In this document: piece by piece, positions 1-64,000 of the stretch
How positions within the stretch are numbered: position 1 is the stretch's first letter
Layout: every line of letters begins with the position of its first letter
Assembly (NCBI RefSeq): GCF_014892575.1
Contig: NZ_JADBGI010000017.1
Span: 1 to 64,000, forward strand
DNA from: Nocardiopsis coralli
GTDB lineage: Bacteria; Actinomycetota; Actinomycetes; Streptosporangiales; Streptosporangiaceae
Length of the DNA stretch: 64,000 nt
Direction of reading: 5' to 3'
Made by a program: the position numbers and the translations under genes
The notes under the pieces: model-generated
Told to the model about the DNA's origin: nothing
Seen by the model: only the letters and a program-made list of their open reading frames with translations
Database searches by the model: none

Positions 1-3000
1 CGCCCCACGAGGTCGACTGGCCTGTGCGCGTCGGCGCCGTGCCCGGTCCGGCACTGCACTTCCGTCCCCGTGAGATGACCGGAGAGCTCGAGCGAACGCT
101 CGGGCAATCCGGAACGGTGGTGCTCCGCCAGGTGCTCTCCGGAACCGGCGGGGTCGGAAAAACCCAGCTCGCAGCCCACTACGCGCGTACACTCACACAG
201 GTCACCGACCCCGAACACCGGGTGGACGTGCTGGTGTGGGCCGAAGCCTCCAGCGCCGAACGCATCACGACCGCGTATGCACAAGCGGCGCGATTCCTCT
301 TCCCTCAGGTCCCCGACGACCCAAAGGAAGCCGCGAAGCTCTTCCTGACCTGGCTGGGCGACCCGAACAAACACCAGGGCCGCCGGTGGCTCGTGGTCTG
401 GGACGACCTCACCGACCCCGCCAAGGTCGATGACCTCTGGCCACCCGCCGACCAACCCAACGGTCGGGTACTGGTGACCACTCGAAGGCGCGACCACGGG
501 TTGTCGGTACAGGGCCGAGAACGTATCGACATCGACGTCTACAGTCCGGAAGAGGCCAGGGCTTTCCTCGCGCACGCCCTGGTCGAGGCCGGTATCCCCC
601 ACACCGACGAGCACGTGGACGATCTCGCCGAAGCGTTGGGGTATTTGCCGTTGGCGCTGAACCAGGCGGTCAGCTACATGGTCGATCGCCGGTTGAACGC
701 GCCTGCCTATCTCGAGCTCTTCCACGACCGGATGACGAGTCTCCATGACGTCTTCCCGGACTGGGAGAGCCAGGCCCGGCTCGCCACGACCTGGGAACTC
801 TCACTCGAGCAAGCTGACAGCTATGGCCCGAAGGGGGTTGCGCTCCCACTGATGGGGATCATCGCGCTCCTGGACGGGACCGGCATCCCCGAAGACGTGC
901 TGGCCTCGGAACCTGTCGTCAGATGGGTGGACCCTTCACCACCTGCGGCCCCGGCCAAGAAGAGCCTCAGCCAGAAACTCACGAACGCCATGCGTGGCCG
1001 TACTGGCGCTCCAGATCCCCTGCCCCAACCGAGCATCGGCGCCCATCAAGTGCGCGGAGCTCTGGCCAATCTCGAACGATTGAGCCTGATCTCCCGCACC
1101 AGCCGTGGGAACAGCCAGCATGATCCAGCTGAGCCGAGGACAGATGCCTCAGTCGTGCGCTGCCATCAGCTCGTACAGCGCGCAACGCGCGAACACCATC
1201 TCACCCGGCCGAGTTACGAGGCCGTGCGCTTCACGGCTGACGCCCTGATGGATGTCTGGCCCGCAGTTGAACGCGACAGCTTCCTGGCCCAGCAACTCCG
1301 TGACAACGCTCGGTCGCTTCGCAGTCATTCCGCCTCCGACGGGCGTGGCGAGCGCTGGCTGTGGGAGCCCAATGGCCATGCCCTCTTGTTCCGAGCGGGG
1401 CGAAGTCTGGGCGAAACTGGCCGTGCCGCAGAAGCCGTCCGCTACTGGTCTGAAATGCACTCACTTTCCGATCAGGTTCTCGGACCTCACCACAGCGACA
1501 CACTCACTACCCGCCACAACCTCGCCAATTCGCACGGCGAAGTCGGCCAACACAGCAAAGCCCTCACCCTTCACGAAGAACTCCTGACCGACCGCACCCG
1601 CATCCTCGGCCCCGACCACCCCGAAACACTCGCTACCAGGGCAAATATCGCCCTCTGGCTCGTCGAAACCGACCAACACAACAAAGCCCTCACCTGCCTC
1701 GAACAACTCCTCTCCGACTGCACCCGCATCCTCGGCCCCGACCACCCCGACACACTCACCACCCGCCACAACCTCGCTAGCTGCTACGGAGACGCCGGCG
1801 ACCATGAGAAAGCCCTCACCTGCCTCGAACAACTCCTCTCCGACTGCACCCGCATCCTCGGCCCCGACCACCCCGAAACACTCACCACCCGCCACAACCT
1901 CGCTAGCTGCTACGGAGACGCCGGCGACCATGAGAAAGCCCTCACCTTCCTCGAACAACTCCTCACCGACTGCATCCGCATCCTCGGCCCCGACCACCCC
2001 AAACCCCTCACCAACAGAGCAAACATCGCCAGCTGCTACGGCGAGGCCGGCGATCTCAACCAAGCAATCACCCTTTACGAAGAACTCCTCACCGACTGCA
2101 CCCGCATCCTCGGCCCCGACCACCCCGACACACTCACCACCCGCCACAACCTCGCTAGCTGCTACGGAGACGCCGGCGACCATGAGAACGCCCTCACCTT
2201 CCTCGAACAACTCCTCACCGACTGCATCCGCATCCTCGGCCCCGACCACCCCAAGACCCTCACCAACAGAGCAAACATCGCCAGCTGCTACGGCGAGGCC
2301 GGCGATCTCAACAAAGCAATCACCCTTTACGAAGAACTCCTCACCGACTGCACCCGCATCCTCGGCCCCGACCACCCCAAAACCCTCACCAACCGAGCAA
2401 GCATCGCCAGCTGCTACGGCGAGGCCGGTGATCTCAACAAAGCAATCACCCTTCACGAAGAACTCCTCACCGACTGCACCCGCATCCTCGGCCCCGACCA
2501 CCCCAAAACCCTCACCAACCGAGCAAGCATCGCCAGCTGCTACGGCGAGGCCGGTGATCTCAACAAAGCAATCACCCTTCACGAAGAACTCCTCACCGAC
2601 TGCACCCGCATCCTCGGCCCCGACCACCCCAAAACCCTCACCAACCGAGCAAGCATCGCCAGCTGCTACGGCGAGGCCGGTGATCTCAACAAAGCAATCA
2701 CCCTTTACGAAGAACTCCTGATCGACCGCATCCGCATCCTCGGCCCCGACCACCCCAAAACCCTCACCAACAGAGCAAGCATCGCCAGCTGCTACGGCGA
2801 GGCCGGCGATCTCAACAAAGCAATCACCCTCTACGAAGAACTCCTCATCGACTACACCCGCATCCTCGGCCCCGACCCCCCCAAAACCCTCACCAACAGA
2901 GCAAGCATCGCCAGCTGCTACGGCGAGGCCGGCGATCTCAACAAAGCACTCACCCTCCTCGAACAACTCCTCACCGACTACACCCGCATCCTCGGCCCCG

Positions 3001-4472
3001 ACCCCCCCAAAACCCTCACCAACAGAGCAAGCATCGCCAGCTGCTACGGCGAGGCCGGCGATCTCAACAAAGCACTCACCCTCCTCGAACAACTCCTCAC
3101 CGACTACACCCACATCCTCGGCCCCAACCACCCCGAAACACTCCGCATCCGCAACAACCTCGCCCACTCCTACGGCAAGGCCGGTGATCTCAACAAAGCA
3201 ATCACTCTCCTCGAACAACTCCTCACCGACTACACCCACATCCTCGGCCCCAACCACCCCGACACACTCCGCATCCGCAACAACCTCGCCCACTCCTACG
3301 GCAAGGCCGGTGATCTCAACAAAGCAATCACTCTCCTCGAACACCTCCTCACCGACTACACCCACATCCTCGGCCCCAACCACCTCCACACCCTCCGCAT
3401 CCGCAGTAATCTCGCCTCCTTTCTCGGAGAAACCGGACAACACAACAAAGCCATCACCCTCTTCGAGCAACTCCTCAAGGACCAAACCCACACCCTCGGA
3501 CCCAACCACCCCCACATCCTCACCACCCGCAACAATCTCGCCTTCTGGCTCGGCGAAGCCGACCGCCTCGACAAAGCCATCGCCCTCAATAAAAAACTTC
3601 TTACCGACCAAACACGGATCCTAGGCCCCCATCACCCCGACACGCTCAACACCAGGGCAAATATAGCCCGCTGGCTCGGAGAAACCGGCCAACACAACAA
3701 AGCCCTCACCCTCTTCGAGGAGCTCCTCACCGACTACACCCACACCCTCGGACCCAATCACCCCGGCACCCTCCGAACTCGCAGCAATCTCGCCCACTCC
3801 TGCAGCGAGGCCGGTGACCACAACAAAGCCCTCACCCTCTTCGAGCAACTCCTCACCGACTACACCCGCATCTTCGGCCCCCACCATCCAGAAACACTCC
3901 GCATCCGCAATAATTTCGCCCTCTGCCTCGGCGAAACCGACCACCAAAACAAATCCATTAACCTCTACGAAGAACTCCTGACCGACCAAACCCGGATCCT
4001 AGGCCCCCATCACCCCGACACGCTCATCACCCGCAACAATCTCGCCTTCCGACTCGGCCAACACAAAAGAGCCATCATCCTTTTCGAGGATCTCCTGGCC
4101 GACCAGACCCACATCCTAGGGCCCAACCATCCTGACACCCTCCTCACTAGGGCGAACATTGCCGGCTGGTTCGGGGAATCCGGACAACAGGGCAAAGCTA
4201 TTTCCCTCTGCGAAGAACTACTCAACGACTACGCCCGCACACTCGGACGCGAACACCCCCGCACCCTCACCACCCGAAGAGAAATTGCTATCTGGACCTT
4301 CGAATCCGGCGATACCACCCGAGCCGTCGAACTATTGAGGGGCCTGTTGAGGGACAAAAGAGTATTTCTAGGTGCCCATCATCCTGATGTTCAGGACTCA
4401 GAAGAAATTCTTCAAGAATGGCTCGATGAGTGGGATAGACAGAACTCGGGCGAAAACCCTGAGCAGGACTGA
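1..4472 (+). CDS. NB-ARC/TPR protein, 5'-truncated by window edge
   Basis: STAND-type ATPase with a long tetratricopeptide tail, the architecture of NB-ARC/TPR regulatory or defence proteins. Residues are counted from the GTG at 24. A Walker A (GTGGVGKTQ, about 40-48), a Walker B (WLVVWDD, about 122-128) and a GLPLA-like YLPLAL motif (about 210) mark the NTPase. From about residue 475 to the end lie 24 TPR units of about 42 residues, each with an LGP-[DNH]-HP core. The reading frame is open through the GTG to the first base of the window, reading P-H-E-V-D-W-P-V, so the true start is almost certainly upstream. Some TPR units are identical at the DNA level. Substrate and partner are unknown. 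The family is certain; a defence or signalling role is only inferred. Confidence 0.93.
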   Translation, partial: PHEVDWPVRVGAVPGPALHFRPREMTGELERTLGQSGTVVLRQVLSGTGGVGKTQLAAHYARTLTQVTDPEHRVDVLVWAEASSAERITTAYAQAARFLFPQVPDDPKEAAKLFLTWLGDPNKHQGRRWLVVWDDLTDPAKVDDLWPPADQPNGRVLVTTRRRDHGLSVQGRERIDIDVYSPEEARAFLAHALVEAGIPHTDEHVDDLAEALGYLPLALNQAVSYMVDRRLNAPAYLELFHDRMTSLHDVFPDWESQARLATTWELSLEQADSYGPKGVALPLMGIIALLDGTGIPEDVLASEPVVRWVDPSPPAAPAKKSLSQKLTNAMRGRTGAPDPLPQPSIGAHQVRGALANLERLSLISRTSRGNSQHDPAEPRTDASVVRCHQLVQRATREHHLTRPSYEAVRFTADALMDVWPAVERDSFLAQQLRDNARSLRSHSASDGRGERWLWEPNGHALLFRAGRSLGETGRAAEAVRYWSEMHSLSDQVLGPHHSDTLTTRHNLANSHGEVGQHSKALTLHEELLTDRTRILGPDHPETLATRANIALWLVETDQHNKALTCLEQLLSDCTRILGPDHPDTLTTRHNLASCYGDAGDHEKALTCLEQLLSDCTRILGPDHPETLTTRHNLASCYGDAGDHEKALTFLEQLLTDCIRILGPDHPKPLTNRANIASCYGEAGDLNQAITLYEELLTDCTRILGPDHPDTLTTRHNLASCYGDAGDHENALTFLEQLLTDCIRILGPDHPKTLTNRANIASCYGEAGDLNKAITLYEELLTDCTRILGPDHPKTLTNRASIASCYGEAGDLNKAITLHEELLTDCTRILGPDHPKTLTNRASIASCYGEAGDLNKAITLHEELLTDCTRILGPDHPKTLTNRASIASCYGEAGDLNKAITLYEELLIDRIRILGPDHPKTLTNRASIASCYGEAGDLNKAITLYEELLIDYTRILGPDPPKTLTNRASIASCYGEAGDLNKALTLLEQLLTDYTRILGPDPPKTLTNRASIASCYGEAGDLNKALTLLEQLLTDYTHILGPNHPETLRIRNNLAHSYGKAGDLNKAITLLEQLLTDYTHILGPNHPDTLRIRNNLAHSYGKAGDLNKAITLLEHLLTDYTHILGPNHLHTLRIRSNLASFLGETGQHNKAITLFEQLLKDQTHTLGPNHPHILTTRNNLAFWLGEADRLDKAIALNKKLLTDQTRILGPHHPDTLNTRANIARWLGETGQHNKALTLFEELLTDYTHTLGPNHPGTLRTRSNLAHSCSEAGDHNKALTLFEQLLTDYTRIFGPHHPETLRIRNNFALCLGETDHQNKSINLYEELLTDQTRILGPHHPDTLITRNNLAFRLGQHKRAIILFEDLLADQTHILGPNHPDTLLTRANIAGWFGESGQQGKAISLCEELLNDYARTLGREHPRTLTTRREIAIWTFESGDTTRAVELLRGLLRDKRVFLGAHHPDVQDSEEILQEWLDEWDRQNSGENPEQD
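1470..4430 (+). repeat. 126-nt tandem repeats encoding TPR units
   Basis: The TPR half of the NB-ARC protein is built from 126-nt DNA units. The three units at 2341-2466, 2467-2592 and 2593-2718 are identical or differ by a single C/T, while the outer units diverge progressively. This gradient indicates recent central expansion by unequal crossing-over or slippage. The copy number is prone to assembly error and may vary between strains. Confidence 0.93.
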
Positions 4473-5242
4473 CGCCCACGCGGAAAGGGGCTCCGCGGTT
4501 TTCCCCGCAGTGGCGCCTCAGGTCCGGCTCCCCCGTATGAGGCATGGCCTCCGGGGGTACACGCTCATCCGTTCCCTACGCTCGCTCCCGGGCCGGGGAT
4601 CCACCGGATCCACCTGTTTACCCCGGTTGCTCCGCCCGCTCTGTGCCTGCCCTTCAGCTCCGAGAAGCCCGAGAGATCCGAGGGACAGGATGAGACCCGC
4701 TCATTCCCAGGTCGGGGCTCCGGTGGTTGACGTGGGACCGCACCCTTCGCACTCCGCCGTTGAGTGAGCCGGGGGTTGGCCGATCGAGCGTGGCCGGGCG
4801 TGATGCACCGCCCAAATGCACCGGCCGCGGCTACGCCCCGGGGTTGAACGCGCCTGACCAGGTACGCCCCCGGGGAGGCGTGGGCTCTAACCCGGTCGAG
4901 ACGCTGTGGGCACAACGGAAGTTCCGAGGATCCATAAGGCCCCCGAACCGGTCGTTCCGGTCGTTTTACCCCGGAGCTTGCAGGCGTCGGCCGTCGGTCG
5001 TCGGTCGTCGCCCGTTAGCCATTGGGCCCGTTGGCCGGCCGCGCGTCTGGCGGTCAGATCGACGGCGTTCGAGCGCACTTGTCGGTGCCGCTCGTCCGGT
5101 CTCTTCGAGAGCCTGGCCTGGTCAGCGATCCGGTCGGAGCCGTCCGGCCCCGACCAGAGCCGTCCGTGCCGACCGGAGCCGTCCGGAGCCGTCCTGACCC
5201 AACCGGCACGGACCGGATCAGACCCGAAAAGAGGGGTGCACC
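4473..5242. other. Gene-free stretch
   Basis: No convincing gene in 770 bp. A weak imperfect hairpin (about 4491-4510) follows the TPR gene and could act as its terminator. From 5090 to 5215 the sequence is a degenerate repeat of a gagccgtccg-like word, directly upstream of the next gene. Confidence 0.6.
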
Positions 5243-6121
5243 ATGTCGTGGCCTAAAGGACAGGCAGCGTTCGTCACCGGGGCAGCATCGGGGCTGGGCC
5301 TGGGCATCGCCCGGGCTCTCGTGGCCGCCGGAGCCAAGGTGGCGCTGGTCGACATCGACGAGGAGCGGGTAAACGCCGCCGCCGACGAGCTGAGGGCCAA
5401 GGGCGGAACCGTCACCACGGTCGTGTTCGACATCAGCGACCCGGCTCTCTGGAAGCAGGCCGCCGACCAGGCCGAAGAGGCGCTGGGCCCGATCTCCATC
5501 CTCTGCAACAACGCCGGCGTGAGCGGCACCGCAGCGTTCGAGAACACCCCGTACGAGACGTGGCGCTGGGTGCACAGCATCAACCTCGACGCCCAGTATC
5601 TGGGTGTCGACACCTTCCTCCCCCGCTTCAAGAAGCACGGCGGCCGGGCGCACATCATGAGCACCTCGTCCATGGCCGGGATCGTGCCCATGAAGAACAC
5701 CAGCGCGTACACGTCGTCCAAGTTCGCGAGTATCGGTTTCAACATGGTCCTGCGCGAGGAGCTCGACGAGACGGAGATCGGGGTCTCCGTGCTCTGTCCG
5801 GGCACGGTCGCGACCCGCATCGTCCAGAACGACGGAGCACTGCAGAAGAAGATGCTCGGCCGCGAGGTCGACGCCGAGTCGATCGTGCGCAACGCTGCTC
5901 AGCTCGCTGGTGGCGCGGGCCCGGACAAGGTCGGCGAGCAGGTCGTCGAGGCCATGCGGAACGATCAGTTCTGGATCGTCACCCACCGCGAATGGCTCCC
6001 GGTCGTGCAGCAGGTGCACGCGGAGACCGAACAGGCGTTCACCGAGTTCGACGGCCGCCATGGCGAAGATCCCACCGCCGTCGCCATGCTCGATGGGGGC
6101 TTCTCGGTGGCCGGCAAGTAG
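5243..6121 (+). CDS. SDR family NAD(P)-dependent oxidoreductase
   Basis: Classical short-chain dehydrogenase of 292 residues, somewhat longer than the usual 250. The Rossmann signature TGAASGLG is at residues 12-19, NNAG at about 89-92, and the catalytic Ser (about 143), Tyr156 and Lys160 lie in a YTSSK context. The start is chosen at ATG 5243 because GAGGGG lies about 7 nt upstream. An Asp after beta-2 (VDID, about 36) suggests preference for NAD over NADP. The gene stands alone, so the substrate cannot be inferred. Confidence 0.93.
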   Translation: MSWPKGQAAFVTGAASGLGLGIARALVAAGAKVALVDIDEERVNAAADELRAKGGTVTTVVFDISDPALWKQAADQAEEALGPISILCNNAGVSGTAAFENTPYETWRWVHSINLDAQYLGVDTFLPRFKKHGGRAHIMSTSSMAGIVPMKNTSAYTSSKFASIGFNMVLREELDETEIGVSVLCPGTVATRIVQNDGALQKKMLGREVDAESIVRNAAQLAGGAGPDKVGEQVVEAMRNDQFWIVTHREWLPVVQQVHAETEQAFTEFDGRHGEDPTAVAMLDGGFSVAGK

Positions 6122-6206
6122 CGGGTCCGGTTCCGCCTTCAGTTGGAAATCCGGTGCCGCGCGCTCCGTTGATCCTCTGTCGCACCGATCGAGAGGGCCC
6201 CGAAGT

Positions 6207-6271
6207 TATATAGACACCAGTCATGCTGATGCGCAGGTCTGTGTGAATCTGCGCGAAAACTGTTCTATATA
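6207..6271. promoter_or_regulatory. Nested inverted repeats, possible operator
   Basis: TATATAGA (6207-6214) is matched by TCTATATA (6264-6271). Inside lies a second pair, GCGCAG (6231-6236) and CTGCGC (6249-6254), almost concentric with the first. AT-rich arms are rare in this DNA. It could be an operator, a promoter region or a recombination site; no adjacent gene decides which. Confidence 0.45.
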
Positions 6272-6346
6272 GGTTCGAGGCGCAGGGCCCACCGGAATCA
6301 GGTTAAGGCCCGGACCGGAATCGCACTGTCCGTCCGCACAGAAAGA

Positions 6347-6372
6347 GGCTCCGCGGCTTTCGCCGCGGAGCC
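6347..6372. terminator. Hairpin terminator
   Basis: GGCTCCGCGGC and GCCGCGGAGCC form a perfect 11-bp stem with a 4-nt loop, followed by CTTCTCCCCC. It lies between the SDR (plus strand) and the convergent unknown gene at 6670-7419, so it may serve both. Confidence 0.7.
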
Positions 6373-6669
6373 CTTCTCCCCCACAATATGGCTCTGTGTC
6401 CAGGTACCCCCGGGCCTGTTTCCTGAGACAGGCCCGGGGGCCCTGGAGTCCCGGTTCACTTCCAGTGTCTGCTCGGCGTCACCTGAACATGAACCGGGGG
6501 TTTGTGGGCCGGTCGACCGTGTCACCTCGTGACCTGTGGTCTTCCGGCCTCATTCTCTTGTGGTCATGCTGTCTTGCGGGTCATGCGATCCTGCTTGGCC
6601 CTGCTGGTGCTGCTGGTACTGCGGGTCCTGCTGCTTCGCGGTGGCCGGTACCGCAGGGCTTCATCCCCC

Positions 6670-7419
6670 TCAATCCACCCTGCGGCCCGGACTCGGTCGT
6701 CCAAGGCCCGCCCCCTCCACGGGCCGCGGCACCGACCTCCACCACGGTTCGGGCATTGCCGAACCTACCTCCATTGCCTGGAGGAGCTGCCGCCATTCTA
6801 CACCGGCTTTCTCGAGGTGGCGTCCGCTTTCCACGAGCTTTCCCGGCGAGGAACCCATCCTGAGGTTCTCGGACAGGGCGTCGTACCGTTTTGTCACGAA
6901 CTGACGCCCTTCCTCGTCTTCGGCCCCCAGGACGTTCCACGAGAATGGCGGTTCCTCCCCCGCCCGGAGACGTTGGTCCAGTCGGCCGAACAGCAGATCG
7001 GCCAACATGATGAGTTGGACCTCGTTCCCCGGAAGGGGCGGTGTCAGAAGCATACTGCTGATCACACTGGCGATGGAACCCACCGAGGGCTCCTCCCCCT
7101 GGCACACGCAGAGCGTTTCTTGCTCTTTGGAGAATTCAGCGCCATCCAGCCCCATGTGCAACCCCCGATGGTGTATCAGCAGCGCACACCCGGGCTCGGG
7201 GCACGCCTCGACTTCCTGCTCTTCAGAACGAAATCCCAGGTCAGACCGGTTGATCGAGCCGACCGGGAGGCCGGACGCCGGATCGGACAAAGGGGAAGAA
7301 CTCAGACCTTCCCGGAACCGAGTTCTGGGTTGTGGCTCACCCGTTTCGGCGTTGGTGGCTTTCCACCACGAACCCTTATGGGCGATTTCTGATGGGTTAT
7401 CGAGTTCGTCATCAGGCAC
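6670..7419 (-). CDS. Hypothetical protein
   Basis: Not recognised. The 249-residue product has a natural-looking mix of charged and hydrophobic residues, unlike the low-complexity readings around it. A Cys-rich patch lies at about residues 73-110 (CPEPGC, later CVC). A predicted helical second half is rich in Leu and Glu. The start is GTG 7419 with no clear ribosome site. The overlapping readings on the other strand are repetitive and less protein-like. It abuts a repetitive region upstream. The strand is probably right and the function is unknown. Confidence 0.6.
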   Translation of the reverse strand: MPDDELDNPSEIAHKGSWWKATNAETGEPQPRTRFREGLSSSPLSDPASGLPVGSINRSDLGFRSEEQEVEACPEPGCALLIHHRGLHMGLDGAEFSKEQETLCVCQGEEPSVGSIASVISSMLLTPPLPGNEVQLIMLADLLFGRLDQRLRAGEEPPFSWNVLGAEDEEGRQFVTKRYDALSENLRMGSSPGKLVESGRHLEKAGVEWRQLLQAMEVGSAMPEPWWRSVPRPVEGAGLGRPSPGRRVD

Positions 7420-8750
7420 GGATCAGACCCCCAGACCCGGCGAAAAAATTTTCTGAGAGGCCCCGATCGAGGGCTCAGGAGGCCTTCCAGACCCCCGTTC
7501 GGCGGTGTTGGGGACCCCGGAAGCGGGGGTCCGGCCCCCGATCGCGGGGCCCGAGCACCGGTCCGCGGGGACCAGAGACCGGCCCGGAGGCACCGGAGAT
7601 CGCCCCGGAGAGGCCGAGGTTCGACCCGGAAGGACCGAAAGGGCCGAAGGGGCCGAAGGCAAGCTCGAGCGTCGGCTCGAGGGGGCCGTCGGCCAGGTCT
7701 CGTCGCCCGAAGGCCGGACCTCAGGGGACAAAGGGCGGATCTCGGGCGCCGACTCGAGCTCCGGCGCGAGATCCGACCCAGCCCCCGGGCCATGTATCGG
7801 TTTGATCACGGATGCGGGCGTCGACTCAGCCCCGGGCTCGGACGTAGTCCGGCACTCGGGCGCGGACCTGGACTCGGAGGCTGCCCCGGACTCGGACACG
7901 AGCCCGGGGTCGAGCATCGAGCTGAGCCCGCATCCGGGACGACGGACTCCAGGCTTACCCCCGGAGCCCCTTCCGGCCGCCGCTCGACGATGCTTACCTC
8001 CGGACCCAATCACCGTGGCGGTGGGATCGACCCCGGTCCCGGTCCCGACTTCGACCCCGGAACCGGGTCCGGATGCGGCGCCGGGTCCGACCTCGGCCCC
8101 ACCTTCGGAGGAGGGAGCGGTCGCGGACGCAGGTGCGCCCGGGCCGGCTGCGAGGGCAGCGGGGGCAACGGAGAGGACGCGGCGAGCGGGAGACACGTGC
8201 GACAGGTCCGACGCGTACCTGCGCACCCGGCGCGATCGCTGTCGACGCTCCTCCCGTCCCCAGTTGAGGGAGCCGAGCGAGTGGAGTGAGCTCAGCTGCC
8301 TGAGGGTGCTCAGCGGGTTCGGCAGGATCGAGGGGTTCCGCGGACTCAGAGAGCTCACTGAGCTGAGGGAGCCGAAGGCGCCGAGCGGGTGGAACGAGTT
8401 GAGGAGTTTCAGGGGTTCGGGGGTCCGGACCAGCGGCTGAGCGGGGGCCCGTTCCGGGGTCGAGCTCGCCTCACAGGGAGGAGGTGGAGGCGGAGGCTGG
8501 AGCGTAGACGGAGGCGGACTGAGGTTGGGGACAGGTGCCAACACACGTTCGGGTGGCACCGCAAGTACGCTTTTCATGTCGATCTGCCCTTACAGGTCGG
8601 CCATGGCCCCGGGGCGTGCTGCTACACGTCGCCGGGGTCCTTGCGTTCATCGGTTGCTCTGATCGTACTTCACTCTTACCTACCCGTACATAGACTTCTT
8701 GATACTGACCCACTGGGAACTGTTGACCCTCACTCAGCCATGCTCTGGAC
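7420..8750. repeat. Low-complexity intergenic stretch of degenerate short repeats
   Basis: Both strands are open over most of this 1.3 kb, which reflects repeat structure rather than genes. From 7540 to 8140 the sequence is built from variants of words such as ccggac, cggagg and ctcgggc. From 8270 to 8430 it becomes a 9-10-nt word like gagctcagc. The conceptual products are Pro/Ser/Gly-rich without any domain. A 384-residue reading on the minus strand (7423-8577) begins with a plausible ATG, so a small secreted or disordered protein cannot be wholly excluded. Confidence 0.55.
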
Positions 8751-9017
8751 ATGGACTTGCCGAGTGGCTACGGGCCTGACACGGAAATCGACGACGAGGG
8801 CATGGACCCGGTGTGGAAGCAGCTTGCTGCGATCCTCCTGGCCCGCATCGAGGCCGAGGTCTACCCGGCGGGTAGAGCCATCCCTTCACTCACACAGCTG
8901 CTGCAGGAGTTCGGGGTCTCCAGAGGAACGGTGCTGAAGGCAACCGGATACCTGGAAGATGCCGGGCTCCTGAGAGCCGTGCAGGGGCGCGGAGTGTTCG
9001 TTCTCCCGAAGCAGTGA
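8751..9017 (+). CDS. GntR-family winged-helix DNA-binding protein, mini
   Basis: An 88-residue product that consists of a GntR winged helix and nothing else. The recognition-helix segment is FGVSRGTVLKATGYLEDAG (about 54-72) and the wing is RGVFV at the C-terminus. Typical GntR regulators carry a 100-150-residue effector domain after the DNA-binding domain; it is absent here. The family resemblance to YtrA-type N-termini (VWKQLAAILLARIEAEVYP) is clear. ATG 8751 is the first start; no strong ribosome site is visible. It is probably a small DNA-binding regulator of neighbouring or conjugative functions. Confidence 0.8.
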   Translation: MDLPSGYGPDTEIDDEGMDPVWKQLAAILLARIEAEVYPAGRAIPSLTQLLQEFGVSRGTVLKATGYLEDAGLLRAVQGRGVFVLPKQ

Positions 9018-9212
9018 CCGCAGTACCTCCCGAGCGGGGGCGCTGCACTCCGGGGGTCGGTGTTCGCGGGGGCGTATCGACGACTGGGGTGACGACGTTC
9101 GACATGACAAGCGGCTCCGTTCGCTTGTCCCGGGCCCGGGGGTGCCGGTGGCACCTCCGGGCTCCTGCTTGAGGGGCTGTAGGGGGCTCACGTTACCTCA
9201 ACTTGTATGCCT

Positions 9213-9223
9213 TGTTGGCAACA
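9213..9223. promoter_or_regulatory. Palindromic operator candidate TGTTGGCAACA
   Basis: An 11-nt palindrome with one central base lies about 45 nt upstream of the second mini-GntR gene, in a locally AT-richer strip. GntR proteins commonly bind their own promoter at such sites. Autoregulation is an inference. Confidence 0.4.
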
Positions 9224-9267
9224 TTGCCCATATGTTCTCTGTTCCAAACGTTCTTAACGTGTCCGCC

Positions 9268-9522
9268 ATGGATGTTGACCGCTTCGACCCGACCCCCATC
9301 TACAAGCAGGTGGCCACGGCGCTCCGTGACCGGATCAAGTCAGGGGAGCTCAAGCCGAGAGATCCGATCCCGTCCGAGTCGAAGATGGTCGCCGACTACG
9401 ACGTCGCCAGAGACACGGCCCGCAGAGCGATCGCACTCCTTCGCTCCGAGGGCTGGGTCGTGACACTGCCGCAGCGGGGCACCTTCGTCTCCGACTCCCC
9501 CGGTACGCCGCCGAGCAGCTGA
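9268..9522 (+). CDS. GntR-family winged-helix DNA-binding protein, mini
   Basis: An 84-residue protein starting at ATG 9268 (MDVDRFDPTPIYKQ). It is a second stand-alone GntR winged helix: the DNA-binding region is YDVARDTARRAIALLRSEGW and the wing is RGTFV, followed by a short Pro/Ser tail. The reading frame extends upstream to 9142, but the segment before 9268 is not GntR-like, so the internal ATG is preferred. It lies 250 bp after a paralogue of the same size. An 11-nt palindrome is centred about 50 nt upstream. Confidence 0.8.
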   Translation: MDVDRFDPTPIYKQVATALRDRIKSGELKPRDPIPSESKMVADYDVARDTARRAIALLRSEGWVVTLPQRGTFVSDSPGTPPSS

Positions 9523-10354
9523 CCCGGACCCGGAATGTTCCGGGGGCCGTCCCGAAAAGCGTCCCGCGGGCTGCTCCTGAGGGCCTTCCGGCCCCGGTCT
9601 GCAATCCCGCTCCGGGTTCGATCCTGGGCTCCGTGCCGAGTTCCGTCGCGGGTTCTCCGCCGCGTTCCGCACCGGGCTCTTTTCGGGCTTCCGTTCCGAC
9701 CCCAGAGCACGAGCCGGAACCAGCTCCGAGGTCGGAACCAGCTCCGAGGGCGGAGCCGGCCCCGATCCAGATCCCGACACCGGTTCCGAGCCCGGGTCGC
9801 GTCCCGCCACACCTGATCCCCGTTCCTTCCACAATCCGCATTCGTTTCCACGGACCCCGCCCGGGCCTACGGGTGGGGTCCGTTGTCGTGGGGTTGGGTC
9901 CTGCAGTTCCGCCTTCGTGGCCTTCGTGGCCTTCACGGTCTCCGTAGCCTCCGTGGGCTTCGTGGGTTCCGAGACCTTCGGGGCCTTCGGGGCCTTCGAG
10001 GCTCGTCCGGCCGCGCTGGCCTCGTTCGATCTCTGGGGGTTTACGCACCATCACACTGTGTCCACACTTCTTTCTGCCCCGGTCAAGGCGGGATCCACAC
10101 CATCGAACTCCTGGTCGGACGGGCAGAAACGCGGCCCGGGGCGGTGGCCGTGCGGTGGACGTCGGGATTTTGCGAACTCCGAGCGGGAACTCATCCGACA
10201 CCGCACGCATCGGAGCTAACCAAGAAGGACAAGAAGCCAACGTCGACCAGCAAGCTAGAAACACTGTGTTGGGTTCGGCGTGGCTCGTCGAGATGACTGA
10301 CGGCCGAATGCGGACCCCTGACCCCCGGTCCGTCCTCGACACCGAGTGGGAGAC
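9523..10354. repeat. Intergenic stretch with degenerate 9-10-nt repeats
   Basis: No gene seen. The block at 9680-9790 repeats ccgagg/ggaacc-type words. The block at 9895-10015 repeats variants of ccttcgtgg about a dozen times with period 9-10. A similar block precedes the third copy of the envelope module at 26239. The 330 bp directly before the lipoprotein gene is less repetitive and should hold its promoter. Confidence 0.6.
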
Positions 10355-11482
10355 ATGGACACCAACGAAGAACACACGCCCCCTGGAACCCTCCCCCTGC
10401 GTCTGCTCGCCCTCGGCAGCGCGTTCGTGCTCCTCACAGCCGGCTGCGGGCTCGTCGGAGACAACTCCGAAAACCCCGGCGAGGGCGGAGACGACGGCGG
10501 AGAGGAGGCCGCAGGGAACGGCGAGGGCGGCTCCGAGCTTCCCGTCAGCTCGACCACCACTTCCTCCGAGTACGGACCGGACCTGGAGATCGAGGTTCGG
10601 GCACTCGAGACCGTCGGGGACGGGATCCTGCGCCTGACCGTAGGCGTGGGCAACCACGGCCACGACGACATCGGAAGTTTCCGGGTCCTGGAGAACAAGG
10701 ACATCGGCGACAAGGACATCTCCGGTATCAGCCTCCTGGATCCCTCCACCGAACTACAGCACCTGCCATTCACCCTGTCCTCCGACGGCACATGCCACTG
10801 CGGCGGCCTGGAGGACGGCGTCGAGGCCGGCACGTTCGAAGAGGCATGGGTGACCTTTCCCGCGCCCGAAGGCGGGGCCGAGTCCCTCACGGTGCTGACC
10901 CCCACCACGGCGCCCTTCCCCGCGGTCCCCGTGTCCGAGGGCGAAGAGATCCAGGACCCGGGCTTGGAGGAGCCGGTGCTCCTCGAACTGCGCGACATCT
11001 CCGACGAGATGGTCGGGGACGGGCCGGAGAACGAGGACGGCTCCGAAGGCTCGGACGAGGACTCCGATGGAGGCAACGGCGACGGCGGCGACCGCGACGG
11101 TTCCGACGGGCTGGAGCGCAACGAGACCGACGACGAGATCAGCTACGACATCTCTTCGGACGTCCTGTTCGCCACCAACAGCAGCAACCTCGGCGACGAC
11201 GCCGAACAGACCCTGGAACAGGTCGCCCAGGACATCGACGACGCCGGGATCGAGACCGTGCACATCGACGGCCACACCGACGACACCGGCAACGACGGGG
11301 TCAACGAACCGCTGTCACAGGACCGCGCCGACGCGGTCGAGGACCTGCTCGACGAGCTCGTGGACAGCAGCGGCGTCGATTACGAGTCCGAGGGGCACGG
11401 GTCCGCCGACCCCGTCTCCGACAACGACACCGACGAAGGCCGCGCGGAGAACCGCCGCGTAACCATCACCCTGGACAAGTGA
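10355..11482 (+). CDS. OmpA-domain lipoprotein with CxC domain (module copy 1)
   Basis: A predicted surface lipoprotein of 375 residues. The signal peptide ends in the lipobox LTAGC (Cys at about 30). A Gly/Glu linker follows, then a beta-rich domain (about 60-210) with the conserved CHC pair, then an acidic Asp/Gly/Ser linker, then an OmpA-like peptidoglycan-binding domain (about 255-375). The latter has a DGHTDDTG motif and an LSQDRADAV helix. OmpA domains hold proteins to the cell wall. ATG 10355 matches the paralogue start at 12362, and 20 nt upstream is also conserved. It is followed after 11 nt by its secreted partner gene. Confidence 0.88.
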   Translation: MDTNEEHTPPGTLPLRLLALGSAFVLLTAGCGLVGDNSENPGEGGDDGGEEAAGNGEGGSELPVSSTTTSSEYGPDLEIEVRALETVGDGILRLTVGVGNHGHDDIGSFRVLENKDIGDKDISGISLLDPSTELQHLPFTLSSDGTCHCGGLEDGVEAGTFEEAWVTFPAPEGGAESLTVLTPTTAPFPAVPVSEGEEIQDPGLEEPVLLELRDISDEMVGDGPENEDGSEGSDEDSDGGNGDGGDRDGSDGLERNETDDEISYDISSDVLFATNSSNLGDDAEQTLEQVAQDIDDAGIETVHIDGHTDDTGNDGVNEPLSQDRADAVEDLLDELVDSSGVDYESEGHGSADPVSDNDTDEGRAENRRVTITLDK

Positions 11483-11493
11483 GGACACCAGCG

Positions 11494-12063
11494 ATGAGCA
11501 CGCAACAGACCCCCCGCCAAGAATCCGTGCAGGGTCCGCGCCCCACCCGCACGCTCGTCCTGGGCACGGCCGCGGCCCTGGCCCTGGCCCTCGTACCCGT
11601 CAGCGCCGGGGCCACCGAATCGGACGCGCCCTCCTCCGCCGACCTGGAGGTCTTGGGCAGCTCCGAGGGGACCGGCGAGGACACCGCAGACATGGTCGCG
11701 GAGGTCAACGAAGTCTCCCGCCACCCCTCCGGCGGTTTCGTGAGCGTGGTCTACAGCATCTCCAACAACGGGACCGACGGCGTGCACATGGGAACGACGC
11801 TCGACTCGGACGGCGACTACAGCAGCTCTGCCCTCGCCGGGGTCACCCTGGCCGACCAGGGCGGAGCGACCCGCTACCACCCCTTGATGAACGCCGAGAC
11901 CGAATGCATCTGCACGGTGACGCACGGGAACTCGGCCGAGAACCGGATCGACCCCAACGAGACCTACACCTACTGGGCGCTCTACAAGGTTCCCGACGAG
12001 GTGGAGAGCGTGGACGTGGAGATCCCCGAGTTCGGCGAGATCACCGACGTGGCGATGGGCTGA
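11494..12063 (+). CDS. Secreted CxC-domain protein (module copy 1)
   Basis: A 189-residue exported protein with no recognised named family. The signal peptide is hydrophobic around residues 22-45 and ends near SAGA. The mature part carries the same pattern as the middle domain of the lipoprotein gene before it: an E-V-x-E-V-S segment, FVSVVYSISNNG, LAGVTL, RYHPL, a CIC pair, YWALYKVP and a VESVDVEIPEF tail. The start is ATG 11494 with GAGGACACC upstream, 11 nt after the lipoprotein stop. The two are probably co-transcribed and may form a complex outside the membrane; that is inference. Confidence 0.82.
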   Translation: MSTQQTPRQESVQGPRPTRTLVLGTAAALALALVPVSAGATESDAPSSADLEVLGSSEGTGEDTADMVAEVNEVSRHPSGGFVSVVYSISNNGTDGVHMGTTLDSDGDYSSSALAGVTLADQGGATRYHPLMNAETECICTVTHGNSAENRIDPNETYTYWALYKVPDEVESVDVEIPEFGEITDVAMG

Positions 12064-12070
12064 GTCGGGT

Positions 12071-12114
12071 GGAGCGCGCGCCCGAGAGCCCCGGTGCCCG
12101 GGCGCGCAGGCTCC
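12071..12114. terminator. Hairpin terminator after module copy 1
   Basis: GCGCGCCCG (12076-12084) pairs with CGGGCGCGC (12099-12107), and an outer GGAGC pairs with GCTCC. There is no U-tract, as is usual for actinobacterial hairpins. It starts 8 nt after the stop codon of the secreted partner gene. Confidence 0.6.
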
Positions 12115-12361
12115 CCCACCCCGTGTCGCGCTGCGCCCCCGGGCGGGCGCGCAGTGAACGCGGGCCCGGTCGTTCCGCCGTCCGGGGCGGCACGTGAGCC
12201 CGCCGGTACGGGATCGGGGAGCCCCTCCGAAAACTCCGAACGCGCGCTGCATCGGAGAGACAAGCGGGGAAGAGCGGCGAAAGACCGTCAGCGCACCGAA
12301 CACGGAGAACAGCCCCGACGGGCCCATGAACCCCGGTCCGTCCCCGATACGAGCGGGAGAC

Positions 12362-13483
12362 ATGGACACCAACGAAGAACACACACACTCCAGGACCACC
12401 CCCTTGCGCCTGCTCGCCCTCGGCAGCGCGTTCGTGCTCCTCACAGCCGGCTGCGGGCTCGTCGGCAACAATTCCGGGGAGTCCGGCGGGGACGAGAGCG
12501 GAGAGGCCTCCGAGAACGGCGACAACGGCGATGGAGCCGAGGGCGCCGGCGGTGGGACCGCCGAACTGCCCGTCAGCACCACCGTCGTCGCGCACGACGA
12601 CTACGAGCTCGAGCTGGAGGTGCGCGCCCTCGAACGCATCGGCGACGGGGTGCTGCGCCTGACCATGGGCGTGCACAACCACTCCGACGACGACGTGGGG
12701 ACACTGCACGGCATGTACGACCGCGACTTCGGCGGCGGGGACCTGTCCGGGATGACGCTGCTCGACGCCGAGGAGCAGAAGCACCACGTCGCGTTCTCCA
12801 CCGCGGGTGAGGACGACTGCTACTGCGGCGGGCTCGACGACGGCATCGAGGCCGGGACCGTGGAAGAGGCGTGGGTGACCTTCCCCGAGCCGACCGGGGG
12901 CGCGGAGAGCATGTCGGTGCTGACGCGTATCGCGCCGCCGTTCCACAACATCCCCATCAGCGACGGCGAGGAGACCGACCACCCCGACCTGAACGAGCCT
13001 GTGGTGCTGGACCTGCAGGAGAACGTCGACGAGCTGGCCGGCGGTGCCGGGGACGACAGCGAGGGCGACGGGGACGGCGATGGTGACAGTGACGGGGATG
13101 GCTCCGAGGGGCTGGAGCGGAGCGAGACCGACGACGAGATCAGCTACGACATCTCCTCGGACGTGCTGTTCGCCACCGACAGCGCCAACCTGAACGACGA
13201 CGCCGAGCAGTCCCTCGAGCAGGTCGCCGAGGACATCGACGACGCCGGGATCGAGACCGTGCACATCGACGGCCACACCGACAACACCGGCAACGACGCG
13301 GTGAACGAGCCGCTGTCGCAGGACCGGGCCGAGGCGGTGGAGGAGCTGCTGGCCGAGCTCGTGGACAGCGGGGACGTGGAGTGGGAGGTCGAGGGACACG
13401 GGTCGGCCGACCCCGTGGCCGAGAACGACTCCGAGGACGGGCGGGAGCAGAACCGCCGGGTGACGATCACGTTGGACAAGTGA
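12362..13483 (+). CDS. OmpA-domain lipoprotein with CxC domain (module copy 2)
   Basis: A paralogue of the lipoprotein at 10355, 373 residues, with the same order of parts. The signal peptide has a lipobox LTAGC, followed by a Gly/Asp linker, a CxC domain with a CYC pair, an acidic linker, and an OmpA domain with DGHTDNTG and LSQDRAEAV. The first 12 residues and about 20 nt of upstream DNA are nearly identical to copy 1, so this is a recent tandem duplication. A longer in-frame reading from 12194 exists, but the conserved MDTNEEHT start decides for ATG 12362. GGGAG lies just upstream. Confidence 0.88.
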   Translation: MDTNEEHTHSRTTPLRLLALGSAFVLLTAGCGLVGNNSGESGGDESGEASENGDNGDGAEGAGGGTAELPVSTTVVAHDDYELELEVRALERIGDGVLRLTMGVHNHSDDDVGTLHGMYDRDFGGGDLSGMTLLDAEEQKHHVAFSTAGEDDCYCGGLDDGIEAGTVEEAWVTFPEPTGGAESMSVLTRIAPPFHNIPISDGEETDHPDLNEPVVLDLQENVDELAGGAGDDSEGDGDGDGDSDGDGSEGLERSETDDEISYDISSDVLFATDSANLNDDAEQSLEQVAEDIDDAGIETVHIDGHTDNTGNDAVNEPLSQDRAEAVEELLAELVDSGDVEWEVEGHGSADPVAENDSEDGREQNRRVTITLDK

Positions 13484-13499
13484 GGCTCGGCTGCGTCGA

Positions 13500-13582
13500 G
13501 ACATCAAGCGCGATGCCTGAAGCCCGAAGCCTGAAGCCCGCGACGTGAAGCATGAAGCGTGAAGCAAGTGAGGACTGCACCT
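13500..13582 (+). repeat. Degenerate cctgaagc repeats
   Basis: Between the lipoprotein and its partner gene the sequence runs through about seven variants of cctgaagc or gtgaagc. The last one merges into GTGAGGA, the ribosome site of the next gene. Confidence 0.6.
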
Positions 13583-14215
13583 ATGCGTAGTGAAGACACC
13601 CCGATCCCCACCCCCATCACCAGCACGGAGGGCACGTCCCGAGGCGGCGCTCGCCTGAGCGCGCGCCTGGGTACGCGCGTAAGTGCGCGCCGGACCGGCT
13701 TCCTGGCCGTGGGCGCGGCCGGGGCCCTGCTCCTGGCGCTGACGCCCGTCCAGGCCTCCGCCGCGCCTTCGGCGTCTTCCGCGCCTTCCGCCCCCGCCGA
13801 GCTGGAGGCCCTCGCCAGCGCGCAGGGCACCAGCGACGACACCATGGACGCGGTCGTCGAGGTCAACGAGGTCTCGCGCGACGCGAGCGGCCAGTACGCG
13901 ACGGTCGTGTACACGATCGAGTACGACGGCTCCGACGACCTCTACCTGGGCAACGTGCTCACGCCCGGGGACTACGGCATGTTCGACCTGGCCGGCGTCT
14001 CCCTGGTCGATGCGGGCAACATGAAGTACCGCCCGCTGACCGACGCCGACGACAGGTGCCTGTGCTCGGAGCGCCTCGGTTCCAGCGTCACCGACCGGTT
14101 GGAGTCCGGGGAGTCGGTGAGTTACTGGGCGATGTATCCGCTGGAGGAGGGGGTCGAGAGCGTGGATGTCGACGTGCCCGAGTTCGGCGAGATCACGGAT
14201 GTGCCCGTGAGCTGA
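13583..14215 (+). CDS. Secreted CxC-domain protein (module copy 2)
   Basis: A paralogue of the protein at 11494, 210 residues. A long basic n-region (Arg-rich, about 15-40) precedes a hydrophobic signal segment (FLAVGAAGALLLAL) and an Ala-rich cleavage region. The mature part has EVNEVSR, YATVVYTI, LAGVSLVD, a CLC pair, YWAMYPL and VESVDVDVPEFGEITDV. The start is ATG 13583, since GTGAGGA lies 9 nt upstream. An in-frame GTG at 13559 is less well supported. Function unknown; it pairs with the lipoprotein gene before it. Confidence 0.8.
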   Translation: MRSEDTPIPTPITSTEGTSRGGARLSARLGTRVSARRTGFLAVGAAGALLLALTPVQASAAPSASSAPSAPAELEALASAQGTSDDTMDAVVEVNEVSRDASGQYATVVYTIEYDGSDDLYLGNVLTPGDYGMFDLAGVSLVDAGNMKYRPLTDADDRCLCSERLGSSVTDRLESGESVSYWAMYPLEEGVESVDVDVPEFGEITDVPVS

Positions 14216-14243
14216 GTGGGCCGACCAGGCCAGGCCCCATCCG

Positions 14244-14302
14244 CGGGGATCTTGCCACCAGAGCCGATTTCGGCGCTGAAACTGGCTCCAGTAAGATCCC
14301 CG
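14244..14302. repeat. 59-nt palindromic element
   Basis: CGGGGATCTT (14244-14253) is matched perfectly by AAGATCCCCG (14293-14302), and the arms continue imperfectly to GAGCC (14261-14265) and GGCTC (14284-14288). The element begins 29 nt after the stop of the preceding gene. It may be a terminator, or the paired ends of a small mobile or MITE-like element. Confidence 0.6.
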
Positions 14303-14307
14303 AACTC

Positions 14308-14496
14308 TCGCGCGGCGATGCGATCCCCCGGCTCGCGGTCGGGCGGGTCGTGGTCCTCGCCGCCGAGCCAGTGGTTCCAGATGCGGACGGAGTGGGCCTG
14401 GGAGGTGTCGACGTGGAAAGGGGGGAGCGGACCCGCGCCGCCCCTGGAAAGCAAACGCGGATCCGCACTACCGGAAGGCCCCGGCCAGCCGGTCAC
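14308..14496 (-). pseudogene. Remnant of DUF574-type SAM-dependent methyltransferase
   Basis: On the minus strand a short reading carries DTSQAHSVRIWNHWLGGEDH followed by DREPGDRIA. This is the hallmark N-terminus of the actinobacterial methyltransferase family PF04672 (DUF574), normally about 270 residues. Only some 35 recognisable residues (about 14311-14420) remain before the reading runs into unrelated sequence and the 59-nt palindrome. The methyltransferase core is missing, so it is non-functional. Confidence 0.65.
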
Positions 14497-14560
14497 GAAC
14501 GGCCGGTTGGGGCCTTCACCGAGAACCGGGAATCACACCCCCGGCATCAGGTAGGCGCCG

Positions 14561-14719
14561 TCAGCATTCGGCACTGTAGAACGACTCGTTGTTCATCGTG
14601 GCCCGCTTCGCGTTCGCGCGAGCCCAGTACCCTGCGTCCGCTTCGTCGCGCACAACGGTCTCACCAGACGCGGTCGCGCCGTGGCAGGCGTCCGGCCCGG
14701 AAGGCTTGGTCGGAGACAT
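14561..14719 (-). pseudogene. Lactococcin-972-like bacteriocin C-terminus, truncated
   Basis: A 52-codon reading starting at ATG 14719 and ending at 14561. Its second half contains ADAGYWARANAKRATMNNES followed by FYSAEC. The AG-x-WA-x-A spacing and the final SFY match the end of lactococcin 972 as I recall it (RAGVWAKA... then SFYYNFW). The first 19 codons overlap the end of the ABC ATPase gene in another frame. A signal peptide and the usual WSNYYH-like centre are absent, so the gene seems to have lost its 5' half. It lies beside an exporter of exactly the family linked to this bacteriocin, which supports the call. A functional short peptide is possible but unlikely. Confidence 0.5.
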
Positions 14720-15335
14720 CGAAGACGTCGTCGCAGGCCTGCGTAACGCTCGTGACGTGGGTAGCGATGACCACAGCGCAACCGCTCCGGGCCATCTCGC
14801 CCAACACGTCCATGACCATGGACGTGTTGGCCTCGTCCAGAGCCCCGGTCGGTTCGTCGGCCAGCACGACCGATGGATTTTTCACCATCAGCCGCGCCAG
14901 GGCGACCCGCTGTTGTTCACCACCCGACAGGTGGTGCACGGTCTCTTTCTCCCGACCGCCCAGGCCTACCCGCTCCAGGGCCGCGGAGCGCTCAGCAACG
15001 TCAGCTCTGCGTGCGACTTCGAGGTTGGCCCGCACCGTGGCGTTGTCGATCAGCGCATAGTCCTGGAACAGGTAGCCCAGGTGGTCACGGCGGAACCGGC
15101 GCCGCCGCCCCGGCCAGCTTGCGGCCAAGTCGCGGCCTTCGAACACGATGCGCCCGCGCGTAGGCGGTTCGAGCAAGCCCAAACAGTTGAGCAGGGTGGT
15201 CTTACCGGTCCCGCTCGCGCCGACCAGAGCCAACATTCGTCCGCCGTGCACGGTCAGGTCCAGGTCACGCCACAGGTGACGCTCCCCGAAGGACTTGGTC
15301 AGGTTTTCGGTCGCGATCATGCTGCTCCGTTTCAT
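14661..15335 (-). CDS. ABC transporter ATP-binding protein, bacteriocin-export type
   Basis: A 224-residue ATPase of the MacB/LolD class, close to the lactococcin-972 exporter group (TIGR03608-like). It has Walker A GASGTGKTT (about 39-47), Q-loop GYLFQDYALIDN (about 86-97), signature LSGGEQQR (about 135-142), Walker B VVLADEP and the H-loop THVTS. It should power the permease encoded just before it. Its ATG overlaps the permease stop as ATGA (15332-15335), indicating translational coupling. The last 15 residues are unlike the family and coincide with the bacteriocin remnant, so the 3' end may have been rearranged. Confidence 0.92.
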   Translation of the reverse strand: MKRSSMIATENLTKSFGERHLWRDLDLTVHGGRMLALVGASGTGKTTLLNCLGLLEPPTRGRIVFEGRDLAASWPGRRRRFRRDHLGYLFQDYALIDNATVRANLEVARRADVAERSAALERVGLGGREKETVHHLSGGEQQRVALARLMVKNPSVVLADEPTGALDEANTSMVMDVLGEMARSGCAVVIATHVTSVTQACDDVFDVSDQAFRAGRLPRRDRVW

Positions 15336-17398
15336 GCCTGGGAAGCTCCGTCACGAATCACGCGGCGGTGTAGAACGGCCAGAGTGAGCACGGTCAAGGC
15401 CAGCGCACCGAGGGCGATGCAGCCGGCCAGGGCGGGGGCGAGCGAGGCTTGGGCGGCCTGGACCGGGTCGAGTCCGCCGTACGAGGTGGCGAGATCGGAC
15501 CTGGCCCGTAGGAAGGACCAACCCACAAAGGCCGAGAGCACCAGGACCTCGGCGATCAGGAACCGTCGGTGCACGGCGAGGAAACACCACCCGCTGATGT
15601 GTCGGGCGAAGATCGTCTGAGCTCGGACACGGACGACGACCAAACAGGTGGCCACGGAGGTCAGCAGTAGAACGACAGCCGCGGCGCCCAGGTTGAGACC
15701 CTCGATGCGTATGTCGGCGACGGTTTCGCCGTACTCGGCAGCTGCGAGGTCTCGGACCGGTTGCACCATGCTGATGTACTCGGCCATCTGTGGATCCTCG
15801 CGCAACCGGTCGGCCACAGCCGGGTCGGGAAAGGCCACTGCATTCTGGGTCATGAAGGTGACATAGCTGCTCTCCGAGAGGACCTGTTCCGAGGGCAGGG
15901 CGATCACGACCGGGTCGCGCACGAGGGGACGGGGGATCATGTCGGCGAAGGATCCGTAGGTGAAGACCTCCTGGCCCGCCGCCAAGGCCTCGGCGGAGAA
16001 CTCAACGCTGCCCGGGTCCTCCTCGTAGATGTCGAACCAGCCACCTGGGCCGTTCGCGTGCAAGTCGTCGACACGCTCGCTCTGGGAGGGCGGAACAAGA
16101 ATGCGCACCTGGTCGTGGTCCTGGTCCTGGTCAGCGGACTCCACGCGTTGGCCGTCCGCAGTGAACAGGTCGTGTTCTTCCAGGTAACGATCGTTGACGA
16201 TGACCGCGTCGAAGCCCTCTTCCGCCGCGGGGTCCTGGGCAGTGTCGAAGCTCGAAGCCTGGGCTGCCAGGACAAGTTCGCCGCGGGCATCGGCCGAGCG
16301 GAGCCACTGTCCCAGCGGTCGGTCGACACCTTCTCCGGCCTCCTGGGCACTCAGAGCACGGGACAGACCCAGCCGCGATGTCTCCTCGGTCTCCGCAAAG
16401 GCAGGCATCGCCGCCTGTTGTTCAGCGGCGCGCTGTGAGGCTGCGACGAAAGCCCCCAGAACGGCCAGGACCAGGACCAGTGCCGGAATGCGGACCAGAT
16501 ACGTGCCCACCACCGTGGAGCGCACCGGAAGTCTGCCCTTGAGCGCCGGGATGAGCGGTGTCAGGTGCACGACGGCCAGAACGGTGGAATGCACGGCCAG
16601 GGCTGCCGCGCTGAAAAGCGCCGTGAACACCAATGCGGTCCGGGTGAACAATGCGATCTGGTTCCAGCCGTTGTAGACCCCCAGCACGGCCAGGGTCACC
16701 GCCGCGACGGCCGGCACCGCCATCGCCCACACTCTGGCCAGGGCCTTGAGGTCTCTGCCCAAGATCGACCAGTAGGAGCGCCCCTGCAGACGGCATACGG
16801 CGTAAGCGGTCGATGCGGTCAGCACCCCGGCCGCCGTTCCCGCAGCGATGACCAGCAGCCCCACCAGCCCCACGCGCGCAACCGGGCCGTCGACCGCGAA
16901 CTCCCAGAGCTGAGCCGCGGAAACACCCTGCTCTTCCTTCAACCCGTGCTGGGACAGAGCGTCGACCAGCGCCGGACCAGCGGCTGGGTCACCGAAGACA
17001 AGGTAGTCGCCCCGTGCGCTGGTGGCTCGGGAGAAGTCCTCGATCGGATGAACCCGAAGTTCCATGAGCCGGCCGAAGGAAGGGTAGCCCTGATCCAGCC
17101 ACTCGGCGTAGGGAGAATCGGCATCGCCTACGGCCAGGTACATGTGGGTCAGCGCGTCGGGCCGGTGCACATCGCGGGCGGCGTAACCGATCGCTGAGTC
17201 GTGCTCTTCGGCGACCTCTTGGACGGTCTCGACCACTTCCGACTGTTGAGCGGATCCCTCGTCCACGGTGATCCAGACCGTTTCAGAGTGCTGGGTGGTC
17301 ATCATCCTCGGTTCCGCACCAGCCAGTGTGAACCCTGCCAAAAGAACGGAGAAAAGAAGAAGTGCGACGTGTGAGAAAAAGAGAACGCGGTTGATCAT
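15332..17398 (-). CDS. FtsX-like permease, bacteriocin-associated integral membrane protein
   Basis: A 688-residue membrane protein with an N-terminal transmembrane segment (VLFFSHVALLLFSVLLAGF). A large extracytoplasmic region follows, then a cluster of segments at about 200-340, a second external domain, and a final cluster at about 560-680. This matches the DUF1430/bacteriocin-associated integral membrane family partnered with lactococcin-972-type ATPases. It is expected to form the export or immunity channel with the overlapping ATPase gene. It starts at ATG 17398 (MINRVLFF). Upstream 180 bp contain no intact bacteriocin gene, although the precursor usually sits there. Confidence 0.87.
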   Translation of the reverse strand: MINRVLFFSHVALLLFSVLLAGFTLAGAEPRMMTTQHSETVWITVDEGSAQQSEVVETVQEVAEEHDSAIGYAARDVHRPDALTHMYLAVGDADSPYAEWLDQGYPSFGRLMELRVHPIEDFSRATSARGDYLVFGDPAAGPALVDALSQHGLKEEQGVSAAQLWEFAVDGPVARVGLVGLLVIAAGTAAGVLTASTAYAVCRLQGRSYWSILGRDLKALARVWAMAVPAVAAVTLAVLGVYNGWNQIALFTRTALVFTALFSAAALAVHSTVLAVVHLTPLIPALKGRLPVRSTVVGTYLVRIPALVLVLAVLGAFVAASQRAAEQQAAMPAFAETEETSRLGLSRALSAQEAGEGVDRPLGQWLRSADARGELVLAAQASSFDTAQDPAAEEGFDAVIVNDRYLEEHDLFTADGQRVESADQDQDHDQVRILVPPSQSERVDDLHANGPGGWFDIYEEDPGSVEFSAEALAAGQEVFTYGSFADMIPRPLVRDPVVIALPSEQVLSESSYVTFMTQNAVAFPDPAVADRLREDPQMAEYISMVQPVRDLAAAEYGETVADIRIEGLNLGAAAVVLLLTSVATCLVVVRVRAQTIFARHISGWCFLAVHRRFLIAEVLVLSAFVGWSFLRARSDLATSYGGLDPVQAAQASLAPALAGCIALGALALTVLTLAVLHRRVIRDGASQA

Positions 17399-17785
17399 AC
17401 CTGTTCTGCAGCGCCCCCTCGGAGCTATCGTCCACCCTGGCCCTTCGGCGCGCCCATTCAGCCCTGAATACCGAAGAGCGCCAGGCCAAGGTAGGGATTT
17501 TGTTCCCCGTTCGCAAGTTCCGGTCGAACAAAGCGAGTGATATGGGAACAGAACCCTAGCCAGATACTCTCCAGATGGTCATGACCAACAGAAACGCACA
17601 GGGCTGCGTCAAGGGTTTCCGGTGGCGCCTCTACCGACCCAGAAAGACTCTCACTGCGAAAGCCAAAAAAGAAACCCATTCACGGCGCACACCGAAGAAC
17701 GTGCATTCGCGCCCGGAAAACGCCTTCATATCACCGAAGCATCTGCGCTCAATAATGACGCGCAATGCGCCTCCGGATCGAGACG
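17399..17785. other. Gene-free stretch upstream of the exporter
   Basis: No gene is supported. The stretch is AT-richer than its surroundings (about 17560-17760), with short open readings on both strands that lack domains. It probably contains the promoter of the exporter pair. No lactococcin-like signature such as YYH or AGxWA was found here. Confidence 0.55.
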
Positions 17786-18367
17786 CTAACCGCGCACTCG
17801 ATAGCTCAGGTGGAGCACCCTGTTTCCCTGGATCACCACGTCAGGACCGTCCAAGAGGTGCTGCGCGTGGACGGATCCGAAGAAGCGTTTGCCGGACCCG
17901 AGCACGACCGGCGCGACGTCCATGCGCACCTCGTCGATCAGACCCGCGGCGAACACCTGGCCACCGACATCGCCGGCGGCGACGTTGACCACCCGGTCCC
18001 CCGCAAGCTCCTGCGCCTTGGCCATGGCGGCTTCGATGCCTTCGACGAAGTGGAACGGCGCTTCGGGGTCCCAGTCCTCGGGCGCCGGCCGGTGCGTCAC
18101 GACGACCACGTGCTCACCCCCGCCCGGAGGCGTCCCGTCCCAGCCGTTCGTCAGGTCGAACACGTGGCGGCCGACGATGGTCGTCCCGATCTGGCCCCAG
18201 TACGGCCGGGTGTGGTCGTAGGAGGCCTGCGAGACCGTCATCCAGCCGTTGTCGTCCAACGGGACGTCGCCGTTGAAGTACCAGTCGAACAGCGGTCCGG
18301 GCTGGTCGTTCTCGTCCGCGACGAAGCCGTCCACCGAGACCACGTTGTACATGATCGCCTTGCCCAC
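17786..18367 (-). CDS. Dihydrofolate reductase family protein (RibD C-terminal type)
   Basis: A 193-residue protein of the RibD-C/DHFR-like reductase family. These proteins bind NADPH, and many have unassigned substrates. Recognisable are SVDGFVAD near the N-terminus, IVGRHVFD in the middle, and a C-terminal GLIDEVRMDVAPVVLGSGKR block. GTG 18367 is chosen as start because AAGGAGGAG lies 8 nt upstream. The frame is open further upstream, but that part is repetitive Ser/Gly-rich sequence and is not family-like. The gene stands alone. Confidence 0.85.
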   Translation of the reverse strand: MGKAIMYNVVSVDGFVADENDQPGPLFDWYFNGDVPLDDNGWMTVSQASYDHTRPYWGQIGTTIVGRHVFDLTNGWDGTPPGGGEHVVVVTHRPAPEDWDPEAPFHFVEGIEAAMAKAQELAGDRVVNVAAGDVGGQVFAAGLIDEVRMDVAPVVLGSGKRFFGSVHAQHLLDGPDVVIQGNRVLHLSYRVRG

Positions 18368-18981
18368 GGGGATCTCCTCCTTGAACTCCTGGAACACCTC
18401 GGGTTCCTTGGACCCTTCGGACCTCTTGGTCTCCCCTGGATTCCCTGACCCCCTTGATCCGCTGGAACCGCTGTGCCTGGTGAATGCTGTGGACACCGGC
18501 CGGCACGCTCGGGGCCCTGATCGCGACCGCCCCGCCGGTCAGCGCGCTTGTGGCCATGCTGGTCGCCGGTCACCAACGATCGCCGCGCTGGTCGGGCGCC
18601 GTGGTCGGGCGCGCTGTTCGGACTCCGGTCACCACGCGGTTCCCACAGTGCCCACGCTGTCGCCGCAAGGACGCTGTTCGCTGCTCACTGCTCGTCGCTG
18701 CCCGCTGCTCGTTCCGCGCAGCTCGTACGGCAGACCAGCCCAGCTCTCGTTGCCACTCCCCTGCCCGCTCGCGCACGCGCTCGAACGGGCGAACGAGCGG
18801 AACGAGCGCGCGCGGGCAGGCGGACAGAGCGCACGAGCGCCAAGCGCTGCTCGTATGCAGGCAACCCGGGAGGGCCTGCATACTGGTGCCACGCTCTGCA
18901 TCACTTGGGCACTGCATTACTGCATTACTGCACGCCTGGCACAGGAGCTGACGCTGGACGCGGCACTGGGACTGGGGCTGG
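18368..18981. repeat. Gene-free stretch: degenerate repeats, then CRISPR upstream region
   Basis: From 18395 to 18475 a 9-10-nt word (ttggaccctt variants) repeats degenerately. No gene is seen in the rest. CCTGCATACTG at about 18875 recurs upstream of the other two CRISPR leaders (about 20552 and 24165) and may be part of the leader promoter. Here it is about 67 nt further from the first repeat than at the other arrays. Confidence 0.55.
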
Positions 18982-19057
18982 GAACCATTTGTGACCTGCA
19001 CAGCCACAACTTGCAGATTTCCCGGTTACCCACCGGTAGACATGCAGGTCAGGAAGA
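18982..19057 (+). promoter_or_regulatory. CRISPR leader 1
   Basis: A 76-nt segment directly before the first repeat, beginning GAACCATTTGTGACCTG and ending GGTCAGGAAGA. The same segment precedes arrays 2 and 3 with few changes, so it is the leader end used for transcription and spacer acquisition. Confidence 0.8.
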
Positions 19058-19269
19058 GTGCTCCCCGCACGCGCGGGGGTGGTCCCGGCGCGTTCGGAAA
19101 ACGGTCGGATACCGAACGGTGCTCCCCGCACGCGCGGGGGTGGTCCCGTCCCAGCTCCAGGACCCTGAGCTCGACGAGGGTGCTCCCCGCACGCGCGGGG
19201 GTGGTCCCATCGATACTGCTGCCGGCGCGCTTCCCGGTAAGTGCTTCCCGCGCACGCGGGTTGGTCTTA
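19058..19269 (+). CRISPR. CRISPR array 1, 4 repeats and 3 spacers
   Basis: Repeats of 29 nt start at 19058, 19119, 19180 and 19241, with spacers of exactly 32 nt. The repeat runs GTGCTCCCCG...GGTGGTCCC, typical of type I-E in actinobacteria. Repeats 1-3 share a private variant of the stem (CACGCGCGG instead of CGCACGCGG). The fourth is degenerate (GTGCTTCCC, ending GGTCTTA) and closes the array, so the leader is on the left. No cas genes are in the window. The MerR gene ends 34 nt downstream. Confidence 0.95.
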
Positions 19270-19302
19270 CACGGCAGCGGTGGCTGGTGGCCAGTGCGCC
19301 TT

Positions 19303-20247
19303 TCAGGTGGCGGACGAGTCTTGGGTGGACAGCTCCATGGCCAGTTCGACACAGCGCCGTCGGGCTGGGGAGGCGTCGTAAGGCACCATGCCGATGACTT
19401 CGAGCGCGCTCATGGAGCCGACCTTCCGCCTGCCAGAGCTGGGGCCGGCCTCGTCCTGGCCGTCATCGGCGGGAGCGCCGTCATCCTCAGCAGCAGGGTG
19501 CAAAGCGTCCCAGGCGTCGAACAGGGCATCGTCCTCCTCATCCAGGCCGGATTCCTCGATGACGGCCTGCAGGGCGCTTTCGAAGGCGTGCCGCTCGGCG
19601 GCCACTTGAGTCACCCGTGGATCATCGACGGCGACACCGTCATCGAGCGCCTCCTCGGCTTCATCGATGCGGTCGGAGTCCTCCCGCAGAGAAGGATGCG
19701 TGGCCAAGGCGATGAAGCGGGAGGCCTGGACGGCCGCGCCGAGCGGGCCAAAGATCCGCTCGGTGACCAGGAGAGTGTCCAGGTCCGCCTGGCGCAAGGA
19801 GCCCTCGGGCAGGCCTTTGAGACGGTCCGTGACGAAGTCGGAGAGCAGGCCCATCCGGCTGCCTTCGGTGCGCATCCGCTGCACGGCGGTCCGCTGCCGC
19901 CGCAATTCCGCCTCCTGCTCGGCGAAGGTTTCCTCCAAGCGCTCCAGGATGCCCGCGATACCGTCTCCGCTCTCCGGACCGGCGGCAACCGTGCCGGTGG
20001 TAGCCGTGCCGGCCGTGAAGGCGTCACGGATGTCGTCGAGGGCGATCCCGGCGTCGGCCATTTTGCGGATCCACAGCAGGTGGATCATGTCCTCGTACCC
20101 GTAGCGGCGGCGGTCATCGCTGCCCCGCTCGGGCTCGGGGAGCAGGCCGATCTCGTGGTAATGGCGGATCGCCCGTGGCGTGGTGTCGGCGAAGACCGCC
20201 GCGTCCCCGATCTTGATCTGGCGGGATGGCACGAAAGACGAATGCAT
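19303..20247 (-). CDS. MerR family transcriptional regulator
   Basis: A 314-residue regulator. The MerR DNA-binding domain is at residues 10-80 (IKIGDAAVFADTTPRAIRHY, then HEIGLLPEPERGSDDRRRYG). A coiled-coil linker (about 95-125, EETFAEQEAELRRQ) leads into a long C-terminal region of unknown ligand, longer than in metal-type MerR proteins. No metal-binding Cys cluster is present. The start is ATG 20247, with AGGAAAGG about 10 nt upstream. It lies between CRISPR arrays 1 and 2 without obvious link to them. Confidence 0.87.
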   Translation of the reverse strand: MHSSFVPSRQIKIGDAAVFADTTPRAIRHYHEIGLLPEPERGSDDRRRYGYEDMIHLLWIRKMADAGIALDDIRDAFTAGTATTGTVAAGPESGDGIAGILERLEETFAEQEAELRRQRTAVQRMRTEGSRMGLLSDFVTDRLKGLPEGSLRQADLDTLLVTERIFGPLGAAVQASRFIALATHPSLREDSDRIDEAEEALDDGVAVDDPRVTQVAAERHAFESALQAVIEESGLDEEDDALFDAWDALHPAAEDDGAPADDGQDEAGPSSGRRKVGSMSALEVIGMVPYDASPARRRCVELAMELSTQDSSAT

Positions 20248-20590
20248 GAGCAGGGACCTTTCCTCAAGCGCTCAAGGGATCGGGACGTGAGTCCACCGGA
20301 CCACATGCCGCTACGGAAGGTGCAACCCCAGGCACTCCGGCCCGCTCTGCACCACGCGCAATGCGCTCGCCACCCGTGCGCTGCCTGCGCGCGGCACGCA
20401 CAAAGCACCGCACGCCGAGGCCCGGGGAACGGGAACCGGATCGGGGGTGCGCCCGCGTGCCTCGAACAGCGTGCATCGCGTTCCCTGTGCGATGGGCGAT
20501 GCGCTTGAGGCGGGCGCTCCACGTAGGCGAGTGGGTCGGCAGCCGACACGGCCTGCATACTGATTCCACAATCAACCTGAACGGCACTCA
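20248..20590. other. Gene-free stretch before CRISPR leader 2
   Basis: No gene seen. It should contain the merR promoter on its left. On its right CCTGCATACTG (about 20552) is shared with the upstream regions of the other two arrays. Confidence 0.55.
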
Positions 20591-20666
20591 GAACCACTTG
20601 TGACCTACACATCCACTTCTTGCAGATTTCCCGGGCGCTCACCGGCAGACATGCAGGCCAGGAAGA
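20591..20666 (+). promoter_or_regulatory. CRISPR leader 2
   Basis: A 76-nt leader homologous to leaders 1 and 3, beginning GAACCACTTGTGACCT. It is the most divergent of the three, with GGGCGCTCACCGG in place of GGTTACCCACCGG. Confidence 0.8.
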
Positions 20667-20818
20667 GTGCTCCCCGCGCACGCGGGGGTGGCCCCGAGAC
20701 CGGGTCGTGGTCGGATGGTCCCGGACCGTGGCTCCCCGCGCACGCGGGGGTGGCCCGCACCTCGGCGTGCCGCTGGAAGAGTTCATGCCGTGCTCCCCGC
20801 GCACGCGGGGATGGTCCC
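20667..20818 (+). CRISPR. CRISPR array 2, 3 repeats and 2 spacers
   Basis: Repeats start at 20667, 20729 and 20790, with spacers of 33 and 32 nt. The second repeat begins TGGCTCCCC instead of GTGCTCCCC. Repeats 1 and 2 end in GGCCCC/GGCCCG rather than GGTCCC. The last repeat is not degenerate, unlike those of arrays 1 and 3, so the distal end may have been deleted. No cas genes are adjacent. Confidence 0.93.
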
Positions 20819-20957
20819 TCGTCGTCCAAAGCCTGGGCTTGCTCCAGCTCGGGCACGTCCCGCATGCATGTGAAGGAAGCAGGGCGCATTCACGGGTGGC
20901 GGGTAAAAGATTGCGCCAACCACGCCAGATTGGTGCTCGGCGCGGCATCGTGGCGGT

Positions 20958-21272
20958 ATGGGCATCGAACGGAACGAACCCCATGAGTGGAGCGAGCTCT
21001 CGGTCACCGAGGCCCGCGACCACTTCTCCGAACGCGTCAATCGCGCCCACTACGGCGGCGAGATCACGTACATCACCCGTGGCCGCCGCCACCAGCGGGC
21101 CGCGGCGATCGTTCCGGCTGACTTGGTCGAGCACTACGAGCAGCTGCTGGACGAGCGCGACGCCCGCGTCGCTGCCGAGCGCTTGGCCGACAACGAGGCC
21201 GGCCGCTCGAGCACCGTGCCTTTCGATAAGGCAATGGAGGAGCTCGACTTGGCCGAAGAGCTGGGCCGGTGA
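20958..21272 (+). CDS. Phd/YefM-type antitoxin
   Basis: A 104-residue antitoxin-like protein. The Phd/YefM fold is visible as LSVTEARDHFSERVNRA, TYITRGRRHQRAAAIVP and DLVEHYEQLL. The acidic C-terminal tail (MEELDLAEEL) would wrap the toxin. It normally neutralises a RelE-type RNase and represses its own operon. The start is ATG 20958. Its stop overlaps the GTG of the toxin gene as GTGA (21269-21272), the usual coupling. The toxin is broken (next entry), leaving an orphan antitoxin. Confidence 0.88.
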   Translation: MGIERNEPHEWSELSVTEARDHFSERVNRAHYGGEITYITRGRRHQRAAAIVPADLVEHYEQLLDERDARVAAERLADNEAGRSSTVPFDKAMEELDLAEELGR

Positions 21273-21373
21273 CGGACCAGCCCTACGAGGTCTCCTTCGA
21301 TGAGCCGGTCCTCAAGCAGTTGCGCCGGCTCGACAAGCCCGTGCGGGCCCGCATCTCCCGGACAGTCCGGGAG
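21269..21373 (+). pseudogene. RelE-type toxin, cut off by a CRISPR leader-repeat segment
   Basis: The first 35 codons read as a RelE/ParE-type toxin: YEVSFDEPVLKQLRRLDKPV, then RARISRTVRE. After codon 35 the sequence changes at 21374 into 40 nt of CRISPR leader plus one repeat. All catalytic residues of RelE proteins lie beyond this point, so the product is inactive. The frame continues to 21595 through leader, repeat and unrelated sequence. Confidence 0.85.
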
Positions 21374-21442
21374 TTTCCCGGTTATCCGCCGGTAGACATG
21401 AAGGTCAGGAAGAGTGCTCCCCGCGCACGCGGGGATGGCCCC
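21374..21442 (+). CRISPR. Orphan CRISPR leader end plus single repeat
   Basis: 21374-21413 matches the last 40 nt of leader 3 with two mismatches. 21414-21442 is one full 29-nt repeat (GTGCTCCCCG...GATGGCCCC). No second repeat follows after 32 nt. It is either the residue of a fourth array or a displaced leader-repeat junction. Confidence 0.88.
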
Positions 21443-21578
21443 CTTGCCGTTGCAGTTCTGGCACGTGTCTTCCGCCCCGGAGCTTTCCGTGTCAGGGGTA
21501 ACAGGTACCGGGTTCCGGGCACCGGTGGATGGCGGACGGTGGTCGGCCGATGGCCCCGACAGCGCGAGACCACCCAGA

Positions 21579-22724
21579 TCACGTGCGGGCGATGATCAGG
21601 TAAGCCAGGTACGCCAGATACAGGCTCACCAACAACAGACCCTCCAGGCGGGTCACCCGCCTCCCGGTGCGGAAGAGCACCACCACCAGCAGCGAGACCA
21701 CGGCCATCACGATCATGTCGATGTAGAGCACCTCCGCCGAGACCGCGACCGGCACGGGGGCAACCACCACGGTCAGGCCCAGGATGAACACGATGTTGTA
21801 GATACTGGAGCCGATCAGGTTCCCGATCGCGATGGAGGCCTGCCCCCTGATGGTCGCCACGATCGAGGTGACCAGCTCGGGCGCGGAGGTACCGATCGCC
21901 ACGACCGTCAGCCCGATCAGCACGTCCGAGACCCCCAGCGCTGTGGCGATGTCGACCGCGCCGCTGACCAGCCAATCCGCCCCCAGAATCACCAGCGCGA
22001 TCCCGGCGAGCAGGAACAGTGCGTCCAGAGCGAGACGGCCCGGGCCACCGCGAGCGGGTTGTTCGGGCACGTCCGTGTCTGCGGTGTCAGCAGCTTCGTG
22101 GGCGTCATCGGGGCCACCGGTGTCGTCGGTTTCGCCGGGGCCGCCGGCATCGCCGGCTCCGGCGGTGTGGCCGGCTTCGGCGTTGTCGCCGTTACCACTG
22201 GCTCCGGCAGTGCCACCGGTTCCACGGGTGCCACTGGTGCCACCGCCCGAACTCTGGGAGGACGGCTCCACAGCGTGAGGACGTCGGGCGTTCCGCACGA
22301 TCGCGACGGTATAGGCCACCCCGATGCCCAACAGAAGCACGCCCATCGGCCAGCTGAGGCTCCCGCCCAGAGACAACAGGAACAACAGGACCGCAACCAC
22401 GGCAACAACCGGAAGGTCCAGGCGCATCATCTGACGCTGGGTGAGGATCGGGCTCAGAGCAGCGCTGATGCCCAGGATCAGCAGCAGGTTGACGATGTTG
22501 GTACCGACGATGTTGCCGGTGACCAGACCCGGGTACCCGCGCAGCGCGGCTTCGATACCGACCGCCAGCTCGGGCAGGCTGCTGCCGATCGCGACCACGG
22601 TCAGGCCGATCACCATCGGCGAGATGCGCAACAGGGCCGAGACCCCGGTGGCGCCGCGGACCAGAAGCTCTCCACCGACCACGAGCACGGCCAAGCCCGC
22701 GGCCACGATTGCGTAGCTCATCAT
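21579..22724 (-). CDS. Calcium/sodium antiporter (CaCA family)
   Basis: A 381-residue exchanger of the YrbG/CaCA family with two homologous halves. The alpha repeats are visible as VVAIGSSLPELAVG (first half) and VVAIGTSAPELVTSI (second half), each in a membrane-embedded cluster. It exchanges Ca2+ for Na+ or H+ across the cytoplasmic membrane. The halves are joined by an unusually long hydrophilic loop rich in Gly, Thr, Ala and Asp (about 21995-22270), built from degenerate repeats. Start: ATG 22724 or the adjacent ATG 22721; GGGGAGG lies 4 or 7 nt upstream. Confidence 0.9.
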   Translation of the reverse strand: MMSYAIVAAGLAVLVVGGELLVRGATGVSALLRISPMVIGLTVVAIGSSLPELAVGIEAALRGYPGLVTGNIVGTNIVNLLLILGISAALSPILTQRQMMRLDLPVVAVVAVLLFLLSLGGSLSWPMGVLLLGIGVAYTVAIVRNARRPHAVEPSSQSSGGGTSGTRGTGGTAGASGNGDNAEAGHTAGAGDAGGPGETDDTGGPDDAHEAADTADTDVPEQPARGGPGRLALDALFLLAGIALVILGADWLVSGAVDIATALGVSDVLIGLTVVAIGTSAPELVTSIVATIRGQASIAIGNLIGSSIYNIVFILGLTVVVAPVPVAVSAEVLYIDMIVMAVVSLLVVVLFRTGRRVTRLEGLLLVSLYLAYLAYLIIART

Positions 22725-23422
22725 GCGGCCTCCCCGCACCCTCGGAGCAGAGCTTTCGCGGCCGAAGGCACTGCCGCGGTTGCGGGCACGGCCGCGATTG
22801 CGGCTGCGGTGCACTGGTTGGAAAGGCCAGGAAGGCCAGAACGGGGAGGAAGCGCAGGAACACCCGGGGGGCCTGGGACCCCTGCGGCCGCTCCGGTTCC
22901 TGCGGCCCCTGCGGCTCCTGGCCGACGCCTGTGTTCCTCATCCCCTGTCTCCGGGCGACCCGGCATCGTGGCTACGGCTCGACCGGCTCGTCCTGATCGT
23001 GCGGATCTCCTGTCCGTCCCGGTTCGAGACGGCCGGCCGGTGGGCGGAGCGGTGGGCGAATCGGCAGGTCGGCCGGTGGATCGTGTCATCGTGCTGTCCA
23101 GTGGTCGCGGGCGTTGAGGCCGGGGTATCCGGGGGGTGCGGGCGATGGTCTTCAGCTCGGTCGCTGAACCGCTCGGGGTCCAGTCGCTCCGAGACTCCGA
23201 GGCTCGGAGGTCGGCGGTTCGGAAGCTCGGCAGCCCGGCAGCTCTCGTCGCTGAGAGCCGGGGGCTTGCGACCGCTGCACGACCGGCTGCTGAGATAGCG
23301 GTCGACAACTCCGAGTGCGTCAGTTGAGGCAGTCGCGGCAGCTGAGGCAGCCGAGGTGGTCGAGGTAATCGAGGCGAGCGGCAGTTGCTGCAGTTGCTGC
23401 AGCTACGTAAGAGCGTTCCGGG
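22725..23422. repeat. Gene-free stretch with degenerate repeats
   Basis: No gene is supported. Short-period repeats occur at 22850-22935 (tgcggctcctgg variants), 23190-23260 (gctcggagg variants) and 23320-23410 (gaggcagtcg changing to cagttgctg). Confidence 0.55.
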
Positions 23423-23839
23423 TCAGCTCGGATCAGGCTCGGGGAGCAAGGTCCCGAAGCACCAGAACCCGTTCTCCGGATCCCGGACGCCGTACTCCCG
23501 CTGCCCGTAGGGCATGTCCTGCGGCTCGTACCAGATCGTCGCGCCGGCCGATCTGGCGTGCTCGAAGTGCGCGTCGACGTCGTCGACGTAGACCATGACG
23601 CCCGCGTGCACGGCCGGCAATGCGCCCGGTCCAGCCATCCCCATCGAAGGCTGGGCGCGGCTGAGCATCACGAACTGGTCGGCCATGCGCAGTTGGATGT
23701 TGCCGACCTCCCCGTCAGGGCTGCGGTGGGTAGCCACCTCGGTGAAGCCGAGCGCTTCGCTCAGGAAGTCCCTGATGCGGGCGGGATCGTCGTAGAGCAG
23801 GTACGGAATGACGTTGGGCGTGTGGATATCGACGGCCAT
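23423..23839 (-). CDS. VOC family protein (glyoxalase/bleomycin-resistance fold)
   Basis: A 138-residue vicinal-oxygen-chelate protein, the normal length. Typical segments are NVIPYLLYDDPARIRDFLSE, the substrate strand VMVYVDDVDAHFEHARSAGA, and the C-terminal GQREYGVRDPENGFWCFG. The family includes glyoxalases, dioxygenases and antibiotic-binding proteins; the residues here do not settle which. ATG 23839 follows GAGGGGTG with 4-5 nt spacing. Single gene. Confidence 0.9.
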   Translation of the reverse strand: MAVDIHTPNVIPYLLYDDPARIRDFLSEALGFTEVATHRSPDGEVGNIQLRMADQFVMLSRAQPSMGMAGPGALPAVHAGVMVYVDDVDAHFEHARSAGATIWYEPQDMPYGQREYGVRDPENGFWCFGTLLPEPDPS

Positions 23840-24203
23840 GCTGCACCCCTCGGATACGGAGAGTGACTACTGACGCGGCCACCGTACAAGCGCGCGACCT
23901 GCCCGTATCGGATACTCGTCCGTTCCGGGGCCGTCCCGTTCAGGGGTGTGGCTGTCCTGCCGTCGGAGGAGGCCGCGCGGTCCGGTCTAGAGCTTCCGGA
24001 CGGGCCCCTCGAACGATCGAACGGAGACGGCGCGCTCCCCGTACGTACTGGGATGGACCCCGGCACCTCAGCTCAGCGGACACCAAGCCGGTCGTAACTA
24101 TCCAGGCGCATGCCCGTCAACCCTGGGCACCCGGAGCCCCGTGTGAAGTGACCCGGTCGCACGACCTGCATACTGGCTACAGGACTCGGATTCATGGAAC
24201 TCA
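23840..24203. other. Gene-free stretch before CRISPR leader 3
   Basis: No gene seen. CCTGCATACTG occurs at about 24165, 115 nt before the first repeat, the same distance as at array 2. Confidence 0.55.
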
Positions 24204-24279
24204 GAACCACTTGTGACCTGCATGCCCACAAGTTGCAGATTTCCCGGTTACCCGCCGGTAGACATGCAGGTCAGGAAGA
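24204..24279 (+). promoter_or_regulatory. CRISPR leader 3
   Basis: A 76-nt leader, beginning GAACCACTTGTGACCTGC and ending GTCAGGAAGA, nearly identical to leader 1 over its last 45 nt. It precedes the longest array, which is probably the most active of the three. Confidence 0.82.
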
Positions 24280-24855
24280 GTGCTCCCCGCGCACGCGGGG
24301 GTGGTCCCGGCGCCGAGTGCGCGCTGTGCGGGGTCACCGTGTGCTCCCCGCGCACGCGGGGATGGTCCCAGGGCGACGTGGCCCCGGCGTTCGCGGTGGC
24401 GGTGCTCCCCGCGCACGCGGGGATGGGCCCCCGGCATCTCCAGCTCGTGGGACTTCCAGTCGTGCTCCCCGCGCACGCGGGGGTGGTCCCCGGCATGGGG
24501 TGGGCAGCGGCACCCACCGGTGGTGCTCCCCGCGCACGCGGGGGTGGTCCCCCCGGCGTCCCGATCCCCGACGGCGCGGCCGAGTGCTCCCCGCGCACGC
24601 GGGGGTGGTCCCGGTGACCGACCCCGGGTCGGTGAAGGCGGCAAGTGCGCCCCGCGCACGCGGGGGTGGTCCTTCGGACAGGTAGTGGTAGGCGAACCAG
24701 GTCATGTGCGCCCCGCGCACGCGGGGGTGGTCCGGAACAGGGAACAGGGAAAGGAAAGGAAACTAGTGCTCCCCGCGCACGCGGGGATGGTCCTCGGGAC
24801 CACCAGTCCTTGGCGCCACGGCCCCAGTGCTCCCCGCGCACGCGGGGATTCCCCT
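24280..24855 (+). CRISPR. CRISPR array 3, 10 repeats and 9 spacers
   Basis: Repeats of 29 nt start at 24280, 24341, 24402, 24462, 24523, 24584, 24645, 24706, 24766 and 24827. Spacers are 31-32 nt. The consensus is GTGCTCCCCG...GGTGGTCCC. Position 22 varies G/A; repeats 7 and 8 share GTGCGCCCCG. The tenth repeat decays after GGGGAT (ending TCCCCT), marking the distal end. Spacer 8 is purine-rich and repetitive (gaacagggaacaggg). Targets cannot be named without a search. No cas genes follow. Confidence 0.96.
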
Positions 24856-24902
24856 ACTCCCCAGACATGCGGCCTTACGCAAATGCGGCAGGAGACAACA
24901 CC

Positions 24903-25100
24903 ATGAGCAGCCCCAATGCCCGCCCCGCCGTCCTGCTCATCCTGGCGACGGCAGTGCTCGGCAGCGCGGCCGTCATCCTGACACCGGCACTGTTCGACGA
25001 GTTCCACGCCGGCCGGCTCATCGCCATCATCGCCCTGGTGGGCGCTGCCATCGCGACGGGCTTCATGGCCAAGCGACACCGGAAGAAGCTCACCGGATAG
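24903..25100 (+). CDS. Small membrane protein
   Basis: A 65-residue protein with two transmembrane segments (AVLLILATAVLGSAAVIL and LIAIIALVGAAIATGFM) and a basic C-terminus (KRHRKKLTG). The start is ATG 24903, since GGCAGGAGAC lies about 9 nt upstream. It begins 48 nt after the last repeat of CRISPR array 3. The longer in-frame reading into the array is an artefact of the repeats. No family recognised. Confidence 0.72.
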   Translation: MSSPNARPAVLLILATAVLGSAAVILTPALFDEFHAGRLIAIIALVGAAIATGFMAKRHRKKLTG

Positions 25101-26238
25101 CCAGAAAACCCGAGCAGCTCGGAGAGCTCGGACAACTCGGACCGCACCCGAGGCACCGATTCGGCACGGCTTCGCGCGATGATTCGCCGGCGAGGCCCTT
25201 CGGGTGAAGCGCTTGGAGAGACGAGTCCGGGGCCGGTCGGGTGACCCAGCGAGTGGCGAGCGAGTGGCCGAGAGGTGTCCTGGCGAGCGTCTTCTCGAAG
25301 GGGAAGCCGCTCCTTGCAGACGCCTCCCCGGCGGGGCGAACCGGAACCGCCCGGGCTGCATCGCACCACAAGATCCGGGTTCCAGGCTCCACACCCCCTA
25401 CAACCACAACAGCATCCCGCAGTCCGCAACCCTCAACCCCGCGGCACCGACCTCTGAGGGTCGTCATACGGCCCGTGCGCGGAGACCCCGTGCTCAGGCG
25501 GCCGATCCGATGACGACCGGTCCTCTGACCACGAGCCCTCTGACAGCGAGGTCTCGGGGTCACGGACAAGTCGGCTCACCGGCCCCAGACTCATCCGAGC
25601 CTCGGGGGCTGAGACATCGCCCCATCAGTAACCCCCGTCCCTCAGCCCCCGGGACGGGTCCCGAGCCCCGGGAGTCCGCAGGACTCGTGGCTCTCATTGG
25701 CCCCATAGGTCTCGCAGGCCTCGTGGTGCTCTCAGGCCCAGGAGCCCAAGGAAGCCCAGAGGGCCCAGCGAGTTCGGCGAGTTCGGCGAAGCCGGTCAAC
25801 CCGGGTCAAACCGACGAAGCCGGTGAACCTGCGAAGTCAGCCGAACCTGAAGAGCCGGTGGGGTCCGTGAGCTCCACGGGGTCCGCGAACTCCGTGGACA
25901 CCGCAGGCCGCGCAGTCTCCGTGTGCTCCGTGGACTTCACGGCCTCCGTGGGGTTGACGGGGTCGGCGGGACCGGTGGGAAGAGCGGGTTCAGCGGGATC
26001 CGCGGTACCCCCGCGCGACCACACGACCCGAGCGCCCCCAACGCCCCTCGGGACCCGTGGGACCCGTGGCCGACGCGGGATCCGCGGCTTCGAAGGTCCG
26101 GTGGCCCAAAGGTCCGCTGGTCCGGTGGACCGCTGAACGGTGGACCGCTGTGCCGCGGAGCAGTGGACTGCCGGCCCGGCAGGAGCCCTGGCCCCTCGGA
26201 TCCGACAATCGAATCGACATGACACCTGGTGAAACCTC
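25101..26238. repeat. Intergenic stretch with degenerate repeats
   Basis: No gene seen in 1.1 kb. 25090-25140 repeats agctcggac-like words. 25650-25990 repeats 9-10-nt words that drift from ctcgtggcc to ccgtgggct. 26090-26170 repeats tggtccgctgg-like words. The placement mirrors the repeat block before module copy 1 (9895-10015). Confidence 0.6.
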
Positions 26239-27387
26239 ATGCACAAACCTGAAGGACACACGCCCGGCGAGACGCGCGAGGCCCGCGAAGCGCACGAGGC
26301 GCGCGATCCCCGCAACCCCCTCACCCCCTCCAGCGCACCCGCACCCACCCCCTCCGCCTTCCCGCACCGAACCCTCCTCCGCGGTCTCGCCGCGGCCGGC
26401 GCGCTGACCCTCGCGCTCACCGGATGCGGGCTGCTCAACGGCAACGATTCCGGCGACGGCGACGAAGAAGGCGAGAACGGCGACGCCTCCGGCGGGGGCG
26501 GCGCCCAGGAGGCGATCGAGCTCCCGGTCAGCTCCGAGACCACCTCCACCGAGTACGGCTCCGACCTCCAGGTCGAGATCCAGGCCCTGGAGCGCATCGA
26601 CGACGACCTCCTGCGCCTGAGCATCGGCGTCGGCAACGACACCCCCGAGGACATCCGGAACTTCGACCACCTCCGCGACCGCGACTACGGACGCTACGAC
26701 GCCTCCGGCGCCACCCTCCTCGACCCCGGCAGCGACTCCCAGCACATGCCGATGACCGTCTCCGGCAGCGACGGCGAGTGCTACTGCTCCGAGCTCGAGG
26801 ACCGCACGGCCGGCGCAGGCATCGTCGAACCGCTCTGGGTCGTCTTCCCCGCCCCCTCCGAGGACGTCGAGGCCATGACGGTCACCACCCCCATCACCGG
26901 CCCGTTCCACGGCGTTCCGATCACCGACGCCGACGACGCGGGCGACATCGACGTGCCCGACCTCGACGACCCGGTCGTGCACGAGCTCCTCCACGAGACC
27001 GACCAGACCGTCGAGGGTTACCAGCGCTACGAGACCGACGACGATGTCACCTACGAGCTCGCCTCCGACGTGCTCTTCGACACCGAGAGCGCCGACCTCG
27101 GCGACGAGGCCGAGGAGACCCTGACGGACGTGGCCTCGGAGATCGACTCCGTGGAGCCCGACAGCGTCACCATCGACGGCCACACCGACAACACCGGCGA
27201 CGACTCGGTCAACGAGCCCCTGTCCCTGGAGCGCGCCGAGGCCGTGGAGACCGCCCTCACCGGTCTGGTCGGCGCGGACGTGGACTACGCGGTCGACGGC
27301 CACGGTTCGGCCGATCCGGTCGCCGACAACGACACCGACGCGGGCCAGGAGCAGAACCGCCGGGTCACCGTCTCCTTCGAGAAGTGA
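26239..27387 (+). CDS. OmpA-domain lipoprotein with CxC domain (module copy 3)
   Basis: A third paralogue, 382 residues. An Arg/Pro-rich n-region (about 1-45) leads to a hydrophobic stretch and lipobox LTGC. Next are a Gly/Glu linker, the CxC domain with a CYC pair, and an OmpA domain (about 260-382) with DGHTDNTGDDSVNEPLS and QEQNRRVTV. The acidic linker before the OmpA domain is shorter than in copies 1 and 2. ATG 26239 is the first in-frame start; only a weak GGTGAAA precedes it. The N-terminus differs from copies 1 and 2, so this copy is an older duplicate. Confidence 0.87.
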   Translation: MHKPEGHTPGETREAREAHEARDPRNPLTPSSAPAPTPSAFPHRTLLRGLAAAGALTLALTGCGLLNGNDSGDGDEEGENGDASGGGGAQEAIELPVSSETTSTEYGSDLQVEIQALERIDDDLLRLSIGVGNDTPEDIRNFDHLRDRDYGRYDASGATLLDPGSDSQHMPMTVSGSDGECYCSELEDRTAGAGIVEPLWVVFPAPSEDVEAMTVTTPITGPFHGVPITDADDAGDIDVPDLDDPVVHELLHETDQTVEGYQRYETDDDVTYELASDVLFDTESADLGDEAEETLTDVASEIDSVEPDSVTIDGHTDNTGDDSVNEPLSLERAEAVETALTGLVGADVDYAVDGHGSADPVADNDTDAGQEQNRRVTVSFEK

Positions 27388-27563
27388 GCGCGGGACGTGG
27401 CCAGGGACACGGCCGAGCGCGCGGCCGGGCGTCCGGCCAGGAGCGTGGCCGGCAGCGCGGCACCCGCACGGGCGCGGGCGCGCACGCGTTCGAGCAGGTC
27501 CGGCAAGAGCCGGTCCGGCGAGGGCAACAGTCGCGGCAGATTCGACGGATGAGGGAAGAGAGC

Positions 27564-28205
27564 ATGACTGAGCAGCACGAGACCGGGGCCGGACTCGGAT
27601 CCGGGGTCGGGTCCGAGCCCGAGGGCGGGCACACGAGCAAGGTCGCAGGCAAGGGCCGGGGACGCAGGGGCGCACTGGCAGCCGGGGCGCTGTCGATGGT
27701 CGCGGCGGGCGCCCTGGTGCTCTCGCCTGCGGCGGGGGCGGTCACCGCTCCGGCCGACAACGCGGAGGCCGGCAGTGACGGGGCCGACGGGGAGAGCCTC
27801 GGTTCCGTCGAGGCCGCCGACCCGGACGCCGAGGGGCTGGTCGCGTCGGTCGAGGAGGTCTCGCGCGAGTCCTCCGGCCAGTACGTGACCGTGCTCTGGA
27901 GCATCACCAACGAGACGGCGGAGAGCGGCACGCTCCAGTTCCGGTCCGAGGACAAGGACTTCGAGCGCAACGACTTCGCCGGCGTCACCGTGCGCGACGA
28001 CGCGTCGAACACCCGCTTCCACCCGGGCATGAACGGCGACAGCCAGTGCCTGTGCTCGAGCGATCGCCCGGGTGCCATCGAGAACGAGGTGGAGCCGGGC
28101 CAGACCCTCACGTACTGGTCGCTGTACTCGGTGCCGGGTGAGGTGGAGGAGCTGTCGGTGGAGATCCCGTTCTTCCACGACATCCCCGACGTCCCGATCT
28201 CCTGA
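27564..28205 (+). CDS. Secreted CxC-domain protein (module copy 3)
   Basis: A 213-residue exported protein, partner of the lipoprotein gene ending 176 nt upstream. After a Gly/Lys/Arg n-region and a hydrophobic segment (LSMVAAGALVLSPAAGAV), the mature domain shows VEEVSRESSGQYVTVLWSIT, FAGVTV, RFHPGM, a CLC pair, YWSLYSVPG and VEIPFFHDIPDV. ATG 27564 is preferred because GAGGGAAGAG sits 7-8 nt upstream; ATG 27549 in frame lacks this. Function unknown. Confidence 0.8.
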   Translation: MTEQHETGAGLGSGVGSEPEGGHTSKVAGKGRGRRGALAAGALSMVAAGALVLSPAAGAVTAPADNAEAGSDGADGESLGSVEAADPDAEGLVASVEEVSRESSGQYVTVLWSITNETAESGTLQFRSEDKDFERNDFAGVTVRDDASNTRFHPGMNGDSQCLCSSDRPGAIENEVEPGQTLTYWSLYSVPGEVEELSVEIPFFHDIPDVPIS

Positions 28206-28450
28206 CCTGGCCGGAGAGCGGAACGTAGGTCGGGGCCGAGGCCGGACCGGGACCGGAACACAGGCCGAGGCTCAGTCCGGTCCGGGGGACTGCTCCGCGG
28301 CCCCCCGGGCCTGGTCGGGCCTGACGGGATCTGACGGGACCTGACCGGGTCTGACGGGGGTCTGCGCAGCAGCTGGCCCCGGCAACGTCCGGGTTCGGTG
28401 GAACCCCCGACCCTGCGGGCGCTCGACCAGCCGGCGCCCCAGCCCGGCGG

Positions 28451-28492
28451 GCCCCGACCCCGTGGGCATCCACGCGCGGGTCGGGGCTTCTT
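28451..28492. terminator. Strong hairpin terminator
   Basis: GCCCCGACCC (28451-28460) pairs with GGGTCGGGGC (28478-28487), with an inner CGTGG/CCACG stem and a GCAT loop, followed by TTCTT. It ends transcription of module copy 3 on the plus strand. Confidence 0.82.
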
Positions 28493-28643
28493 CCATGGAG
28501 GCACCGGATCCAACGACGGCTCGGGGCCGAGGACTCCAGAGCACCCGATCCACCGACCGGTTCGGGTTCCAGGGGCACGACCCCGGCGACTCGGGACCCG
28601 CCACGCCGGCTCGGGCCCCGCTCAGACCGGTGGACCGACAGGT

Positions 28644-28679
28644 GCGCCCGCCCGCGTGCGCGAACACACGGGCGGGCGC
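28644..28679. terminator. Hairpin terminator for the convergent minus-strand gene
   Basis: GCGCCCGCCCG (28644-28654) pairs perfectly with CGGGCGGGCGC (28669-28679). It lies 33 nt beyond the stop of the glycine-rich protein gene on the minus strand. No U-tract. Confidence 0.6.
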
Positions 28680-28711
28680 GCTCACCTCACCTGCGCCTCG
28701 GTTTCACCCGC

Positions 28712-29884
28712 TCACTCCGACCGTTCGGAGCCCTCGCGGGGGAAGGGCGGCGGGTCGTCCGGCCACCCCGATCCCTCGGGGACGTCCGCTCCACCGGGTG
28801 AACCGGCCCCATCCGGCCCGGGGACCTGCGGGGCATCGGGAGCTCCGTCCCCGTCAGGGGAGCCCACCGCGCCCGGGTGACCGGGGATCTCCGGGTAGTC
28901 GGGCCACTCCCCAGGGCCGGGGCCGGACGCACCATCGGTCGCCTCATCCGCCGCGTCCTCGGTCTCACCGCAGTCCGCGCTCTCATAGGTGAAGCTCACG
29001 CCCCCGGCCAACTCGTCCACGGCCCTCACGTCAGCCCCTTCGGGCGCCAGGGTGGAACCGCCACCCCCGCCTGCGCCGGTGGGCGAGTCGAGCTCGGGCG
29101 CTCCAGCGCCCCCGCCCCCGTAGAGGCCACCGCCTCCGCCGCCGCCCGCACCGGCGAGCGTGTTCCCGTCGGTCGGCCCGTGCGCCCCGGCACCCCCGGT
29201 CCCGCCACTGCCGTCGAAGCCCGGGAGCCCGTCGTCATTGGTGTCTCCGCCGAGCCCGGGAGCGTTGGTGGTCGCGCCCTCCCCGCCCCCGCCGTTCTCC
29301 TCGTTGAGCCGGTGCGGCTCGCCGTCCGAACCGTTCCGTCCACCGTCACCGCCGTTTCCGCCGGGCACATAAACGTTGTCTTCACCGTCGAAACCACGAC
29401 CGCCCTGGCCGCCACCGCCGGCGGCCACGATGATCTCCTCGCCCTCGTGGGAAACCACGGTCGCGCCGCCGCCCCCGCCGGCGCGCAGCGTCTCGCTCCC
29501 GGAACTGGTGACGCCGCCATCGCCCCCGTCGTGTCCGCCACCGCCGTAGGCGCCGCTCCCGTTGGAGGCGGTCCCCGCGGTGTCCACGGAGAAGGACTCA
29601 CCCGGTGTGGCCTCCACCGTCGCGGTGACCTGCGCGGCGTGACCAGCCGTCCCGATCTCACCGACCGATTCGCCGCTCGACCCGTGCGCGACGATCTCCA
29701 CGTCGCACGTGCTCGACGGGTCACCGGGCAGGGTGAAGGTCAGGTCCGATCCGGACGCGTCCTCGTGCTCGAACTCCTCCGTCACGGTCTCCGCCGCCAC
29801 GGGTGCCGCACCGGCGGCGTAGAGGGCCCCCGCTGCCAGGCCGATGGCCGACAGCGCGCTCATACCACGTTGAGTTACATTCAT
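28712..29884 (-). CDS. Secreted glycine-rich protein
   Basis: A 390-residue exported protein. The signal peptide (about 1-32) ends in APVAAE. A short beta-rich start (FTLPGDPSSTCDVEIVAHG) is followed by about 200 residues of Gly-rich repeats resembling the Gly_rich family (PF12810), with VVSHEGEEIIVAAGGGGQGG in the centre. Only two Cys (about 72 and 308) flank the Gly region and could form one disulfide. The tail is Pro/Gly/Asp-rich. ATG 29884 is chosen because the signal peptide begins there; upstream in-frame codons to 29932 are not needed. It is probably a surface or matrix protein. Confidence 0.8.
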   Translation of the reverse strand: MNVTQRGMSALSAIGLAAGALYAAGAAPVAAETVTEEFEHEDASGSDLTFTLPGDPSSTCDVEIVAHGSSGESVGEIGTAGHAAQVTATVEATPGESFSVDTAGTASNGSGAYGGGGHDGGDGGVTSSGSETLRAGGGGGATVVSHEGEEIIVAAGGGGQGGRGFDGEDNVYVPGGNGGDGGRNGSDGEPHRLNEENGGGGEGATTNAPGLGGDTNDDGLPGFDGSGGTGGAGAHGPTDGNTLAGAGGGGGGGLYGGGGAGAPELDSPTGAGGGGGSTLAPEGADVRAVDELAGGVSFTYESADCGETEDAADEATDGASGPGPGEWPDYPEIPGHPGAVGSPDGDGAPDAPQVPGPDGAGSPGGADVPEGSGWPDDPPPFPREGSERSE

Positions 29885-30333
29885 GCCACGCACGCTAGGT
29901 AAGACGAGGGTTGCCGAAAGGTAATGACACACACCTGCGGAACCGTTTCGGCAAGTTCGCAGCGACGAACCCGCGGTTTCCGGGTGAGCCGGTCAGATCA
30001 GCCTTCCCTCGCGGACAGGGCCGCTTTCCACAGATCGGGCCACACCCCCGGCCGGCACCCCCGGGCCTTGGGCAGCCGCCCGCCCCCACGCCGCTCACCT
30101 GTGCGTTCGCCCCCGTAGGCGCCGTCTGCGCACGCCGCATCCCAACACCCACACTCGGCCGCAAATCTTCATTCAGAACTCGACAATTGCCCCCGTGAAG
30201 CGACAAAACCACCCATAACCTCAAAGAACTCCCGCACCCATGGACACGGGCGCTCAGCAGGCACGGTTCGACCACGTGCCCGGGTCCCGAGGGCGCGGGA
30301 GCGTCATTTCCGGCGCCACACTTCGGGGGCAGG
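29885..30333. other. Gene-free divergent intergenic region
   Basis: No gene seen in 449 bp between two divergent genes; promoters for both must lie here. The part at 30130-30230 is relatively AT-rich. No clear operator palindrome found. Confidence 0.55.
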
Positions 30334-32871
30334 GTGAAGATCACCTATCTGATCAACGACATGTACGGGATCGGGGGCACGGTGCGCACCGTCGCCAACC
30401 AGGCGGCCGCGCTCACCGCCCGCCACGAGGTGGAGATCGTGTCGATCTTCCGCCACCGTGAGCAGCCCGTGCTTCCCGTGCCGCCAGGGGTCCGCCTGAC
30501 CTGGCTCGTCGACACCCGCGACAAGGAACAGGTGCCCGTCGGCGAGGACGGGCGCCCGCTGCACGAGAACGACCCCCGTGCCGGGCAGCCGCCCGAGGTC
30601 TTCCCGGTCGAGGACGGCCGCGGCGACCAGCACAGCAAGCTCACCGACGACCGCCTCACCGAGTTCCTCTCCACCACCGACTCGGACGTCGTCGTCGGCA
30701 CACGTCCGGGCCTCAACGTCGCCATCGCACGCGCGGCGCCGGACCGCATCGTCAAGATCGGTCAGGAACACCTCACCTTCGAGCAGCACAAGGACTCGCT
30801 GCGCAAGGTGATGGCGCGCACCTATCCGTCGCTGGACGCGTTCGTCACCGTCACCGAGGCCGACGCGCGCACCTACTCCGTGCGCATGCCGCTGCCCGGG
30901 GTACGGCTCGTGGCGATCCCCAACTCGGTCCCCCGCCCCGCCTTCACCGCGGACGGCGCGAACACGCGCACCATCGTCTCCGCGGGACGCCTGGCACCCA
31001 GCAAACGCCACGACCTGCTCGTGGAGGCCTTCGCCGGCGTGGCCGACGAGCACCCCGACTGGACCCTGCGCATCTACGGGCGGGGCAGCCAGCGCGGACG
31101 CCTCGCCAAGCAGGTGCGACAGCTAGGGATGCAGGACCGCATCTGGCTCATGGGGCCCCACCCGCGCGTGGAGGAGGCCTGGGCGCAGGGGGCGTTCGCC
31201 GCGGTCACCTCGAGCGAGGAACCGTTCGGCATGACCATCGTCGAGGCGATGCGTTCCGGGCTGCCCGTGGTGAGCACCGACTGCCCGCACGGGCCCTCCA
31301 GCATCATCAAGGACCACCAGGACGGGATCCTGGTGCCCAACCGGTCGGCGACCGGCATCGCCCAAGGGCTGGCCGAGCTCATGGGCAACGAACCCCTGCG
31401 GCGCCGGATGGCCCATGCCGCGCTCAGCGACTCCGAACGCTTCGACCCGGCGCGGGTGGTGCGCCTGCACGAACAGCTCTTCGACGAACTGCGCCTGGAC
31501 AAGGCCCAGTCGGGGCTGATCCACCTGCACGCCACCACGATCCCGCAGGCGCGCGGTGCCGCCGACGACGTGGAGGACCCCGACCTGTACCTGCCGGGCG
31601 ACCCGGTTCCGGGCCCCGCCACGGGTGCGGGCGGCGACATCCCACGCGCGCCCGCGCCCCGGACGGAGACCCCGCCGGCGTGCATCGTGGAGGCCACCGG
31701 CGACGGGTTGACGACGCTGACCTTCAACGACCCTCCGGACAGCGTGGTGCTGTCGGTGCCCGGGGAACGCCACACGCACGTGCCCGACGAGCAGGGGCGG
31801 GTGGTCATCGATCCGGCGACCGAGCACCTGACCGCGCGGACCTGGGACGTGCTGCGCACCGACGGGGAGCGCACATCACCGGTCGAGGACGTGCAGATCC
31901 ACCAGTACGGGTATCCGCTGCGGCCGGAGGAGACCCTGGACCTGGCGCTGGCAGTGCCCACGCGGAGCGCGAAGGGCCGGTTGCAGGTGCACGTGCGGCG
32001 CGCGAGCCACCACGCGGAGATCGAGCACGTGGAGGTGCACGACGGGCTCATCACCTTGCAGGGCCACGGGCTGGGGGCCCCTGTGCCCGACCCGCGTGCA
32101 CGCCTGGCGGTCCGGCTGCGGAGCTCGCCCAAGGTGCTGCGCGAGTTCTCGGCCCCGGTGGCGGCCAGCGGCAAGTTCACCGCGGTGGTGGACCCGGCCG
32201 TGGTGGTGCGCGGACGGCACGGGGAGTCGGAGCGCTGGGAGCTGCGGCTGGTGCTCTCCGACGGGACCGAGTACACGGTGGGCCGGCACCTGTCGGGGGT
32301 GGTCGGGTACAAGCGCATCATCGACTACCCGTCGGTGGAGGTGTGCCCGAACCGGGCGTACGGGTCGCGGGTGCAGCCGTACTACACGGTCAACGACCGG
32401 TTGGCGTTGATGACCTCTCCGGTGCCGCCGACGTTGCGTGTGGAGGCGGCGAACGTGCGGCCGCGGCACCGCGGGAAGATGCAGATGGACGTGCTGCTGG
32501 ACATGGTCCTGCCGGAGGGGGCCGAGTGCGCGGTGGAGGTCGTGCGCGGTGAGGGGGCCGGGCAGCGGTTCCCGCTCCACGAGGTGCCCGTGCGCACGGT
32601 CGACGCGAGCCGGTTGCAGGGCGAGTTGAAGCGGCTCGGCCTCGAGGGGGAGATCGGCGAGCCGCGGTCGTGGCAGCTGCGGTTCCTGGTCGGCCCGCCC
32701 GGCGCGTTGGACCGAGTGCCCGCGCGGGCGGTCCCGGGGCGCACCCATCGGCGGTGGCACCACGGCGGGTTCGTGCGGTCGGCGACGGTGGTGCCGTTGG
32801 ACTCGGGGGACGTGCGCGTGACGGTCGCGGACGTGCGGATGGTGGCCGCGCTGCGCCGACGGATCCATTGA
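30334..32871 (+). CDS. GT4-family glycosyltransferase with long C-terminal extension
   Basis: An 845-residue protein. The first ~400 residues are a GT-B glycosyltransferase: N-terminal GIGGTVRTVANQAAAL (about 12-27) binds the acceptor side. The retaining GT4 core has AGRLAPSKRHDLLVEAF, GRGSQRGRL and the donor-binding SSEEPFGMTIVEAMRSGLPV with its E-x7-E pattern. Residues about 450-845 are a separate beta-rich region of unknown fold that looks duplicated, as also seen in wall-teichoic-acid enzymes. It probably builds a cell-wall or capsular glycopolymer; the sugar is unknown. The start is GTG 30334 behind a G-rich site. Confidence 0.88.
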   Translation: MKITYLINDMYGIGGTVRTVANQAAALTARHEVEIVSIFRHREQPVLPVPPGVRLTWLVDTRDKEQVPVGEDGRPLHENDPRAGQPPEVFPVEDGRGDQHSKLTDDRLTEFLSTTDSDVVVGTRPGLNVAIARAAPDRIVKIGQEHLTFEQHKDSLRKVMARTYPSLDAFVTVTEADARTYSVRMPLPGVRLVAIPNSVPRPAFTADGANTRTIVSAGRLAPSKRHDLLVEAFAGVADEHPDWTLRIYGRGSQRGRLAKQVRQLGMQDRIWLMGPHPRVEEAWAQGAFAAVTSSEEPFGMTIVEAMRSGLPVVSTDCPHGPSSIIKDHQDGILVPNRSATGIAQGLAELMGNEPLRRRMAHAALSDSERFDPARVVRLHEQLFDELRLDKAQSGLIHLHATTIPQARGAADDVEDPDLYLPGDPVPGPATGAGGDIPRAPAPRTETPPACIVEATGDGLTTLTFNDPPDSVVLSVPGERHTHVPDEQGRVVIDPATEHLTARTWDVLRTDGERTSPVEDVQIHQYGYPLRPEETLDLALAVPTRSAKGRLQVHVRRASHHAEIEHVEVHDGLITLQGHGLGAPVPDPRARLAVRLRSSPKVLREFSAPVAASGKFTAVVDPAVVVRGRHGESERWELRLVLSDGTEYTVGRHLSGVVGYKRIIDYPSVEVCPNRAYGSRVQPYYTVNDRLALMTSPVPPTLRVEAANVRPRHRGKMQMDVLLDMVLPEGAECAVEVVRGEGAGQRFPLHEVPVRTVDASRLQGELKRLGLEGEIGEPRSWQLRFLVGPPGALDRVPARAVPGRTHRRWHHGGFVRSATVVPLDSGDVRVTVADVRMVAALRRRIH

Positions 32872-33215
32872 GCTGAGCGGGCGGGGTGCGCTGACGGGCG
32901 AGTCGGAAGCGCAAAGCGCGCGCCCCATGAGTGCGATGCTGAGCGCCCGGTACCCGAGCCACGGGGCACCGGGCGCCACGCGCGTGGCCCGGTGGGCGCT
33001 GGCCTCTGCTCACTGAGCGCATACACCGTGCCCGGGGGACGCAGGTCTCGGGCTGTCAGGCCTCCGGGACCACAGCTTGCGCACCGAGCGAATCCACCGA
33101 GTGCGGACAGCGCGCTCGCGGAGGGGCGCTGGGCCTGCGCCCCCACGCACCGGCCGGTCCGACGCTCAGGGCCGGAGGCATTCAGGCCTCGCAAGGCGTG
33201 CGCGCGGACACTGCC
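32872..33215. other. Gene-free stretch
   Basis: No gene seen. It contains the hairpin at 32943-32976 and otherwise unremarkable high-GC sequence. Confidence 0.55.
32943..32976. terminator. Hairpin terminator candidate
   Basis: GCGCCCGGT (32943-32951) pairs with ACCGGGCGC (32968-32976) across a 16-nt loop, 72 nt after the glycosyltransferase stop. Confidence 0.4.
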
Positions 33216-33443
33216 CTACGAACCGGGGGGTGTCGTTCCTTTGCGCCGATGGCGCACGAGTTCGATCACTGCCCAGGTCAGGGCCAGGACAGCGAGCACG
33301 AAGGCTACGGCCACGCCGACCACCTCTGCCGTGCTCTCGACCTGGAAGACCAGGTTGTAGAGGGCAACGCCGAACAGGATGACGGAACCGACACCCTGCG
33401 AGATCCAAGCGCGGTGGGGGAAAGGGCGGTCGGGATCGGTCAT
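33216..33443 (-). CDS. Small two-TM membrane protein
   Basis: A 75-residue protein with two hydrophobic segments (GSVILFGVALYNLVFQV and VVGVAVAFVLAVLALTWAVI) and a basic C-terminus (RHRRKG). ATG 33443 is chosen, with GGAAGGAC about 8 nt upstream. The longer reading from 33467 lacks a ribosome site. No family recognised. Confidence 0.75.
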   Translation of the reverse strand: MTDPDRPFPHRAWISQGVGSVILFGVALYNLVFQVESTAEVVGVAVAFVLAVLALTWAVIELVRHRRKGTTPPGS

Positions 33444-34254
33444 GGTGCGAGTCCTTCCAGGGGACACGGACGACGGGTGGGGGGACGATCAACCCGCCGC
33501 ACGGCCATGCGGGCCCGTGGGGGCAGTGAGACTCACCGTAGGTCCGTGGGGCTCGGTCGACCAGCATCGATCGACGACCCCGGTTCGGGGAGCACGCGCG
33601 TGGCCCAACCCGGCCACAGAACGGCCTGACAGCGCGTGCCCGGGCACCGATCGTTCGGCAGATCCCGGGTAGACCCCTCCTGGAAGTCATCCTCCCGACG
33701 ACCTTTCCGGCACGCTTCGATCCGGTGAGCGCCGATCCAGCAGGCGCCGATCCGGCGGGGCACGCCCCGGCAAGAACTGCTCCGGCAGGGCCTGACCCGC
33801 GCCCGCCGCGCACGAGTACGAGTTCGTCCCACTTCCCGTGTCCCGTATCCGTAGCCCGTAGCCGGAGTCCCGTCACCGGTGACCCAGGGTCCCGTAACCC
33901 GGGTCCCGTTCCACTTCCCGCATCCCGCATTCCGCGTCCCGCGTCCCGGCTCCTGAGCCCCGAGCCTTCGAACCTCCGCGCAGCTCTCCACCGCAACTCG
34001 CGCCCATGCACCGGTGCCCGCACGGCGCACAGAGCGTCCCGCGTTCCGTGTGCGCCGCGTCTTCAGGCCCCGCCCTCGCCACTTGTGGTGACACGCGTGA
34101 CGTCACGCGGGACGCCGCACGTCACCCCCGACGCACCCAGGCCCCCGGCCCCCGGGCCCGATGGGCGCCCTCCCGACCCCGAGGTCCGGTCTCCCGCATT
34201 CGCTCGCCGATCCCCGATCCCCGACCTCCGACGCAACGAAGACGAAGGAGCCCC
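33444..34254. repeat. Gene-free stretch with degenerate repeats
   Basis: No gene seen. 33715-33790 repeats gccgatccggc-like words. 33835-33975 repeats tcccgtagcc/tcccgcat-like 7-8-mers about fifteen times. The 250 bp before the P450 gene probably hold its promoter. Confidence 0.55.
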
Positions 34255-35499
34255 GTGGCAACCCACCGCATCAGCATCGCCCCCGACGATTTCGACCGCG
34301 ACGCGGTCGCGCACGCCCTGCACGCCGCCGGTCCCGTCACCCCCGTGGACCTGGGCGGGGTCGACGCCCTGGCCATCACCCACCACGACGCCCTCCGCAC
34401 CGTCCTGGCCGACCGCACCGACACCTACGTGCGAGGCAACGCCCCGCACCACTGGCGGGCCCTGCGCGAGGGCGACGTCGATCCGACCAGCCCCCTCGTC
34501 CGCCTGCTCAGCGGCAGCATCGGCAGCCTGCTCACCAGCCACGGCGCCGCACACGCCCGCCTGCGCAAACCCCTGCAGACCCACTTCACCCGGCGGCGGG
34601 TGGAAGAGCTCCGCCCGCTGGTCGAGGACCTGACCACGTCCCTGCTGGACGACCTCGACGGCCGCGAACGGGTCGACCTGAAGGAAGACTTCGCCTGGCC
34701 GCTGACCGTGGGAGTTCTGGTCCACCTGCTGGGCGTCGACCGCAGCGACGCGCCCGTGCTCGGCGACCTCGCCCGCCGGATCTTCCAACTGACCGACACG
34801 GAGGTCTTCGCCGACACACACCGTTTCCTCGCGGCGCTGCTCGAACAGCGCAGGCTGGAGCCCGGGCACGACCTGGTCAGCGCGTTGGCCAAGACCGACG
34901 ACGAGGCCGAGGGGGACGACCACCTCGGGGACGCCCAGGTCGTGGCCAACCTCTTCCTCCTGGTCGCCGCCGGCTTCGAGACCACCATGGGAACCCTGGC
35001 CAACGGGATCCGCGCCCTGCTGGAACACCCCGACCAGCTTCGCCGCCTCACCGGCCAGGAGGTGACCTGGGGCTCGGGGGTGGAGGAGATCCTGCGCCGC
35101 CACTCCTCGGTCAGCCTGCTTCCGGGCGTCTTCACCACCCGCGAGACCGAGCTGGCCGGGGTCACCGTGCCCGAGGGCGAGCTCCTGCTCCTGGCGTTCG
35201 CCGCGGCCGGGCTCGACCGTACGAGCTGGGACGGGCCCGACACCTTCGACGTGGGCCGCGACGCCCGCGGCCACCTGGGTTTCGGCCACGGCCCCCACCT
35301 GTGCCTGGGAGCCCCGTTGGCGCGCCTGGAGCTCACCGTCGCCCTGCCCACGCTGTTCGCACGCTTCCCTCGTCTGGAACTGGAGCCCGCGCAGTCCGAG
35401 GTCACCCCCGTCCGGAGCTGGATGATGCGCCACGACGAACACCTGTGGGTGCGGACCGCGGCCGCACGGTCGCCTCTCCCGGAGGACACACCCGTGTGA
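34255..35499 (+). CDS. Cytochrome P450
   Basis: A 414-residue bacterial class I P450 monooxygenase. The I-helix motif is AGFETT (about 238-243), with Glu-Thr in place of Asp-Thr. The ExxR motif is EEILRR (about 280-285) and the heme loop FGHGPHLCLG (about 341-350) holds the axial Cys. All essential motifs are intact. The start is GTG 34255, preceded by GAAGGAG at 4-5 nt. The longer reading upstream is repetitive and not P450-like. No ferredoxin or reductase is adjacent, so electron partners must be encoded elsewhere. Substrate unknown. Confidence 0.93.
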   Translation: MATHRISIAPDDFDRDAVAHALHAAGPVTPVDLGGVDALAITHHDALRTVLADRTDTYVRGNAPHHWRALREGDVDPTSPLVRLLSGSIGSLLTSHGAAHARLRKPLQTHFTRRRVEELRPLVEDLTTSLLDDLDGRERVDLKEDFAWPLTVGVLVHLLGVDRSDAPVLGDLARRIFQLTDTEVFADTHRFLAALLEQRRLEPGHDLVSALAKTDDEAEGDDHLGDAQVVANLFLLVAAGFETTMGTLANGIRALLEHPDQLRRLTGQEVTWGSGVEEILRRHSSVSLLPGVFTTRETELAGVTVPEGELLLLAFAAAGLDRTSWDGPDTFDVGRDARGHLGFGHGPHLCLGAPLARLELTVALPTLFARFPRLELEPAQSEVTPVRSWMMRHDEHLWVRTAAARSPLPEDTPV

Positions 35500-35500
35500 C

Positions 35501-35530
35501 CCCCGGCGCCGGCGTTCCGTCCCGCCGGGG
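35501..35530. terminator. Hairpin terminator after P450
   Basis: CCCCGGCG (35501-35508) pairs with CGCCGGGG (35523-35530). It starts 2 nt after the stop codon and there is no U-tract. Confidence 0.5.
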
Positions 35531-35616
35531 ACACAGCCGCCCGGCCCCGGCGCCACTTCCCCTTCCCCGGGCGCCGCTCCCCGCCGGGAAGGGCCCGGGG
35601 GCCCACGCCAGGGGTC

Positions 35617-36636
<1,020 letters not shown>

Positions 36637-36726
36637 GGCGGTTCCCTCCACGGTGACGCGGCGCCGGCGCATGGTGGGCATGCGCGGCTTTGGCGGGTGC
36701 GTTCCGGCTCTGGCATCATGCATAAA

Positions 36727-36768
36727 CGGAACAGTGATCCGGAAAGGACTATACGGAGCACTGTTCCG
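36727..36768. promoter_or_regulatory. TetR operator candidate (perfect 10-bp inverted repeat)
   Basis: CGGAACAGTG (36727-36736) and CACTGTTCCG (36759-36768) are perfect inverted copies 22 nt apart. They flank GACTATACG, which resembles a -10 box. They sit 91 nt from the aldo/keto reductase start and 36 nt from the tetR start, the expected place for a site controlling both divergent genes. Confidence 0.72.
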
Positions 36769-36803
36769 CTTGGCAAGCGTGTGGAGGAGCGGAGAGCAGA
36801 GCA

Positions 36804-37394
36804 GTGAACGACGACGGCAAGGGCCCGGGGCGGCCGGCGCGGGGCAAGCGGGCCGACGCCCGGCGCAACGAGGGGACACTGCTCGAGGCCGCCGCCGCGG
36901 TCTTCGCGACCTCGGGTGTGGAGGCGCCGGTGCGTGACATCGCGGCCCGGGCCGGGGTCGGGATGGGCACGATCTACCGCCACTTCCCCAAGCGCGCCGA
37001 CCTGATCATCGCCGTCTACCGGCACCAGGTCGAAACCTGTGCCGAGGCCGGGCCCGAGCTGCTGGCGAGCAGCGCGACCCCGTACGGGGCGCTGGCGCGA
37101 TGGATCGACCTCTTCGTCGACTTCCTGGTCACCAAACACGGGCTCGCCGCGGCGCTGCGGTCGGACAACACCGCCTTCGACGCGCTGCACGCGTACTTCC
37201 TGGACCGTCTCCTGCCCGTGTGTTCCCAACTGCTCGACGCCGCGGCCGAGGCCGGTGAGATCCGCTGCGGTATCGAGGCCTACGAGCTCATGCGCGGGGT
37301 CGGCAACATCTGCATCGGCGCGGAGGAGGACCCCCGGTACGATCCGCGCCGGGTGGTGGAGCTCCTCATCGCGGGGCTACAGCGGCCGGGATAG
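36804..37394 (+). CDS. TetR family transcriptional regulator
   Basis: A 196-residue TetR repressor. The helix-turn-helix is APVRDIAARAGVGMGTIYRH (about 40-59). The C-terminal ligand domain contains LFVDFLVTKHGLAAAL and YELMRGVGNICIG, as in regulators of oxidoreductase genes. The start is GTG 36804, with GGAG about 10 nt upstream. Divergent from the aldo/keto reductase with a shared operator candidate; it probably controls that gene and itself. Ligand unknown. Confidence 0.92.
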   Translation: MNDDGKGPGRPARGKRADARRNEGTLLEAAAAVFATSGVEAPVRDIAARAGVGMGTIYRHFPKRADLIIAVYRHQVETCAEAGPELLASSATPYGALARWIDLFVDFLVTKHGLAAALRSDNTAFDALHAYFLDRLLPVCSQLLDAAAEAGEIRCGIEAYELMRGVGNICIGAEEDPRYDPRRVVELLIAGLQRPG

Positions 37395-37415
37395 GGGCTG
37401 TTCGGCGACGCCCAC

Positions 37416-37550
37416 CCGTCACCCGCCACCAACCCTCAACGGACGCCTCCGGCGCAGCACCCTTCCCGTCACCCGCCACCAACCCTCAACGGACGCCTCC
37501 GGCGCAGCACCCTTCCCGTCACCCGCCACCAACCTGAACGGACGCTGGGC
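37416..37550. repeat. 50-nt tandem repeat, about 2.6 copies
   Basis: Two identical 50-nt units (37416-37465, 37466-37515) beginning CCGTCACCCGCCACCAACC, and a partial third that diverges after CAACC. They fill the gap between the tetR stop and the convergent PLP enzyme. Copy number may vary between strains. Confidence 0.88.
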
Positions 37551-37690
37551 GACACGGTGGCCGGCCGAAGCGACGGGAGGCGTGCGCAAGACAGGTTCCG
37601 GCTTGGCAGCTACCACTCCGGCATCGGTTCGGGAGGGGCCCTGGGAACGGCACGTTCTGCGGGCCCGGCGGTCTCAGACGACCGGGCCGG

Positions 37691-39220
37691 TCACTTGCCC
37701 CCGGACTCGGCGAGGATCTCCCCGACCGACTGGGCGGCCCTGACCGGCTCCCACTGCACGCGTCCGTCGGCGCCGACCTCGTAGCCGCGCACCTCCGGGC
37801 GAGGGAGGGCGTTGTAGGAGAACGGGGTCGAGAAGTAGTAGGCCCCGGTGTCGTGCACGGCGACGAGGTCCCCGGGTTCGGCTGCGGGCAGGTCCACGTC
37901 CTGGGCGAGCAGGTCGCCGGAGAAGCAGCAGGGTCCGGCCACGTCCGAGCGCAGGGCGGGGCCGGTAGCCGAGTCGGTCGCGAGGCTGGGCGCGGGGGTG
38001 GACCCGGGTTCCCCGTCGGCGCGGGTGTCGTGCGCGGACGTCGTGCCGCGGAACCGTCCGTCGGGCGCGTGCAGGCTGACCCGCAGCGGCCACGACTCGG
38101 GGGCGAACGCGGTGCGGGTCGCCACCTGGGCTCCGGCGTGGGTGATGACGACCTGGCGCCCGCCGATGTGCTTGACGTACTCCACCCGCGCCACGATCGT
38201 CCCGGCCTTGGCGAGCAGGGAACGCCCGAACTCGGTGGTGACGGTGTAGCGGCCGTCGAAGAGCCCCGGGACCGCATCCTCGATCGCCTCGCGGTACCGG
38301 TGGAAGGTCGGGTCGGTCTCCTCGGAGGTGAAGTTGACCGGGAGGCCGCCGCCGATGTCGATACGGTCCACCTGCCGGTGTCCGACGCGGGCGTTGATCT
38401 CCTCGGCCAAGTCGTGCACGGCCGCGACACCGGAGGCGATCTGGTCCAAGGCCATGCCCTGGGATCCGGAGTGCACGTGGACCTGGTTGAGCCAGGGGCG
38501 TTCGGCGTAGGCCTGGACGAGCATCTCCCGGGCTCCGGGGTCGGCCAGGCCCACCCCGAACTTGGAGGTGTGCGAGGCGGTACTCATCGCCTCGATGCCG
38601 CCGGAGCCGGTCTGGGGGTTGATGCGGAAACCGATGCTCGGGGCGCGGGTCGAGGGGGTGGAGGCGGGGCCGGGGCCGGGCTCTGCGGTCGAGCCGGGGC
38701 CGTGCACGGTGGTGCGCAACCGGTCGATGCGGTCGAGTTCCTGCACGTTGTCGATGTTGAGGTTCGCGCCGAGTTCGAGGGCGTGGCGCAGCTCGGTGGG
38801 GGTCTTGGCCGGGGAGTCGAACACGATGCGGGAGGGGTCGAAGCCGGCCTCGAGTGCCATGGCGAGCTCGCCCGGGCTGGCGACCTCGCAGCCCATGCCG
38901 GCCTCGGCGAACCACCTGAGCACCGGGACCAGGGTCGCGGCCTTGGCCGCCACGGTGTGCAGGCGCTCGCCGGGGCCGTCGAAGGCGTCGTGGAGTTCAC
39001 GGATGCGGGCGCCGACCTCGTCGCGGTCGAGCACGCCGATCAGCGGGTGGTCATCGTCGTCGAACACGCCTTCTGCGGCGAGGGCCTCGACGGCGTGTGC
39101 CCGGCGTTCGGCGAAGTCCATGGGGGGCGTGGGGCTTTCGGAAGCCGAGGGGCCTTCGTGACCGTCGCGGTCCTCGCGCTCCTGACGCTCCTCGTGGCCC
39201 ATGTGACCCTCGTGCTCCAT
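37691..39220 (-). CDS. PLP-dependent decarboxylase-like enzyme (DapDC/OrnDC fold type III)
   Basis: A 509-residue alanine-racemase-fold enzyme related to diaminopimelate/ornithine decarboxylases, possibly the Y4yA-like branch. The PLP Lys lies in HTVAAKAA (about 88-95). HVHSGSQG and IDIGGGLPVNF are the cofactor-phosphate motifs, and the C-terminal CCFSGDLLAQD and HDTGAYYFSTPFSYN belong to the active site across the dimer. It is longer than DapDC (about 420) because of a Glu/His-rich leader (1-33), a Pro/Gly insert (about 170-190) and a linker near 400. ATG 39220 has an excellent site, GAGGAGGT, 8 nt upstream. Substrate unknown. Confidence 0.82.
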   Translation of the reverse strand: MEHEGHMGHEERQEREDRDGHEGPSASESPTPPMDFAERRAHAVEALAAEGVFDDDDHPLIGVLDRDEVGARIRELHDAFDGPGERLHTVAAKAATLVPVLRWFAEAGMGCEVASPGELAMALEAGFDPSRIVFDSPAKTPTELRHALELGANLNIDNVQELDRIDRLRTTVHGPGSTAEPGPGPASTPSTRAPSIGFRINPQTGSGGIEAMSTASHTSKFGVGLADPGAREMLVQAYAERPWLNQVHVHSGSQGMALDQIASGVAAVHDLAEEINARVGHRQVDRIDIGGGLPVNFTSEETDPTFHRYREAIEDAVPGLFDGRYTVTTEFGRSLLAKAGTIVARVEYVKHIGGRQVVITHAGAQVATRTAFAPESWPLRVSLHAPDGRFRGTTSAHDTRADGEPGSTPAPSLATDSATGPALRSDVAGPCCFSGDLLAQDVDLPAAEPGDLVAVHDTGAYYFSTPFSYNALPRPEVRGYEVGADGRVQWEPVRAAQSVGEILAESGGK

Positions 39221-39652
39221 GCGCGCCTACCTCCTCGTTCGTCGGGCCCGCGCCCGTCCGGTCTGCATGCCGTCTGTCCGCACTGCCTGCCGTTCCGGCC
39301 TGTCCCCCGGCCCCCCGTTGGCCGGGTGCCCTGTGGCCGGGTGAAAGGACGGCCGGTCCACGGAACGTTACGGGTCGGAGCGGTCGCGGCTCGGTCTGGG
39401 GTGGGCGTTCTGTGGTCGAATACCCGATTCCCGGTTGGGGCTGGGTGAGCTGGGTGTGCCGTGCGCGCCGGGTGCGCTCGGTGTTCCGGACGCGTCGGCT
39501 GTACGGGGGCGGCGGCCTGTCCCCGAGCCATGAAAGGGCGGTGAAAGCCCCGCAGTGAGCATGGTTGGCATGTCTGGTCGGCGCGGGACCGACCAGCTGA
39601 CGGAACACCGAACACGGAACATCGAACGCAGAACGCTGAACACGGGGGACCT
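39221..39652. repeat. Gene-free stretch with degenerate repeats
   Basis: No gene. From 39595 to 39645 a gaacaccg/gaacacgg word of 9 nt repeats about five times directly before the next gene. Confidence 0.55.
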
Positions 39653-40036
39653 ATGTACACGCGTGTGCTGGTGATCGCGGCGACCGGGCTGTTGGGCCTG
39701 GGTGCGGGGTTGGGGCCCGCATCCGCGTCGGTCTCGGCTCCGGCGGAGGGGGCAGCCGAGGCCGACCGGACGCCGTTCCAATCCGTCTGCGGCCCCACGA
39801 CGACGTTCCCCATCGAGGGGGCGGAACTGTCGCTGGACCTGACCTGCACCGACCTGGGAACGCAGGTCGAGGCGACGTTGGAGGACACCGCCCACGACCA
39901 CGGGTGCGCGCACGTCCGGTTCGAGGGCCCGAACGCGCCGGACGAGACCTTCACGGTCTGCGGTCCGGGTGAGACGACGGACATCTCGTTCACCGAGCAC
40001 GCCGACGAGGTGCGGGGCGAGCTCTGGACGTCCTGA
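39653..40036 (+). CDS. Small secreted protein
   Basis: A 127-residue exported protein with a signal peptide (VLVIAATGLLGLGAGLGPAS, cleavage near ASA). The mature part has four Cys (about 46, 65, 85, 103) and could carry two disulfides. No family recognised. The start is ATG 39653, with GGGGGA 4-5 nt upstream. It stands alone before the strong terminator at 40353. Confidence 0.78.
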   Translation: MYTRVLVIAATGLLGLGAGLGPASASVSAPAEGAAEADRTPFQSVCGPTTTFPIEGAELSLDLTCTDLGTQVEATLEDTAHDHGCAHVRFEGPNAPDETFTVCGPGETTDISFTEHADEVRGELWTS

Positions 40037-40352
40037 CCTACGGCCCTCACGGACCTCACGGCGTCATGAACGGATGAGCGCATGACGGCGTGAGATCAGA
40101 ACCTCGATTTCTGGACCTGAACTGAAGGAACGTTGCAGGACCTCGGCTCCAGGACAACGACCCCAAGACCCCTCCGGGCCCGAAGGGGAGGGCGTGCCCC
40201 CGCCCCGCCGGGTCCACACGGTGGCCCGAGCCCCACGGCCTGAAGGCCTGACGGCCCGGGGACGGCCGGCCGCCGAGCTCGAGCGCACGCACCACGGGGG
40301 CGCGTTCGGGTTCGCGCGGATGACCGGATGAGAGGCCAACGGGCCACCGGCG
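40037..40352. other. Gene-free stretch before the terminator
   Basis: No gene seen. Part of it (40150-40330) is open on the minus strand, but the reading shows no protein-like pattern. Confidence 0.55.
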
Positions 40353-40399
40353 CGGTGGGGGTGTCCGGCGTGGACGGCCGGACACCCCCACCGTTTTTT
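40353..40399 (+). terminator. Strong intrinsic terminator
   Basis: A perfect 17-bp stem (40353-40369 with 40377-40393), a 7-nt loop and TTTTTT directly after. It is the only canonical U-tract terminator I see in the window. It protects the RHS cassette array from plus-strand read-through. Confidence 0.93.
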
Positions 40400-40408
40400 G
40401 TGCCTTAC

Positions 40409-40582
40409 TCAGAGCAGCAGGGCCGTAACGGCGAACACGAAGGAGACGATCCCCAGGGCCGCCAAGAACGACTCGGTCCTTGGGGAGACCGCGAGTCGTG
40501 ATTTTTTGGTGGTCAGCCGATCCGATCTGGAAGCCGTGACCGCCAGAAGACACGTCGATCCCAGGTACCCATCCGGCCGCAA
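40409..40582 (-). CDS. Short reading with C-terminal TM segment, possible decayed immunity gene
   Basis: A 57-codon reading opens at TTG 40582 directly after an in-frame stop and ends at 40409. It has no ATG or GTG. The second half is convincing: TTKKSRLAVSPRTESFLAAL, then GIVSFVFAVTALLL, a basic loop followed by a transmembrane segment. It is probably the 3' end of a small membrane-protein gene that lost its start. It is the last unit of the row of small membrane proteins behind the RHS gene. Confidence 0.4.
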   Translation of the reverse strand: MRPDGYLGSTCLLAVTASRSDRLTTKKSRLAVSPRTESFLAALGIVSFVFAVTALLL

Positions 40583-40678
40583 TCAGATAGCTCAAGTAGT
40601 TCCGCTTCATTCCGGACCTGGACGGCTCGGCCCTGTATTGCCCACACAGGCCGACCTGTATGAACTTCACGGTCGGCA

Positions 40679-40999
40679 TCATGACAACAGGTAACCGAAC
40701 ACAAACCCGACCCCGCTTGCCACAACGCACAGTACCGACGCCAAGACAAGAAGGGCTTTCGCCCGGCGAACCTCATCCCTGTTCATCGGCCGCAGCTTCC
40801 ATCCTTGCCTTCTGCGCCGACGCAGCAAGTGCACTTCCACGGCCAGCAGGGACAGCACCCCCACAGCAGCGACCGCGGCAGCCCACCACAGTCCGGATGA
40901 AAGGGAGACCAGGGAAGAGATCAGGAGCACCGCTATGAGACCAGCGGAGTACAGCCTCCACGCTCTCGTCTGAGTGGCACCGCCCCCGCGTCCTCGCAT
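40679..40999 (-). CDS. Small membrane protein in RHS cassette region
   Basis: A 106-residue protein with two hydrophobic segments near the N-terminus (SAGLIAVLLISSLVSL, WWAAAVAAVGVLSLLAV), a basic loop (RRRRRQGWK) and a third segment at the end (LLVLASVLCVVASGVGFVFG). ATG 40999 is chosen, with CAGGTG upstream. By position it could be an immunity protein of the RHS locus, but no toxin tip directly precedes it. Family not recognised. Confidence 0.65.
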   Translation of the reverse strand: MRGRGGGATQTRAWRLYSAGLIAVLLISSLVSLSSGLWWAAAVAAVGVLSLLAVEVHLLRRRRRQGWKLRPMNRDEVRRAKALLVLASVLCVVASGVGFVFGYLLS

Positions 41000-41028
41000 G
41001 TGCACCTGCAACGCACCCCCAGCGTCCC

Positions 41029-41211
41029 TCATTCAACGGCGAAGATCAGAGCAGCAGCCAGCGCAACGACGACCAGCGCAACGAGGGACTCAACGTTCTT
41101 CAAGGGACCGCATTTTTTCACCCTGACCACGATGTACACCAGTGCGGCAGAGAGAATCAAAGAGCCCAGAAGCGCGGGCACGAGCCCTCCATCCTCTTGC
41201 GTCGTTGGCAC
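41029..41211 (-). CDS. Small two-TM protein in RHS cassette region
   Basis: A 60-residue protein with two transmembrane segments (LVPALLGSLILSAALVYIVV and LVALVVVALAAALIFAV) separated by a short basic loop (VKKCGPLKN). The start is GTG 41211 with a weak ribosome site. It lies 34 nt after another small membrane gene and 29 nt before the next. Candidate immunity protein or accessory; inferred from context only. Confidence 0.65.
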   Translation of the reverse strand: MPTTQEDGGLVPALLGSLILSAALVYIVVRVKKCGPLKNVESLVALVVVALAAALIFAVE

Positions 41212-41245
41212 ACTCAGCGCATAACCCTCGGCGCACGGGCAACAC

Positions 41246-41413
41246 CTAGACCTCGAACACCAGCGCGAGAAGCGCAGAGACCACGGTCACGGCGTACAGA
41301 AAAGGTTCTGCGACCCTGTGAATCAGGCCTGCACTGTAGCCCTTTATCAGCATCCGCGCCAGCGCAAGAACTGACGCAGAAAACAAGCTCACGCACATGA
41401 CCAGGAAGAACAT
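41246..41413 (-). CDS. Small membrane protein, candidate immunity for the orphan RHS tip
   Basis: A 55-residue protein with two hydrophobic stretches (MFFLVMCVSLFSASVLAL and PFLYAVTVVSALLALVFEV). ATG 41413 is chosen because GAGGTGG lies 6 nt upstream; a longer in-frame reading to 41503 overlaps the orphan tip. It begins 11 nt after the orphan RHS tip ends, exactly where an immunity gene is expected. Confidence 0.68.
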   Translation of the reverse strand: MFFLVMCVSLFSASVLALARMLIKGYSAGLIHRVAEPFLYAVTVVSALLALVFEV

Positions 41414-41423
41414 AGTGACCACC

Positions 41424-41660
41424 TCAAAGCAAACGTTCGTGAGGCACAGCGCAGCGTTGCGCGACAGCCGGTCGAAACGCAGGACAGGCCGAGCAAAGTC
41501 CATAGCTCTGCAGACCTGAGGGGTCCATCTTGTTGATGGGGTCGCATTCGGCGTAGGTGGAGTTGTTCATCTCCTGCCGGGACGGGTCCGCCTGGGTGAA
41601 GTTGAGGGTGAACGTGTCCAGGAACCGGTGGGACAGGTGCACCCTCCCGTCCAGGAACTT
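41424..41660 (-). pseudogene. Orphan RHS core end with alternative C-terminal tip
   Basis: About 140 nt (41520-41660) is nearly identical to 42171-42311 inside the RHS gene and encodes the same core end: FLDGRVHLSHRFLD, TYAECDPINKMDP, SGL. After SGL comes a different 28-residue tip (LCSACPAFRPAVAQ in its centre, four Cys in the first 20). No start codon or secretion signal is present, so it cannot be expressed alone. It is a displaced cassette that could replace the current tip by recombination within the 140-nt identity. Confidence 0.85.
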
Positions 41661-41726
41661 GCCCGGCGGGGCAATGGCTGCCCCACCGGGTGTACTTCTT
41701 CAACTCTCCGAGGGCCGGGAGTACAA

Positions 41727-41891
41727 TCACGAGAAATAGAGAAAGACGCAAACGGCGATCGCCACCCCCGAGATAATCATGACGGCATTTTCGATCCCTC
41801 CACCGCGACGGCCAGTTCCACTCTTATATCCAAGAGAAGCCATGGCCCCAAGGCAGATGATCACTGCGACTGCTGCAACCATCAGAACCAA
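41727..41891 (-). CDS. Small two-TM protein, candidate immunity for the RHS tip
   Basis: A 51-residue (ATG 41882) or 54-residue (TTG 41891) protein in the frame just behind the RHS stop. Two transmembrane segments, VAAVAVIICLGAMASLGY and AVMIISGVAIAVCVFLYF, flank a basic Gly-rich loop (KSGTGRRGGG). AGAAAGAAGA lies 6-8 nt before the TTG and favours that start. It begins 51 nt after the RHS gene. Membrane immunity proteins of this size are the rule for pore-forming peptides, and the RHS tip looks like one. The function is inferred. Confidence 0.6.
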   Translation of the reverse strand: MVLMVAAVAVIICLGAMASLGYKSGTGRRGGGIENAVMIISGVAIAVCVFLYFS

Positions 41892-41942
41892 ATCTGGGTC
41901 TTCTTTCTCTGCTCGTACTACACGAACCTCAGGGGATCGAGC

Positions 41943-44900
41943 CTATTGGGTCGCCCCATAGGCTCCCCCGGCCATCGTTCCGATCACACCACCGGCGGCA
42001 TAGCCAGCCTTGCAACCGACCCACGCACCTGGAAGGGCGCCGATACCACCGGTCATCAGGCCTCCCGCGAGTGCACCGAAACCTCCCACGAGCACACATC
42101 CGGCCGCAGCTCCAATGATTGCGCCACCTCCGCCATATGCTCCGATCTCCTTGACCGAGACAAGGCCTGTGGGGTCCATCTTGTTGATGGGGTCGCATTC
42201 GGCGTAGGTGGAGTTGTTCATCTCCTGCCGGGACGGGTCCGGCTGGGTGAAGTTCATCGTGAGTGTGTCCAGGAACCGGTGGGACAGGTGCACCGTCCCG
42301 TCCAGGAACTGGTAGGCGCCCGTGTATCCGAACGCGTTCAGCTCCCCGGCCTGGCTGTCTTCGATGGTCTCACTGGTCTGCTCGCCGTAGGGGCTGTAGT
42401 CATAGACCGCGTCCGGGGAATCGGCCTCCGACCCCTCGGCCGTCAGCGCGAGCACGGTGTTCTGACCGTCGATCGTGTAGTGGAACCGCTCGTCCTCGGC
42501 CCAGTCGACCATCGAGATCAACTCACCCTCGGGGTCGCGCACGAAACTCGTCCGGTCGCCCTCAGCAGCGATGTTCGTCACGCCCAGCGCCGTGTTGGAC
42601 AACTGCCGGTCCACACGCTCGTCGCCGTCCACGTCAGTGATCCCGCGCATCTGCGTCTGGTCCGAGGTGTCATAGCTCAGGCTCGTCGACAGATCGCCGT
42701 CACCATCGTCGGAGCGCAGCATCTGGTTGGTCGGGCTGTACTCATAGGAGTCCGAGCCGCGCTCGACCATGTTCCCGGCCTCGTCGTGGGCGACATCCTC
42801 ACCACGGGCCGAGGTGACCTGGTCGGAGTCGTCATAGCTGAAGCTGTCGTCGCCGGCCTCGACCATGTTGCCGGCGTCGTCGTAGACGTAGTCGGTCTCG
42901 CCGTTGCTGGTCAGACGCTGCAACCCGTCGTAGGTGAAGGACTCGGTGTCCCCGTCCACGGTCCGGGCCTGCATCTGGTCGCTGTCGGCGCCGTCGTTGT
43001 CGTAGGAGTACGACGCGGACAGCAACTCCTGGTCCTCGGCCCCGGTCGTGGTGATGCCGGTCAGCCGCGCGGAGTCGTCGTAGGTCCGGGACTCCTCGGC
43101 CCCATCCGGGTGGGTGATCAGCGTGCGCTGGTTGTTGGCGTCCGACTCGAACGTGGTCTCCGCCCCGGTGTGGTCGGTCAGCGAGGTGAGACGGAACGCC
43201 GCGTCATAGGCGTACTCGGTGGTCTGGCCGTGCTCGGTCAGCTCGGTCAGGTTGCCGGCCGCGTCGTAGGAGTACTCGGTGGTCTCGGTGCCGCCCGAGT
43301 CCGAACGCTCGGACTCGAGCAGGTCACCGCGCCCGTTGTAGTCGAACTCCGTCGTGGCCTGGTCGGTGTGGGTCTCCACCTGGCGGCCGTTGCCGTCATA
43401 GGTGATGGACTCCACGACGTCGCCGTCGTGGGAGACCGAGACGATGCGGTCGAGCCGGTCGTAGCCGTACTCGATCGTGGTGCCGTTGCCGTCGGTCACC
43501 TCGGTGACCCGCGAGAGCGAGTCGTAGCCGAACTCCATGTCACCGGCGGGCCCGGGCTCGGTCATCGAGACCAGGTTGCCGACATCGTCGTAGGAGAACG
43601 TGGTCTCGTTGCCGTTGGCGTCGGTGGAGGAGGACACCAACCCCTGACCGGTGTAGTCCATGTCGGCCACGGTGATGTCCATGTCGTCCTGGCTCGCGGA
43701 GACCATGTTCCCCGAGTCGTCGTAGGACATCGACAGCTCGTCACCGTCGGGCGTGGTCACGCTGGTCGGCTTGGCAGGGTTCGCACCGTCGGTGAACCCG
43801 ACCGCGGTCTCCGCCCCGGTCGGCAGCTCCGTGCCGATGAGGTTGTTGAACTCGTCGTGCTCGTAGGTCACCGAGGCCTCGAGCGCGTCGGTGGTGGTGG
43901 CGATGTCGGAGTTGGCGGTCCAGGTCTGCGAACGGGTGTTGTCGACCTGGTCGGTGGCCTCGGTCTGGCGGCCCTGGTCGTCGAAGACGAAGCCGGACTC
44001 ACCGCCGTTCGGGTCCTCGACGGTGGTCTCGCTGCCCTCTTCGGGGCTGTCGTCGTAGGAGTAGGACGTGGTCGCCCCGTCGTCCGAACCGTTCGGCACG
44101 CTCAGGGACGCGACCTGGTCGTCGTCGTTGTAGCTCACGCTCCAGGTGGCACCGGTGGGGTCGGTGACCGAGGACAGGAGCCCGCCGTCGGTGTAGGAGA
44201 ACTCGATGTCCTGCCCGGCGCGGTCGGTGAGCTCGGTCAGGTTGCCGTCACCGTCGTAGGAGAAGGCCGAGGCGGTCTCGTCGACGGGGTCGGTGATCTC
44301 GGTGACCTGGTCGGTGGCGTCCTCGTCCCAGTCGAAGGTGGTGACGCGGTCCTGGGTGTCCACGACCGAGGCGAGGTGCCCGTCGGGGTCGTAGCGCATC
44401 CGGTGGGTGTTGCCGTTGCGGTCGGCCTGGGAGTACAGCCACCCCTGGGCGTCGAAGGTCCAGACCTGGTCCTCGTACTCACCCCGGTGGAAGGTGAGCG
44501 CGTAGTGGCCGTTGTCGAGCTCTGCCAGGTCGCCGTTGATGCCGGACGGGGTGTCGTAACCGCCGTCGTCGTTCTCGGTGAAGCTCTCGCAGAACCCGGA
44601 GGGCCCCTGCAGCACGACGGTTCCGTCGAAGATCTGGAGCCCGACCTCCTGGCCGTGGGACAGGGTCCAGCCGTCCTGGCCGTCGGTGGAGTTGTAGAAG
44701 CTGGAGACCGACAGGTCCATCCCGGTGCCGACCATGGTCAGGTCGCGGTGCTGGACGACGAGGTTGCCGGTGGCGGTGTTGACCGCGAGCTCGAGGCGGT
44801 CGCTGACCTGGTGGCGTTCGAGCGGGTACCACTCCTGGATCCCGCCGTTGCCGTGGTTGCCGCAGTGGTCGGCCAAGGCGTCGTCGTCCTGGGCCTCCTC

Positions 44901-45128
44901 GGAACCGGGTTCGATGCCGGGCGGGGTCCAGGCCTCCTCGGGCGGGTCACCGCCGGCGGGTTCGGTGTTGGCCTCGCCCGGTTCCCAGGTCTCGGGGACC
45001 GGAACGGTGCGGTCGGCCGGTGAGTGGGGGTCGTCGTCGGCCCAGGCGGGCGGCGCGTGCAGCAGACCGGTGACGAGTGTGGCCGCGGCGACCGAGGCCA
45101 CAGCGACGCGGGGGGATCGGCGTCTCAA
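41943..45128 (-). CDS. Secreted RHS/YD-repeat protein with glycine-zipper C-terminal tip
   Basis: A polymorphic-toxin-like protein of 1061 residues. A signal peptide (ends near PPAWA, about 30) is followed by an acidic Pro-rich segment. Then come over 30 YD repeats (for example YDGDGNLTELTDRAG, YDDVGNLVSMTEPG) forming the RHS shell. The core terminates with HLSHRFLD...DPINKMDPTGL at about 989. The last 72 residues are a distinct tip with alternating Gly and hydrophobic residues (GAIIGAAAGCVLVGGFGALA, then AGYAAGGVIGTMAGGAYG), like class IIb pore-forming bacteriocins. The start is TTG 45128, with GGAGCG 8 nt upstream. Candidate immunity gene lies directly downstream. Confidence 0.9.
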   Translation of the reverse strand: MRRRSPRVAVASVAAATLVTGLLHAPPAWADDDPHSPADRTVPVPETWEPGEANTEPAGGDPPEEAWTPPGIEPGSEEAQDDDALADHCGNHGNGGIQEWYPLERHQVSDRLELAVNTATGNLVVQHRDLTMVGTGMDLSVSSFYNSTDGQDGWTLSHGQEVGLQIFDGTVVLQGPSGFCESFTENDDGGYDTPSGINGDLAELDNGHYALTFHRGEYEDQVWTFDAQGWLYSQADRNGNTHRMRYDPDGHLASVVDTQDRVTTFDWDEDATDQVTEITDPVDETASAFSYDGDGNLTELTDRAGQDIEFSYTDGGLLSSVTDPTGATWSVSYNDDDQVASLSVPNGSDDGATTSYSYDDSPEEGSETTVEDPNGGESGFVFDDQGRQTEATDQVDNTRSQTWTANSDIATTTDALEASVTYEHDEFNNLIGTELPTGAETAVGFTDGANPAKPTSVTTPDGDELSMSYDDSGNMVSASQDDMDITVADMDYTGQGLVSSSTDANGNETTFSYDDVGNLVSMTEPGPAGDMEFGYDSLSRVTEVTDGNGTTIEYGYDRLDRIVSVSHDGDVVESITYDGNGRQVETHTDQATTEFDYNGRGDLLESERSDSGGTETTEYSYDAAGNLTELTEHGQTTEYAYDAAFRLTSLTDHTGAETTFESDANNQRTLITHPDGAEESRTYDDSARLTGITTTGAEDQELLSASYSYDNDGADSDQMQARTVDGDTESFTYDGLQRLTSNGETDYVYDDAGNMVEAGDDSFSYDDSDQVTSARGEDVAHDEAGNMVERGSDSYEYSPTNQMLRSDDGDGDLSTSLSYDTSDQTQMRGITDVDGDERVDRQLSNTALGVTNIAAEGDRTSFVRDPEGELISMVDWAEDERFHYTIDGQNTVLALTAEGSEADSPDAVYDYSPYGEQTSETIEDSQAGELNAFGYTGAYQFLDGTVHLSHRFLDTLTMNFTQPDPSRQEMNNSTYAECDPINKMDPTGLVSVKEIGAYGGGGAIIGAAAGCVLVGGFGALAGGLMTGGIGALPGAWVGCKAGYAAGGVIGTMAGGAYGATQ

Positions 45129-45526
45129 GGGGGAACGCTCCAGAAGTGGGGATGTCGTGACGGGCGCGCGCGTCAGGGCCCCTGGGCCGGGAGCAGGCGG
45201 CTGTGGCCGTTCGCGAACGCCGTGCTGACGTTACGTGCGTTCACAGCTCGCAGTTGATCACCCTGAGCAACAGAGACTCCCCTGGGTAATGTTCGTCGGC
45301 GCCAGGTTTGCACCGGTGAGTACACGGGGAGCCAAGCGTTCTGTTGGCCGGAGCTGGCCGGGGAACGGCGTCCCACATGCCGCACATCCCCCGCCGGAAC
45401 CCGGGTTCCCCACCGCGCATTCAGTTGTCGCTGACCAAATGTGGCCACATGCAACAGTTTCCGGGTCCGCCGCGCTGGCACGCGTACAGGCCAGAGCCGG
45501 CGAGATACACGCGCTCACGACCGCGC
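45129..45526. other. Gene-free stretch upstream of the RHS gene
   Basis: No gene seen in 398 bp. It should carry the RHS promoter. The part around 45420-45460 is AT-richer than average. No repeats noted. Confidence 0.55.
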
Positions 45527-46255
45527 TCACAACGAGGTGTAACCGCCGTCGACCACGAACTCCGAGGCGGTGCAGTAGCTCGACGCGTCGTCGGCCAGGA
45601 AGGACACCACGGCGGCGACCTCCTCCGGGTCGCCCATCCGCCGCAGCGGCGTACCCTGCGCCATCTGGGCCGGGCCTTCCTTGCCAGCGATCATGGGGGT
45701 GTCGATCGGTCCCGGGTGGACGGAGTTGACCCGGATGCCCTCCGGCCCCAGTTCCTGGGCCACCGACTTGGTCATGCCGCGCACGGCCCACTTCGAGGCC
45801 ACGTAACCGAGGATCTCGGGGTGGGCGATCATGCCGTCCACCGAGGAGATGTTGACGATGGAACCGCCACCGCCCCGGCGCATCGAGGGCAGCACCGCGC
45901 GCATACCGAGGAACACCCCCACCTGGTTGACGTTGATCACCCGGGTGTAATCGTCCAGGCTCAGCTCCTCGAACCGGCAGCGGTGCACGACCCCGGCGCC
46001 GTTGACGAGCGTGGTGATCGGCCCGAACGCCTCCTCGGTCTCCGAGACGACCCGCTGCCAGCCGTCCTCGTCAGCCACGTCGAGCTCGACGGAACGCGCG
46101 CGCTCGCCCAGCTCCTCGGAGAGCTCCTCCGCCCGGGGCGTGATGTCGGCGAGCACGACGTGCGCGCCTTCCGCGACGAGGCGACGCGCGCAGGCAGCAC
46201 CTATTCCGCTCGCCCCGCCGGTGATGACGGCAACTTTTTTCCGGGACTGCCCCAT
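45527..46255 (-). CDS. SDR family oxidoreductase (hydroxysteroid-dehydrogenase-like)
   Basis: A 242-residue classical SDR resembling 3-alpha/20-beta-hydroxysteroid dehydrogenases and FabG-like enzymes. TGGASGIG (about 12-19), LADI with Asp37 after beta-2 (NAD preference), NGAG (about 86-89), catalytic Ser in NISSVDG (about 137) and Y-VASK (about 150-154) are visible. ATG 46255 is chosen, with AGAGAGGG about 6 nt upstream. It resembles the SDR at 47266, with the histidine phosphatase gene between them. Substrate unknown. Confidence 0.92.
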   Translation of the reverse strand: MGQSRKKVAVITGGASGIGAACARRLVAEGAHVVLADITPRAEELSEELGERARSVELDVADEDGWQRVVSETEEAFGPITTLVNGAGVVHRCRFEELSLDDYTRVINVNQVGVFLGMRAVLPSMRRGGGGSIVNISSVDGMIAHPEILGYVASKWAVRGMTKSVAQELGPEGIRVNSVHPGPIDTPMIAGKEGPAQMAQGTPLRRMGDPEEVAAVVSFLADDASSYCTASEFVVDGGYTSL

Positions 46256-46351
46256 GTGTGCCCTCTCTTCCTTCGGTTCCGACACCACGACGTGTTCGGA
46301 GAGACGTTCGACATAACGGCGCTTTCCCGCGGTGGTGTTTTTCGGGATTGC

Positions 46352-47158
46352 CTACTCGGGGCGCCCCGAACCCATCCAGTCGACGATGGTCCAGCCCTCG
46401 TCCGGGCTTCCTTCCAACGTGACGGTCCCGGTCGTGTGGGGCACCAATTCGGCCATCGACACCTCGTCGGTATCGACCGACCCGTCCACGAGCAGGGCGC
46501 CCATCATGATGGTGAACCCGTGGGAGAAGACCACAGGGCGTTCGCCGCCGTCCTCATATACATGTTCGAGCGCCCCCTCGAACCGCTCGAGGAACTCTTC
46601 GCCGTTCTCCCCGGTATTGCCTTCCAGGGTGGCGAGGCCGTCGGCCTCCACGTCCAGGGAATCTGCGAGGTGTGCCTCGAGGTCGCCCTCGGCCCAGCGG
46701 GTTGCCATTTCGAGAATGTGCTCGCCGGCGCTCTCCTCGCTCCGTCCTTCGACGAGCGGTAGGTCGACCTCATGGATCCCCTCGATGACATCGACGGTGA
46801 GATCCAGGGAATCCGCCAGATACCCGGCGGTCTGCTCGGTACGTGTCATGACCGAGGAATAGACCGCGTCGTGGCCCTCCGGTCTCAGCTCGTCCGCCAC
46901 CGCGCGGGCCTCTTCATGGCCGTCCTCGGTCAGCAGCGTTCCCGGTACCGACGTGGTGACGACCCCGGACGCGTTCCCGAAGGACTCCCCGTGCCGCACG
47001 AGAGTGACCGTCAGTGGGCCGTTCTCGGGGTCGGAGCGGTCCGCGTCGGCCTCACCTTCGCCACGTGCGCAACCGGCCGCCACCAACGCCACGGTGAGAC
47101 CGCAGACGACGTATCCGACCGGGCGGAGCAGGTTCTTTTCCATGCGAACATCGACCAT
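46352..47158 (-). CDS. Histidine phosphatase family lipoprotein
   Basis: A 268-residue phosphoglycerate-mutase-like phosphatase made as a lipoprotein. The signal peptide ends in LVAAGC (Cys at about 30). The catalytic RHG motif is LVRHGESFGN (about 54-63). YSSVMTRTEQTA gives the phosphate-binding Arg, and VFSHGFTIM near the C-terminus carries the second His. It would hydrolyse phosphate esters outside the cytoplasmic membrane. ATG 47158 is chosen, with GAGGAG 7 nt upstream. It lies between two similar SDR genes on the same strand and may belong to one operon with them. Confidence 0.9.
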   Translation of the reverse strand: MVDVRMEKNLLRPVGYVVCGLTVALVAAGCARGEGEADADRSDPENGPLTVTLVRHGESFGNASGVVTTSVPGTLLTEDGHEEARAVADELRPEGHDAVYSSVMTRTEQTAGYLADSLDLTVDVIEGIHEVDLPLVEGRSEESAGEHILEMATRWAEGDLEAHLADSLDVEADGLATLEGNTGENGEEFLERFEGALEHVYEDGGERPVVFSHGFTIMMGALLVDGSVDTDEVSMAELVPHTTGTVTLEGSPDEGWTIVDWMGSGRPE

Positions 47159-47265
47159 CGGTCTGCTCCTCACAGACGTCGGGACCTCTATTCGGTCCCG
47201 TGAAGGAATGGTCAGCCGGCCCACACGGGCGCCTCGGGCGGGTGGCGGCCCCGGGCCGGTATGCG

Positions 47266-48021
47266 TCAGTAACCGGGGCCCGTGGTCATTCCGCCGTCGG
47301 CGACGAACTCGCTCCCCGTGCAGTAGGCGGACTTGTCGGACAGCAGGAAACTCGCCAGGCGCGACACCTCGATCGGCTGTCCCCAGCGTGAGATCGGCAT
47401 GGAAGCGAAGAGCCCGCCCGAGTCCACGCCGTCCACGGTGTCGACGCCGGTGGTCATGGGGGTGGCGATGGCCCCGGGGTGGAGTGAGTTCACCCGGATC
47501 CCTCTGCTGCCGAGTTCGCGCGCCGCCACCTTGGTCAATCCCCGTATCGCGAATTTGGCGGCGCTGTAGGCGGACAGCCCGGCGGCACCGACGAACCCTT
47601 CGATGGAGGAGGTGTTGACGATGGAGCCGCCGCCGGAACCCTCGATGGCGCCCGCCGCGGTTTTGACACCCAACCACGAACCGGCCACGTTCACCTGCCA
47701 CACGTGGTTGAACTCATCGAGCGTCATGTCTTCGATCGTTCGAAAGCGCAGGACCCCGGCGTTGTTGACCAAGCCGTGCAGCGCGCCGTAACGCGAGACG
47801 GCCTCTTCGACAGCGGCCGTCCAGTGATCGTGGTTGGTGACGTCGTGGTGTACGTAATGGCAGGCCGCGCCCAATTCCCTCGCCAGGGCCCGGCCCTCGG
47901 TGTCGAGGACATCGCCGAAGACCACTTCGGCGCCCTCGTCGACACAATGCCGTACGTGCGATTCGCCTATGCCCCGCGCCCCGCCGGTGACGAGGACGAC
48001 TCTCCCGTCGAGAATTCCCAT
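47266..48021 (-). CDS. SDR family oxidoreductase (hydroxysteroid-dehydrogenase-like)
   Basis: A 251-residue SDR. TGGARGIG (about 12-19), FGDV with Asp after beta-2, NNAG (about 87-90), catalytic Ser in NTSSIEG and YSAAK (about 152-156) are intact. The C-terminal CTGSEFVADGGMTTGPGY is a variant of the family end. It is a paralogue of the product at 45527 (same motifs and C-terminal block). ATG 48021 is the only plausible start; the ribosome site is weak. It is the first gene of the set SDR, phosphatase, SDR. Substrate unknown. Confidence 0.92.
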   Translation of the reverse strand: MGILDGRVVLVTGGARGIGESHVRHCVDEGAEVVFGDVLDTEGRALARELGAACHYVHHDVTNHDHWTAAVEEAVSRYGALHGLVNNAGVLRFRTIEDMTLDEFNHVWQVNVAGSWLGVKTAAGAIEGSGGGSIVNTSSIEGFVGAAGLSAYSAAKFAIRGLTKVAARELGSRGIRVNSLHPGAIATPMTTGVDTVDGVDSGGLFASMPISRWGQPIEVSRLASFLLSDKSAYCTGSEFVADGGMTTGPGY

Positions 48022-48279
48022 GCCCGGGACGTTAGAGGTGACGGCCCCGGCGGGTCCGGCGGTGTCCCGCTCACCGGAACAGGGCTCGGCGCAGCCTCGC
48101 GCGCGACGGCACCGACCGTCCCACCTGGGGCTCGTCGCGGTCTCGGCCCTCCCGCCGGATACGGTGGTCCTCCCCCGTCGCGGCCGGCCTGAGCCCGTGT
48201 CCAGCCGCTCCCCGTTCGGAACCGCAGGCGGCCCGCCGCCGTCCATATCCCTGTCCCATCCCCCGTCCCCTGGACCGCC

Positions 48280-49983
48280 ATGGCCTCCCATCACCCGGCT
48301 GACGCGCACCCACGGCCCCGCGCGCGCAGCCGCCGCATCCGCCCCCTGTCCACCGCCGCGCTCGCTGCCGCTGCATTGGCGCTGACGGGGTGCACCTCGC
48401 TCGGGCTCGCCGGCCAGTTGGACAGCGTCCCGGAGTACCGCGTCGATGCCGACATCGCCCCGGACGGCAGTGTCGCGGTGACCGAGACCTTCACCTACGA
48501 CTTCAAGAGCGACCCGAGCCCCGGGCCGTTCCGGAACCTGCCGGTGATCGTCGAGGACCGCGACGGTCAACACCGCCCCGTGCAGGTGCACGACGTCGAG
48601 GCCTCCAGCCCTTCGGGGGCGCCCGCCGACGTGCAGGAAGAGGAGACCGGGCGCGGTTGGCGCATGTTCCTCATCGGCGACACCGGCGACCCGGTGACCG
48701 GGGAGCAGACCTACGAGCTCTCCTACACACTCACCGGAGCGGTCACCGAGGGGCCGGACGGCACACCCGAGCTGCACTGGCCGTTCATCGGCGAAGGGTG
48801 GTCGGTCCCGATCCGTACCGCCCAGGTGAGCGTGCGCGCCCCCGGTATAGACGCGGCCGAGTGCGCGGTCCGAAACGAGGACGAGGGCCACGAGAGCGCC
48901 TGCGCGGAGGGCGGGACCGTGGAAGCGGGCCGCGCCGGCGACGGCGACGGGACCGGTGGGGCCCGGGCCGAGTTCTCCGACGGCTGGTCCTCACCCGGAC
49001 GGGCCATGGACGTGACCGTGCAGATGCCCGAAGGCACGGTCGAGGTCTCCGACGACACGGCCTTCAGGCCGTTGCCGCACTGGCTCACGTGGTCGGGGCT
49101 GGCCTGGATGGTCGGGCTCTGCGCGGCCGGCACCGCCCTGGTGGTGCTGCGGCACAAGCAGAAACAGCGGGCCCGGGGGCGGGCGCGCGTGCACAGCCCC
49201 GTGGATCCGTCGGGGTTGTCGGCCGCCGCGGCCGGATACCTGTGCACGTCGCGGGTGCTGAAGCCGCAGCACATCGTCGCGGCGCTCACGGAGATGGAGG
49301 AGCGGGGCCTGGTGGTCGCGCGCCCCCACCCCGAGCGCCCGGGAGGCCACGTCTTCGAGCGCGGCGACGCCGGGGTCAAGGGCGGCCCGCCGGCCCACGG
49401 GGTGCTGCTGGCGGCGCTGTTCTCCGGGCAGGAGACCCGGGTGGACGTCAAGGACCTCGGCCCGAGGTTGGACGCGGACTTCGGCCGGCGCATGCAGGAG
49501 GCGCTGCGCCGGGAAGGCGACGAGCAGGGGCTCTACGTACCGAAGGCCCGGTTCCGGTGGCGGGCGCTGCTCGTGGCCCCGCTGCCCGTGCTCGCGTTCC
49601 TGGTCCCGCCGGTCCTCAACGACGTCGCCTACGCCGGGCTGGGCCAGCTCACCGTGATCGGCGCCGTGGTGTTCGGGTTGTGCCTGTCCTGGTCCCTGCT
49701 GCCGTCCGGGCTCACGCCGGCGGGCCAGAACGTGCACGCCGACCTGAGGCGTGCACAGAGCGAGGGGGACCTTCCGCCCGCGACGTCCCTGGCTCTGGCC
49801 TCGGACGCGGAACGCTCCGAGAGCCTCGGCGAACTGCGCCCGGGTTTCGAGGGCCGGGTCTCCCACGCCGCGTGGGGCCAGGAGTTCTTCGCGACCGTGC
49901 ACTCCTCCCCCGGGTCCGGCGGGGCCTCGCCCGGGTTCGGAGGCGGGGGCGGAGGCCGTGGCGGGGGCGGCGGCCGCAGGTAG
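48280..49983 (+). CDS. DUF2207 family membrane protein
   Basis: A 567-residue predicted membrane protein of the DUF2207 type. The N-terminus has an Arg-rich n-region and LALTGC, which could be a lipobox (Cys at about 38). The external domain begins VDADIAPDGSVAVTETFTYD and ends near residue 255. One transmembrane helix (SGLAWMVGLCAAGTALVVL) precedes a cytoplasmic winged-helix-like part (GYLCTSRVLKPQHIVAALTE). Two more helices (about 430-475) and a final Gly-rich tail (GGGGGRGGGGGRR) follow. The role of the family is unknown. ATG 48280; it is divergent from the SDR group. Confidence 0.88.
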   Translation: MASHHPADAHPRPRARSRRIRPLSTAALAAAALALTGCTSLGLAGQLDSVPEYRVDADIAPDGSVAVTETFTYDFKSDPSPGPFRNLPVIVEDRDGQHRPVQVHDVEASSPSGAPADVQEEETGRGWRMFLIGDTGDPVTGEQTYELSYTLTGAVTEGPDGTPELHWPFIGEGWSVPIRTAQVSVRAPGIDAAECAVRNEDEGHESACAEGGTVEAGRAGDGDGTGGARAEFSDGWSSPGRAMDVTVQMPEGTVEVSDDTAFRPLPHWLTWSGLAWMVGLCAAGTALVVLRHKQKQRARGRARVHSPVDPSGLSAAAAGYLCTSRVLKPQHIVAALTEMEERGLVVARPHPERPGGHVFERGDAGVKGGPPAHGVLLAALFSGQETRVDVKDLGPRLDADFGRRMQEALRREGDEQGLYVPKARFRWRALLVAPLPVLAFLVPPVLNDVAYAGLGQLTVIGAVVFGLCLSWSLLPSGLTPAGQNVHADLRRAQSEGDLPPATSLALASDAERSESLGELRPGFEGRVSHAAWGQEFFATVHSSPGSGGASPGFGGGGGGRGGGGGRR

Positions 49984-50293
49984 CGCGCGGAAGCGCCGCC
50001 GACCCGGCGACTGTGCGAGCGTGGACTTTCTCAGGAAGGCGAGGGTTCAGGGGTGCAGCCTGTGGAACGTGTACTCCCGCCGGAGGCTCTCGACCGGGGC
50101 CGGGCCCGCGTGGGCAGTCGTCGCTGCCGTCGGTCCTGGTGATGCGGCCGGCGTGGGCGGGGTGCACCTCGTCGACGGGCTGCTCACCACGACCGCCGAA
50201 CGCGAACTCGGCCCGGCCGCAGACATGCTCGGGCCGCGCCGAGGAACCCTGCTCCCCCAGCGCGGCCCGTCCACGCGTACTGTCCCGGGGCGA
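49984..50293. other. Gene-free stretch between convergent genes
   Basis: No gene seen in 310 bp. Small GC-rich hairpins near 49990-50015 may terminate the DUF2207 gene. Confidence 0.5.
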
Positions 50294-52015
50294 TCAGGAC
50301 GGGCGCGGGGTGCGGGGCGGTTCCGTGCGCCGGTCGCCGGTCGCCTCGAAGGCGGCCGCGATCCCCAGCAGACGTGCGTCGTCGTAGGCACGGCCGGCGA
50401 AGGTCAGCCCGACCGGCATCCCGGTGTCGGCCATCGTGCCCATCGGAACGGTGACCGTGGGGATGCCCAGGTGCCGCCAGACCAGGTTGCCGTTGGCCAC
50501 CCACACCCCGTTGCGCCAGGCCAGGTCGGCCGAGTCGGGGTCGGTGTCGGCATCGGCGGGCCCGACGTCGGCGACGGCGGGGAAGGCGATCGCGTCCAGG
50601 CCCAGGCGGTCCAGCCAGTCCTCGAAGTCGGCCCGGCGGGTGGCCACCAGCCCCTCGAGGCCCTCCTTCAGGTGCGGGATCTCCGTGAGCTCCAGGCCGG
50701 GGTGGTCGCGTACGAAGTCCGGGTAGGCGGCGATGTCGTCGTCGAAGCCGTCGTAGCGGTCCGGGAGGGTGCCCGGGTCGTGCGGGAAGATGCGGGAGCC
50801 GTCGACCCGGGCGAGGTCGTCCAGGTGCGGGTCGCCGTTGGCCTGCAGGAAGTCCTGCCAGGCCCAGGCCGACAGGTCGAGGAGTTCGCGGTCCAGGTAC
50901 TCCGGGCTCACCAGCCCGCGGGTCCTGATCGTGGGCGCGCCGGGGCGGTCACCCTCGTAGTTGGTCACCACGGGCAGGTCGGTGTCGAGCACCCGTGTGC
51001 CCGCGGCCTCCAGGTCGGCCCGGGCCTCCTCCCACAGCCGCAGCACACTGTCGCGGGTGTGCACCTGCTGCCCGGTGGGGCCGCCGATACCGGGTTCGGG
51101 CGCGGTCCCGGCCTCGGGGTCGGTTCCGGTGTACAGGCGCGGGGCGCCGATCCTGAGCCCGTGCAGGGCGCGGCGGCCGGCGTCGGCGCTGTCCGCGCCC
51201 AGGTCGGTGTAGGCGGGCGGGCGCACGCGTGAGGCGGGCGGGACCTCGATCCAGGGTTGGACCCGCCAGAAGTCGCCGCGCTGTTCGCGATCGTCGGCGA
51301 CGATCACGTCCAGCAGCTCGAGCATGTCGGTCATGGTGCGGGTGTGGGGCACCACGACGTCCATGGTGGGCACCAGGGGCCAGTTGCCACGGATGGAGAT
51401 CACGCCCCAGGAGGGGGTGTAGGCGCACAGGGCGTTGTTGGAGGCGGGCGCGCGCCCCGACGACCAGGTCTCCTCGGCCAGGCCGAAGGCGGCGAAGCTC
51501 GCCGCGGTGGCCGTGCCCGATCCGTTGGAGGAGCCCGAGGCGAAGGCGGAGGTCAGGTAGGCGCCGTTGTAGGGGCTCTCCGCCCGTCCGTACACGCCGC
51601 GCTGCATCCCTCCGTTGGCCATGGGCGGCATGTTGGTGAGCCCGATGAGCACGGCGCCGTTCTCCCGCAGCCGTTCGACCGTGTAGGAGTCGCGCTGGGC
51701 GACGAGGTGCTCGAAGGCCGGCGAACCCGCGGCGACGCTGAGGCCGCGGGCCTGGTAGCTGTCCTTGGCGGTGTAGGGGATGCCGTCGAGCGGTCCCAGG
51801 GTCTGCCCGTTCGCTCGGCGGTCGTCGGAGGCGCGGGCCTCCTCCACGGCTCGGGGGTTCGTCACGACCACGGCGTTGAGGGCGGCCCCGGCACGGTCGT
51901 GGGCGGCGATGCGTTCGAGGTAGCGGTGGACCAGTTCCTCGCTGGTGACGCGCCCCCGCTGCAGGGCCTCGCGCAGCTGCGGGATCGTGGCCTCGACGAC
52001 GTCGAAGGGTGCCAT
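50294..52015 (-). CDS. Amidase (amidase-signature family)
   Basis: A 573-residue serine amidase of the AS family. The catalytic Lys is in DGIPYTAKDSY (about 80-90). The Ser-rich loop is SGSSNGSGTATAASFAAFGLA (abbreviated; about 161-181) in place of the usual GGSSGG. The cis-Ser and nucleophile Ser appear present. Its ATG (52013-52015) overlaps the stop of the agmatine deiminase gene, TGATG, so the two are translated together. In the agmatine pathway the next step is hydrolysis of N-carbamoylputrescine, normally by a nitrilase-type enzyme. This amidase may do that job instead; this is inference. Confidence 0.9.
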   Translation of the reverse strand: MAPFDVVEATIPQLREALQRGRVTSEELVHRYLERIAAHDRAGAALNAVVVTNPRAVEEARASDDRRANGQTLGPLDGIPYTAKDSYQARGLSVAAGSPAFEHLVAQRDSYTVERLRENGAVLIGLTNMPPMANGGMQRGVYGRAESPYNGAYLTSAFASGSSNGSGTATAASFAAFGLAEETWSSGRAPASNNALCAYTPSWGVISIRGNWPLVPTMDVVVPHTRTMTDMLELLDVIVADDREQRGDFWRVQPWIEVPPASRVRPPAYTDLGADSADAGRRALHGLRIGAPRLYTGTDPEAGTAPEPGIGGPTGQQVHTRDSVLRLWEEARADLEAAGTRVLDTDLPVVTNYEGDRPGAPTIRTRGLVSPEYLDRELLDLSAWAWQDFLQANGDPHLDDLARVDGSRIFPHDPGTLPDRYDGFDDDIAAYPDFVRDHPGLELTEIPHLKEGLEGLVATRRADFEDWLDRLGLDAIAFPAVADVGPADADTDPDSADLAWRNGVWVANGNLVWRHLGIPTVTVPMGTMADTGMPVGLTFAGRAYDDARLLGIAAAFEATGDRRTEPPRTPRPS

Positions 52016-53094
52016 CAGCGCACGCTCCCCTGTTCGGTGCGCGGTGCGGGCTGCTGCTGGGTGATGCAGTGGATTCCGCCGCCGAAGCGGAAGATGTCGC
52101 GGGCGTCGACCTGCTCGACGGTGCGGCCGGGGTAGGCCTCGGCGAGGATCTGCGCTGCGGCCAGGTCGTTGGGGTCGTCGAAGGAGCACAGCACCACGGC
52201 GCCGTCGGTGACGTAGTGGTTGATGTAGGACCAGTCGACGAAGCTGCCGTCCTCGTCGGTGAGGGTCCTGGGCGCGGGCACGTCGACGATGCGCAACTTC
52301 TCGCCGCGGGCGTCGACGGCCTGCTCCAGGACACGGCGCAGGTCGCGGGTGATCTCGTGGTCGGGGTGGCGCGGGTCGTCCTGGCGGTGGAGCAGGAGGG
52401 TGCCGGACGCGGTGAAGGCCGCGACGATGTCGACGTGGCCGCGGGTGCCGAAATCGTCGTAGTCGCGCCAGAGCCCGCGCGGCAGCCACACGGCGTGGCT
52501 GGTGCCCAGGCGGGCGTGGACCTCGGCCTCCACGTCGGCCTTGGTGAGCCCGGGGTTGCGGCCCGGGTCGAGCTGCACGGTCTCGGTGAGCAGGACCGTG
52601 CCCGCGCCGTCGACGTGGATGCCGCCTCCCTCGTTGACCAGGGGGCTCGCGATGCGGGGCACCCCGGACCGTTCGGCCACGGCGGTGCCCACGCGCCGGT
52701 CGGAGTCCCAGGCGGCCCAGTCCTGGGCGCCCCACCCGTTGAAGATCCAGTCGACGGCGGCCACGCGCCCGTCGGGCCCGTGCACGAAGGTCGGGCCGGA
52801 GTCGCGCATCCACGCGTCGTCCAGGGGGACCTCGACGGTGTCGATGCCCGGGCCCAGCAGCGCCGCGGCGGTCGTGGCGTCCTCGGGTGCGACGGCGACG
52901 GTGACGGGCTCGTGGGCGGCGACCGTGCGGGCGACGGTGGTCCAGGCGGCACGGGCCCGGTGCAGGGTGGCGCTCCCGGGAGGGCCGAAGGTGTCGTTGG
53001 CCGGAGGGAAGGCCATCCAGGTGCGGTCGTGCGGTGCCCACTCCGGCGGCATCACCGTGGTGAGGGGCGCGTCGGCGGTGCTGTGCGCGAACAT
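52015..53094 (-). CDS. aguA: Agmatine deiminase
   Basis: A 359-residue agmatine deiminase/peptidyl-arginine-deiminase fold enzyme, converting agmatine to N-carbamoylputrescine and ammonia. Motifs: PPEWAPHDRTWMAFP (about 16-30), DDAWMRDSGPTF (about 92-103), LVNEGGGIHVDG, RGHVDIVAAF with the catalytic His-x-Asp, and the C-terminal nucleophile Cys in GGGIHCITQQ. All catalytic residues are present. The start is ATG 53094, with AAGGGAACG about 5 nt upstream. It lies 35 nt behind the permease gene and overlaps the amidase, in a polyamine operon. Confidence 0.92.
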   Translation of the reverse strand: MFAHSTADAPLTTVMPPEWAPHDRTWMAFPPANDTFGPPGSATLHRARAAWTTVARTVAAHEPVTVAVAPEDATTAAALLGPGIDTVEVPLDDAWMRDSGPTFVHGPDGRVAAVDWIFNGWGAQDWAAWDSDRRVGTAVAERSGVPRIASPLVNEGGGIHVDGAGTVLLTETVQLDPGRNPGLTKADVEAEVHARLGTSHAVWLPRGLWRDYDDFGTRGHVDIVAAFTASGTLLLHRQDDPRHPDHEITRDLRRVLEQAVDARGEKLRIVDVPAPRTLTDEDGSFVDWSYINHYVTDGAVVLCSFDDPNDLAAAQILAEAYPGRTVEQVDARDIFRFGGGIHCITQQQPAPRTEQGSVR

Positions 53095-53129
53095 GTCGTT
53101 CCCTTGTCGTGGTGGTGTCGGGGCCGACA

Positions 53130-54659
53130 CTAGGTCGGGTACTCGGTGGTCTCGAAGCGGCGGCGGAAGAACTCGGGGCTGCGCGCGTACTGCACGGCCA
53201 TCGCGATCAGTCCCAGGACGAAGATGGCCAGGCCCAGGACGAAGACCAGCCCCACCCCGCCGACCTCGGACCCGGATCCGTAGGCGGGGTCCATGGAGTC
53301 CCAGGCGGTCTGGAAGAAGAAGACGAGCAGCAGGAGCCCGCCCAGCAGCGGCGCCACCAGCTTGGTCACCAGGGCGCCCAGGGACGCGGTCGCCTCGCGG
53401 CGGAAGTACCAGACGCAGGCCAGGGCGGTCACGCCGTAGTAGAAGCAGACCATCATGCCCAGGGTGGTGATGGTGTCCCACAGGACGTTCTCGGAGATCA
53501 CGCGCATGACGGCGTAGAAGACCGAGGCGATGACGACGGCGACGACGGTCGCGTACCCGGGTGTGCGGTAGGTGGGGTGGACCTTCGCGTACTTGGACGA
53601 GAGGGCCCCGTAGTGGCCCATCGCGAGCATGGTCCGGGCCGGGGAGATCATCGTGGACTGCAGCGAGGAGGCGGAGGAGGACAGCACCGCCAGGGACATC
53701 AGGACGGCGAAGGGGCCCATGACCGGTCCGGCCAGTGCGGCGAAGACGTTCTCCTGGATGTCGGGGTTGCCGAGGCCGAACTCGGCGGTGGACACACCCG
53801 CGAAGGACAGGGTGGCCACCGAGACCGCGGTGTAGAGGGCCACGACCACGAGGATGGTGGCGATGGCGGCCTTGCCCGGGGTGGTCGTCGTGCCGCGGCT
53901 CTCCTCGTTCATCGTCACGACCACGTCCCATCCCCAGTAGATGAAGACGGACAGGGCCACGCCCGCGGCGAAGGCGGAGAAGGACTCCACGCCGAACGGG
54001 TTGAACCACTCCAGCCGCACCGGGGTGGCGTCGAAGGCCGAGCCGCCGGCGACGTGGCCGAACGCTGCGACGGCGAACCAGGCGAGCACGACGACCTGGA
54101 AGGTGACCAGCACGTACTGGAAGGTCTTGGTGGCCTCCAGGCCGCGGTAGGAGATCCAGGCCGCGGCGGCCATGAAGACCAGGCAGGTCGCGATGTTGAC
54201 GGGCACGTTGCGCGTCAGGTCGGCGACCCAGTCCTGGCCGCTGATCTGGGACAGGGCCAGGTAGAAGAAGTCGACGGCGATCCCGGCGAGGTTGGACAGC
54301 ACCAGGATGGTCGCCGCCAGCAGACACCAGCTGCCGAACCAGCCGACCCAGGGGCCGAAGGTGCGGGAGGCCCAGGTGAAGGTGGTGCCCGAGTCCGGCA
54401 TGGCCTTGTTGAGCTGGCGGTAGCCGATCGCCACCAGGAGCATCGGCACGAACCCGACCAGCAGGATCGCGGGCAGGTGCTCGCCGACGGCGGAGGCGGT
54501 CGGGCCGAGGGCACCGGAGAGCGTGTAGGCCGGGGCGATGGTGGACACGCCGATGACCAGCCCTCCCAGGAGGCCGACGGCCCCGGTGCTCAGGCCTTTC
54601 CAGTGGGCGCGGCCGTCCTCGCCCTGTTGCCGGGTCGGGGGCCGGCTGGTGTCGGTCAT
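53130..54659 (-). CDS. APC-superfamily amino acid/polyamine permease
   Basis: A 509-residue permease with about 12 transmembrane helices. The first helices contain GLVIGVSTIAPAYTLSGALG, with the unwound-helix Gly motif of APC carriers. MPDSGTTFTWASRTFGPWVG is the conserved loop after TM2, and EESRGTTTTPGKAA lies in the central cytoplasmic loop. It probably imports agmatine, putrescine or an amino acid for the enzymes around it. ATG 54659 is chosen, with GGGAGC 5 nt upstream; the in-frame extension to 54740 is promoter-like. Between putrescine oxidase and agmatine deiminase in one direction. Confidence 0.92.
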   Translation of the reverse strand: MTDTSRPPTRQQGEDGRAHWKGLSTGAVGLLGGLVIGVSTIAPAYTLSGALGPTASAVGEHLPAILLVGFVPMLLVAIGYRQLNKAMPDSGTTFTWASRTFGPWVGWFGSWCLLAATILVLSNLAGIAVDFFYLALSQISGQDWVADLTRNVPVNIATCLVFMAAAAWISYRGLEATKTFQYVLVTFQVVVLAWFAVAAFGHVAGGSAFDATPVRLEWFNPFGVESFSAFAAGVALSVFIYWGWDVVVTMNEESRGTTTTPGKAAIATILVVVALYTAVSVATLSFAGVSTAEFGLGNPDIQENVFAALAGPVMGPFAVLMSLAVLSSSASSLQSTMISPARTMLAMGHYGALSSKYAKVHPTYRTPGYATVVAVVIASVFYAVMRVISENVLWDTITTLGMMVCFYYGVTALACVWYFRREATASLGALVTKLVAPLLGGLLLLVFFFQTAWDSMDPAYGSGSEVGGVGLVFVLGLAIFVLGLIAMAVQYARSPEFFRRRFETTEYPT

Positions 54660-54797
54660 GGTTGCTCCCTGTGGTCGCCGGGTGGGGTGTGGGCGCCGAG
54701 GGGCCGGCGCCGGGAACCGGTGAGCCGCGTGCGGTCTCACCAGGGGGTGGGGTTCGTGCGCGGTGCGCCGGCCCCTGAGAGTGTGCGGACGTGCGGG

Positions 54798-56201
54798 TCA
54801 GGCGGGTTCGGTCACGGACGCGAGGATCTCCTCGGCCGCGCGGCGCCCCTGCCTCAGGGCGCCGTCGACGTGCTGGTAGCCCTCGGCGGCCAGGTCGGAG
54901 CAGGCCCAGTGGAGGGGGCCGACGGGCTCGCGCTGGTGTGCGCCGTACCGGTGCAGGCCGCCCACGTCGAAGCTGGCGGCGTAGGCGCCCCGGGTCCATT
55001 CCTCGGAGACGAAGTCGGACTCGAAGTAGACGGTGGGTTCGAGGGCCTCCTCGCCCAGGTAGCGGGCGAGGGAGTTCAGGACGATGCTGCGGCGCTCGTC
55101 GGCGTCGCGCTTGAAGAGGTCGTCGGCGAGCTCGTCGGAGACGAAGGCGACCAGGGTGCCGCGGGTGTCTCCGTGGTTGGTGTTGTCGTAGACCTCCTGG
55201 CAGTACTCCTTGGCGCCGAAGCCGGTGCCGGAGAGGCCCTTGTCGCGCCAGAAGGGGCGGTCGTAGACGGCGTGGACCTTGATGACCAGGCCCATGGAGG
55301 TGTGCTGGTGCATCTGCTGCTGCAGCCACGGGAGGGCGGGTTCGAAGGAGATGCGCGAGTACAGGTTGGGCGGGACCGCCACGATCACCTGGTGGGCCCG
55401 GACGGTGAGGCGGTCGGAGACGACGGTGGCGGGGCCGTGGCCGTCCTCGTCCCAACGGATGGTGCGCACGGGGGTCTCGAGGTGGACGGTGCCCTCGTGC
55501 AGGGCGCCGGCCATGGTCTCGGAGACCGACTGCATGCCGCCGACGACGCGGCGGTCGAGGATGAAGTCCTCGTCGACGAGGTTGGAGAAGGAGCCCGCGG
55601 AGGCGGCCATGAGCACGGCCTGCAGGGCGGAGAAGGAGTGGGACGGCTTGGTGATCATGCCGCCGGCCATGAAGATGCCGAGGTTCTCGCGGGCGTCGGC
55701 GTCGTCGGTCTGTGCGCGCATCCAGGCGTCGAAGGTGACGGTGTCGAGCTCGCGGGCCAGCGGGTGGTCCCAGGGGCGGTCGGGGCCGATCTGCGCCGCG
55801 AGCTCGTCCAGGAGCCCGATGACACGCTTCATCTCCGCCTCGGTGGCCTCGCCGGCGGGGAACATCTCGCCGGTGAACTCGTGGCGGGTGCCGTCGGCGG
55901 CCAGGAAGACGTCGGAGCCCTCGCGGTGTCGCGGGTAGGTGCTCATGCCCAGCTCGTCGAGGAGTCCGTAGAGCTCGGTCTGGTCGGGCGAGACCCACTG
56001 GCCGCCGATCTCGAGGAAGGCCCCGTCGATCTCCCGGGACCAGGTGCGCCCGCCCACGCGGTCGCGGGCCTCCAGGACGGCGACGGTCCGGCCGGCGGCC
56101 TGGAGGGTGCGGGCGGCCATCAGCCCGGCGGGGCCGGCGCCCACGACGACGACGTCGCGTTCGAGCACCTCGGTGCTGCCGATGACGTGTGTGCCACTCA
56201 T
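54798..56201 (-). CDS. puo: Putrescine oxidase (flavin monoamine oxidase)
   Basis: A 467-residue FAD amine oxidase very like actinobacterial putrescine oxidases as I remember them. VVVVGAGPAGLMAARTL (about 18-34) binds FAD, then RVGGRTWSREIDGAFLEIGG and QWVSPDQTELYGLLDEL. FIAGGM/FMAGGMITKPSHSFSAL and RGAYAASFDVGGLHRYG are family blocks, and the C-terminal GYQHVDGALRQGRRAAEEI completes the FAD site. It oxidises putrescine to 4-aminobutanal with release of H2O2 and ammonia. ATG 56201 is chosen, with GGAG 7 nt upstream. The promoter holds a palindrome shared with the aldehyde dehydrogenase gene. Confidence 0.93.
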   Translation of the reverse strand: MSGTHVIGSTEVLERDVVVVGAGPAGLMAARTLQAAGRTVAVLEARDRVGGRTWSREIDGAFLEIGGQWVSPDQTELYGLLDELGMSTYPRHREGSDVFLAADGTRHEFTGEMFPAGEATEAEMKRVIGLLDELAAQIGPDRPWDHPLARELDTVTFDAWMRAQTDDADARENLGIFMAGGMITKPSHSFSALQAVLMAASAGSFSNLVDEDFILDRRVVGGMQSVSETMAGALHEGTVHLETPVRTIRWDEDGHGPATVVSDRLTVRAHQVIVAVPPNLYSRISFEPALPWLQQQMHQHTSMGLVIKVHAVYDRPFWRDKGLSGTGFGAKEYCQEVYDNTNHGDTRGTLVAFVSDELADDLFKRDADERRSIVLNSLARYLGEEALEPTVYFESDFVSEEWTRGAYAASFDVGGLHRYGAHQREPVGPLHWACSDLAAEGYQHVDGALRQGRRAAEEILASVTEPA

Positions 56202-56224
56202 GGATGTGCTCCTTCGAACATCAA

Positions 56225-56242
56225 AATGAACTTCATTCATTA
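56225..56242. promoter_or_regulatory. Shared operator motif, puo promoter
   Basis: AATGAACTTCATT (56225-56237) is a palindrome (AATGA-N3-TCATT) followed by CATTA. The same word with one changed base precedes the aldehyde dehydrogenase gene at 58540. It lies 24 nt upstream of the puo start and about 150 nt from the divergent tetR, which probably encodes the binding protein. Confidence 0.72.
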
Positions 56243-56394
56243 ATAGGGTCCACGTCTCCGCTGTCAAGAGCGGAAGCGCAACCCCTGGGCCAGGTCAGCA
56301 CGGTCGACGCGCCGGACGGCCGTAACCGCAGGGCTTCTACACTGGGCAAAAATCCGTCGGCATCCCCGCGCCGGCACGCAGGAGGAAGGCGCCA

Positions 56395-57060
56395 GTGAGC
56401 CAGCGAACCCCCAGCACCCGAGGCAAGGGCCGTCCCTCCTCGCCGATCCTGTCGCGCGAACGCCTGTCGCAGGCAGCGATCCGGATCGTGGAGAAGCAGG
56501 GCTACAAGCGCCTGACCATGGCCTCACTGGCGCGTGAGCTCGGTGTCTCGGCCTCGGCGCTGTACAACCACGTCGCCTCGAAGCGGGACGTGCTCGTCCT
56601 GATCCAGGACCGCATCAACGAACAGATCGACTGCTCGCCCTTCGCGACCGAACCCTGGGACGAGGCGCTGCGGCGGTGGGCGCTCTCCTACCGGCAGTGC
56701 TTCATCCAGCACACGGCCCTCATCCCGGTCATGGCGGTGCTGCCCGTGGCCGACTCCCCCCAGACACTGCGCATGTACGAACGGGTGGCGCGCGGGCTGC
56801 ACGAGGCCGGGGTCGACGGCCCCGACGCGGTCGACATCATCGTGGGCATCGAGGCACTGGTGTTCGGCGCCGCCTACGACGCCTCGGCCCCCACCGACAT
56901 CTTCGACCCCGGCGAACTGGAAGAACTCGCCCCGAACTTCACCCGCTTCGCCGCACAGCGACCGAAGGACCCGCGGGAGGCCGCCGACCGCGCCTTCGAG
57001 CTCTCGCTCGACGCACTGATCGACGGCCTGCGCCGCAGGTACACCGACCCTGCCGGCTGA
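56395..57060 (+). CDS. TetR family regulator of the polyamine genes
   Basis: A 221-residue TetR regulator. The DNA-binding helix-turn-helix is TMASLARELGVSASALYNHV (about 41-60), followed by a TetR_C-like ligand domain with FIQHTALIPVMAVLP. It is divergent from puo with the AATGA-N3-TCATT palindrome between, and convergent with the aldehyde dehydrogenase gene whose promoter has the same palindrome. It probably represses both until a polyamine or aldehyde binds. GTG 56395 is supported by GGAGGAAGG at 5 nt. Confidence 0.92.
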   Translation: MSQRTPSTRGKGRPSSPILSRERLSQAAIRIVEKQGYKRLTMASLARELGVSASALYNHVASKRDVLVLIQDRINEQIDCSPFATEPWDEALRRWALSYRQCFIQHTALIPVMAVLPVADSPQTLRMYERVARGLHEAGVDGPDAVDIIVGIEALVFGAAYDASAPTDIFDPGELEELAPNFTRFAAQRPKDPREAADRAFELSLDALIDGLRRRYTDPAG

Positions 57061-57084
57061 GGCCTCCGCCCGGGACGGCCTCTC

Positions 57085-58518
57085 TCAGATCTCCAGCGCG
57101 TGCATGACGTGCTTGACCTTGGTGTACTCCTCCACCGAGTAGAGCGAGAGGTCCTTGCCGTAACCGGAGGACTTGAAGCCGCCGTGGGGCATCTCCGCGG
57201 CCAGCAGCACGTGTGTGTTCACCCAGACGCAGCCGAAGTCGAGGGCGCGCGTCAGGCGCATGGCGGTGCCGTGGTCGGAGGTCCACACGCTGGAGGCCAG
57301 GGCGTAGTCGACGTCGTTGGCCAGTGCGACGGCCTCCTTCTCGGAAGCGAAGCTCTGCACCGTCAGGACCGGGCCGAAGGTCTCCTCCTGGACCAGCTCG
57401 TCGTCCTGGCGCAGGCCGGTGACCACGGTGGGACGGAAGAAGTACCCGTCGGAGCCCTCGACGGGGCCGCCGCCGGTGACCACCGAGGCGTGCTCGGGCA
57501 GGCGCTCGAGCTTGTCCTTGACCGAGCCGAAGTGGCGCACGTTGTTGAGCGGCCCGAAGTCGTTCTGCGACTCGTCGGCGTTGCCGGTGGCGGTGGCCGC
57601 GGCGGCCTCGGCGAGCAGGCCCACGAACTCGTCGTGCGCGCTCTCCTCGACGAGGATGCGGGTGACGGCTGTGCAGTCCTGGCCGGCGTTGAAGGTCCCG
57701 AACTCGACCACGGCCTTGGCGGTGGCGGCCAGGTCGGCGTCGGCGAAGACCACGGCGGGCGCCTTGCCGCCGAGCTCGAGGTGGCCGCGCTTGAGGCCCT
57801 TGGCGGCGGAGGCGGCGACCTCGCGGCCGGCGCGCACCGAACCGGTGAGCGAGACCATGGACGGCTCGGGGTGCTCGACCAGGAGCTGCCCGGTGGAGGC
57901 GTCGCCCAGGACCACGTTGACCACACCCGCGGGGAAGATCTCGCCGATGAGGCGGGCCAGGACCAGGGTGGACTCCGGGGTGGTGTCGGAGGGCTTGAGC
58001 ACCACGCAGTTACCGGCGGCCAGGGCCGGGCCGAGCTTCCACACCGCCATGAGCAGCGGGTAGTTCCACGGGGTCACCTGGGCCACCACACCGACCGGTT
58101 CGCGGCGCACGTACGAGGTGTGGCCCTCCATGTACTCCATGGCGGCGCGGCCCTCGAGCGTGCGGGCGGCCCCGGCGAAGAAGCGCAGGTGGTCCACGCC
58201 CATGCCGATCTCCTCCTGGGAGATCATCCAGCGCGGCTGGCCGGTGTTGCGGTGCTGGGCCTCGACGATCTCGTCGGCGTGGGTCTCGACCGCGTCGGCC
58301 AGCTTGATGAGCAGGCGCTGGCGCTCGGCCGGGGTGACGTCCCTCCAGGTCTCGAAGGCCTCACGGGCGGCGGCGAAGGCCCGGTCGACGTCCACCTGGT
58401 CGGAGACGGGCGAGACCGCGACCGTCGCCCCGTCGGCGGGGTTGACGACGTCGAGCGTGCCCTGTCCGTGCGCGTCGGTGAAGGCGCCGTTGACGTAGTT
58501 CCTGAGGACGTTTGCCAT
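57085..58518 (-). CDS. Gamma-aminobutyraldehyde dehydrogenase
   Basis: A 477-residue NAD-dependent aldehyde dehydrogenase of the aminobutyraldehyde (PatD/Prr-like) branch. TPWNYPLLMAVWKLGPALAA (about 152-171), NAD fold LTGSVRAGR, catalytic Glu in LELGGKAP (about 250-257) and nucleophile Cys in NAGQDCTA (about 282-289) are all present. It converts 4-aminobutanal, the product of putrescine oxidase, to GABA. ATG 58518 is chosen, with GAGGAGA 5 nt upstream. A hairpin separates it from gabD upstream, and it has its own operator, so it is controlled with puo rather than with gabTD. Confidence 0.9.
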   Translation of the reverse strand: MANVLRNYVNGAFTDAHGQGTLDVVNPADGATVAVSPVSDQVDVDRAFAAAREAFETWRDVTPAERQRLLIKLADAVETHADEIVEAQHRNTGQPRWMISQEEIGMGVDHLRFFAGAARTLEGRAAMEYMEGHTSYVRREPVGVVAQVTPWNYPLLMAVWKLGPALAAGNCVVLKPSDTTPESTLVLARLIGEIFPAGVVNVVLGDASTGQLLVEHPEPSMVSLTGSVRAGREVAASAAKGLKRGHLELGGKAPAVVFADADLAATAKAVVEFGTFNAGQDCTAVTRILVEESAHDEFVGLLAEAAAATATGNADESQNDFGPLNNVRHFGSVKDKLERLPEHASVVTGGGPVEGSDGYFFRPTVVTGLRQDDELVQEETFGPVLTVQSFASEKEAVALANDVDYALASSVWTSDHGTAMRLTRALDFGCVWVNTHVLLAAEMPHGGFKSSGYGKDLSLYSVEEYTKVKHVMHALEI

Positions 58519-58539
58519 GGGGTCTCCTCGGCGGCGAAA

Positions 58540-58557
58540 AATGATCTTCATTCATTT
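58540..58557. promoter_or_regulatory. Shared operator motif, aldehyde dehydrogenase promoter
   Basis: AATGATCTTCATT (58540-58552), again AATGA-N3-TCATT followed by CATTT. It lies 22 nt upstream of the aldehyde dehydrogenase ATG, as at puo (24 nt). The identical placement argues for one regulator acting at both promoters. Confidence 0.72.
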
Positions 58558-58563
58558 TATGGG

Positions 58564-58598
58564 CGTGCGGGGTGATGGGCAACACATCACCCCGCACG
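58564..58598 (-). terminator. Hairpin terminator behind gabTD
   Basis: CGTGCGGGGTGATG (58564-58577) pairs perfectly with CATCACCCCGCACG (58585-58598), giving a 14-bp stem with a 7-nt loop. It begins 11 nt after the gabD stop on the minus strand and ends the gabTD transcript just before the next promoter. Confidence 0.8.
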
Positions 58599-58609
58599 GA
58601 TTCCTCGGG

Positions 58610-60016
58610 TCAGGACCAGGCGACCGAGAAGTAGGTGGGCTCCAGATACTCGTCGAGCCCCAGGTCAGCGCCCTCACGGCCCAGTCCGCTCTGCTTGACC
58701 CCGCCGAAGGGGGCGCTGGGGTCGGAGACGAGGCCGCGGTTGATGCCGACCATCCCGGCCTCCAGGCGCTCACCGATGCGCATCGCCGCGTCGGCCGAAC
58801 CGGCGTAGACGTAGGAGGCCAGCCCGTACTCGGTCGCGTTGGCCTGTTCCACCAGCTCGTCCTCGTCCTCCCAGACCAGGACCGGAGCGACCGGACCGAA
58901 GACCTCCTCGCGCACCACGGCGGCGTCGGGCGCCACGCCCGTCAGCACCGTGGGCGCGACGAAGGTGCGCGGCAGGTCGGGCGAGACTTCGGCACGGTGC
59001 GCCACCCGGGCCCCGTCGGCCACGGCGGACTCGACGAGGGAGCGGATGCCGTCGGCCTGGCGCTCGGAGATGACCGGGCCGATGTCGGCGCCCTGCTCGC
59101 CCGGGCCCACCTTCAGGGCCTCCACGGCCCGGCCGAAACGCTCCACGAAGGCGTCGGCGACCCGGCGGTGCACGTAGAAGCGGTTGGCCGCCGTGCACGC
59201 CTGCCCGGAGTTGCGGAACTTGGCGATCATCGCGCCCTGCACCGCGGCGTCGATGTCGGCGTCCTCGGCGACGACGAACGGGGCGTTGCCGCCCAGCTCC
59301 ATCGAGGTGTTGAGGACCCGGTCGGCGCACTGGGACAGCAGCGTGCGGCCCACCCCGGTCGAGCCGGTGAAGGACAGCTTGCGCACCCGGCGGTCGGCGA
59401 TCCAGGCCGAGACCACCGGCGCGGCCGCGGTCGTGGGCACCACACGCACCGCGCCCTCGGGCACCCCGGCCTCCAGCAGGATCTCCTCGATCGCCAGGGC
59501 CGTCAGCGGGGTCTCCGCGGCGGGCTTGAGCACGGCGGTGCACCCGGCGGCCAGGGCCGGGGCGAGCTTGCGCGTGGCCATGGCCGCGGGGAAGTTCCAC
59601 GGCGTGATCAGGGCGGCGACCCCGACCGGGGCACGCGAGACGACGTTGCGCACCCCTCCCCCGGGGGCCGTGCCGAAGTGGCCCGGGATGCGGACCGCTT
59701 CCTCCGCGTACCAGCGGAAGAACTCGGCCGCGTAGCCCACCTCGGCCTCGGCGTCGGCGCGGGACTTGCCGTTCTCGGCGACGATGAGCGCGGCGAGGCG
59801 GTCCTTGGCGGCGATCATGCCCCGGTGGGCCCCGGTCAGGATCTCCGAGCGCCGGCGCGGCGGGGTGGCCGACCAGGACGGGAAGGCGTCGTGGGCCTCG
59901 CCGAGCGCCTGCAGGGCCGAGTGCGGTCCGTGGTCGGCCACGGTGCCCACCACGGCACCGGTGGCGGGGTCGGTCACGTCGAAGGTGGCGGCGCCACCGG
60001 CGTGTGCACGCTCCAT
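58610..60016 (-). CDS. gabD: Succinate-semialdehyde dehydrogenase
   Basis: A 468-residue aldehyde dehydrogenase of the succinate-semialdehyde type. TPWNFPAAMATRKLAPALAA (about 140-159), FTGSTGVGR, catalytic Glu in MELGGNAP (about 238-245) and Cys in NSGQACTAANRFYV (about 271-284) are visible. The end AGMVGINRGLVSDPSAPFGG and KQSGLGREG is typical of GabD. It oxidises succinate semialdehyde to succinate, joining GABA breakdown to the TCA cycle. ATG 60016 has GGAGGAAC at 6 nt. It follows gabT by 31 nt on the same strand. Confidence 0.92.
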   Translation of the reverse strand: MERAHAGGAATFDVTDPATGAVVGTVADHGPHSALQALGEAHDAFPSWSATPPRRRSEILTGAHRGMIAAKDRLAALIVAENGKSRADAEAEVGYAAEFFRWYAEEAVRIPGHFGTAPGGGVRNVVSRAPVGVAALITPWNFPAAMATRKLAPALAAGCTAVLKPAAETPLTALAIEEILLEAGVPEGAVRVVPTTAAAPVVSAWIADRRVRKLSFTGSTGVGRTLLSQCADRVLNTSMELGGNAPFVVAEDADIDAAVQGAMIAKFRNSGQACTAANRFYVHRRVADAFVERFGRAVEALKVGPGEQGADIGPVISERQADGIRSLVESAVADGARVAHRAEVSPDLPRTFVAPTVLTGVAPDAAVVREEVFGPVAPVLVWEDEDELVEQANATEYGLASYVYAGSADAAMRIGERLEAGMVGINRGLVSDPSAPFGGVKQSGLGREGADLGLDEYLEPTYFSVAWS

Positions 60017-60047
60017 GGTCGTGTTCCTCCAGTCGGTTCGGTCGGGT

Positions 60048-61367
60048 TCAGGAACGCCGCAGGGCGCCGGTGAGGATCTCCAGCCCCTCGAGGAGCAGGT
60101 CGTCGCCGATGGTCAGCGGCGGCAGGAGTCGGATGACGTTGCCCCAGGTGCCGCAGGTCAGGGTGATGACCCCGGCGTCGCGGGCCTGCTGTGCCACGCG
60201 GGCGGTGAGGGCGGCGTCGGGCTCGCCGGTGCCGGGGTCGACGAGCTCGAGGGCGAGCATGGCGCCGCGGCCGCGGACCTCGGCGATGCGCGGGTCCTGT
60301 TCGCGGGCGCTGAGCAGGTGGTCGGTGGCGATCTTCTCGACCTGGACGGCGCGCTCGAGCAGGCCGTCCTCCTCGATGGTCTCGATGGCGGCCAGCGCCG
60401 CCGCGCAGGCGATGGGGTTGCCGCCGTAGGTGCCGCCGAGCCCGCCGGCGTGGGGCGCGTCCATGACCTCGGCGCGGCCGGTGACGGCGGACAGGGGCAG
60501 ACCGCCGGCGATGCCCTTGGCGGTGGTGACGATGTCGGGCTCGATGCCCTCGTGGTCGGAGGCGAACCAGCGGCCGGTGCGGGCGAAGCCGGTCTGGACC
60601 TCGTCGGCGATGAAGAGGACGTCGTTGTCGCGGCACCAGCGCACGACCTCGGGGAGGAACCCGGGCGCGGGGACGATGAAGCCGCCCTCGCCCTGGATCG
60701 GCTCCATGACGACCGCGGCCAGGTTCTGCGCGCCGACCTGCTTCTCGAGCTGGTCGATGGTGCGCGCGGCGGCCTGGGCACCGTCGAGCCCGTCGTGCAG
60801 CGGGTAGGAGCCCGGGACCCGGTAGAGCTCGGACGCGAAGGGGCCGAAGCTGTGCTTGTAGGGCATGTTCTTCGCGGTCAGGCCCATGGTGAGCGTGGTG
60901 CGCCCGTGGTAGGCGTGGTCGAACGCGGCGACCGCCTGGCGGCCCGTGTGGGCGCGGGCGACCTTCACGGCGTTCTCCACGGCCTCGGCCCCGGAGTTGA
61001 ACAGGGCGGTCTTGGCGGGGCCGGGGACCGGAACCAGGTCGGCGAGGCGCTCGGCGACCTGGAGGTACTGCTCGTAGGGCGTGACCATGAAGCAGGAGTG
61101 GGTGAAGCCCTCGACCTGGGCGCGCACCGCCTCGACCACGCGCGGGGCGGAGGCACCGACGGTGGTCACGGCGATCCCGGAGGCGAAGTCGATGAGGCGG
61201 TTGCCGTCGACGTCCTCGACGATGCCGCCGCCGGCCCGGTGGGCGAAGGTCGGCATGACGGAGGAGACGCCCCGGGGCACGGTGGCGTCGCGGCGGTCGG
61301 CCAGTGCCTGTGCATGCGGACCGGGGAACGCGGACCCGAGGTGTCGGGACTGGGCGAGGTCGGCCAT
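60048..61367 (-). CDS. gabT: 4-aminobutyrate aminotransferase
   Basis: A 439-residue class III PLP aminotransferase. IDFASGIAVTTVGASAPRVV, NSGAEAVENAVKVAR (cofactor phosphate), AFDHAYHGRT, VMEPIQGEGGFI, the PLP Asp in FIADEVQTGFARTG and the Schiff-base Lys in VTTAKGIAGGLPL (about 285-297) are all intact. It transfers the amino group of GABA to 2-oxoglutarate, giving succinate semialdehyde for GabD. ATG 61367 has AGGGGGCT at 5 nt. Divergent from a LysR regulator gene that probably controls gabTD. Confidence 0.94.
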   Translation of the reverse strand: MADLAQSRHLGSAFPGPHAQALADRRDATVPRGVSSVMPTFAHRAGGGIVEDVDGNRLIDFASGIAVTTVGASAPRVVEAVRAQVEGFTHSCFMVTPYEQYLQVAERLADLVPVPGPAKTALFNSGAEAVENAVKVARAHTGRQAVAAFDHAYHGRTTLTMGLTAKNMPYKHSFGPFASELYRVPGSYPLHDGLDGAQAAARTIDQLEKQVGAQNLAAVVMEPIQGEGGFIVPAPGFLPEVVRWCRDNDVLFIADEVQTGFARTGRWFASDHEGIEPDIVTTAKGIAGGLPLSAVTGRAEVMDAPHAGGLGGTYGGNPIACAAALAAIETIEEDGLLERAVQVEKIATDHLLSAREQDPRIAEVRGRGAMLALELVDPGTGEPDAALTARVAQQARDAGVITLTCGTWGNVIRLLPPLTIGDDLLLEGLEILTGALRRS

Positions 61368-61468
61368 GGGAGCCCCCTGAGTGGTGTGACGTGGGTTTCA
61401 GTTCATGGTCCCCAGTAGCTTTTATGCTGTCCAATGCCTGTTTCTTTGGTGACGTATGCTCGGGAAGC
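61368..61468. promoter_or_regulatory. gabT/lysR divergent promoter region
   Basis: A 101-nt gap between divergent genes, locally AT-rich (AGCTTTTATGCT at 61417-61428, an imperfect inverted repeat). LysR regulators usually bind such a site between their own gene and the target operon. The exact box is not certain. Confidence 0.45.
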
Positions 61469-62389
61469 ATGGAGATCCGCCTGCTGCGCTACTTCGTGAC
61501 CGTCGCCGACGAGGGCACGGTCTCCCATGCCGCCGTGCGCCTGCACATGACCCAGCCCGCGTTGTCCCGGCAGGTCAAGCAGTTGGAGAAGGAGATCGGG
61601 GTCCGGTTGTTCCAGCGCACGGGGGTTCGGTTGAGCCTGACCAGCGCGGGTGAGGAGTTCCTGACCGAGGCACGCGCCCTGCTGCGCCGCTTCGACCAGG
61701 CCGAACGGCTCGCCGCCCACCTGTCGGCCGGGCGCCTGACGTCGGTGTCCTTCGGCGCCCCGAGCACGACGCTGGTCGACATCGTGGCGCCCTTCATCGC
61801 CGGTTTCGACGCCTCCGACCCCGAACCCAGCGTCACCAGCATCGACATCGACCCGGACCTGCCGGACCTGGTGTCCAGGGTCGACCTCGGCATCACCACG
61901 CGCCCGCCCCCGCCGGGCTTCTCCGGCCTGCCCCTGGCACGGTTGCCGGTGTACGCGTACGTGCGGGAGGACCACCCGCGGGCCGGCGCGGAGAGCATCG
62001 GGGTCGGCGCGCTCGTGGACGGCGACCTCGTCCTGCCGAACCGTGACTTCGCCGCGCGCCGCCTGCTCGACCACACGGTGCGGGGCCTGGGCGCGCACTA
62101 CGGGACCGTGGTGGAGACCTTCAACGGCGAGATCGCCCAGGCCCTGGCGGCCGCGGGCCGGGGTGTGGCGGTGGTGACCGACGACCCCCGGTTCGGGCTC
62201 CTGCCGCAGCGCATCACCGACGGCGCGGACACGCTGGCGGTGTCCCTGCACGCGGTGTGGGCCCACGACCACCACGCACACGCGGTACTGGAGACCATGG
62301 CGCGGCGGCTGCAGGACTTCTGCCGGGAGCGCTACGGGGCGACGTTGGACGGGGACGGGCCGGTCGGCAGAAACACACCGGGCGAATAA
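61469..62389 (+). CDS. LysR family regulator, probably of gabTD
   Basis: A 306-residue LysR-type regulator. The winged helix is in residues 1-60 (RLLRYFVTVADEGTVSHAAV, then LHMTQPALSRQVKQLEKEIG). The effector domain (about 90-295) has VSFGAPSTTLVDIVAPFIAG and GEIAQALAAAGRGVAVVTDD. ATG 61469 is the canonical start; the preceding GGGAAG is close. It is divergent from gabT, so it most likely activates gabTD in response to GABA or succinate semialdehyde. Confidence 0.92.
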   Translation: MEIRLLRYFVTVADEGTVSHAAVRLHMTQPALSRQVKQLEKEIGVRLFQRTGVRLSLTSAGEEFLTEARALLRRFDQAERLAAHLSAGRLTSVSFGAPSTTLVDIVAPFIAGFDASDPEPSVTSIDIDPDLPDLVSRVDLGITTRPPPPGFSGLPLARLPVYAYVREDHPRAGAESIGVGALVDGDLVLPNRDFAARRLLDHTVRGLGAHYGTVVETFNGEIAQALAAAGRGVAVVTDDPRFGLLPQRITDGADTLAVSLHAVWAHDHHAHAVLETMARRLQDFCRERYGATLDGDGPVGRNTPGE

Positions 62390-62476
62390 AACCCCCCGGC
62401 GCACATTCACCCTATATTCACCATGGGTCACACAAAAAGGACCCGGTGCAAGGGGGCCGCATTCTTTCTGCGCCGC

Positions 62477-63472
62477 TCAGGCCTGCGCCTTCGCGATCCG
62501 CTGCGCCTCACTCAACCGGTCGAGCAACCAGTCCGGAATGTGGTCGGAGCTGCGCGGGAAACGCTGCACGTCCCACAGGTAACACCGGGGGTCCGGGGCG
62601 GGGTCGAACTCCGGCGGGTTCTTCTGGTCGAACTCCAGCGCGATCTCCCCCGACTCCCCGATCCGGAACCGCGCCCGGAACCAGGTGCCCTTGCCCTGCT
62701 GGTACATGCCGGTGCGCAGGGTGTACAGGAGCCGGTCGGCCTCGGCGGGCAGCCACTCCAGTTCCGTGCCGGCGCCGACCCAGTCCACGCTGACGCGGGT
62801 GTCGGTGACGCCGGCGACCTCCTTGTGGTCGATGAGGATCCCGGTCCACTCCCCCTTGGGGCGCAGGGCGTCGAAGGTGCGGTCGACGATCTCCTGCACC
62901 ACGTCCATCATCACCTCGGGGGTGAGCCCGCCCGCGGGGACGCCGGTCTCGCGCAGCAGGGCGGCGTCGGTGTAGGTGGCCCACTCCAGCGGCAGGTCGT
63001 CCACGTGCTCGGGCAGCGGTTCGGTGCTCTCCTCGGCGGCCCCCATGAGCTTGAGCTGGAGCCAGTCGGGCCGGTGGTCGACCCCGCGGGGGAAGCACAC
63101 GTGGTCGAGGGCGAAGCTGCGGTCGGGGCGGGCCTCCCCGAAGTGGGGTTCCTCGTCGTGCTCGTAGCGCACGGTGTACCGACCGGGCCCCTCGACCTCC
63201 AGGTGGGCGGTGTACCAGGTGCCCACGGCCTCCAGGTACATACCGCTGCGCAGCTCGGCCATGAGTTCGGGGGCCGACGCCGGGGGCAGCCAGTGTTCGA
63301 CGCGCCCGTCGGAGAACATCGCCTCCAGGCGCACCGTCGCGAAGTCGACCAACCCGGTGTAGACGAGCCGGAGTTTGACCCAGTCGGCCGGGGCCGACGA
63401 GAGCAGCTCGCCCGAGACGCGGCGGAGGAGGTCGTCCTGCTCAGCGGGGGTCATCGCCTTTCGGGCACTCAT
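62477..63472 (-). CDS. Tandem YezG/DUF600-like domain protein
   Basis: A 331-residue protein made of two copies of a DUF600-like domain (YezG immunity family). Copy 1 (about 15-145) contains ELRSGMYLEAVGTWYTAHLE, FALDHVCFPRGVDHRPDWL. Copy 2 (about 185-325) contains TLRTGMYQQGKGTWFRARFR, LWDVQRFPRSSDHIPDWL. Single-domain members are immunity proteins of contact-dependent or LXG toxins in other bacteria. Here no toxin gene is adjacent. ATG 63472 is chosen (MSARKAM); in-frame sequence to 63610 is not family-like. Confidence 0.78.
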   Translation of the reverse strand: MSARKAMTPAEQDDLLRRVSGELLSSAPADWVKLRLVYTGLVDFATVRLEAMFSDGRVEHWLPPASAPELMAELRSGMYLEAVGTWYTAHLEVEGPGRYTVRYEHDEEPHFGEARPDRSFALDHVCFPRGVDHRPDWLQLKLMGAAEESTEPLPEHVDDLPLEWATYTDAALLRETGVPAGGLTPEVMMDVVQEIVDRTFDALRPKGEWTGILIDHKEVAGVTDTRVSVDWVGAGTELEWLPAEADRLLYTLRTGMYQQGKGTWFRARFRIGESGEIALEFDQKNPPEFDPAPDPRCYLWDVQRFPRSSDHIPDWLLDRLSEAQRIAKAQA

Positions 63473-63693
63473 GGGTCCGCTTTCTAGTCGCGCCAAAATT
63501 CCGACCCGGGTCTTATCAGGCCGCACGCCCAGCAATACTATTTGCGCTCGGTGGTGGGTTTCGGGACCTTGCACAGAATGTCCTATGGTGCCACTGCGTT
63601 TTGTCCACACCCCACTACCGAACCCTCACACAGCGGGATATCCTGCGCGGTGCGGCCACTGCCCCCACGTTCCCCCACCCACCAGGATCCAGC
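63473..63693. other. Divergent intergenic region
   Basis: 221 bp between divergent genes. It is AT-richer around 63480-63600 and presumably carries both promoters. No palindrome noted. Confidence 0.45.
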
Positions 63694-64000
63694 ATGGGAC
63701 GATTCCGCGACGACCAGGGACAAGCCAGCGTCCTGCTGCTGTTCGGTCTCACTCTCGCCCTCCTCGCCCTCACCGTCCTGTTCGTGCGTGTGGGAGGCGC
63801 CAACGACCTGCGCTCGCAGGCCCAGACAGCAGCCGACGCCGCTGCGCTCGCCGCCGTGAGCGCGATGCAGGACGAAGCCGCCTCCGACCTCGCCTCCGGG
63901 TCCTTCCCCATGCCGGCCTACGACGAGGACGCCGCCACCGAGCGCGCCGAGGAGTACGCGCGCGCCAACGACGCGGTGCTCACCGACATCCGGGCCAGCG
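63694..64000 (+). CDS. TadE/TadG-like pilus-assembly or Rv3654c-like protein, 3'-truncated by window edge
   Basis: The first 102 residues are visible and the frame is open to the window end. MGRFRDDQGQASVLLLFGLT is the short type-IV-pilin-like start of TadG-like proteins (positively charged, then DDxGQ, then hydrophobic helix to residue 33). AQTAADAAALAAVSAMQDEA is the conserved helix that follows in this family. It is likely part of a Flp/Tad pilus or secretion set continuing beyond the window. ATG 63694, with CAGGATCC upstream. Confidence 0.85.
   Translation, partial: MGRFRDDQGQASVLLLFGLTLALLALTVLFVRVGGANDLRSQAQTAADAAALAAVSAMQDEAASDLASGSFPMPAYDEDAATERAEEYARANDAVLTDIRAS

Follow-up and report, generated by a model that had tools for sequence, protein, structure and literature searches.

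The phd-relE locus and its CRISPR junction

We analyzed a stretch of 64,000 nucleotides (the window; positions 1 to 64,000 of contig NZ_JADBGI010000017.1) from the draft genome of Nocardiopsis coralli, which comprises 6.4 Mb in 80 contigs. On the forward strand, positions 20958 to 21272 encode a full-length Phd/YefM-like antitoxin of 104 amino acids. Its match to the Pfam family PF02604 (E value of 2.8e-6; 27.5 bits) is under the gathering score of 29.8, and the protein is 71 to 82% identical to eight aligned relatives, whose genes precede RelE-type toxin genes. We found for this family both marks of a RelBE-type type II toxin-antitoxin (TA) antitoxin, i.e., a Phd/YefM (or RelB) domain and a partner toxin with the RelE fold. 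The region upstream (20902 to 20957, forward strand; GCCAACCACGCCAGATTGG) is retained in relatives, homology with two of them (G014 and G024) starting at 20902, and marks the 5' end of the cassette; it is probably the operator/promoter. Compared with that of G014, the antitoxin gene showed a dN of 0.10 and a dS of 0.43 and looks to be under constraint.

The toxin gene starts with GTG at position 21269, overlapping the antitoxin stop codon, and resembles its relatives only over codons 1 to 35 (21269 to 21373, forward strand). A toxin profile built from 15 relatives matched the window open reading frame (ORF) over positions 3 to 46 of 96 only, and no complete RelE/ParE-fold toxin with a C-terminal active site is encoded here. 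The toxins of two relatives were assigned to the RelE type by Pfam (PF05016, ParE_toxin; E values of 4.8e-12 and 3.8e-14), and one of them also matched the solved structures of Escherichia coli RelE and Mycobacterium tuberculosis Rv2866; relatives' toxins matched PF05016 and the RelE structures over nearly the full length. In E. coli RelE, the residues that carry out catalysis belong to the C-terminal half. Because this half, with the RelE active site, is gone, the window toxin would no longer be toxic. The 3' half of the gene was not found elsewhere in the 6.4-Mb genome, where just one other good RelE match was obtained, to a different gene (contig 14), and the claim of an earlier note on this DNA that the antitoxin is orphaned holds as far as homology shows. 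The remaining 35 codons are little decayed (dN of 0.14 and dS of 0.44 against G014), and therefore the break looks fairly recent.

Codon 35 (GAG) ends at position 21373, and a truncated CRISPR leader opens with TTT at 21374. Only the last 40 nt of the leader are present (21374 to 21413, forward strand), followed by a single type I-E repeat of 29 nt (21414 to 21442, forward strand). The leader end is identical to that of array 3 (24240 to 24279) at 38 of 40 positions, and leader end and repeat together are 94% identical to leader 3 and its repeat over 69 nt. Besides, a leader-repeat profile built without the solo copy matched the unit at model positions 11 to 78 (E value of 8.9e-18; 63.5 bits). 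Coordinates, alignment, and profile agree with the break as the earlier note described it, i.e., 35 toxin codons running into 40 nt of leader 3, with two mismatches, and one repeat. No second repeat was found 3' of position 21442, the best repeat-like 29-mer there matching at 15 of 29 positions, the same as in shuffled sequences, and this sequence showed no similarity to the ends of other arrays. With a 40-nt leader end and one repeat, the solo unit (21374 to 21442) falls short of an array, defined by a full leader and at least two repeats.

The solo unit and three arrays make up four CRISPR units at 18.9 to 24.9 kb of the window, all oriented alike on the forward strand. Repeat listing and leader comparison delimited array 1 (18982 to 19269), with a leader and four repeats (19058 to 19269; the last degenerate), and array 2 (20583 to 20818), with a leader and three repeats (20667 to 20818; the last ending at 20818). 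Array 3 (24196 to 24855) has the leader nearest to that of the solo unit and, depending on grouping, 9 or 10 repeats (24280 to 24855; the last degenerate). The leaders of arrays 1 to 3 are 86 to 92% alike over 106 to 114 nt with the first repeat included, and the similarity reaches about 77 to 85 nt 5' of the repeat. We assigned these arrays to type I-E on the basis of their 29-nt repeats, their leaders, and the I-E effector genes in the genome (contig 56).

The stretch following the solo repeat (21443 to 21548, forward strand) gave no convincing match in the source genome. In frame after the repeat, GAFRVRGNRYRV (about 21479 to 21514) weakly resembles the RelE motif LWRVRVGDYRV; the resemblance was equalled or exceeded by 11 of 884 scored shuffles (1,000 made), and the toxin 3' profile matched with only 1.8 to 2.9 bits. 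By its resemblance, GAFRVRGNRYRV could conceivably be a decayed remnant of the toxin 3' half. Of the downstream toxin half that the earlier note proposed to look for, nothing beyond this motif came to light. The locus is flanked by a sodium/calcium exchanger gene (21579 to 22814, reverse strand; PF01699, E value of 2.1e-61). Among the 40 genomes compared (see below), G023 is the only one besides the source genome with an exchanger at an E value of ≤1e-60; its copy is 88% identical, neither a TA nor an array lies beside it, and the flank common to both genomes starts at about 21549.

Relatives of the cassette and their proximity to CRISPR repeats

Relatives of the window appear to belong to Nocardiopsis and Streptomonospora. 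In a sample of 40 genomes of the genus, the source genome (G000) included, 25 contained an antitoxin match at an E value of ≤0.001, and a close group of nine other genomes showed 67 to 82% identity over the matched part; the TA counts exclude L034, an incomplete second copy of the antitoxin in G032. No antitoxin relatives were found in viral contigs or in plasmids. DNA similarity among the close loci extends from about 90 bp 5' of the antitoxin gene to the toxin stop codon, with little beyond. The flanks were unrelated at the cutoff, except for one locus common to G030 and G001; G028 and G009 have a common 1-kb stretch in different relative positions, and G020 and G009 showed short extensions. 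Since the flanks are unrelated outside the cassette, the pair switches location as one block of about 650 bp.

Of 39 antitoxin loci searched together with flanks of about 1.5 kb on either side, five (G000, G028, G009, G030, and G001) had CRISPR repeats next to them and the remaining 34 had none; a reversed-sequence control gave no repeat match in 126,828 bases. A repeat was located within 800 bp at four of nine independent close loci (G030 and G001 counted once), against 0.19 expected when every repeat is treated as its own place (P of about 1e-5), a value that is optimistic because the distance was set post hoc and TAs and arrays may both gather in variable regions. A further pair found later in N. 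sinuspersici (L118, the second TA of G024) stands outside these four. All array-adjacent pairs, L118 included, are codirectional with their repeats. The G028 genome yielded three repeats in all (with at most two mismatches), and two of these adjoin the TA.

As a separate observation, one CRISPR-like repeat stands in matching position in L050 and L056 (in G030 and G001), just 3' of the TA, and one of the two copies is decayed (four mismatches); the gene downstream is what we take to be a shikimate-kinase-like gene.

TA genes as general neighbors of Nocardiopsis arrays were considered and rejected. We scanned 46 small ORFs near arrays (45 selected with a stringent GC3 filter in the vicinity of 53 repeat clusters, and the L118 toxin, added by hand); only the window antitoxin and the added L118 toxin are TA genes, and two others encode DUF397 proteins. 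Because the TA genes of L118 did not pass this filter, it can miss others as well. Because the scanned neighbors were mostly non-TA genes, the association concerns this phd-relE family and not TAs generally.

Array-adjacent copies were broken in four of five genomes, whereas none of five distant copies was (Fisher's exact P of 0.048, or 0.015 with L118, from small numbers and an unplanned test). The toxin has lost its 3' half in the source genome, ends near profile position 69 of 96 in G028, and contains an early stop in G009; in G001 the antitoxin matches positions 45 to 91 of 91 only, and the G030 pair is intact. In L118, which lies between arrays, the toxin is uninterrupted over profile positions 10 to 96 and the antitoxin matches only positions 41 to 83. 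The pairs away from arrays in G014, G024, G032, G038, and G020 are complete. As the breaks differ between copies, the window truncation is one of several independent losses, and the pattern suggests that cassettes of this kind tend to lie next to arrays and to decay in that position.

Origin of the junction

We consider it probable that the junction arose by ordinary decay, through a deletion in a locus composed of an array, a TA cassette, and a further leader with its array. Such a layout is present at L118 (3909 to 5223), where a leader with five repeats, the TA, and a full 113-nt leader with two repeats follow one another in one direction; the two leader-repeat units are 93% identical over 142 nt, and the toxin gene is uninterrupted and of the RelE type. 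Thus, a simple deletion has the arrangement that it needs. The intact toxin gene that the earlier note had suggested seeking in related strains is present in the complete pairs of other relatives, and an uninterrupted one in L118. The same note had held a deletion fusing an array end to the toxin gene, if seen in relatives, to speak against its own explanation; this has become the best account through the predeletion layout of L118, with no relative carrying the identical fusion.

In the ancestor, array 2 would have been followed on the same strand by a complete phd-relE cassette and, beyond it, by a further leader with its own array. All toxin codons from 36 onward would have been lost in the deletion, together with the intergenic DNA and the 5' part of the following leader; codon 35 would thereby have been joined to leader position -40, the toxin killed, and the antitoxin orphaned. 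Recombination between repeats, by which arrays collapse, may have shrunk the last array to its one repeat, either before or after the deletion. We infer the deletion and the order of events from the truncation, the leader end, the solo repeat, the missing target-site duplication, and the full-leader layout of the relative. In G009, the TA is followed after about 180 nt by a partial leader and one repeat, and leader-bearing solo repeats also occur elsewhere (L088, position 19251; L130, position 1802); collapsed arrays are therefore not unusual. No undeleted locus was found at the same chromosomal site among the 40 genomes, and the ancestral state of the window site itself is unseen because the site in G023 has neither TA nor array.

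A computed search detected two inverted repeats at the junction (21355 to 21381, forward strand), i.e., CTCCCGGA-CAG-TCCGGGAG (21355 to 21373) and CCGGGA-GTT-TCCCGG (21367 to 21381). The breakpoint (21373/21374) sits in the loop of the latter, with six pairs formed across the junction; an inverted repeat of at least 6 bp with a loop of at most 6 was present in 1.06% of 20,000 random toxin/leader junctions. No direct microhomology was found at the junction. It is possible that the inverted repeat helped the deletion by forming a hairpin. We do not claim this hairpin as a terminator, because a scan of positions 20820 to 21620 found no promoter or terminator.

Insertion of the TA into a leader was also tried as an explanation and rejected, since the 5' part of a leader upstream of the cassette matched no better than shuffles for the three leaders tried. 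Replacement by recombination, in which gene conversion or illegitimate recombination copied a leader end and repeat from a neighboring array into the middle of the toxin gene and the 3' remnant then decayed, is unlikely. Several similar leaders lie within 6 kb as donors, and the weak in-frame motif GAFRVRGNRYRV, reached by few shuffles, would mean, if real, that the toxin 3' half partly survived, which fits replacement better than deletion. However, toxin and leader have no homology to start such an event, the 3' profile match is minimal, and the exchanger flank common with G023 leaves scant space for the end of a toxin gene. Misassembly at a multicopy leader or repeat is conceivable in a draft assembly of 80 contigs, but we regard it as very improbable: the solo leader end and repeat have substitutions of their own and are therefore a distinct copy, and the sequence following the solo repeat is single copy in the genome.

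The earlier note had proposed off-target integration by Cas1-Cas2, pointing to the leader-repeat border, which is the natural substrate of these proteins, and cas1 and cas2 do exist in the genus. In the Cas1-Cas2 reaction, a spacer of about 33 nt is inserted with duplication of the target, and leader DNA, such as the 40 nt seen here, is not known to be carried along; noncanonical off-target integration would put CRISPR-like sequence outside arrays, giving new spacer borders, and is not known to transplant a leader. An insert here would consist of 69 nt of leader and repeat sequence, which is not spacer sized, and around 21374 and 21443, where the note had suggested checking for a target-site duplication, we found neither a duplication nor direct repeats (the 5' flank ends in GGGAG and the 3' flank begins with CTTGC). 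The I-E effector operon of the source genome is complete (cas3-cse1-cse2-cas7-cas5-cas6e; contig 56, L142, positions 5484 to 13279) and stops at cas6e, with a penicillin amidase gene directly behind it on the opposite strand. Two relatives (L143 and L144) have a cas1 gene in the region of the operon, past the effector genes, and cas2 was confirmed in L144. A search of the source genome with PF01867 found no Cas1, although this model scores the I-E Cas1 proteins of the two relatives at only 35 to 43 bits. We consequently regard integration by Cas1-Cas2 as an extremely improbable origin and retain the deletion.

Known systems and further features of the genome

A Phd/YefM-like antitoxin gene overlapping that of a RelE-fold toxin is the arrangement of RelBE, YefM-YoeB, and RelFG, from which the window locus differs in that nothing of the toxin follows codon 35. 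The ectopic repeat adjoining a toxin locus also recalls CreTA as outlined in PMC9458426, where, however, the toxin CreT is an RNA whose promoter is matched by the guide; no such match was found in the window. Regulation of this kind, with the solo repeat yielding a guide that represses the TA, is almost certainly not at work, although the repeat lies directly at the TA gene pair and a complete I-E effector operon is encoded elsewhere in the genome. Over 27 scored positions, the 32 nt that follow the solo repeat matched the cassette at 16 (shuffles: mean of 14.8, maximum of 17), and the toxin is a truncated protein gene and not an RNA. Besides, no local spacer guiding to the TA was found, none of 14 scored exceeding the maximum of its own shuffles.

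In Clostridioides difficile, CRISPR arrays are reported to have type I TA modules as neighbors (Maikova et al. 2018, cited in passages of PMC6079278 and PMC6563280), a colocalization that PMC6079278 in 2018 called unreported for other bacteria. The likeness lies in a TA locus that is repeatedly found beside CRISPR arrays, and antitoxin-only loci are marked in a figure legend of PMC6079278. The C. difficile modules, as portrayed there, are of type I, with RNA antitoxins, and belong to the Clostridium group, whereas those described here are type II Phd/RelE proteins beside I-E arrays in an actinomycete. Among titles and abstract openings, we recognized no published case of a type II TA beside a CRISPR array from actinobacteria.

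Taken alone, the junction is an instance of gene decay, and what merits attention is the association between TA and arrays: a protein TA pair switches its genomic address between species yet keeps recurring beside CRISPR arrays. With an independent second example involving a different type of TA, it would become testable whether TA modules stabilize arrays or merely share landing sites with them. We offer only as speculation, and a doubtful one, that a mobile phd-relE cassette might be recruited repeatedly and codirectionally to I-E array ends in Nocardiopsis as an addiction module against array deletion, and that a break in the toxin would end this protection and let the array erode, a stage that would be frozen in the window.

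Many short arrays, almost all with a leader of their own, are interleaved with unrelated genes in the same orientation not only in the window (18982 to 24855) but also on contig 5 (10161 to 31703) and contig 25 (L059 and L060), the leaders of contig 25 being of another type. Genome-wide, more than 100 repeats are spread over many short arrays, and the effector operon has no adjacent cas1-cas2. Elsewhere in the window, about 20 copies of a 126-nt tandem repeat, 64 to 80% alike to a reference copy, occupy positions 1479 to 4289, and three diverged copies of one gene segment occur at 10534 to 13484 and 26517 to 27388, two of them close together and one about 14 kb off.

What the first reader, a model, noticed from the sequence alone, without database searches (positions are those of the whole stretch)
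41943..42160. RHS protein tipped with a bacteriocin-like glycine zipper
RHS tips are mostly nucleases or other enzymes. Here the 72 residues after MDPTGL alternate Gly/Ala and hydrophobic residues with two Cys, as in class IIb pore-forming bacteriocins. This would be an RHS protein that delivers a membrane-active peptide, cleaved at the DP-x-G-L site.
Basis: partly seen in the sequence, partly recalled or inferred. Interest (0 to 1): 0.78.

Follow-up and report, generated by a model that had tools for sequence, protein, structure and literature searches.

The report
RHS proteins tipped with membrane peptides
A soil-type actinobacterium carries a large secreted 'cage' protein ending in a short, greasy, glycine-zipper peptide next to a tiny membrane protein that probably protects the maker, and it is one of dozens of interchangeable peptide-plus-protector pairs found on the same cage across related bacteria, so it is most likely one of a whole arsenal of caged membrane-attacking toxins.

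Summary
On the minus strand (45128..41943) a 1061-aa, signal-peptide-bearing RHS/YD-repeat protein ends in 72 Gly/Ala-rich hydrophobic residues with two Cys after MDPTGL. Its only close relative (86-87% identical) shows strong purifying selection. It is not a one-off. About 40 RHS proteins or orphan cassettes with the same core, in three related genera, carry short (44-102 aa), mutually divergent tips; 36 of 40 have exactly two Cys. 32 of 42 are followed within 125 nt by a small ORF with two predicted membrane segments (1.2% at random positions; 0 of 74 after other long ORFs). Near-identical cores carry unrelated tips, tip and downstream ORF co-vary, and tandem orphan cassettes exist. That is the anatomy of polymorphic toxin-immunity cassettes, here with a repertoire of membrane-type tips. 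But the class IIb bacteriocin link is analogy, not homology, and membrane-active RHS tips have a precedent (Tse5/Tsi5). New is the Sec-exported, two-Cys, small-peptide version and its scale in actinobacteria. Toxicity, pore formation, cleavage and disulfide are inferred, not shown.

The parts
41943..45128 (-). RHS/YD-repeat protein, 1061 aa: signal peptide, RHS shell, core, tip (TTG start; stop-to-stop frame 1095 aa)
   Evidence: ORF; Pfam RHS_repeat 6.4e-58 (15 stretches), DUF6531 plug 1.7e-6; TIGR03696 Rhs_assc_core 1.6e-11 at 911-989; best solved relative 7q97 Rhs 1.6e-34, also Tse5 8cp6 1.5e-25
45039..45128 (-). Sec-type signal peptide, residues 1-30 (...LVTGLLHAPPAWA|DDD)
   Evidence: read from the sequence; same layout in homologues, e.g. 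LVLGLLSAPPALAD; not tested with a signal-peptide predictor
42162..42554 (-). C-terminal RHS core, 131 aa, with putative aspartyl dyad D964 (42239..42237) and D985 (42176..42174) and cut after L989 (42164..42162)
   Evidence: D964, D985, P986, G988, L989 invariant in 12 homologues; same logic as Tse5 D1141/D1164/L1168 (PMC10684867)
41946..42161 (-). 72-aa glycine-zipper tip with C22 and C50 (proposed membrane-active toxin)
   Evidence: AF2 gives two helices 3-37 and 42-71 but at low confidence (pLDDT 56)
41727..41891 (-). 54-aa small membrane protein, two predicted TM segments (TTG 41891 or ATG 41882 start), proposed cognate immunity protein
   Evidence: conserved beside the same tip in L004 (63% over 49 aa), codon-position pattern of differences 26/14/69%
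41424..41663 (-). orphan cassette remnant: core fragment (HLSHRFLDTFTLNFTQADPSRQE...DPSGL) followed by a degenerate 28-aa tip
   Evidence: match to the core, 86% over 51 aa, 1.0e-25; tip QSYGLCSACPAF...
41246..41422 (-). 58-aa ORF with two predicted TM segments, probable orphan immunity gene of the decayed cassette
   Evidence: ORF, hydropathy; no relative found among fetched loci
41029..41211 (-). 60-aa ORF with two predicted TM segments, possible orphan immunity gene
   Evidence: ORF, hydropathy; no relative found among fetched loci
40679..41032 (-). 117-aa membrane protein, probable orphan immunity gene
   Evidence: related to the ORF behind a glycine-zipper tip in L046 (13466-13753, 2.6e-9) and to one in L048 (1.4e-9)

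Best explanation
This is a toxin-immunity cassette of an RHS polymorphic toxin. The carrier is exported by Sec (signal peptide seen in sequence; export inferred) and folds outside the cell into a closed RHS shell (inferred from family membership) that holds the very hydrophobic 72-aa tip. The RHS core cuts after DPTGL with the D964/D985 pair (residues conserved; cutting inferred). On contact with a related competitor the freed peptide enters its cytoplasmic membrane as a glycine-zipper helical hairpin, probably stabilised by a C22-C50 disulfide, self-associates and depolarises the cell (inferred). The 54-aa membrane protein encoded just downstream binds or blocks the peptide in the producer's own membrane (inferred). 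The tip and immunity genes move as one cassette between RHS carriers (shown by sequence comparison), and cells keep orphan cassettes and orphan immunity genes as a repertoire (shown as anatomy, use inferred).
For: Shown: ~40 tips behind one core class, 44-102 aa and hydrophobic; exactly two Cys in 36/40, and 35/39 against a pooled-shuffle mean of 10.5 and maximum of 20; a 45-130 aa ORF with >=2 predicted TM segments starting within 125 nt downstream in 32/42, versus 82/7109 random positions and 0/74 after other long ORFs. Cassette logic: core versus tip similarity r=0.01 (P=0.40), tip versus partner r=0.54 (P<0.0005); the window core is closest to that of L058/G039 (91% identical), whose tip is unrelated, while its tip and partner match those of L004; synonymous divergence differs between tip (dS 2.3) and core (dS 0.49) of the same gene pair. 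Tandem orphan arrays in G057 and orphan remnants in the window. Both tip and partner are conserved as proteins. Enzymes are detectable where they occur: RHS proteins of the same genus with another core end in a nuclease (Endonuclea_NS_2, 3e-16) or a papain-fold deamidase (Gln_amidase, 4.7e-12), while the tips here hit no enzyme family convincingly. Precedents: Tse5 forms pores and its immunity protein Tsi5 has two predicted TM regions (PMC9637101); CDI ionophores (PMC11630599); an isolated glycine-zipper region of Tde1 permeabilises membranes (PMC10240207).
Against: No experiment. AF2 models of the tip are of low confidence (pLDDT 56 alone; about 25 within the full protein), so the hairpin and the disulfide geometry are unproven. 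The tip has little net charge (+1), unlike many membrane-killing peptides. 10 of 42 tips lack a clear two-TM ORF (some are truncated remnants). TM segments are from a simple hydropathy window, not a trained predictor. Most tips are too divergent to prove common descent. In L021 a glycine-rich stretch sits in front of an enzyme, so such stretches can also serve as translocation segments. The tip-partner correlation leans on two close pairs.
Confidence: 0.74

Rival explanations
1. The tip is a toxin but does not make pores: it inserts into the membrane to jam one membrane protein or a cell-wall lipid carrier, and the small membrane protein shields that target.
For: Class IIb bacteriocins and CDI ionophores use membrane receptors (PMC8538875; PMC11630599); the tips are very diverse, as if aimed at different partners.
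Against: Parallel divergence of tip and partner suggests direct contact between the two; conserved GxxxG spacing suggests helix packing and self-assembly.
Confidence: 0.14
2. The glycine-zipper stretch is a pre-toxin or translocation segment whose enzymatic cargo was lost, so the protein is a decayed or inactive toxin.
For: L021, an RHS protein in the same genus, has a glycine-rich hydrophobic stretch before a Gln_amidase toxin; Tde1 uses a glycine zipper for entry (PMC10240207).
Against: Dozens of tips end at similar length, each usually with a membrane partner; purifying selection on the tip and conservation of the partner; intact frames up to the stop in two species.
Confidence: 0.06
3. The tip is a membrane anchor that holds the RHS protein on its own cell, and the small membrane protein is an assembly factor; no toxicity.
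For: A C-terminal hydrophobic hairpin could anchor a secreted protein; no cell-wall anchor domain was found in P0002.
Against: An anchor needs no such diversity on near-identical carriers, no orphan cassette arrays and no self-cleaving core just before it.
Confidence: 0.05

Closest known systems
Tse5/Tsi5 (Pseudomonas aeruginosa T6SS RHS effector; PMC9637101, PMC10684867)
   Same: RHS shell with DUF6531 plug, aspartyl self-cleavage after DPxGL, membrane-active tip, small immunity protein with two predicted TM regions
   Different: Delivered by a type VI machine with an N-terminal PAAR-like part; tip about 149 aa; one effector described. Here a Sec signal peptide, a 72-aa two-Cys tip, and a large interchangeable repertoire
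CDI ionophore toxins CdiA-CT/CdiI (PMC11630599)
   Same: Polymorphic membrane-depolarising tips with highly divergent cognate immunity proteins; a putative glycine zipper
   Different: CdiA carrier, two-domain tips with a receptor-binding entry domain and a five-helix ionophore domain; Gram-negative targets
WapA-type Sec-exported YD-repeat toxins of Gram-positives (e.g. Streptococcus suis WapA, PMC12704120; Bacillus WapA)
   Same: Sec signal peptide, RHS shell, variable C-terminal toxin and downstream immunity gene
   Different: Characterised Bacillus tips are tRNases; S. suis WapA is about 350 kDa with a wall-binding region and sortase/SecF-like partners, none of which was seen here
Class II microcins (e.g. 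microcin V) and class IIb two-peptide bacteriocins
   Same: Small hydrophobic peptide, GxxxG motifs (class IIb, PMC8538875), disulfides (class IIa microcins) and membrane immunity proteins (PMC9746304)
   Different: Microcins are free peptides with a double-glycine leader exported by a C39 ABC transporter; class IIb act in pairs; no sequence-family match here
Tox-WTIP (Zhang et al. 2012, PMC3482391), the one pore-forming polymorphic-toxin domain of that survey
   Same: Small domain with two predicted membrane helices, found on RHS carriers
   Different: Proteobacterial; carries RxxR and Wx[ST]IP motifs, absent here

Membership tests
RHS polymorphic toxin | RHS/YD repeats and RHS-associated core | tested here: met
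   PF05593 6.4e-58, TIGR03696 1.6e-11; Rhs structures 1.6e-34
RHS polymorphic toxin | Conserved core followed by variable, exchangeable tips | tested here: met
   Core versus tip similarity uncorrelated (r=0.01), near-identical cores with unrelated tips
RHS polymorphic toxin | Candidate immunity gene directly downstream, orphan cassettes | tested here: met
   Small two-TM ORF in 32/42 versus 1.2% expected; orphan arrays. Protection itself not tested
RHS polymorphic toxin | Self-cleavage after DPxGL by an Asp pair | tested here: inconclusive
   D964, D985, L989 invariant; activity not testable here
Pore-forming RHS tip (Tse5-like) | Tip inserts in membranes and conducts ions | not testable with these tools
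   Only hydrophobicity, glycine spacing and a low-confidence helical model
Class IIb two-peptide bacteriocin | Two complementary peptides from adjacent genes | tested here: not met
   One tip, followed by a two-TM ORF and then decayed or orphan immunity-like genes
Class IIb two-peptide bacteriocin | Match to a bacteriocin family model | tested here: not met
   No bacteriocin family for any of 36 tips in Pfam or NCBIfam at E<=0.5
Class IIb two-peptide bacteriocin | Free peptide gene with its own leader | tested here: not met
   The peptide is the C-terminus of a 1061-aa protein with a signal peptide; a dedicated ABC transporter was not searched for in the genome
Class IIb two-peptide bacteriocin | GxxxG motif in helices | tested here: met
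   12 GxxxG; conserved spacing of 4
Tox-WTIP | RxxR and Wx[ST]IP motifs | tested here: not met
   Absent from the tip sequence; motif definition from PMC3482391
CDI ionophore | Five-helix ionophore domain plus entry domain on CdiA | tested here: not met
   RHS carrier and only 72 aa

The most novel reading that the evidence does not exclude
Actinobacteria run a large, unnamed arsenal of Sec-exported RHS cages specialised in one kind of payload: disulfide-stapled, microcin-like membrane peptides of 44-102 aa, each with a private two-TM immunity protein, swapped as cassettes and stored in tandem arrays. They are in effect protein-caged bacteriocins, with the cage solving the problem of exporting and delivering an insoluble peptide.
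Probability: 0.55. Interest if true: 0.76.

Novelty: new variant of a known kind. Interest (0 to 1): 0.62.

Why it matters
If true, it extends RHS weaponry from mostly enzymatic payloads to a broad class of small membrane peptides in Gram-positive soil bacteria, links two fields usually kept apart (polymorphic toxins and bacteriocins), and offers dozens of ready, cognate toxin-immunity pairs of 50-100 residues for studying how a membrane immunity protein recognises its peptide. It also explains a set of tips that current family libraries leave unnamed.

Tried and rejected
Plus-strand reading of the coordinates: unrelated. Pfam, NCBIfam, PHROGs on tip and partner and PADLOC on carrier and partner: nothing significant for tip or partner; across 36 tips only isolated weak hits (DUF6861 3.4e-4, Gly-zipper_YMGG 4.6e-4, TagQ 1.7e-3). 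Solved structures for the tip: best E 0.14, chance level. AF2 of the tip and of the full protein: low confidence, so no fold search was run. Tip in 201 genomes of the family sample: no match beyond the window's own genome; other tip families searched as profiles gave only RHS tips already seen and a few other hits not followed up. Considered and set aside: anchor, inert linker and lost-cargo readings (see rivals). Literature: no paper found that joins Nocardiopsis (my guess at the genus) with RHS toxins and immunity, and none of the hits for RHS, Streptomyces and polymorphic toxin was recognisably about such tips (titles and abstracts only).

Full report
What is there. The finding lies on the minus strand. 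ORF 45128..41943 encodes a 1061-aa protein with an evident Sec-type signal peptide (...GLLHAPPAWA|DDD), 15 RHS-repeat stretches, a DUF6531 plug and an RHS-associated core ending in CDPINKMDPTGL. After it come 72 residues rich in Gly (24) and Ala (15), with Cys at 22 and 50, and a stop. The two Cys are mirror-symmetric about the middle of the tip, as expected for a hairpin stapled across, but AF2 gives two long helices only at low confidence (pLDDT 56), so this stays a suggestion.

It is a real, selected protein. The one close relative found (L004, NYMS01000038.1, identical in place to G011:C32) has the same tip at 86-87% protein identity. DNA identity is only 74%, with 61% of third positions changed against 6-11% of the first two. 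Six more or less related tips keep glycines at steps of four or eight. The tip matches no enzyme, linker or bacteriocin family.

It is one of a set. Searching 40 genomes of the genus, 343 of the family and 395 of the class with the 131-aa core gave about 40 places where the same core class is followed by a short tip. Tips are 44-102 aa, hydrophobic and mostly unlike each other. 36 of 40 have exactly two Cys, and a pooled shuffle of the tip residues never came near this (mean 10.5, maximum 20, against 35 of 39). Two exceptions look like frame-shifted remnants. A small ORF with two predicted membrane segments starts within 125 nt in 32 of 42 cases, against 1.2% at random positions of the window and none after 74 other long ORFs. 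In the window it is 41891..41727 (54 aa), conserved beside the same tip in L004.

Cassettes are exchanged. Across 33 pairs, tip similarity follows partner similarity (r=0.54, P<0.0005; this leans on two close pairs) but not core similarity (r=0.01). The window core is nearest to that of L058, whose tip is unrelated, while the tip and partner match L004. Between window and L004 the synonymous divergence of the tip (2.3) is far above that of the core (0.49). G057 holds tandem arrays of core-fragment plus tip plus small membrane ORF. The window holds a decayed cassette (41663..41424) and three further small membrane genes, one of them related to an ORF behind a glycine-zipper tip in L046 and to one in L048.

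Controls. RHS proteins of the same genus with a different core end in recognisable enzymes: L020 a DNA/RNA non-specific endonuclease, L021 a glutamine-deamidase toxin behind a glycine-rich stretch. So the libraries do detect enzymes, and membrane-type tips go with this core class. More distant cores in other families of the class (L066, L068, L069, L070, L073, L074, L076) and on Streptomyces plasmids (L085, L088) show a similar two-Cys tip, mostly with a hydrophobic ORF behind it. L071 (four Cys, soluble) and L087 (not hydrophobic) are exceptions.

Mechanism. Best reading: export by Sec, enclosure in the RHS shell, cut after DPTGL by D964/D985 (invariant in 12 homologues; equivalent to Tse5 D1141/D1164 and the L1168|I1169 cut, PMC10684867), insertion of the freed peptide into a competitor's membrane, depolarisation; the 54-aa protein protects the producer. 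Shown here: anatomy, conservation, association, exchange. Inferred: export, enclosure, cutting, disulfide, insertion, killing, protection. The full-length AF2 model is a beta-rich repeat protein of moderate to low confidence (mean pLDDT 58) and places the tip at no confidence, so enclosure rests on the family, not on this model.

Known or new. RHS delivery of a pore former with a two-TM immunity protein is known (Tse5/Tsi5, PMC9637101), polymorphic ionophores are known in CDI (PMC11630599), and a glycine zipper alone can permeabilise membranes (Tde1, PMC10240207). The 2012 survey of polymorphic toxins lists one pore-forming domain, Tox-WTIP, whose motifs are absent here (PMC3482391). Class IIb bacteriocins fit only by analogy. 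I found no description of this actinobacterial two-Cys tip set in the library searched, which does not hold most subscription journals. Verdict: new variant of a known kind.

Noticed in passing
G000:C45:58165-61308 (L002): The same genome has a second RHS protein of this core class with a different 97-aa two-Cys tip (MSAVDHGDMASG...) and a 105-aa two-TM ORF behind it.
   Followed up: partly
L046 (G057:C3:238500-256500) and L047 (G057:C1:3580000-3592500): Tandem arrays of orphan core-fragment + tip + small membrane ORF cassettes, a dozen core matches in one genome; a repertoire ready for recombination.
   Followed up: partly
L021 (G015:C34): RHS protein with a glycine-rich hydrophobic stretch followed by a Gln_amidase toxin domain; hints that glycine-zipper stretches also serve as entry segments.
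   Followed up: partly
L002, L046 5097-5360, L050, L051, L054: A tip subfamily with two closely spaced Cys (6-8 residues apart) and a conserved GGS motif followed by a more polar tail; its partner ORFs are weakly related to each other.
   Followed up: partly
L085, L088 (Streptomyces plasmids NZ_CP070243.1, NZ_CP108552.1): Plasmid-borne RHS proteins with two-Cys hydrophobic tips; annotated only as RHS repeat-associated core proteins, partner hypothetical or unannotated.
   Followed up: partly
L087 (NZ_CP139046.1): A tip with exactly two Cys that is not hydrophobic, with a hydrophobic ORF just behind it; the two-Cys rule may be wider than the membrane-peptide rule.
   Followed up: no
L004 = NYMS01000038.1: Record named Glycomyces fuscus (NCBI: Glycomycetales), yet the same contig (G011:C32) is placed in the window's own genus by the genome collection; the label looks doubtful.
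   Followed up: no
window 41891..41727 and 41500..40670: The immunity-like gene has 53% G+C and the orphan stretch 61%, against 69% for the window: a foreign-looking stretch.
   Followed up: no
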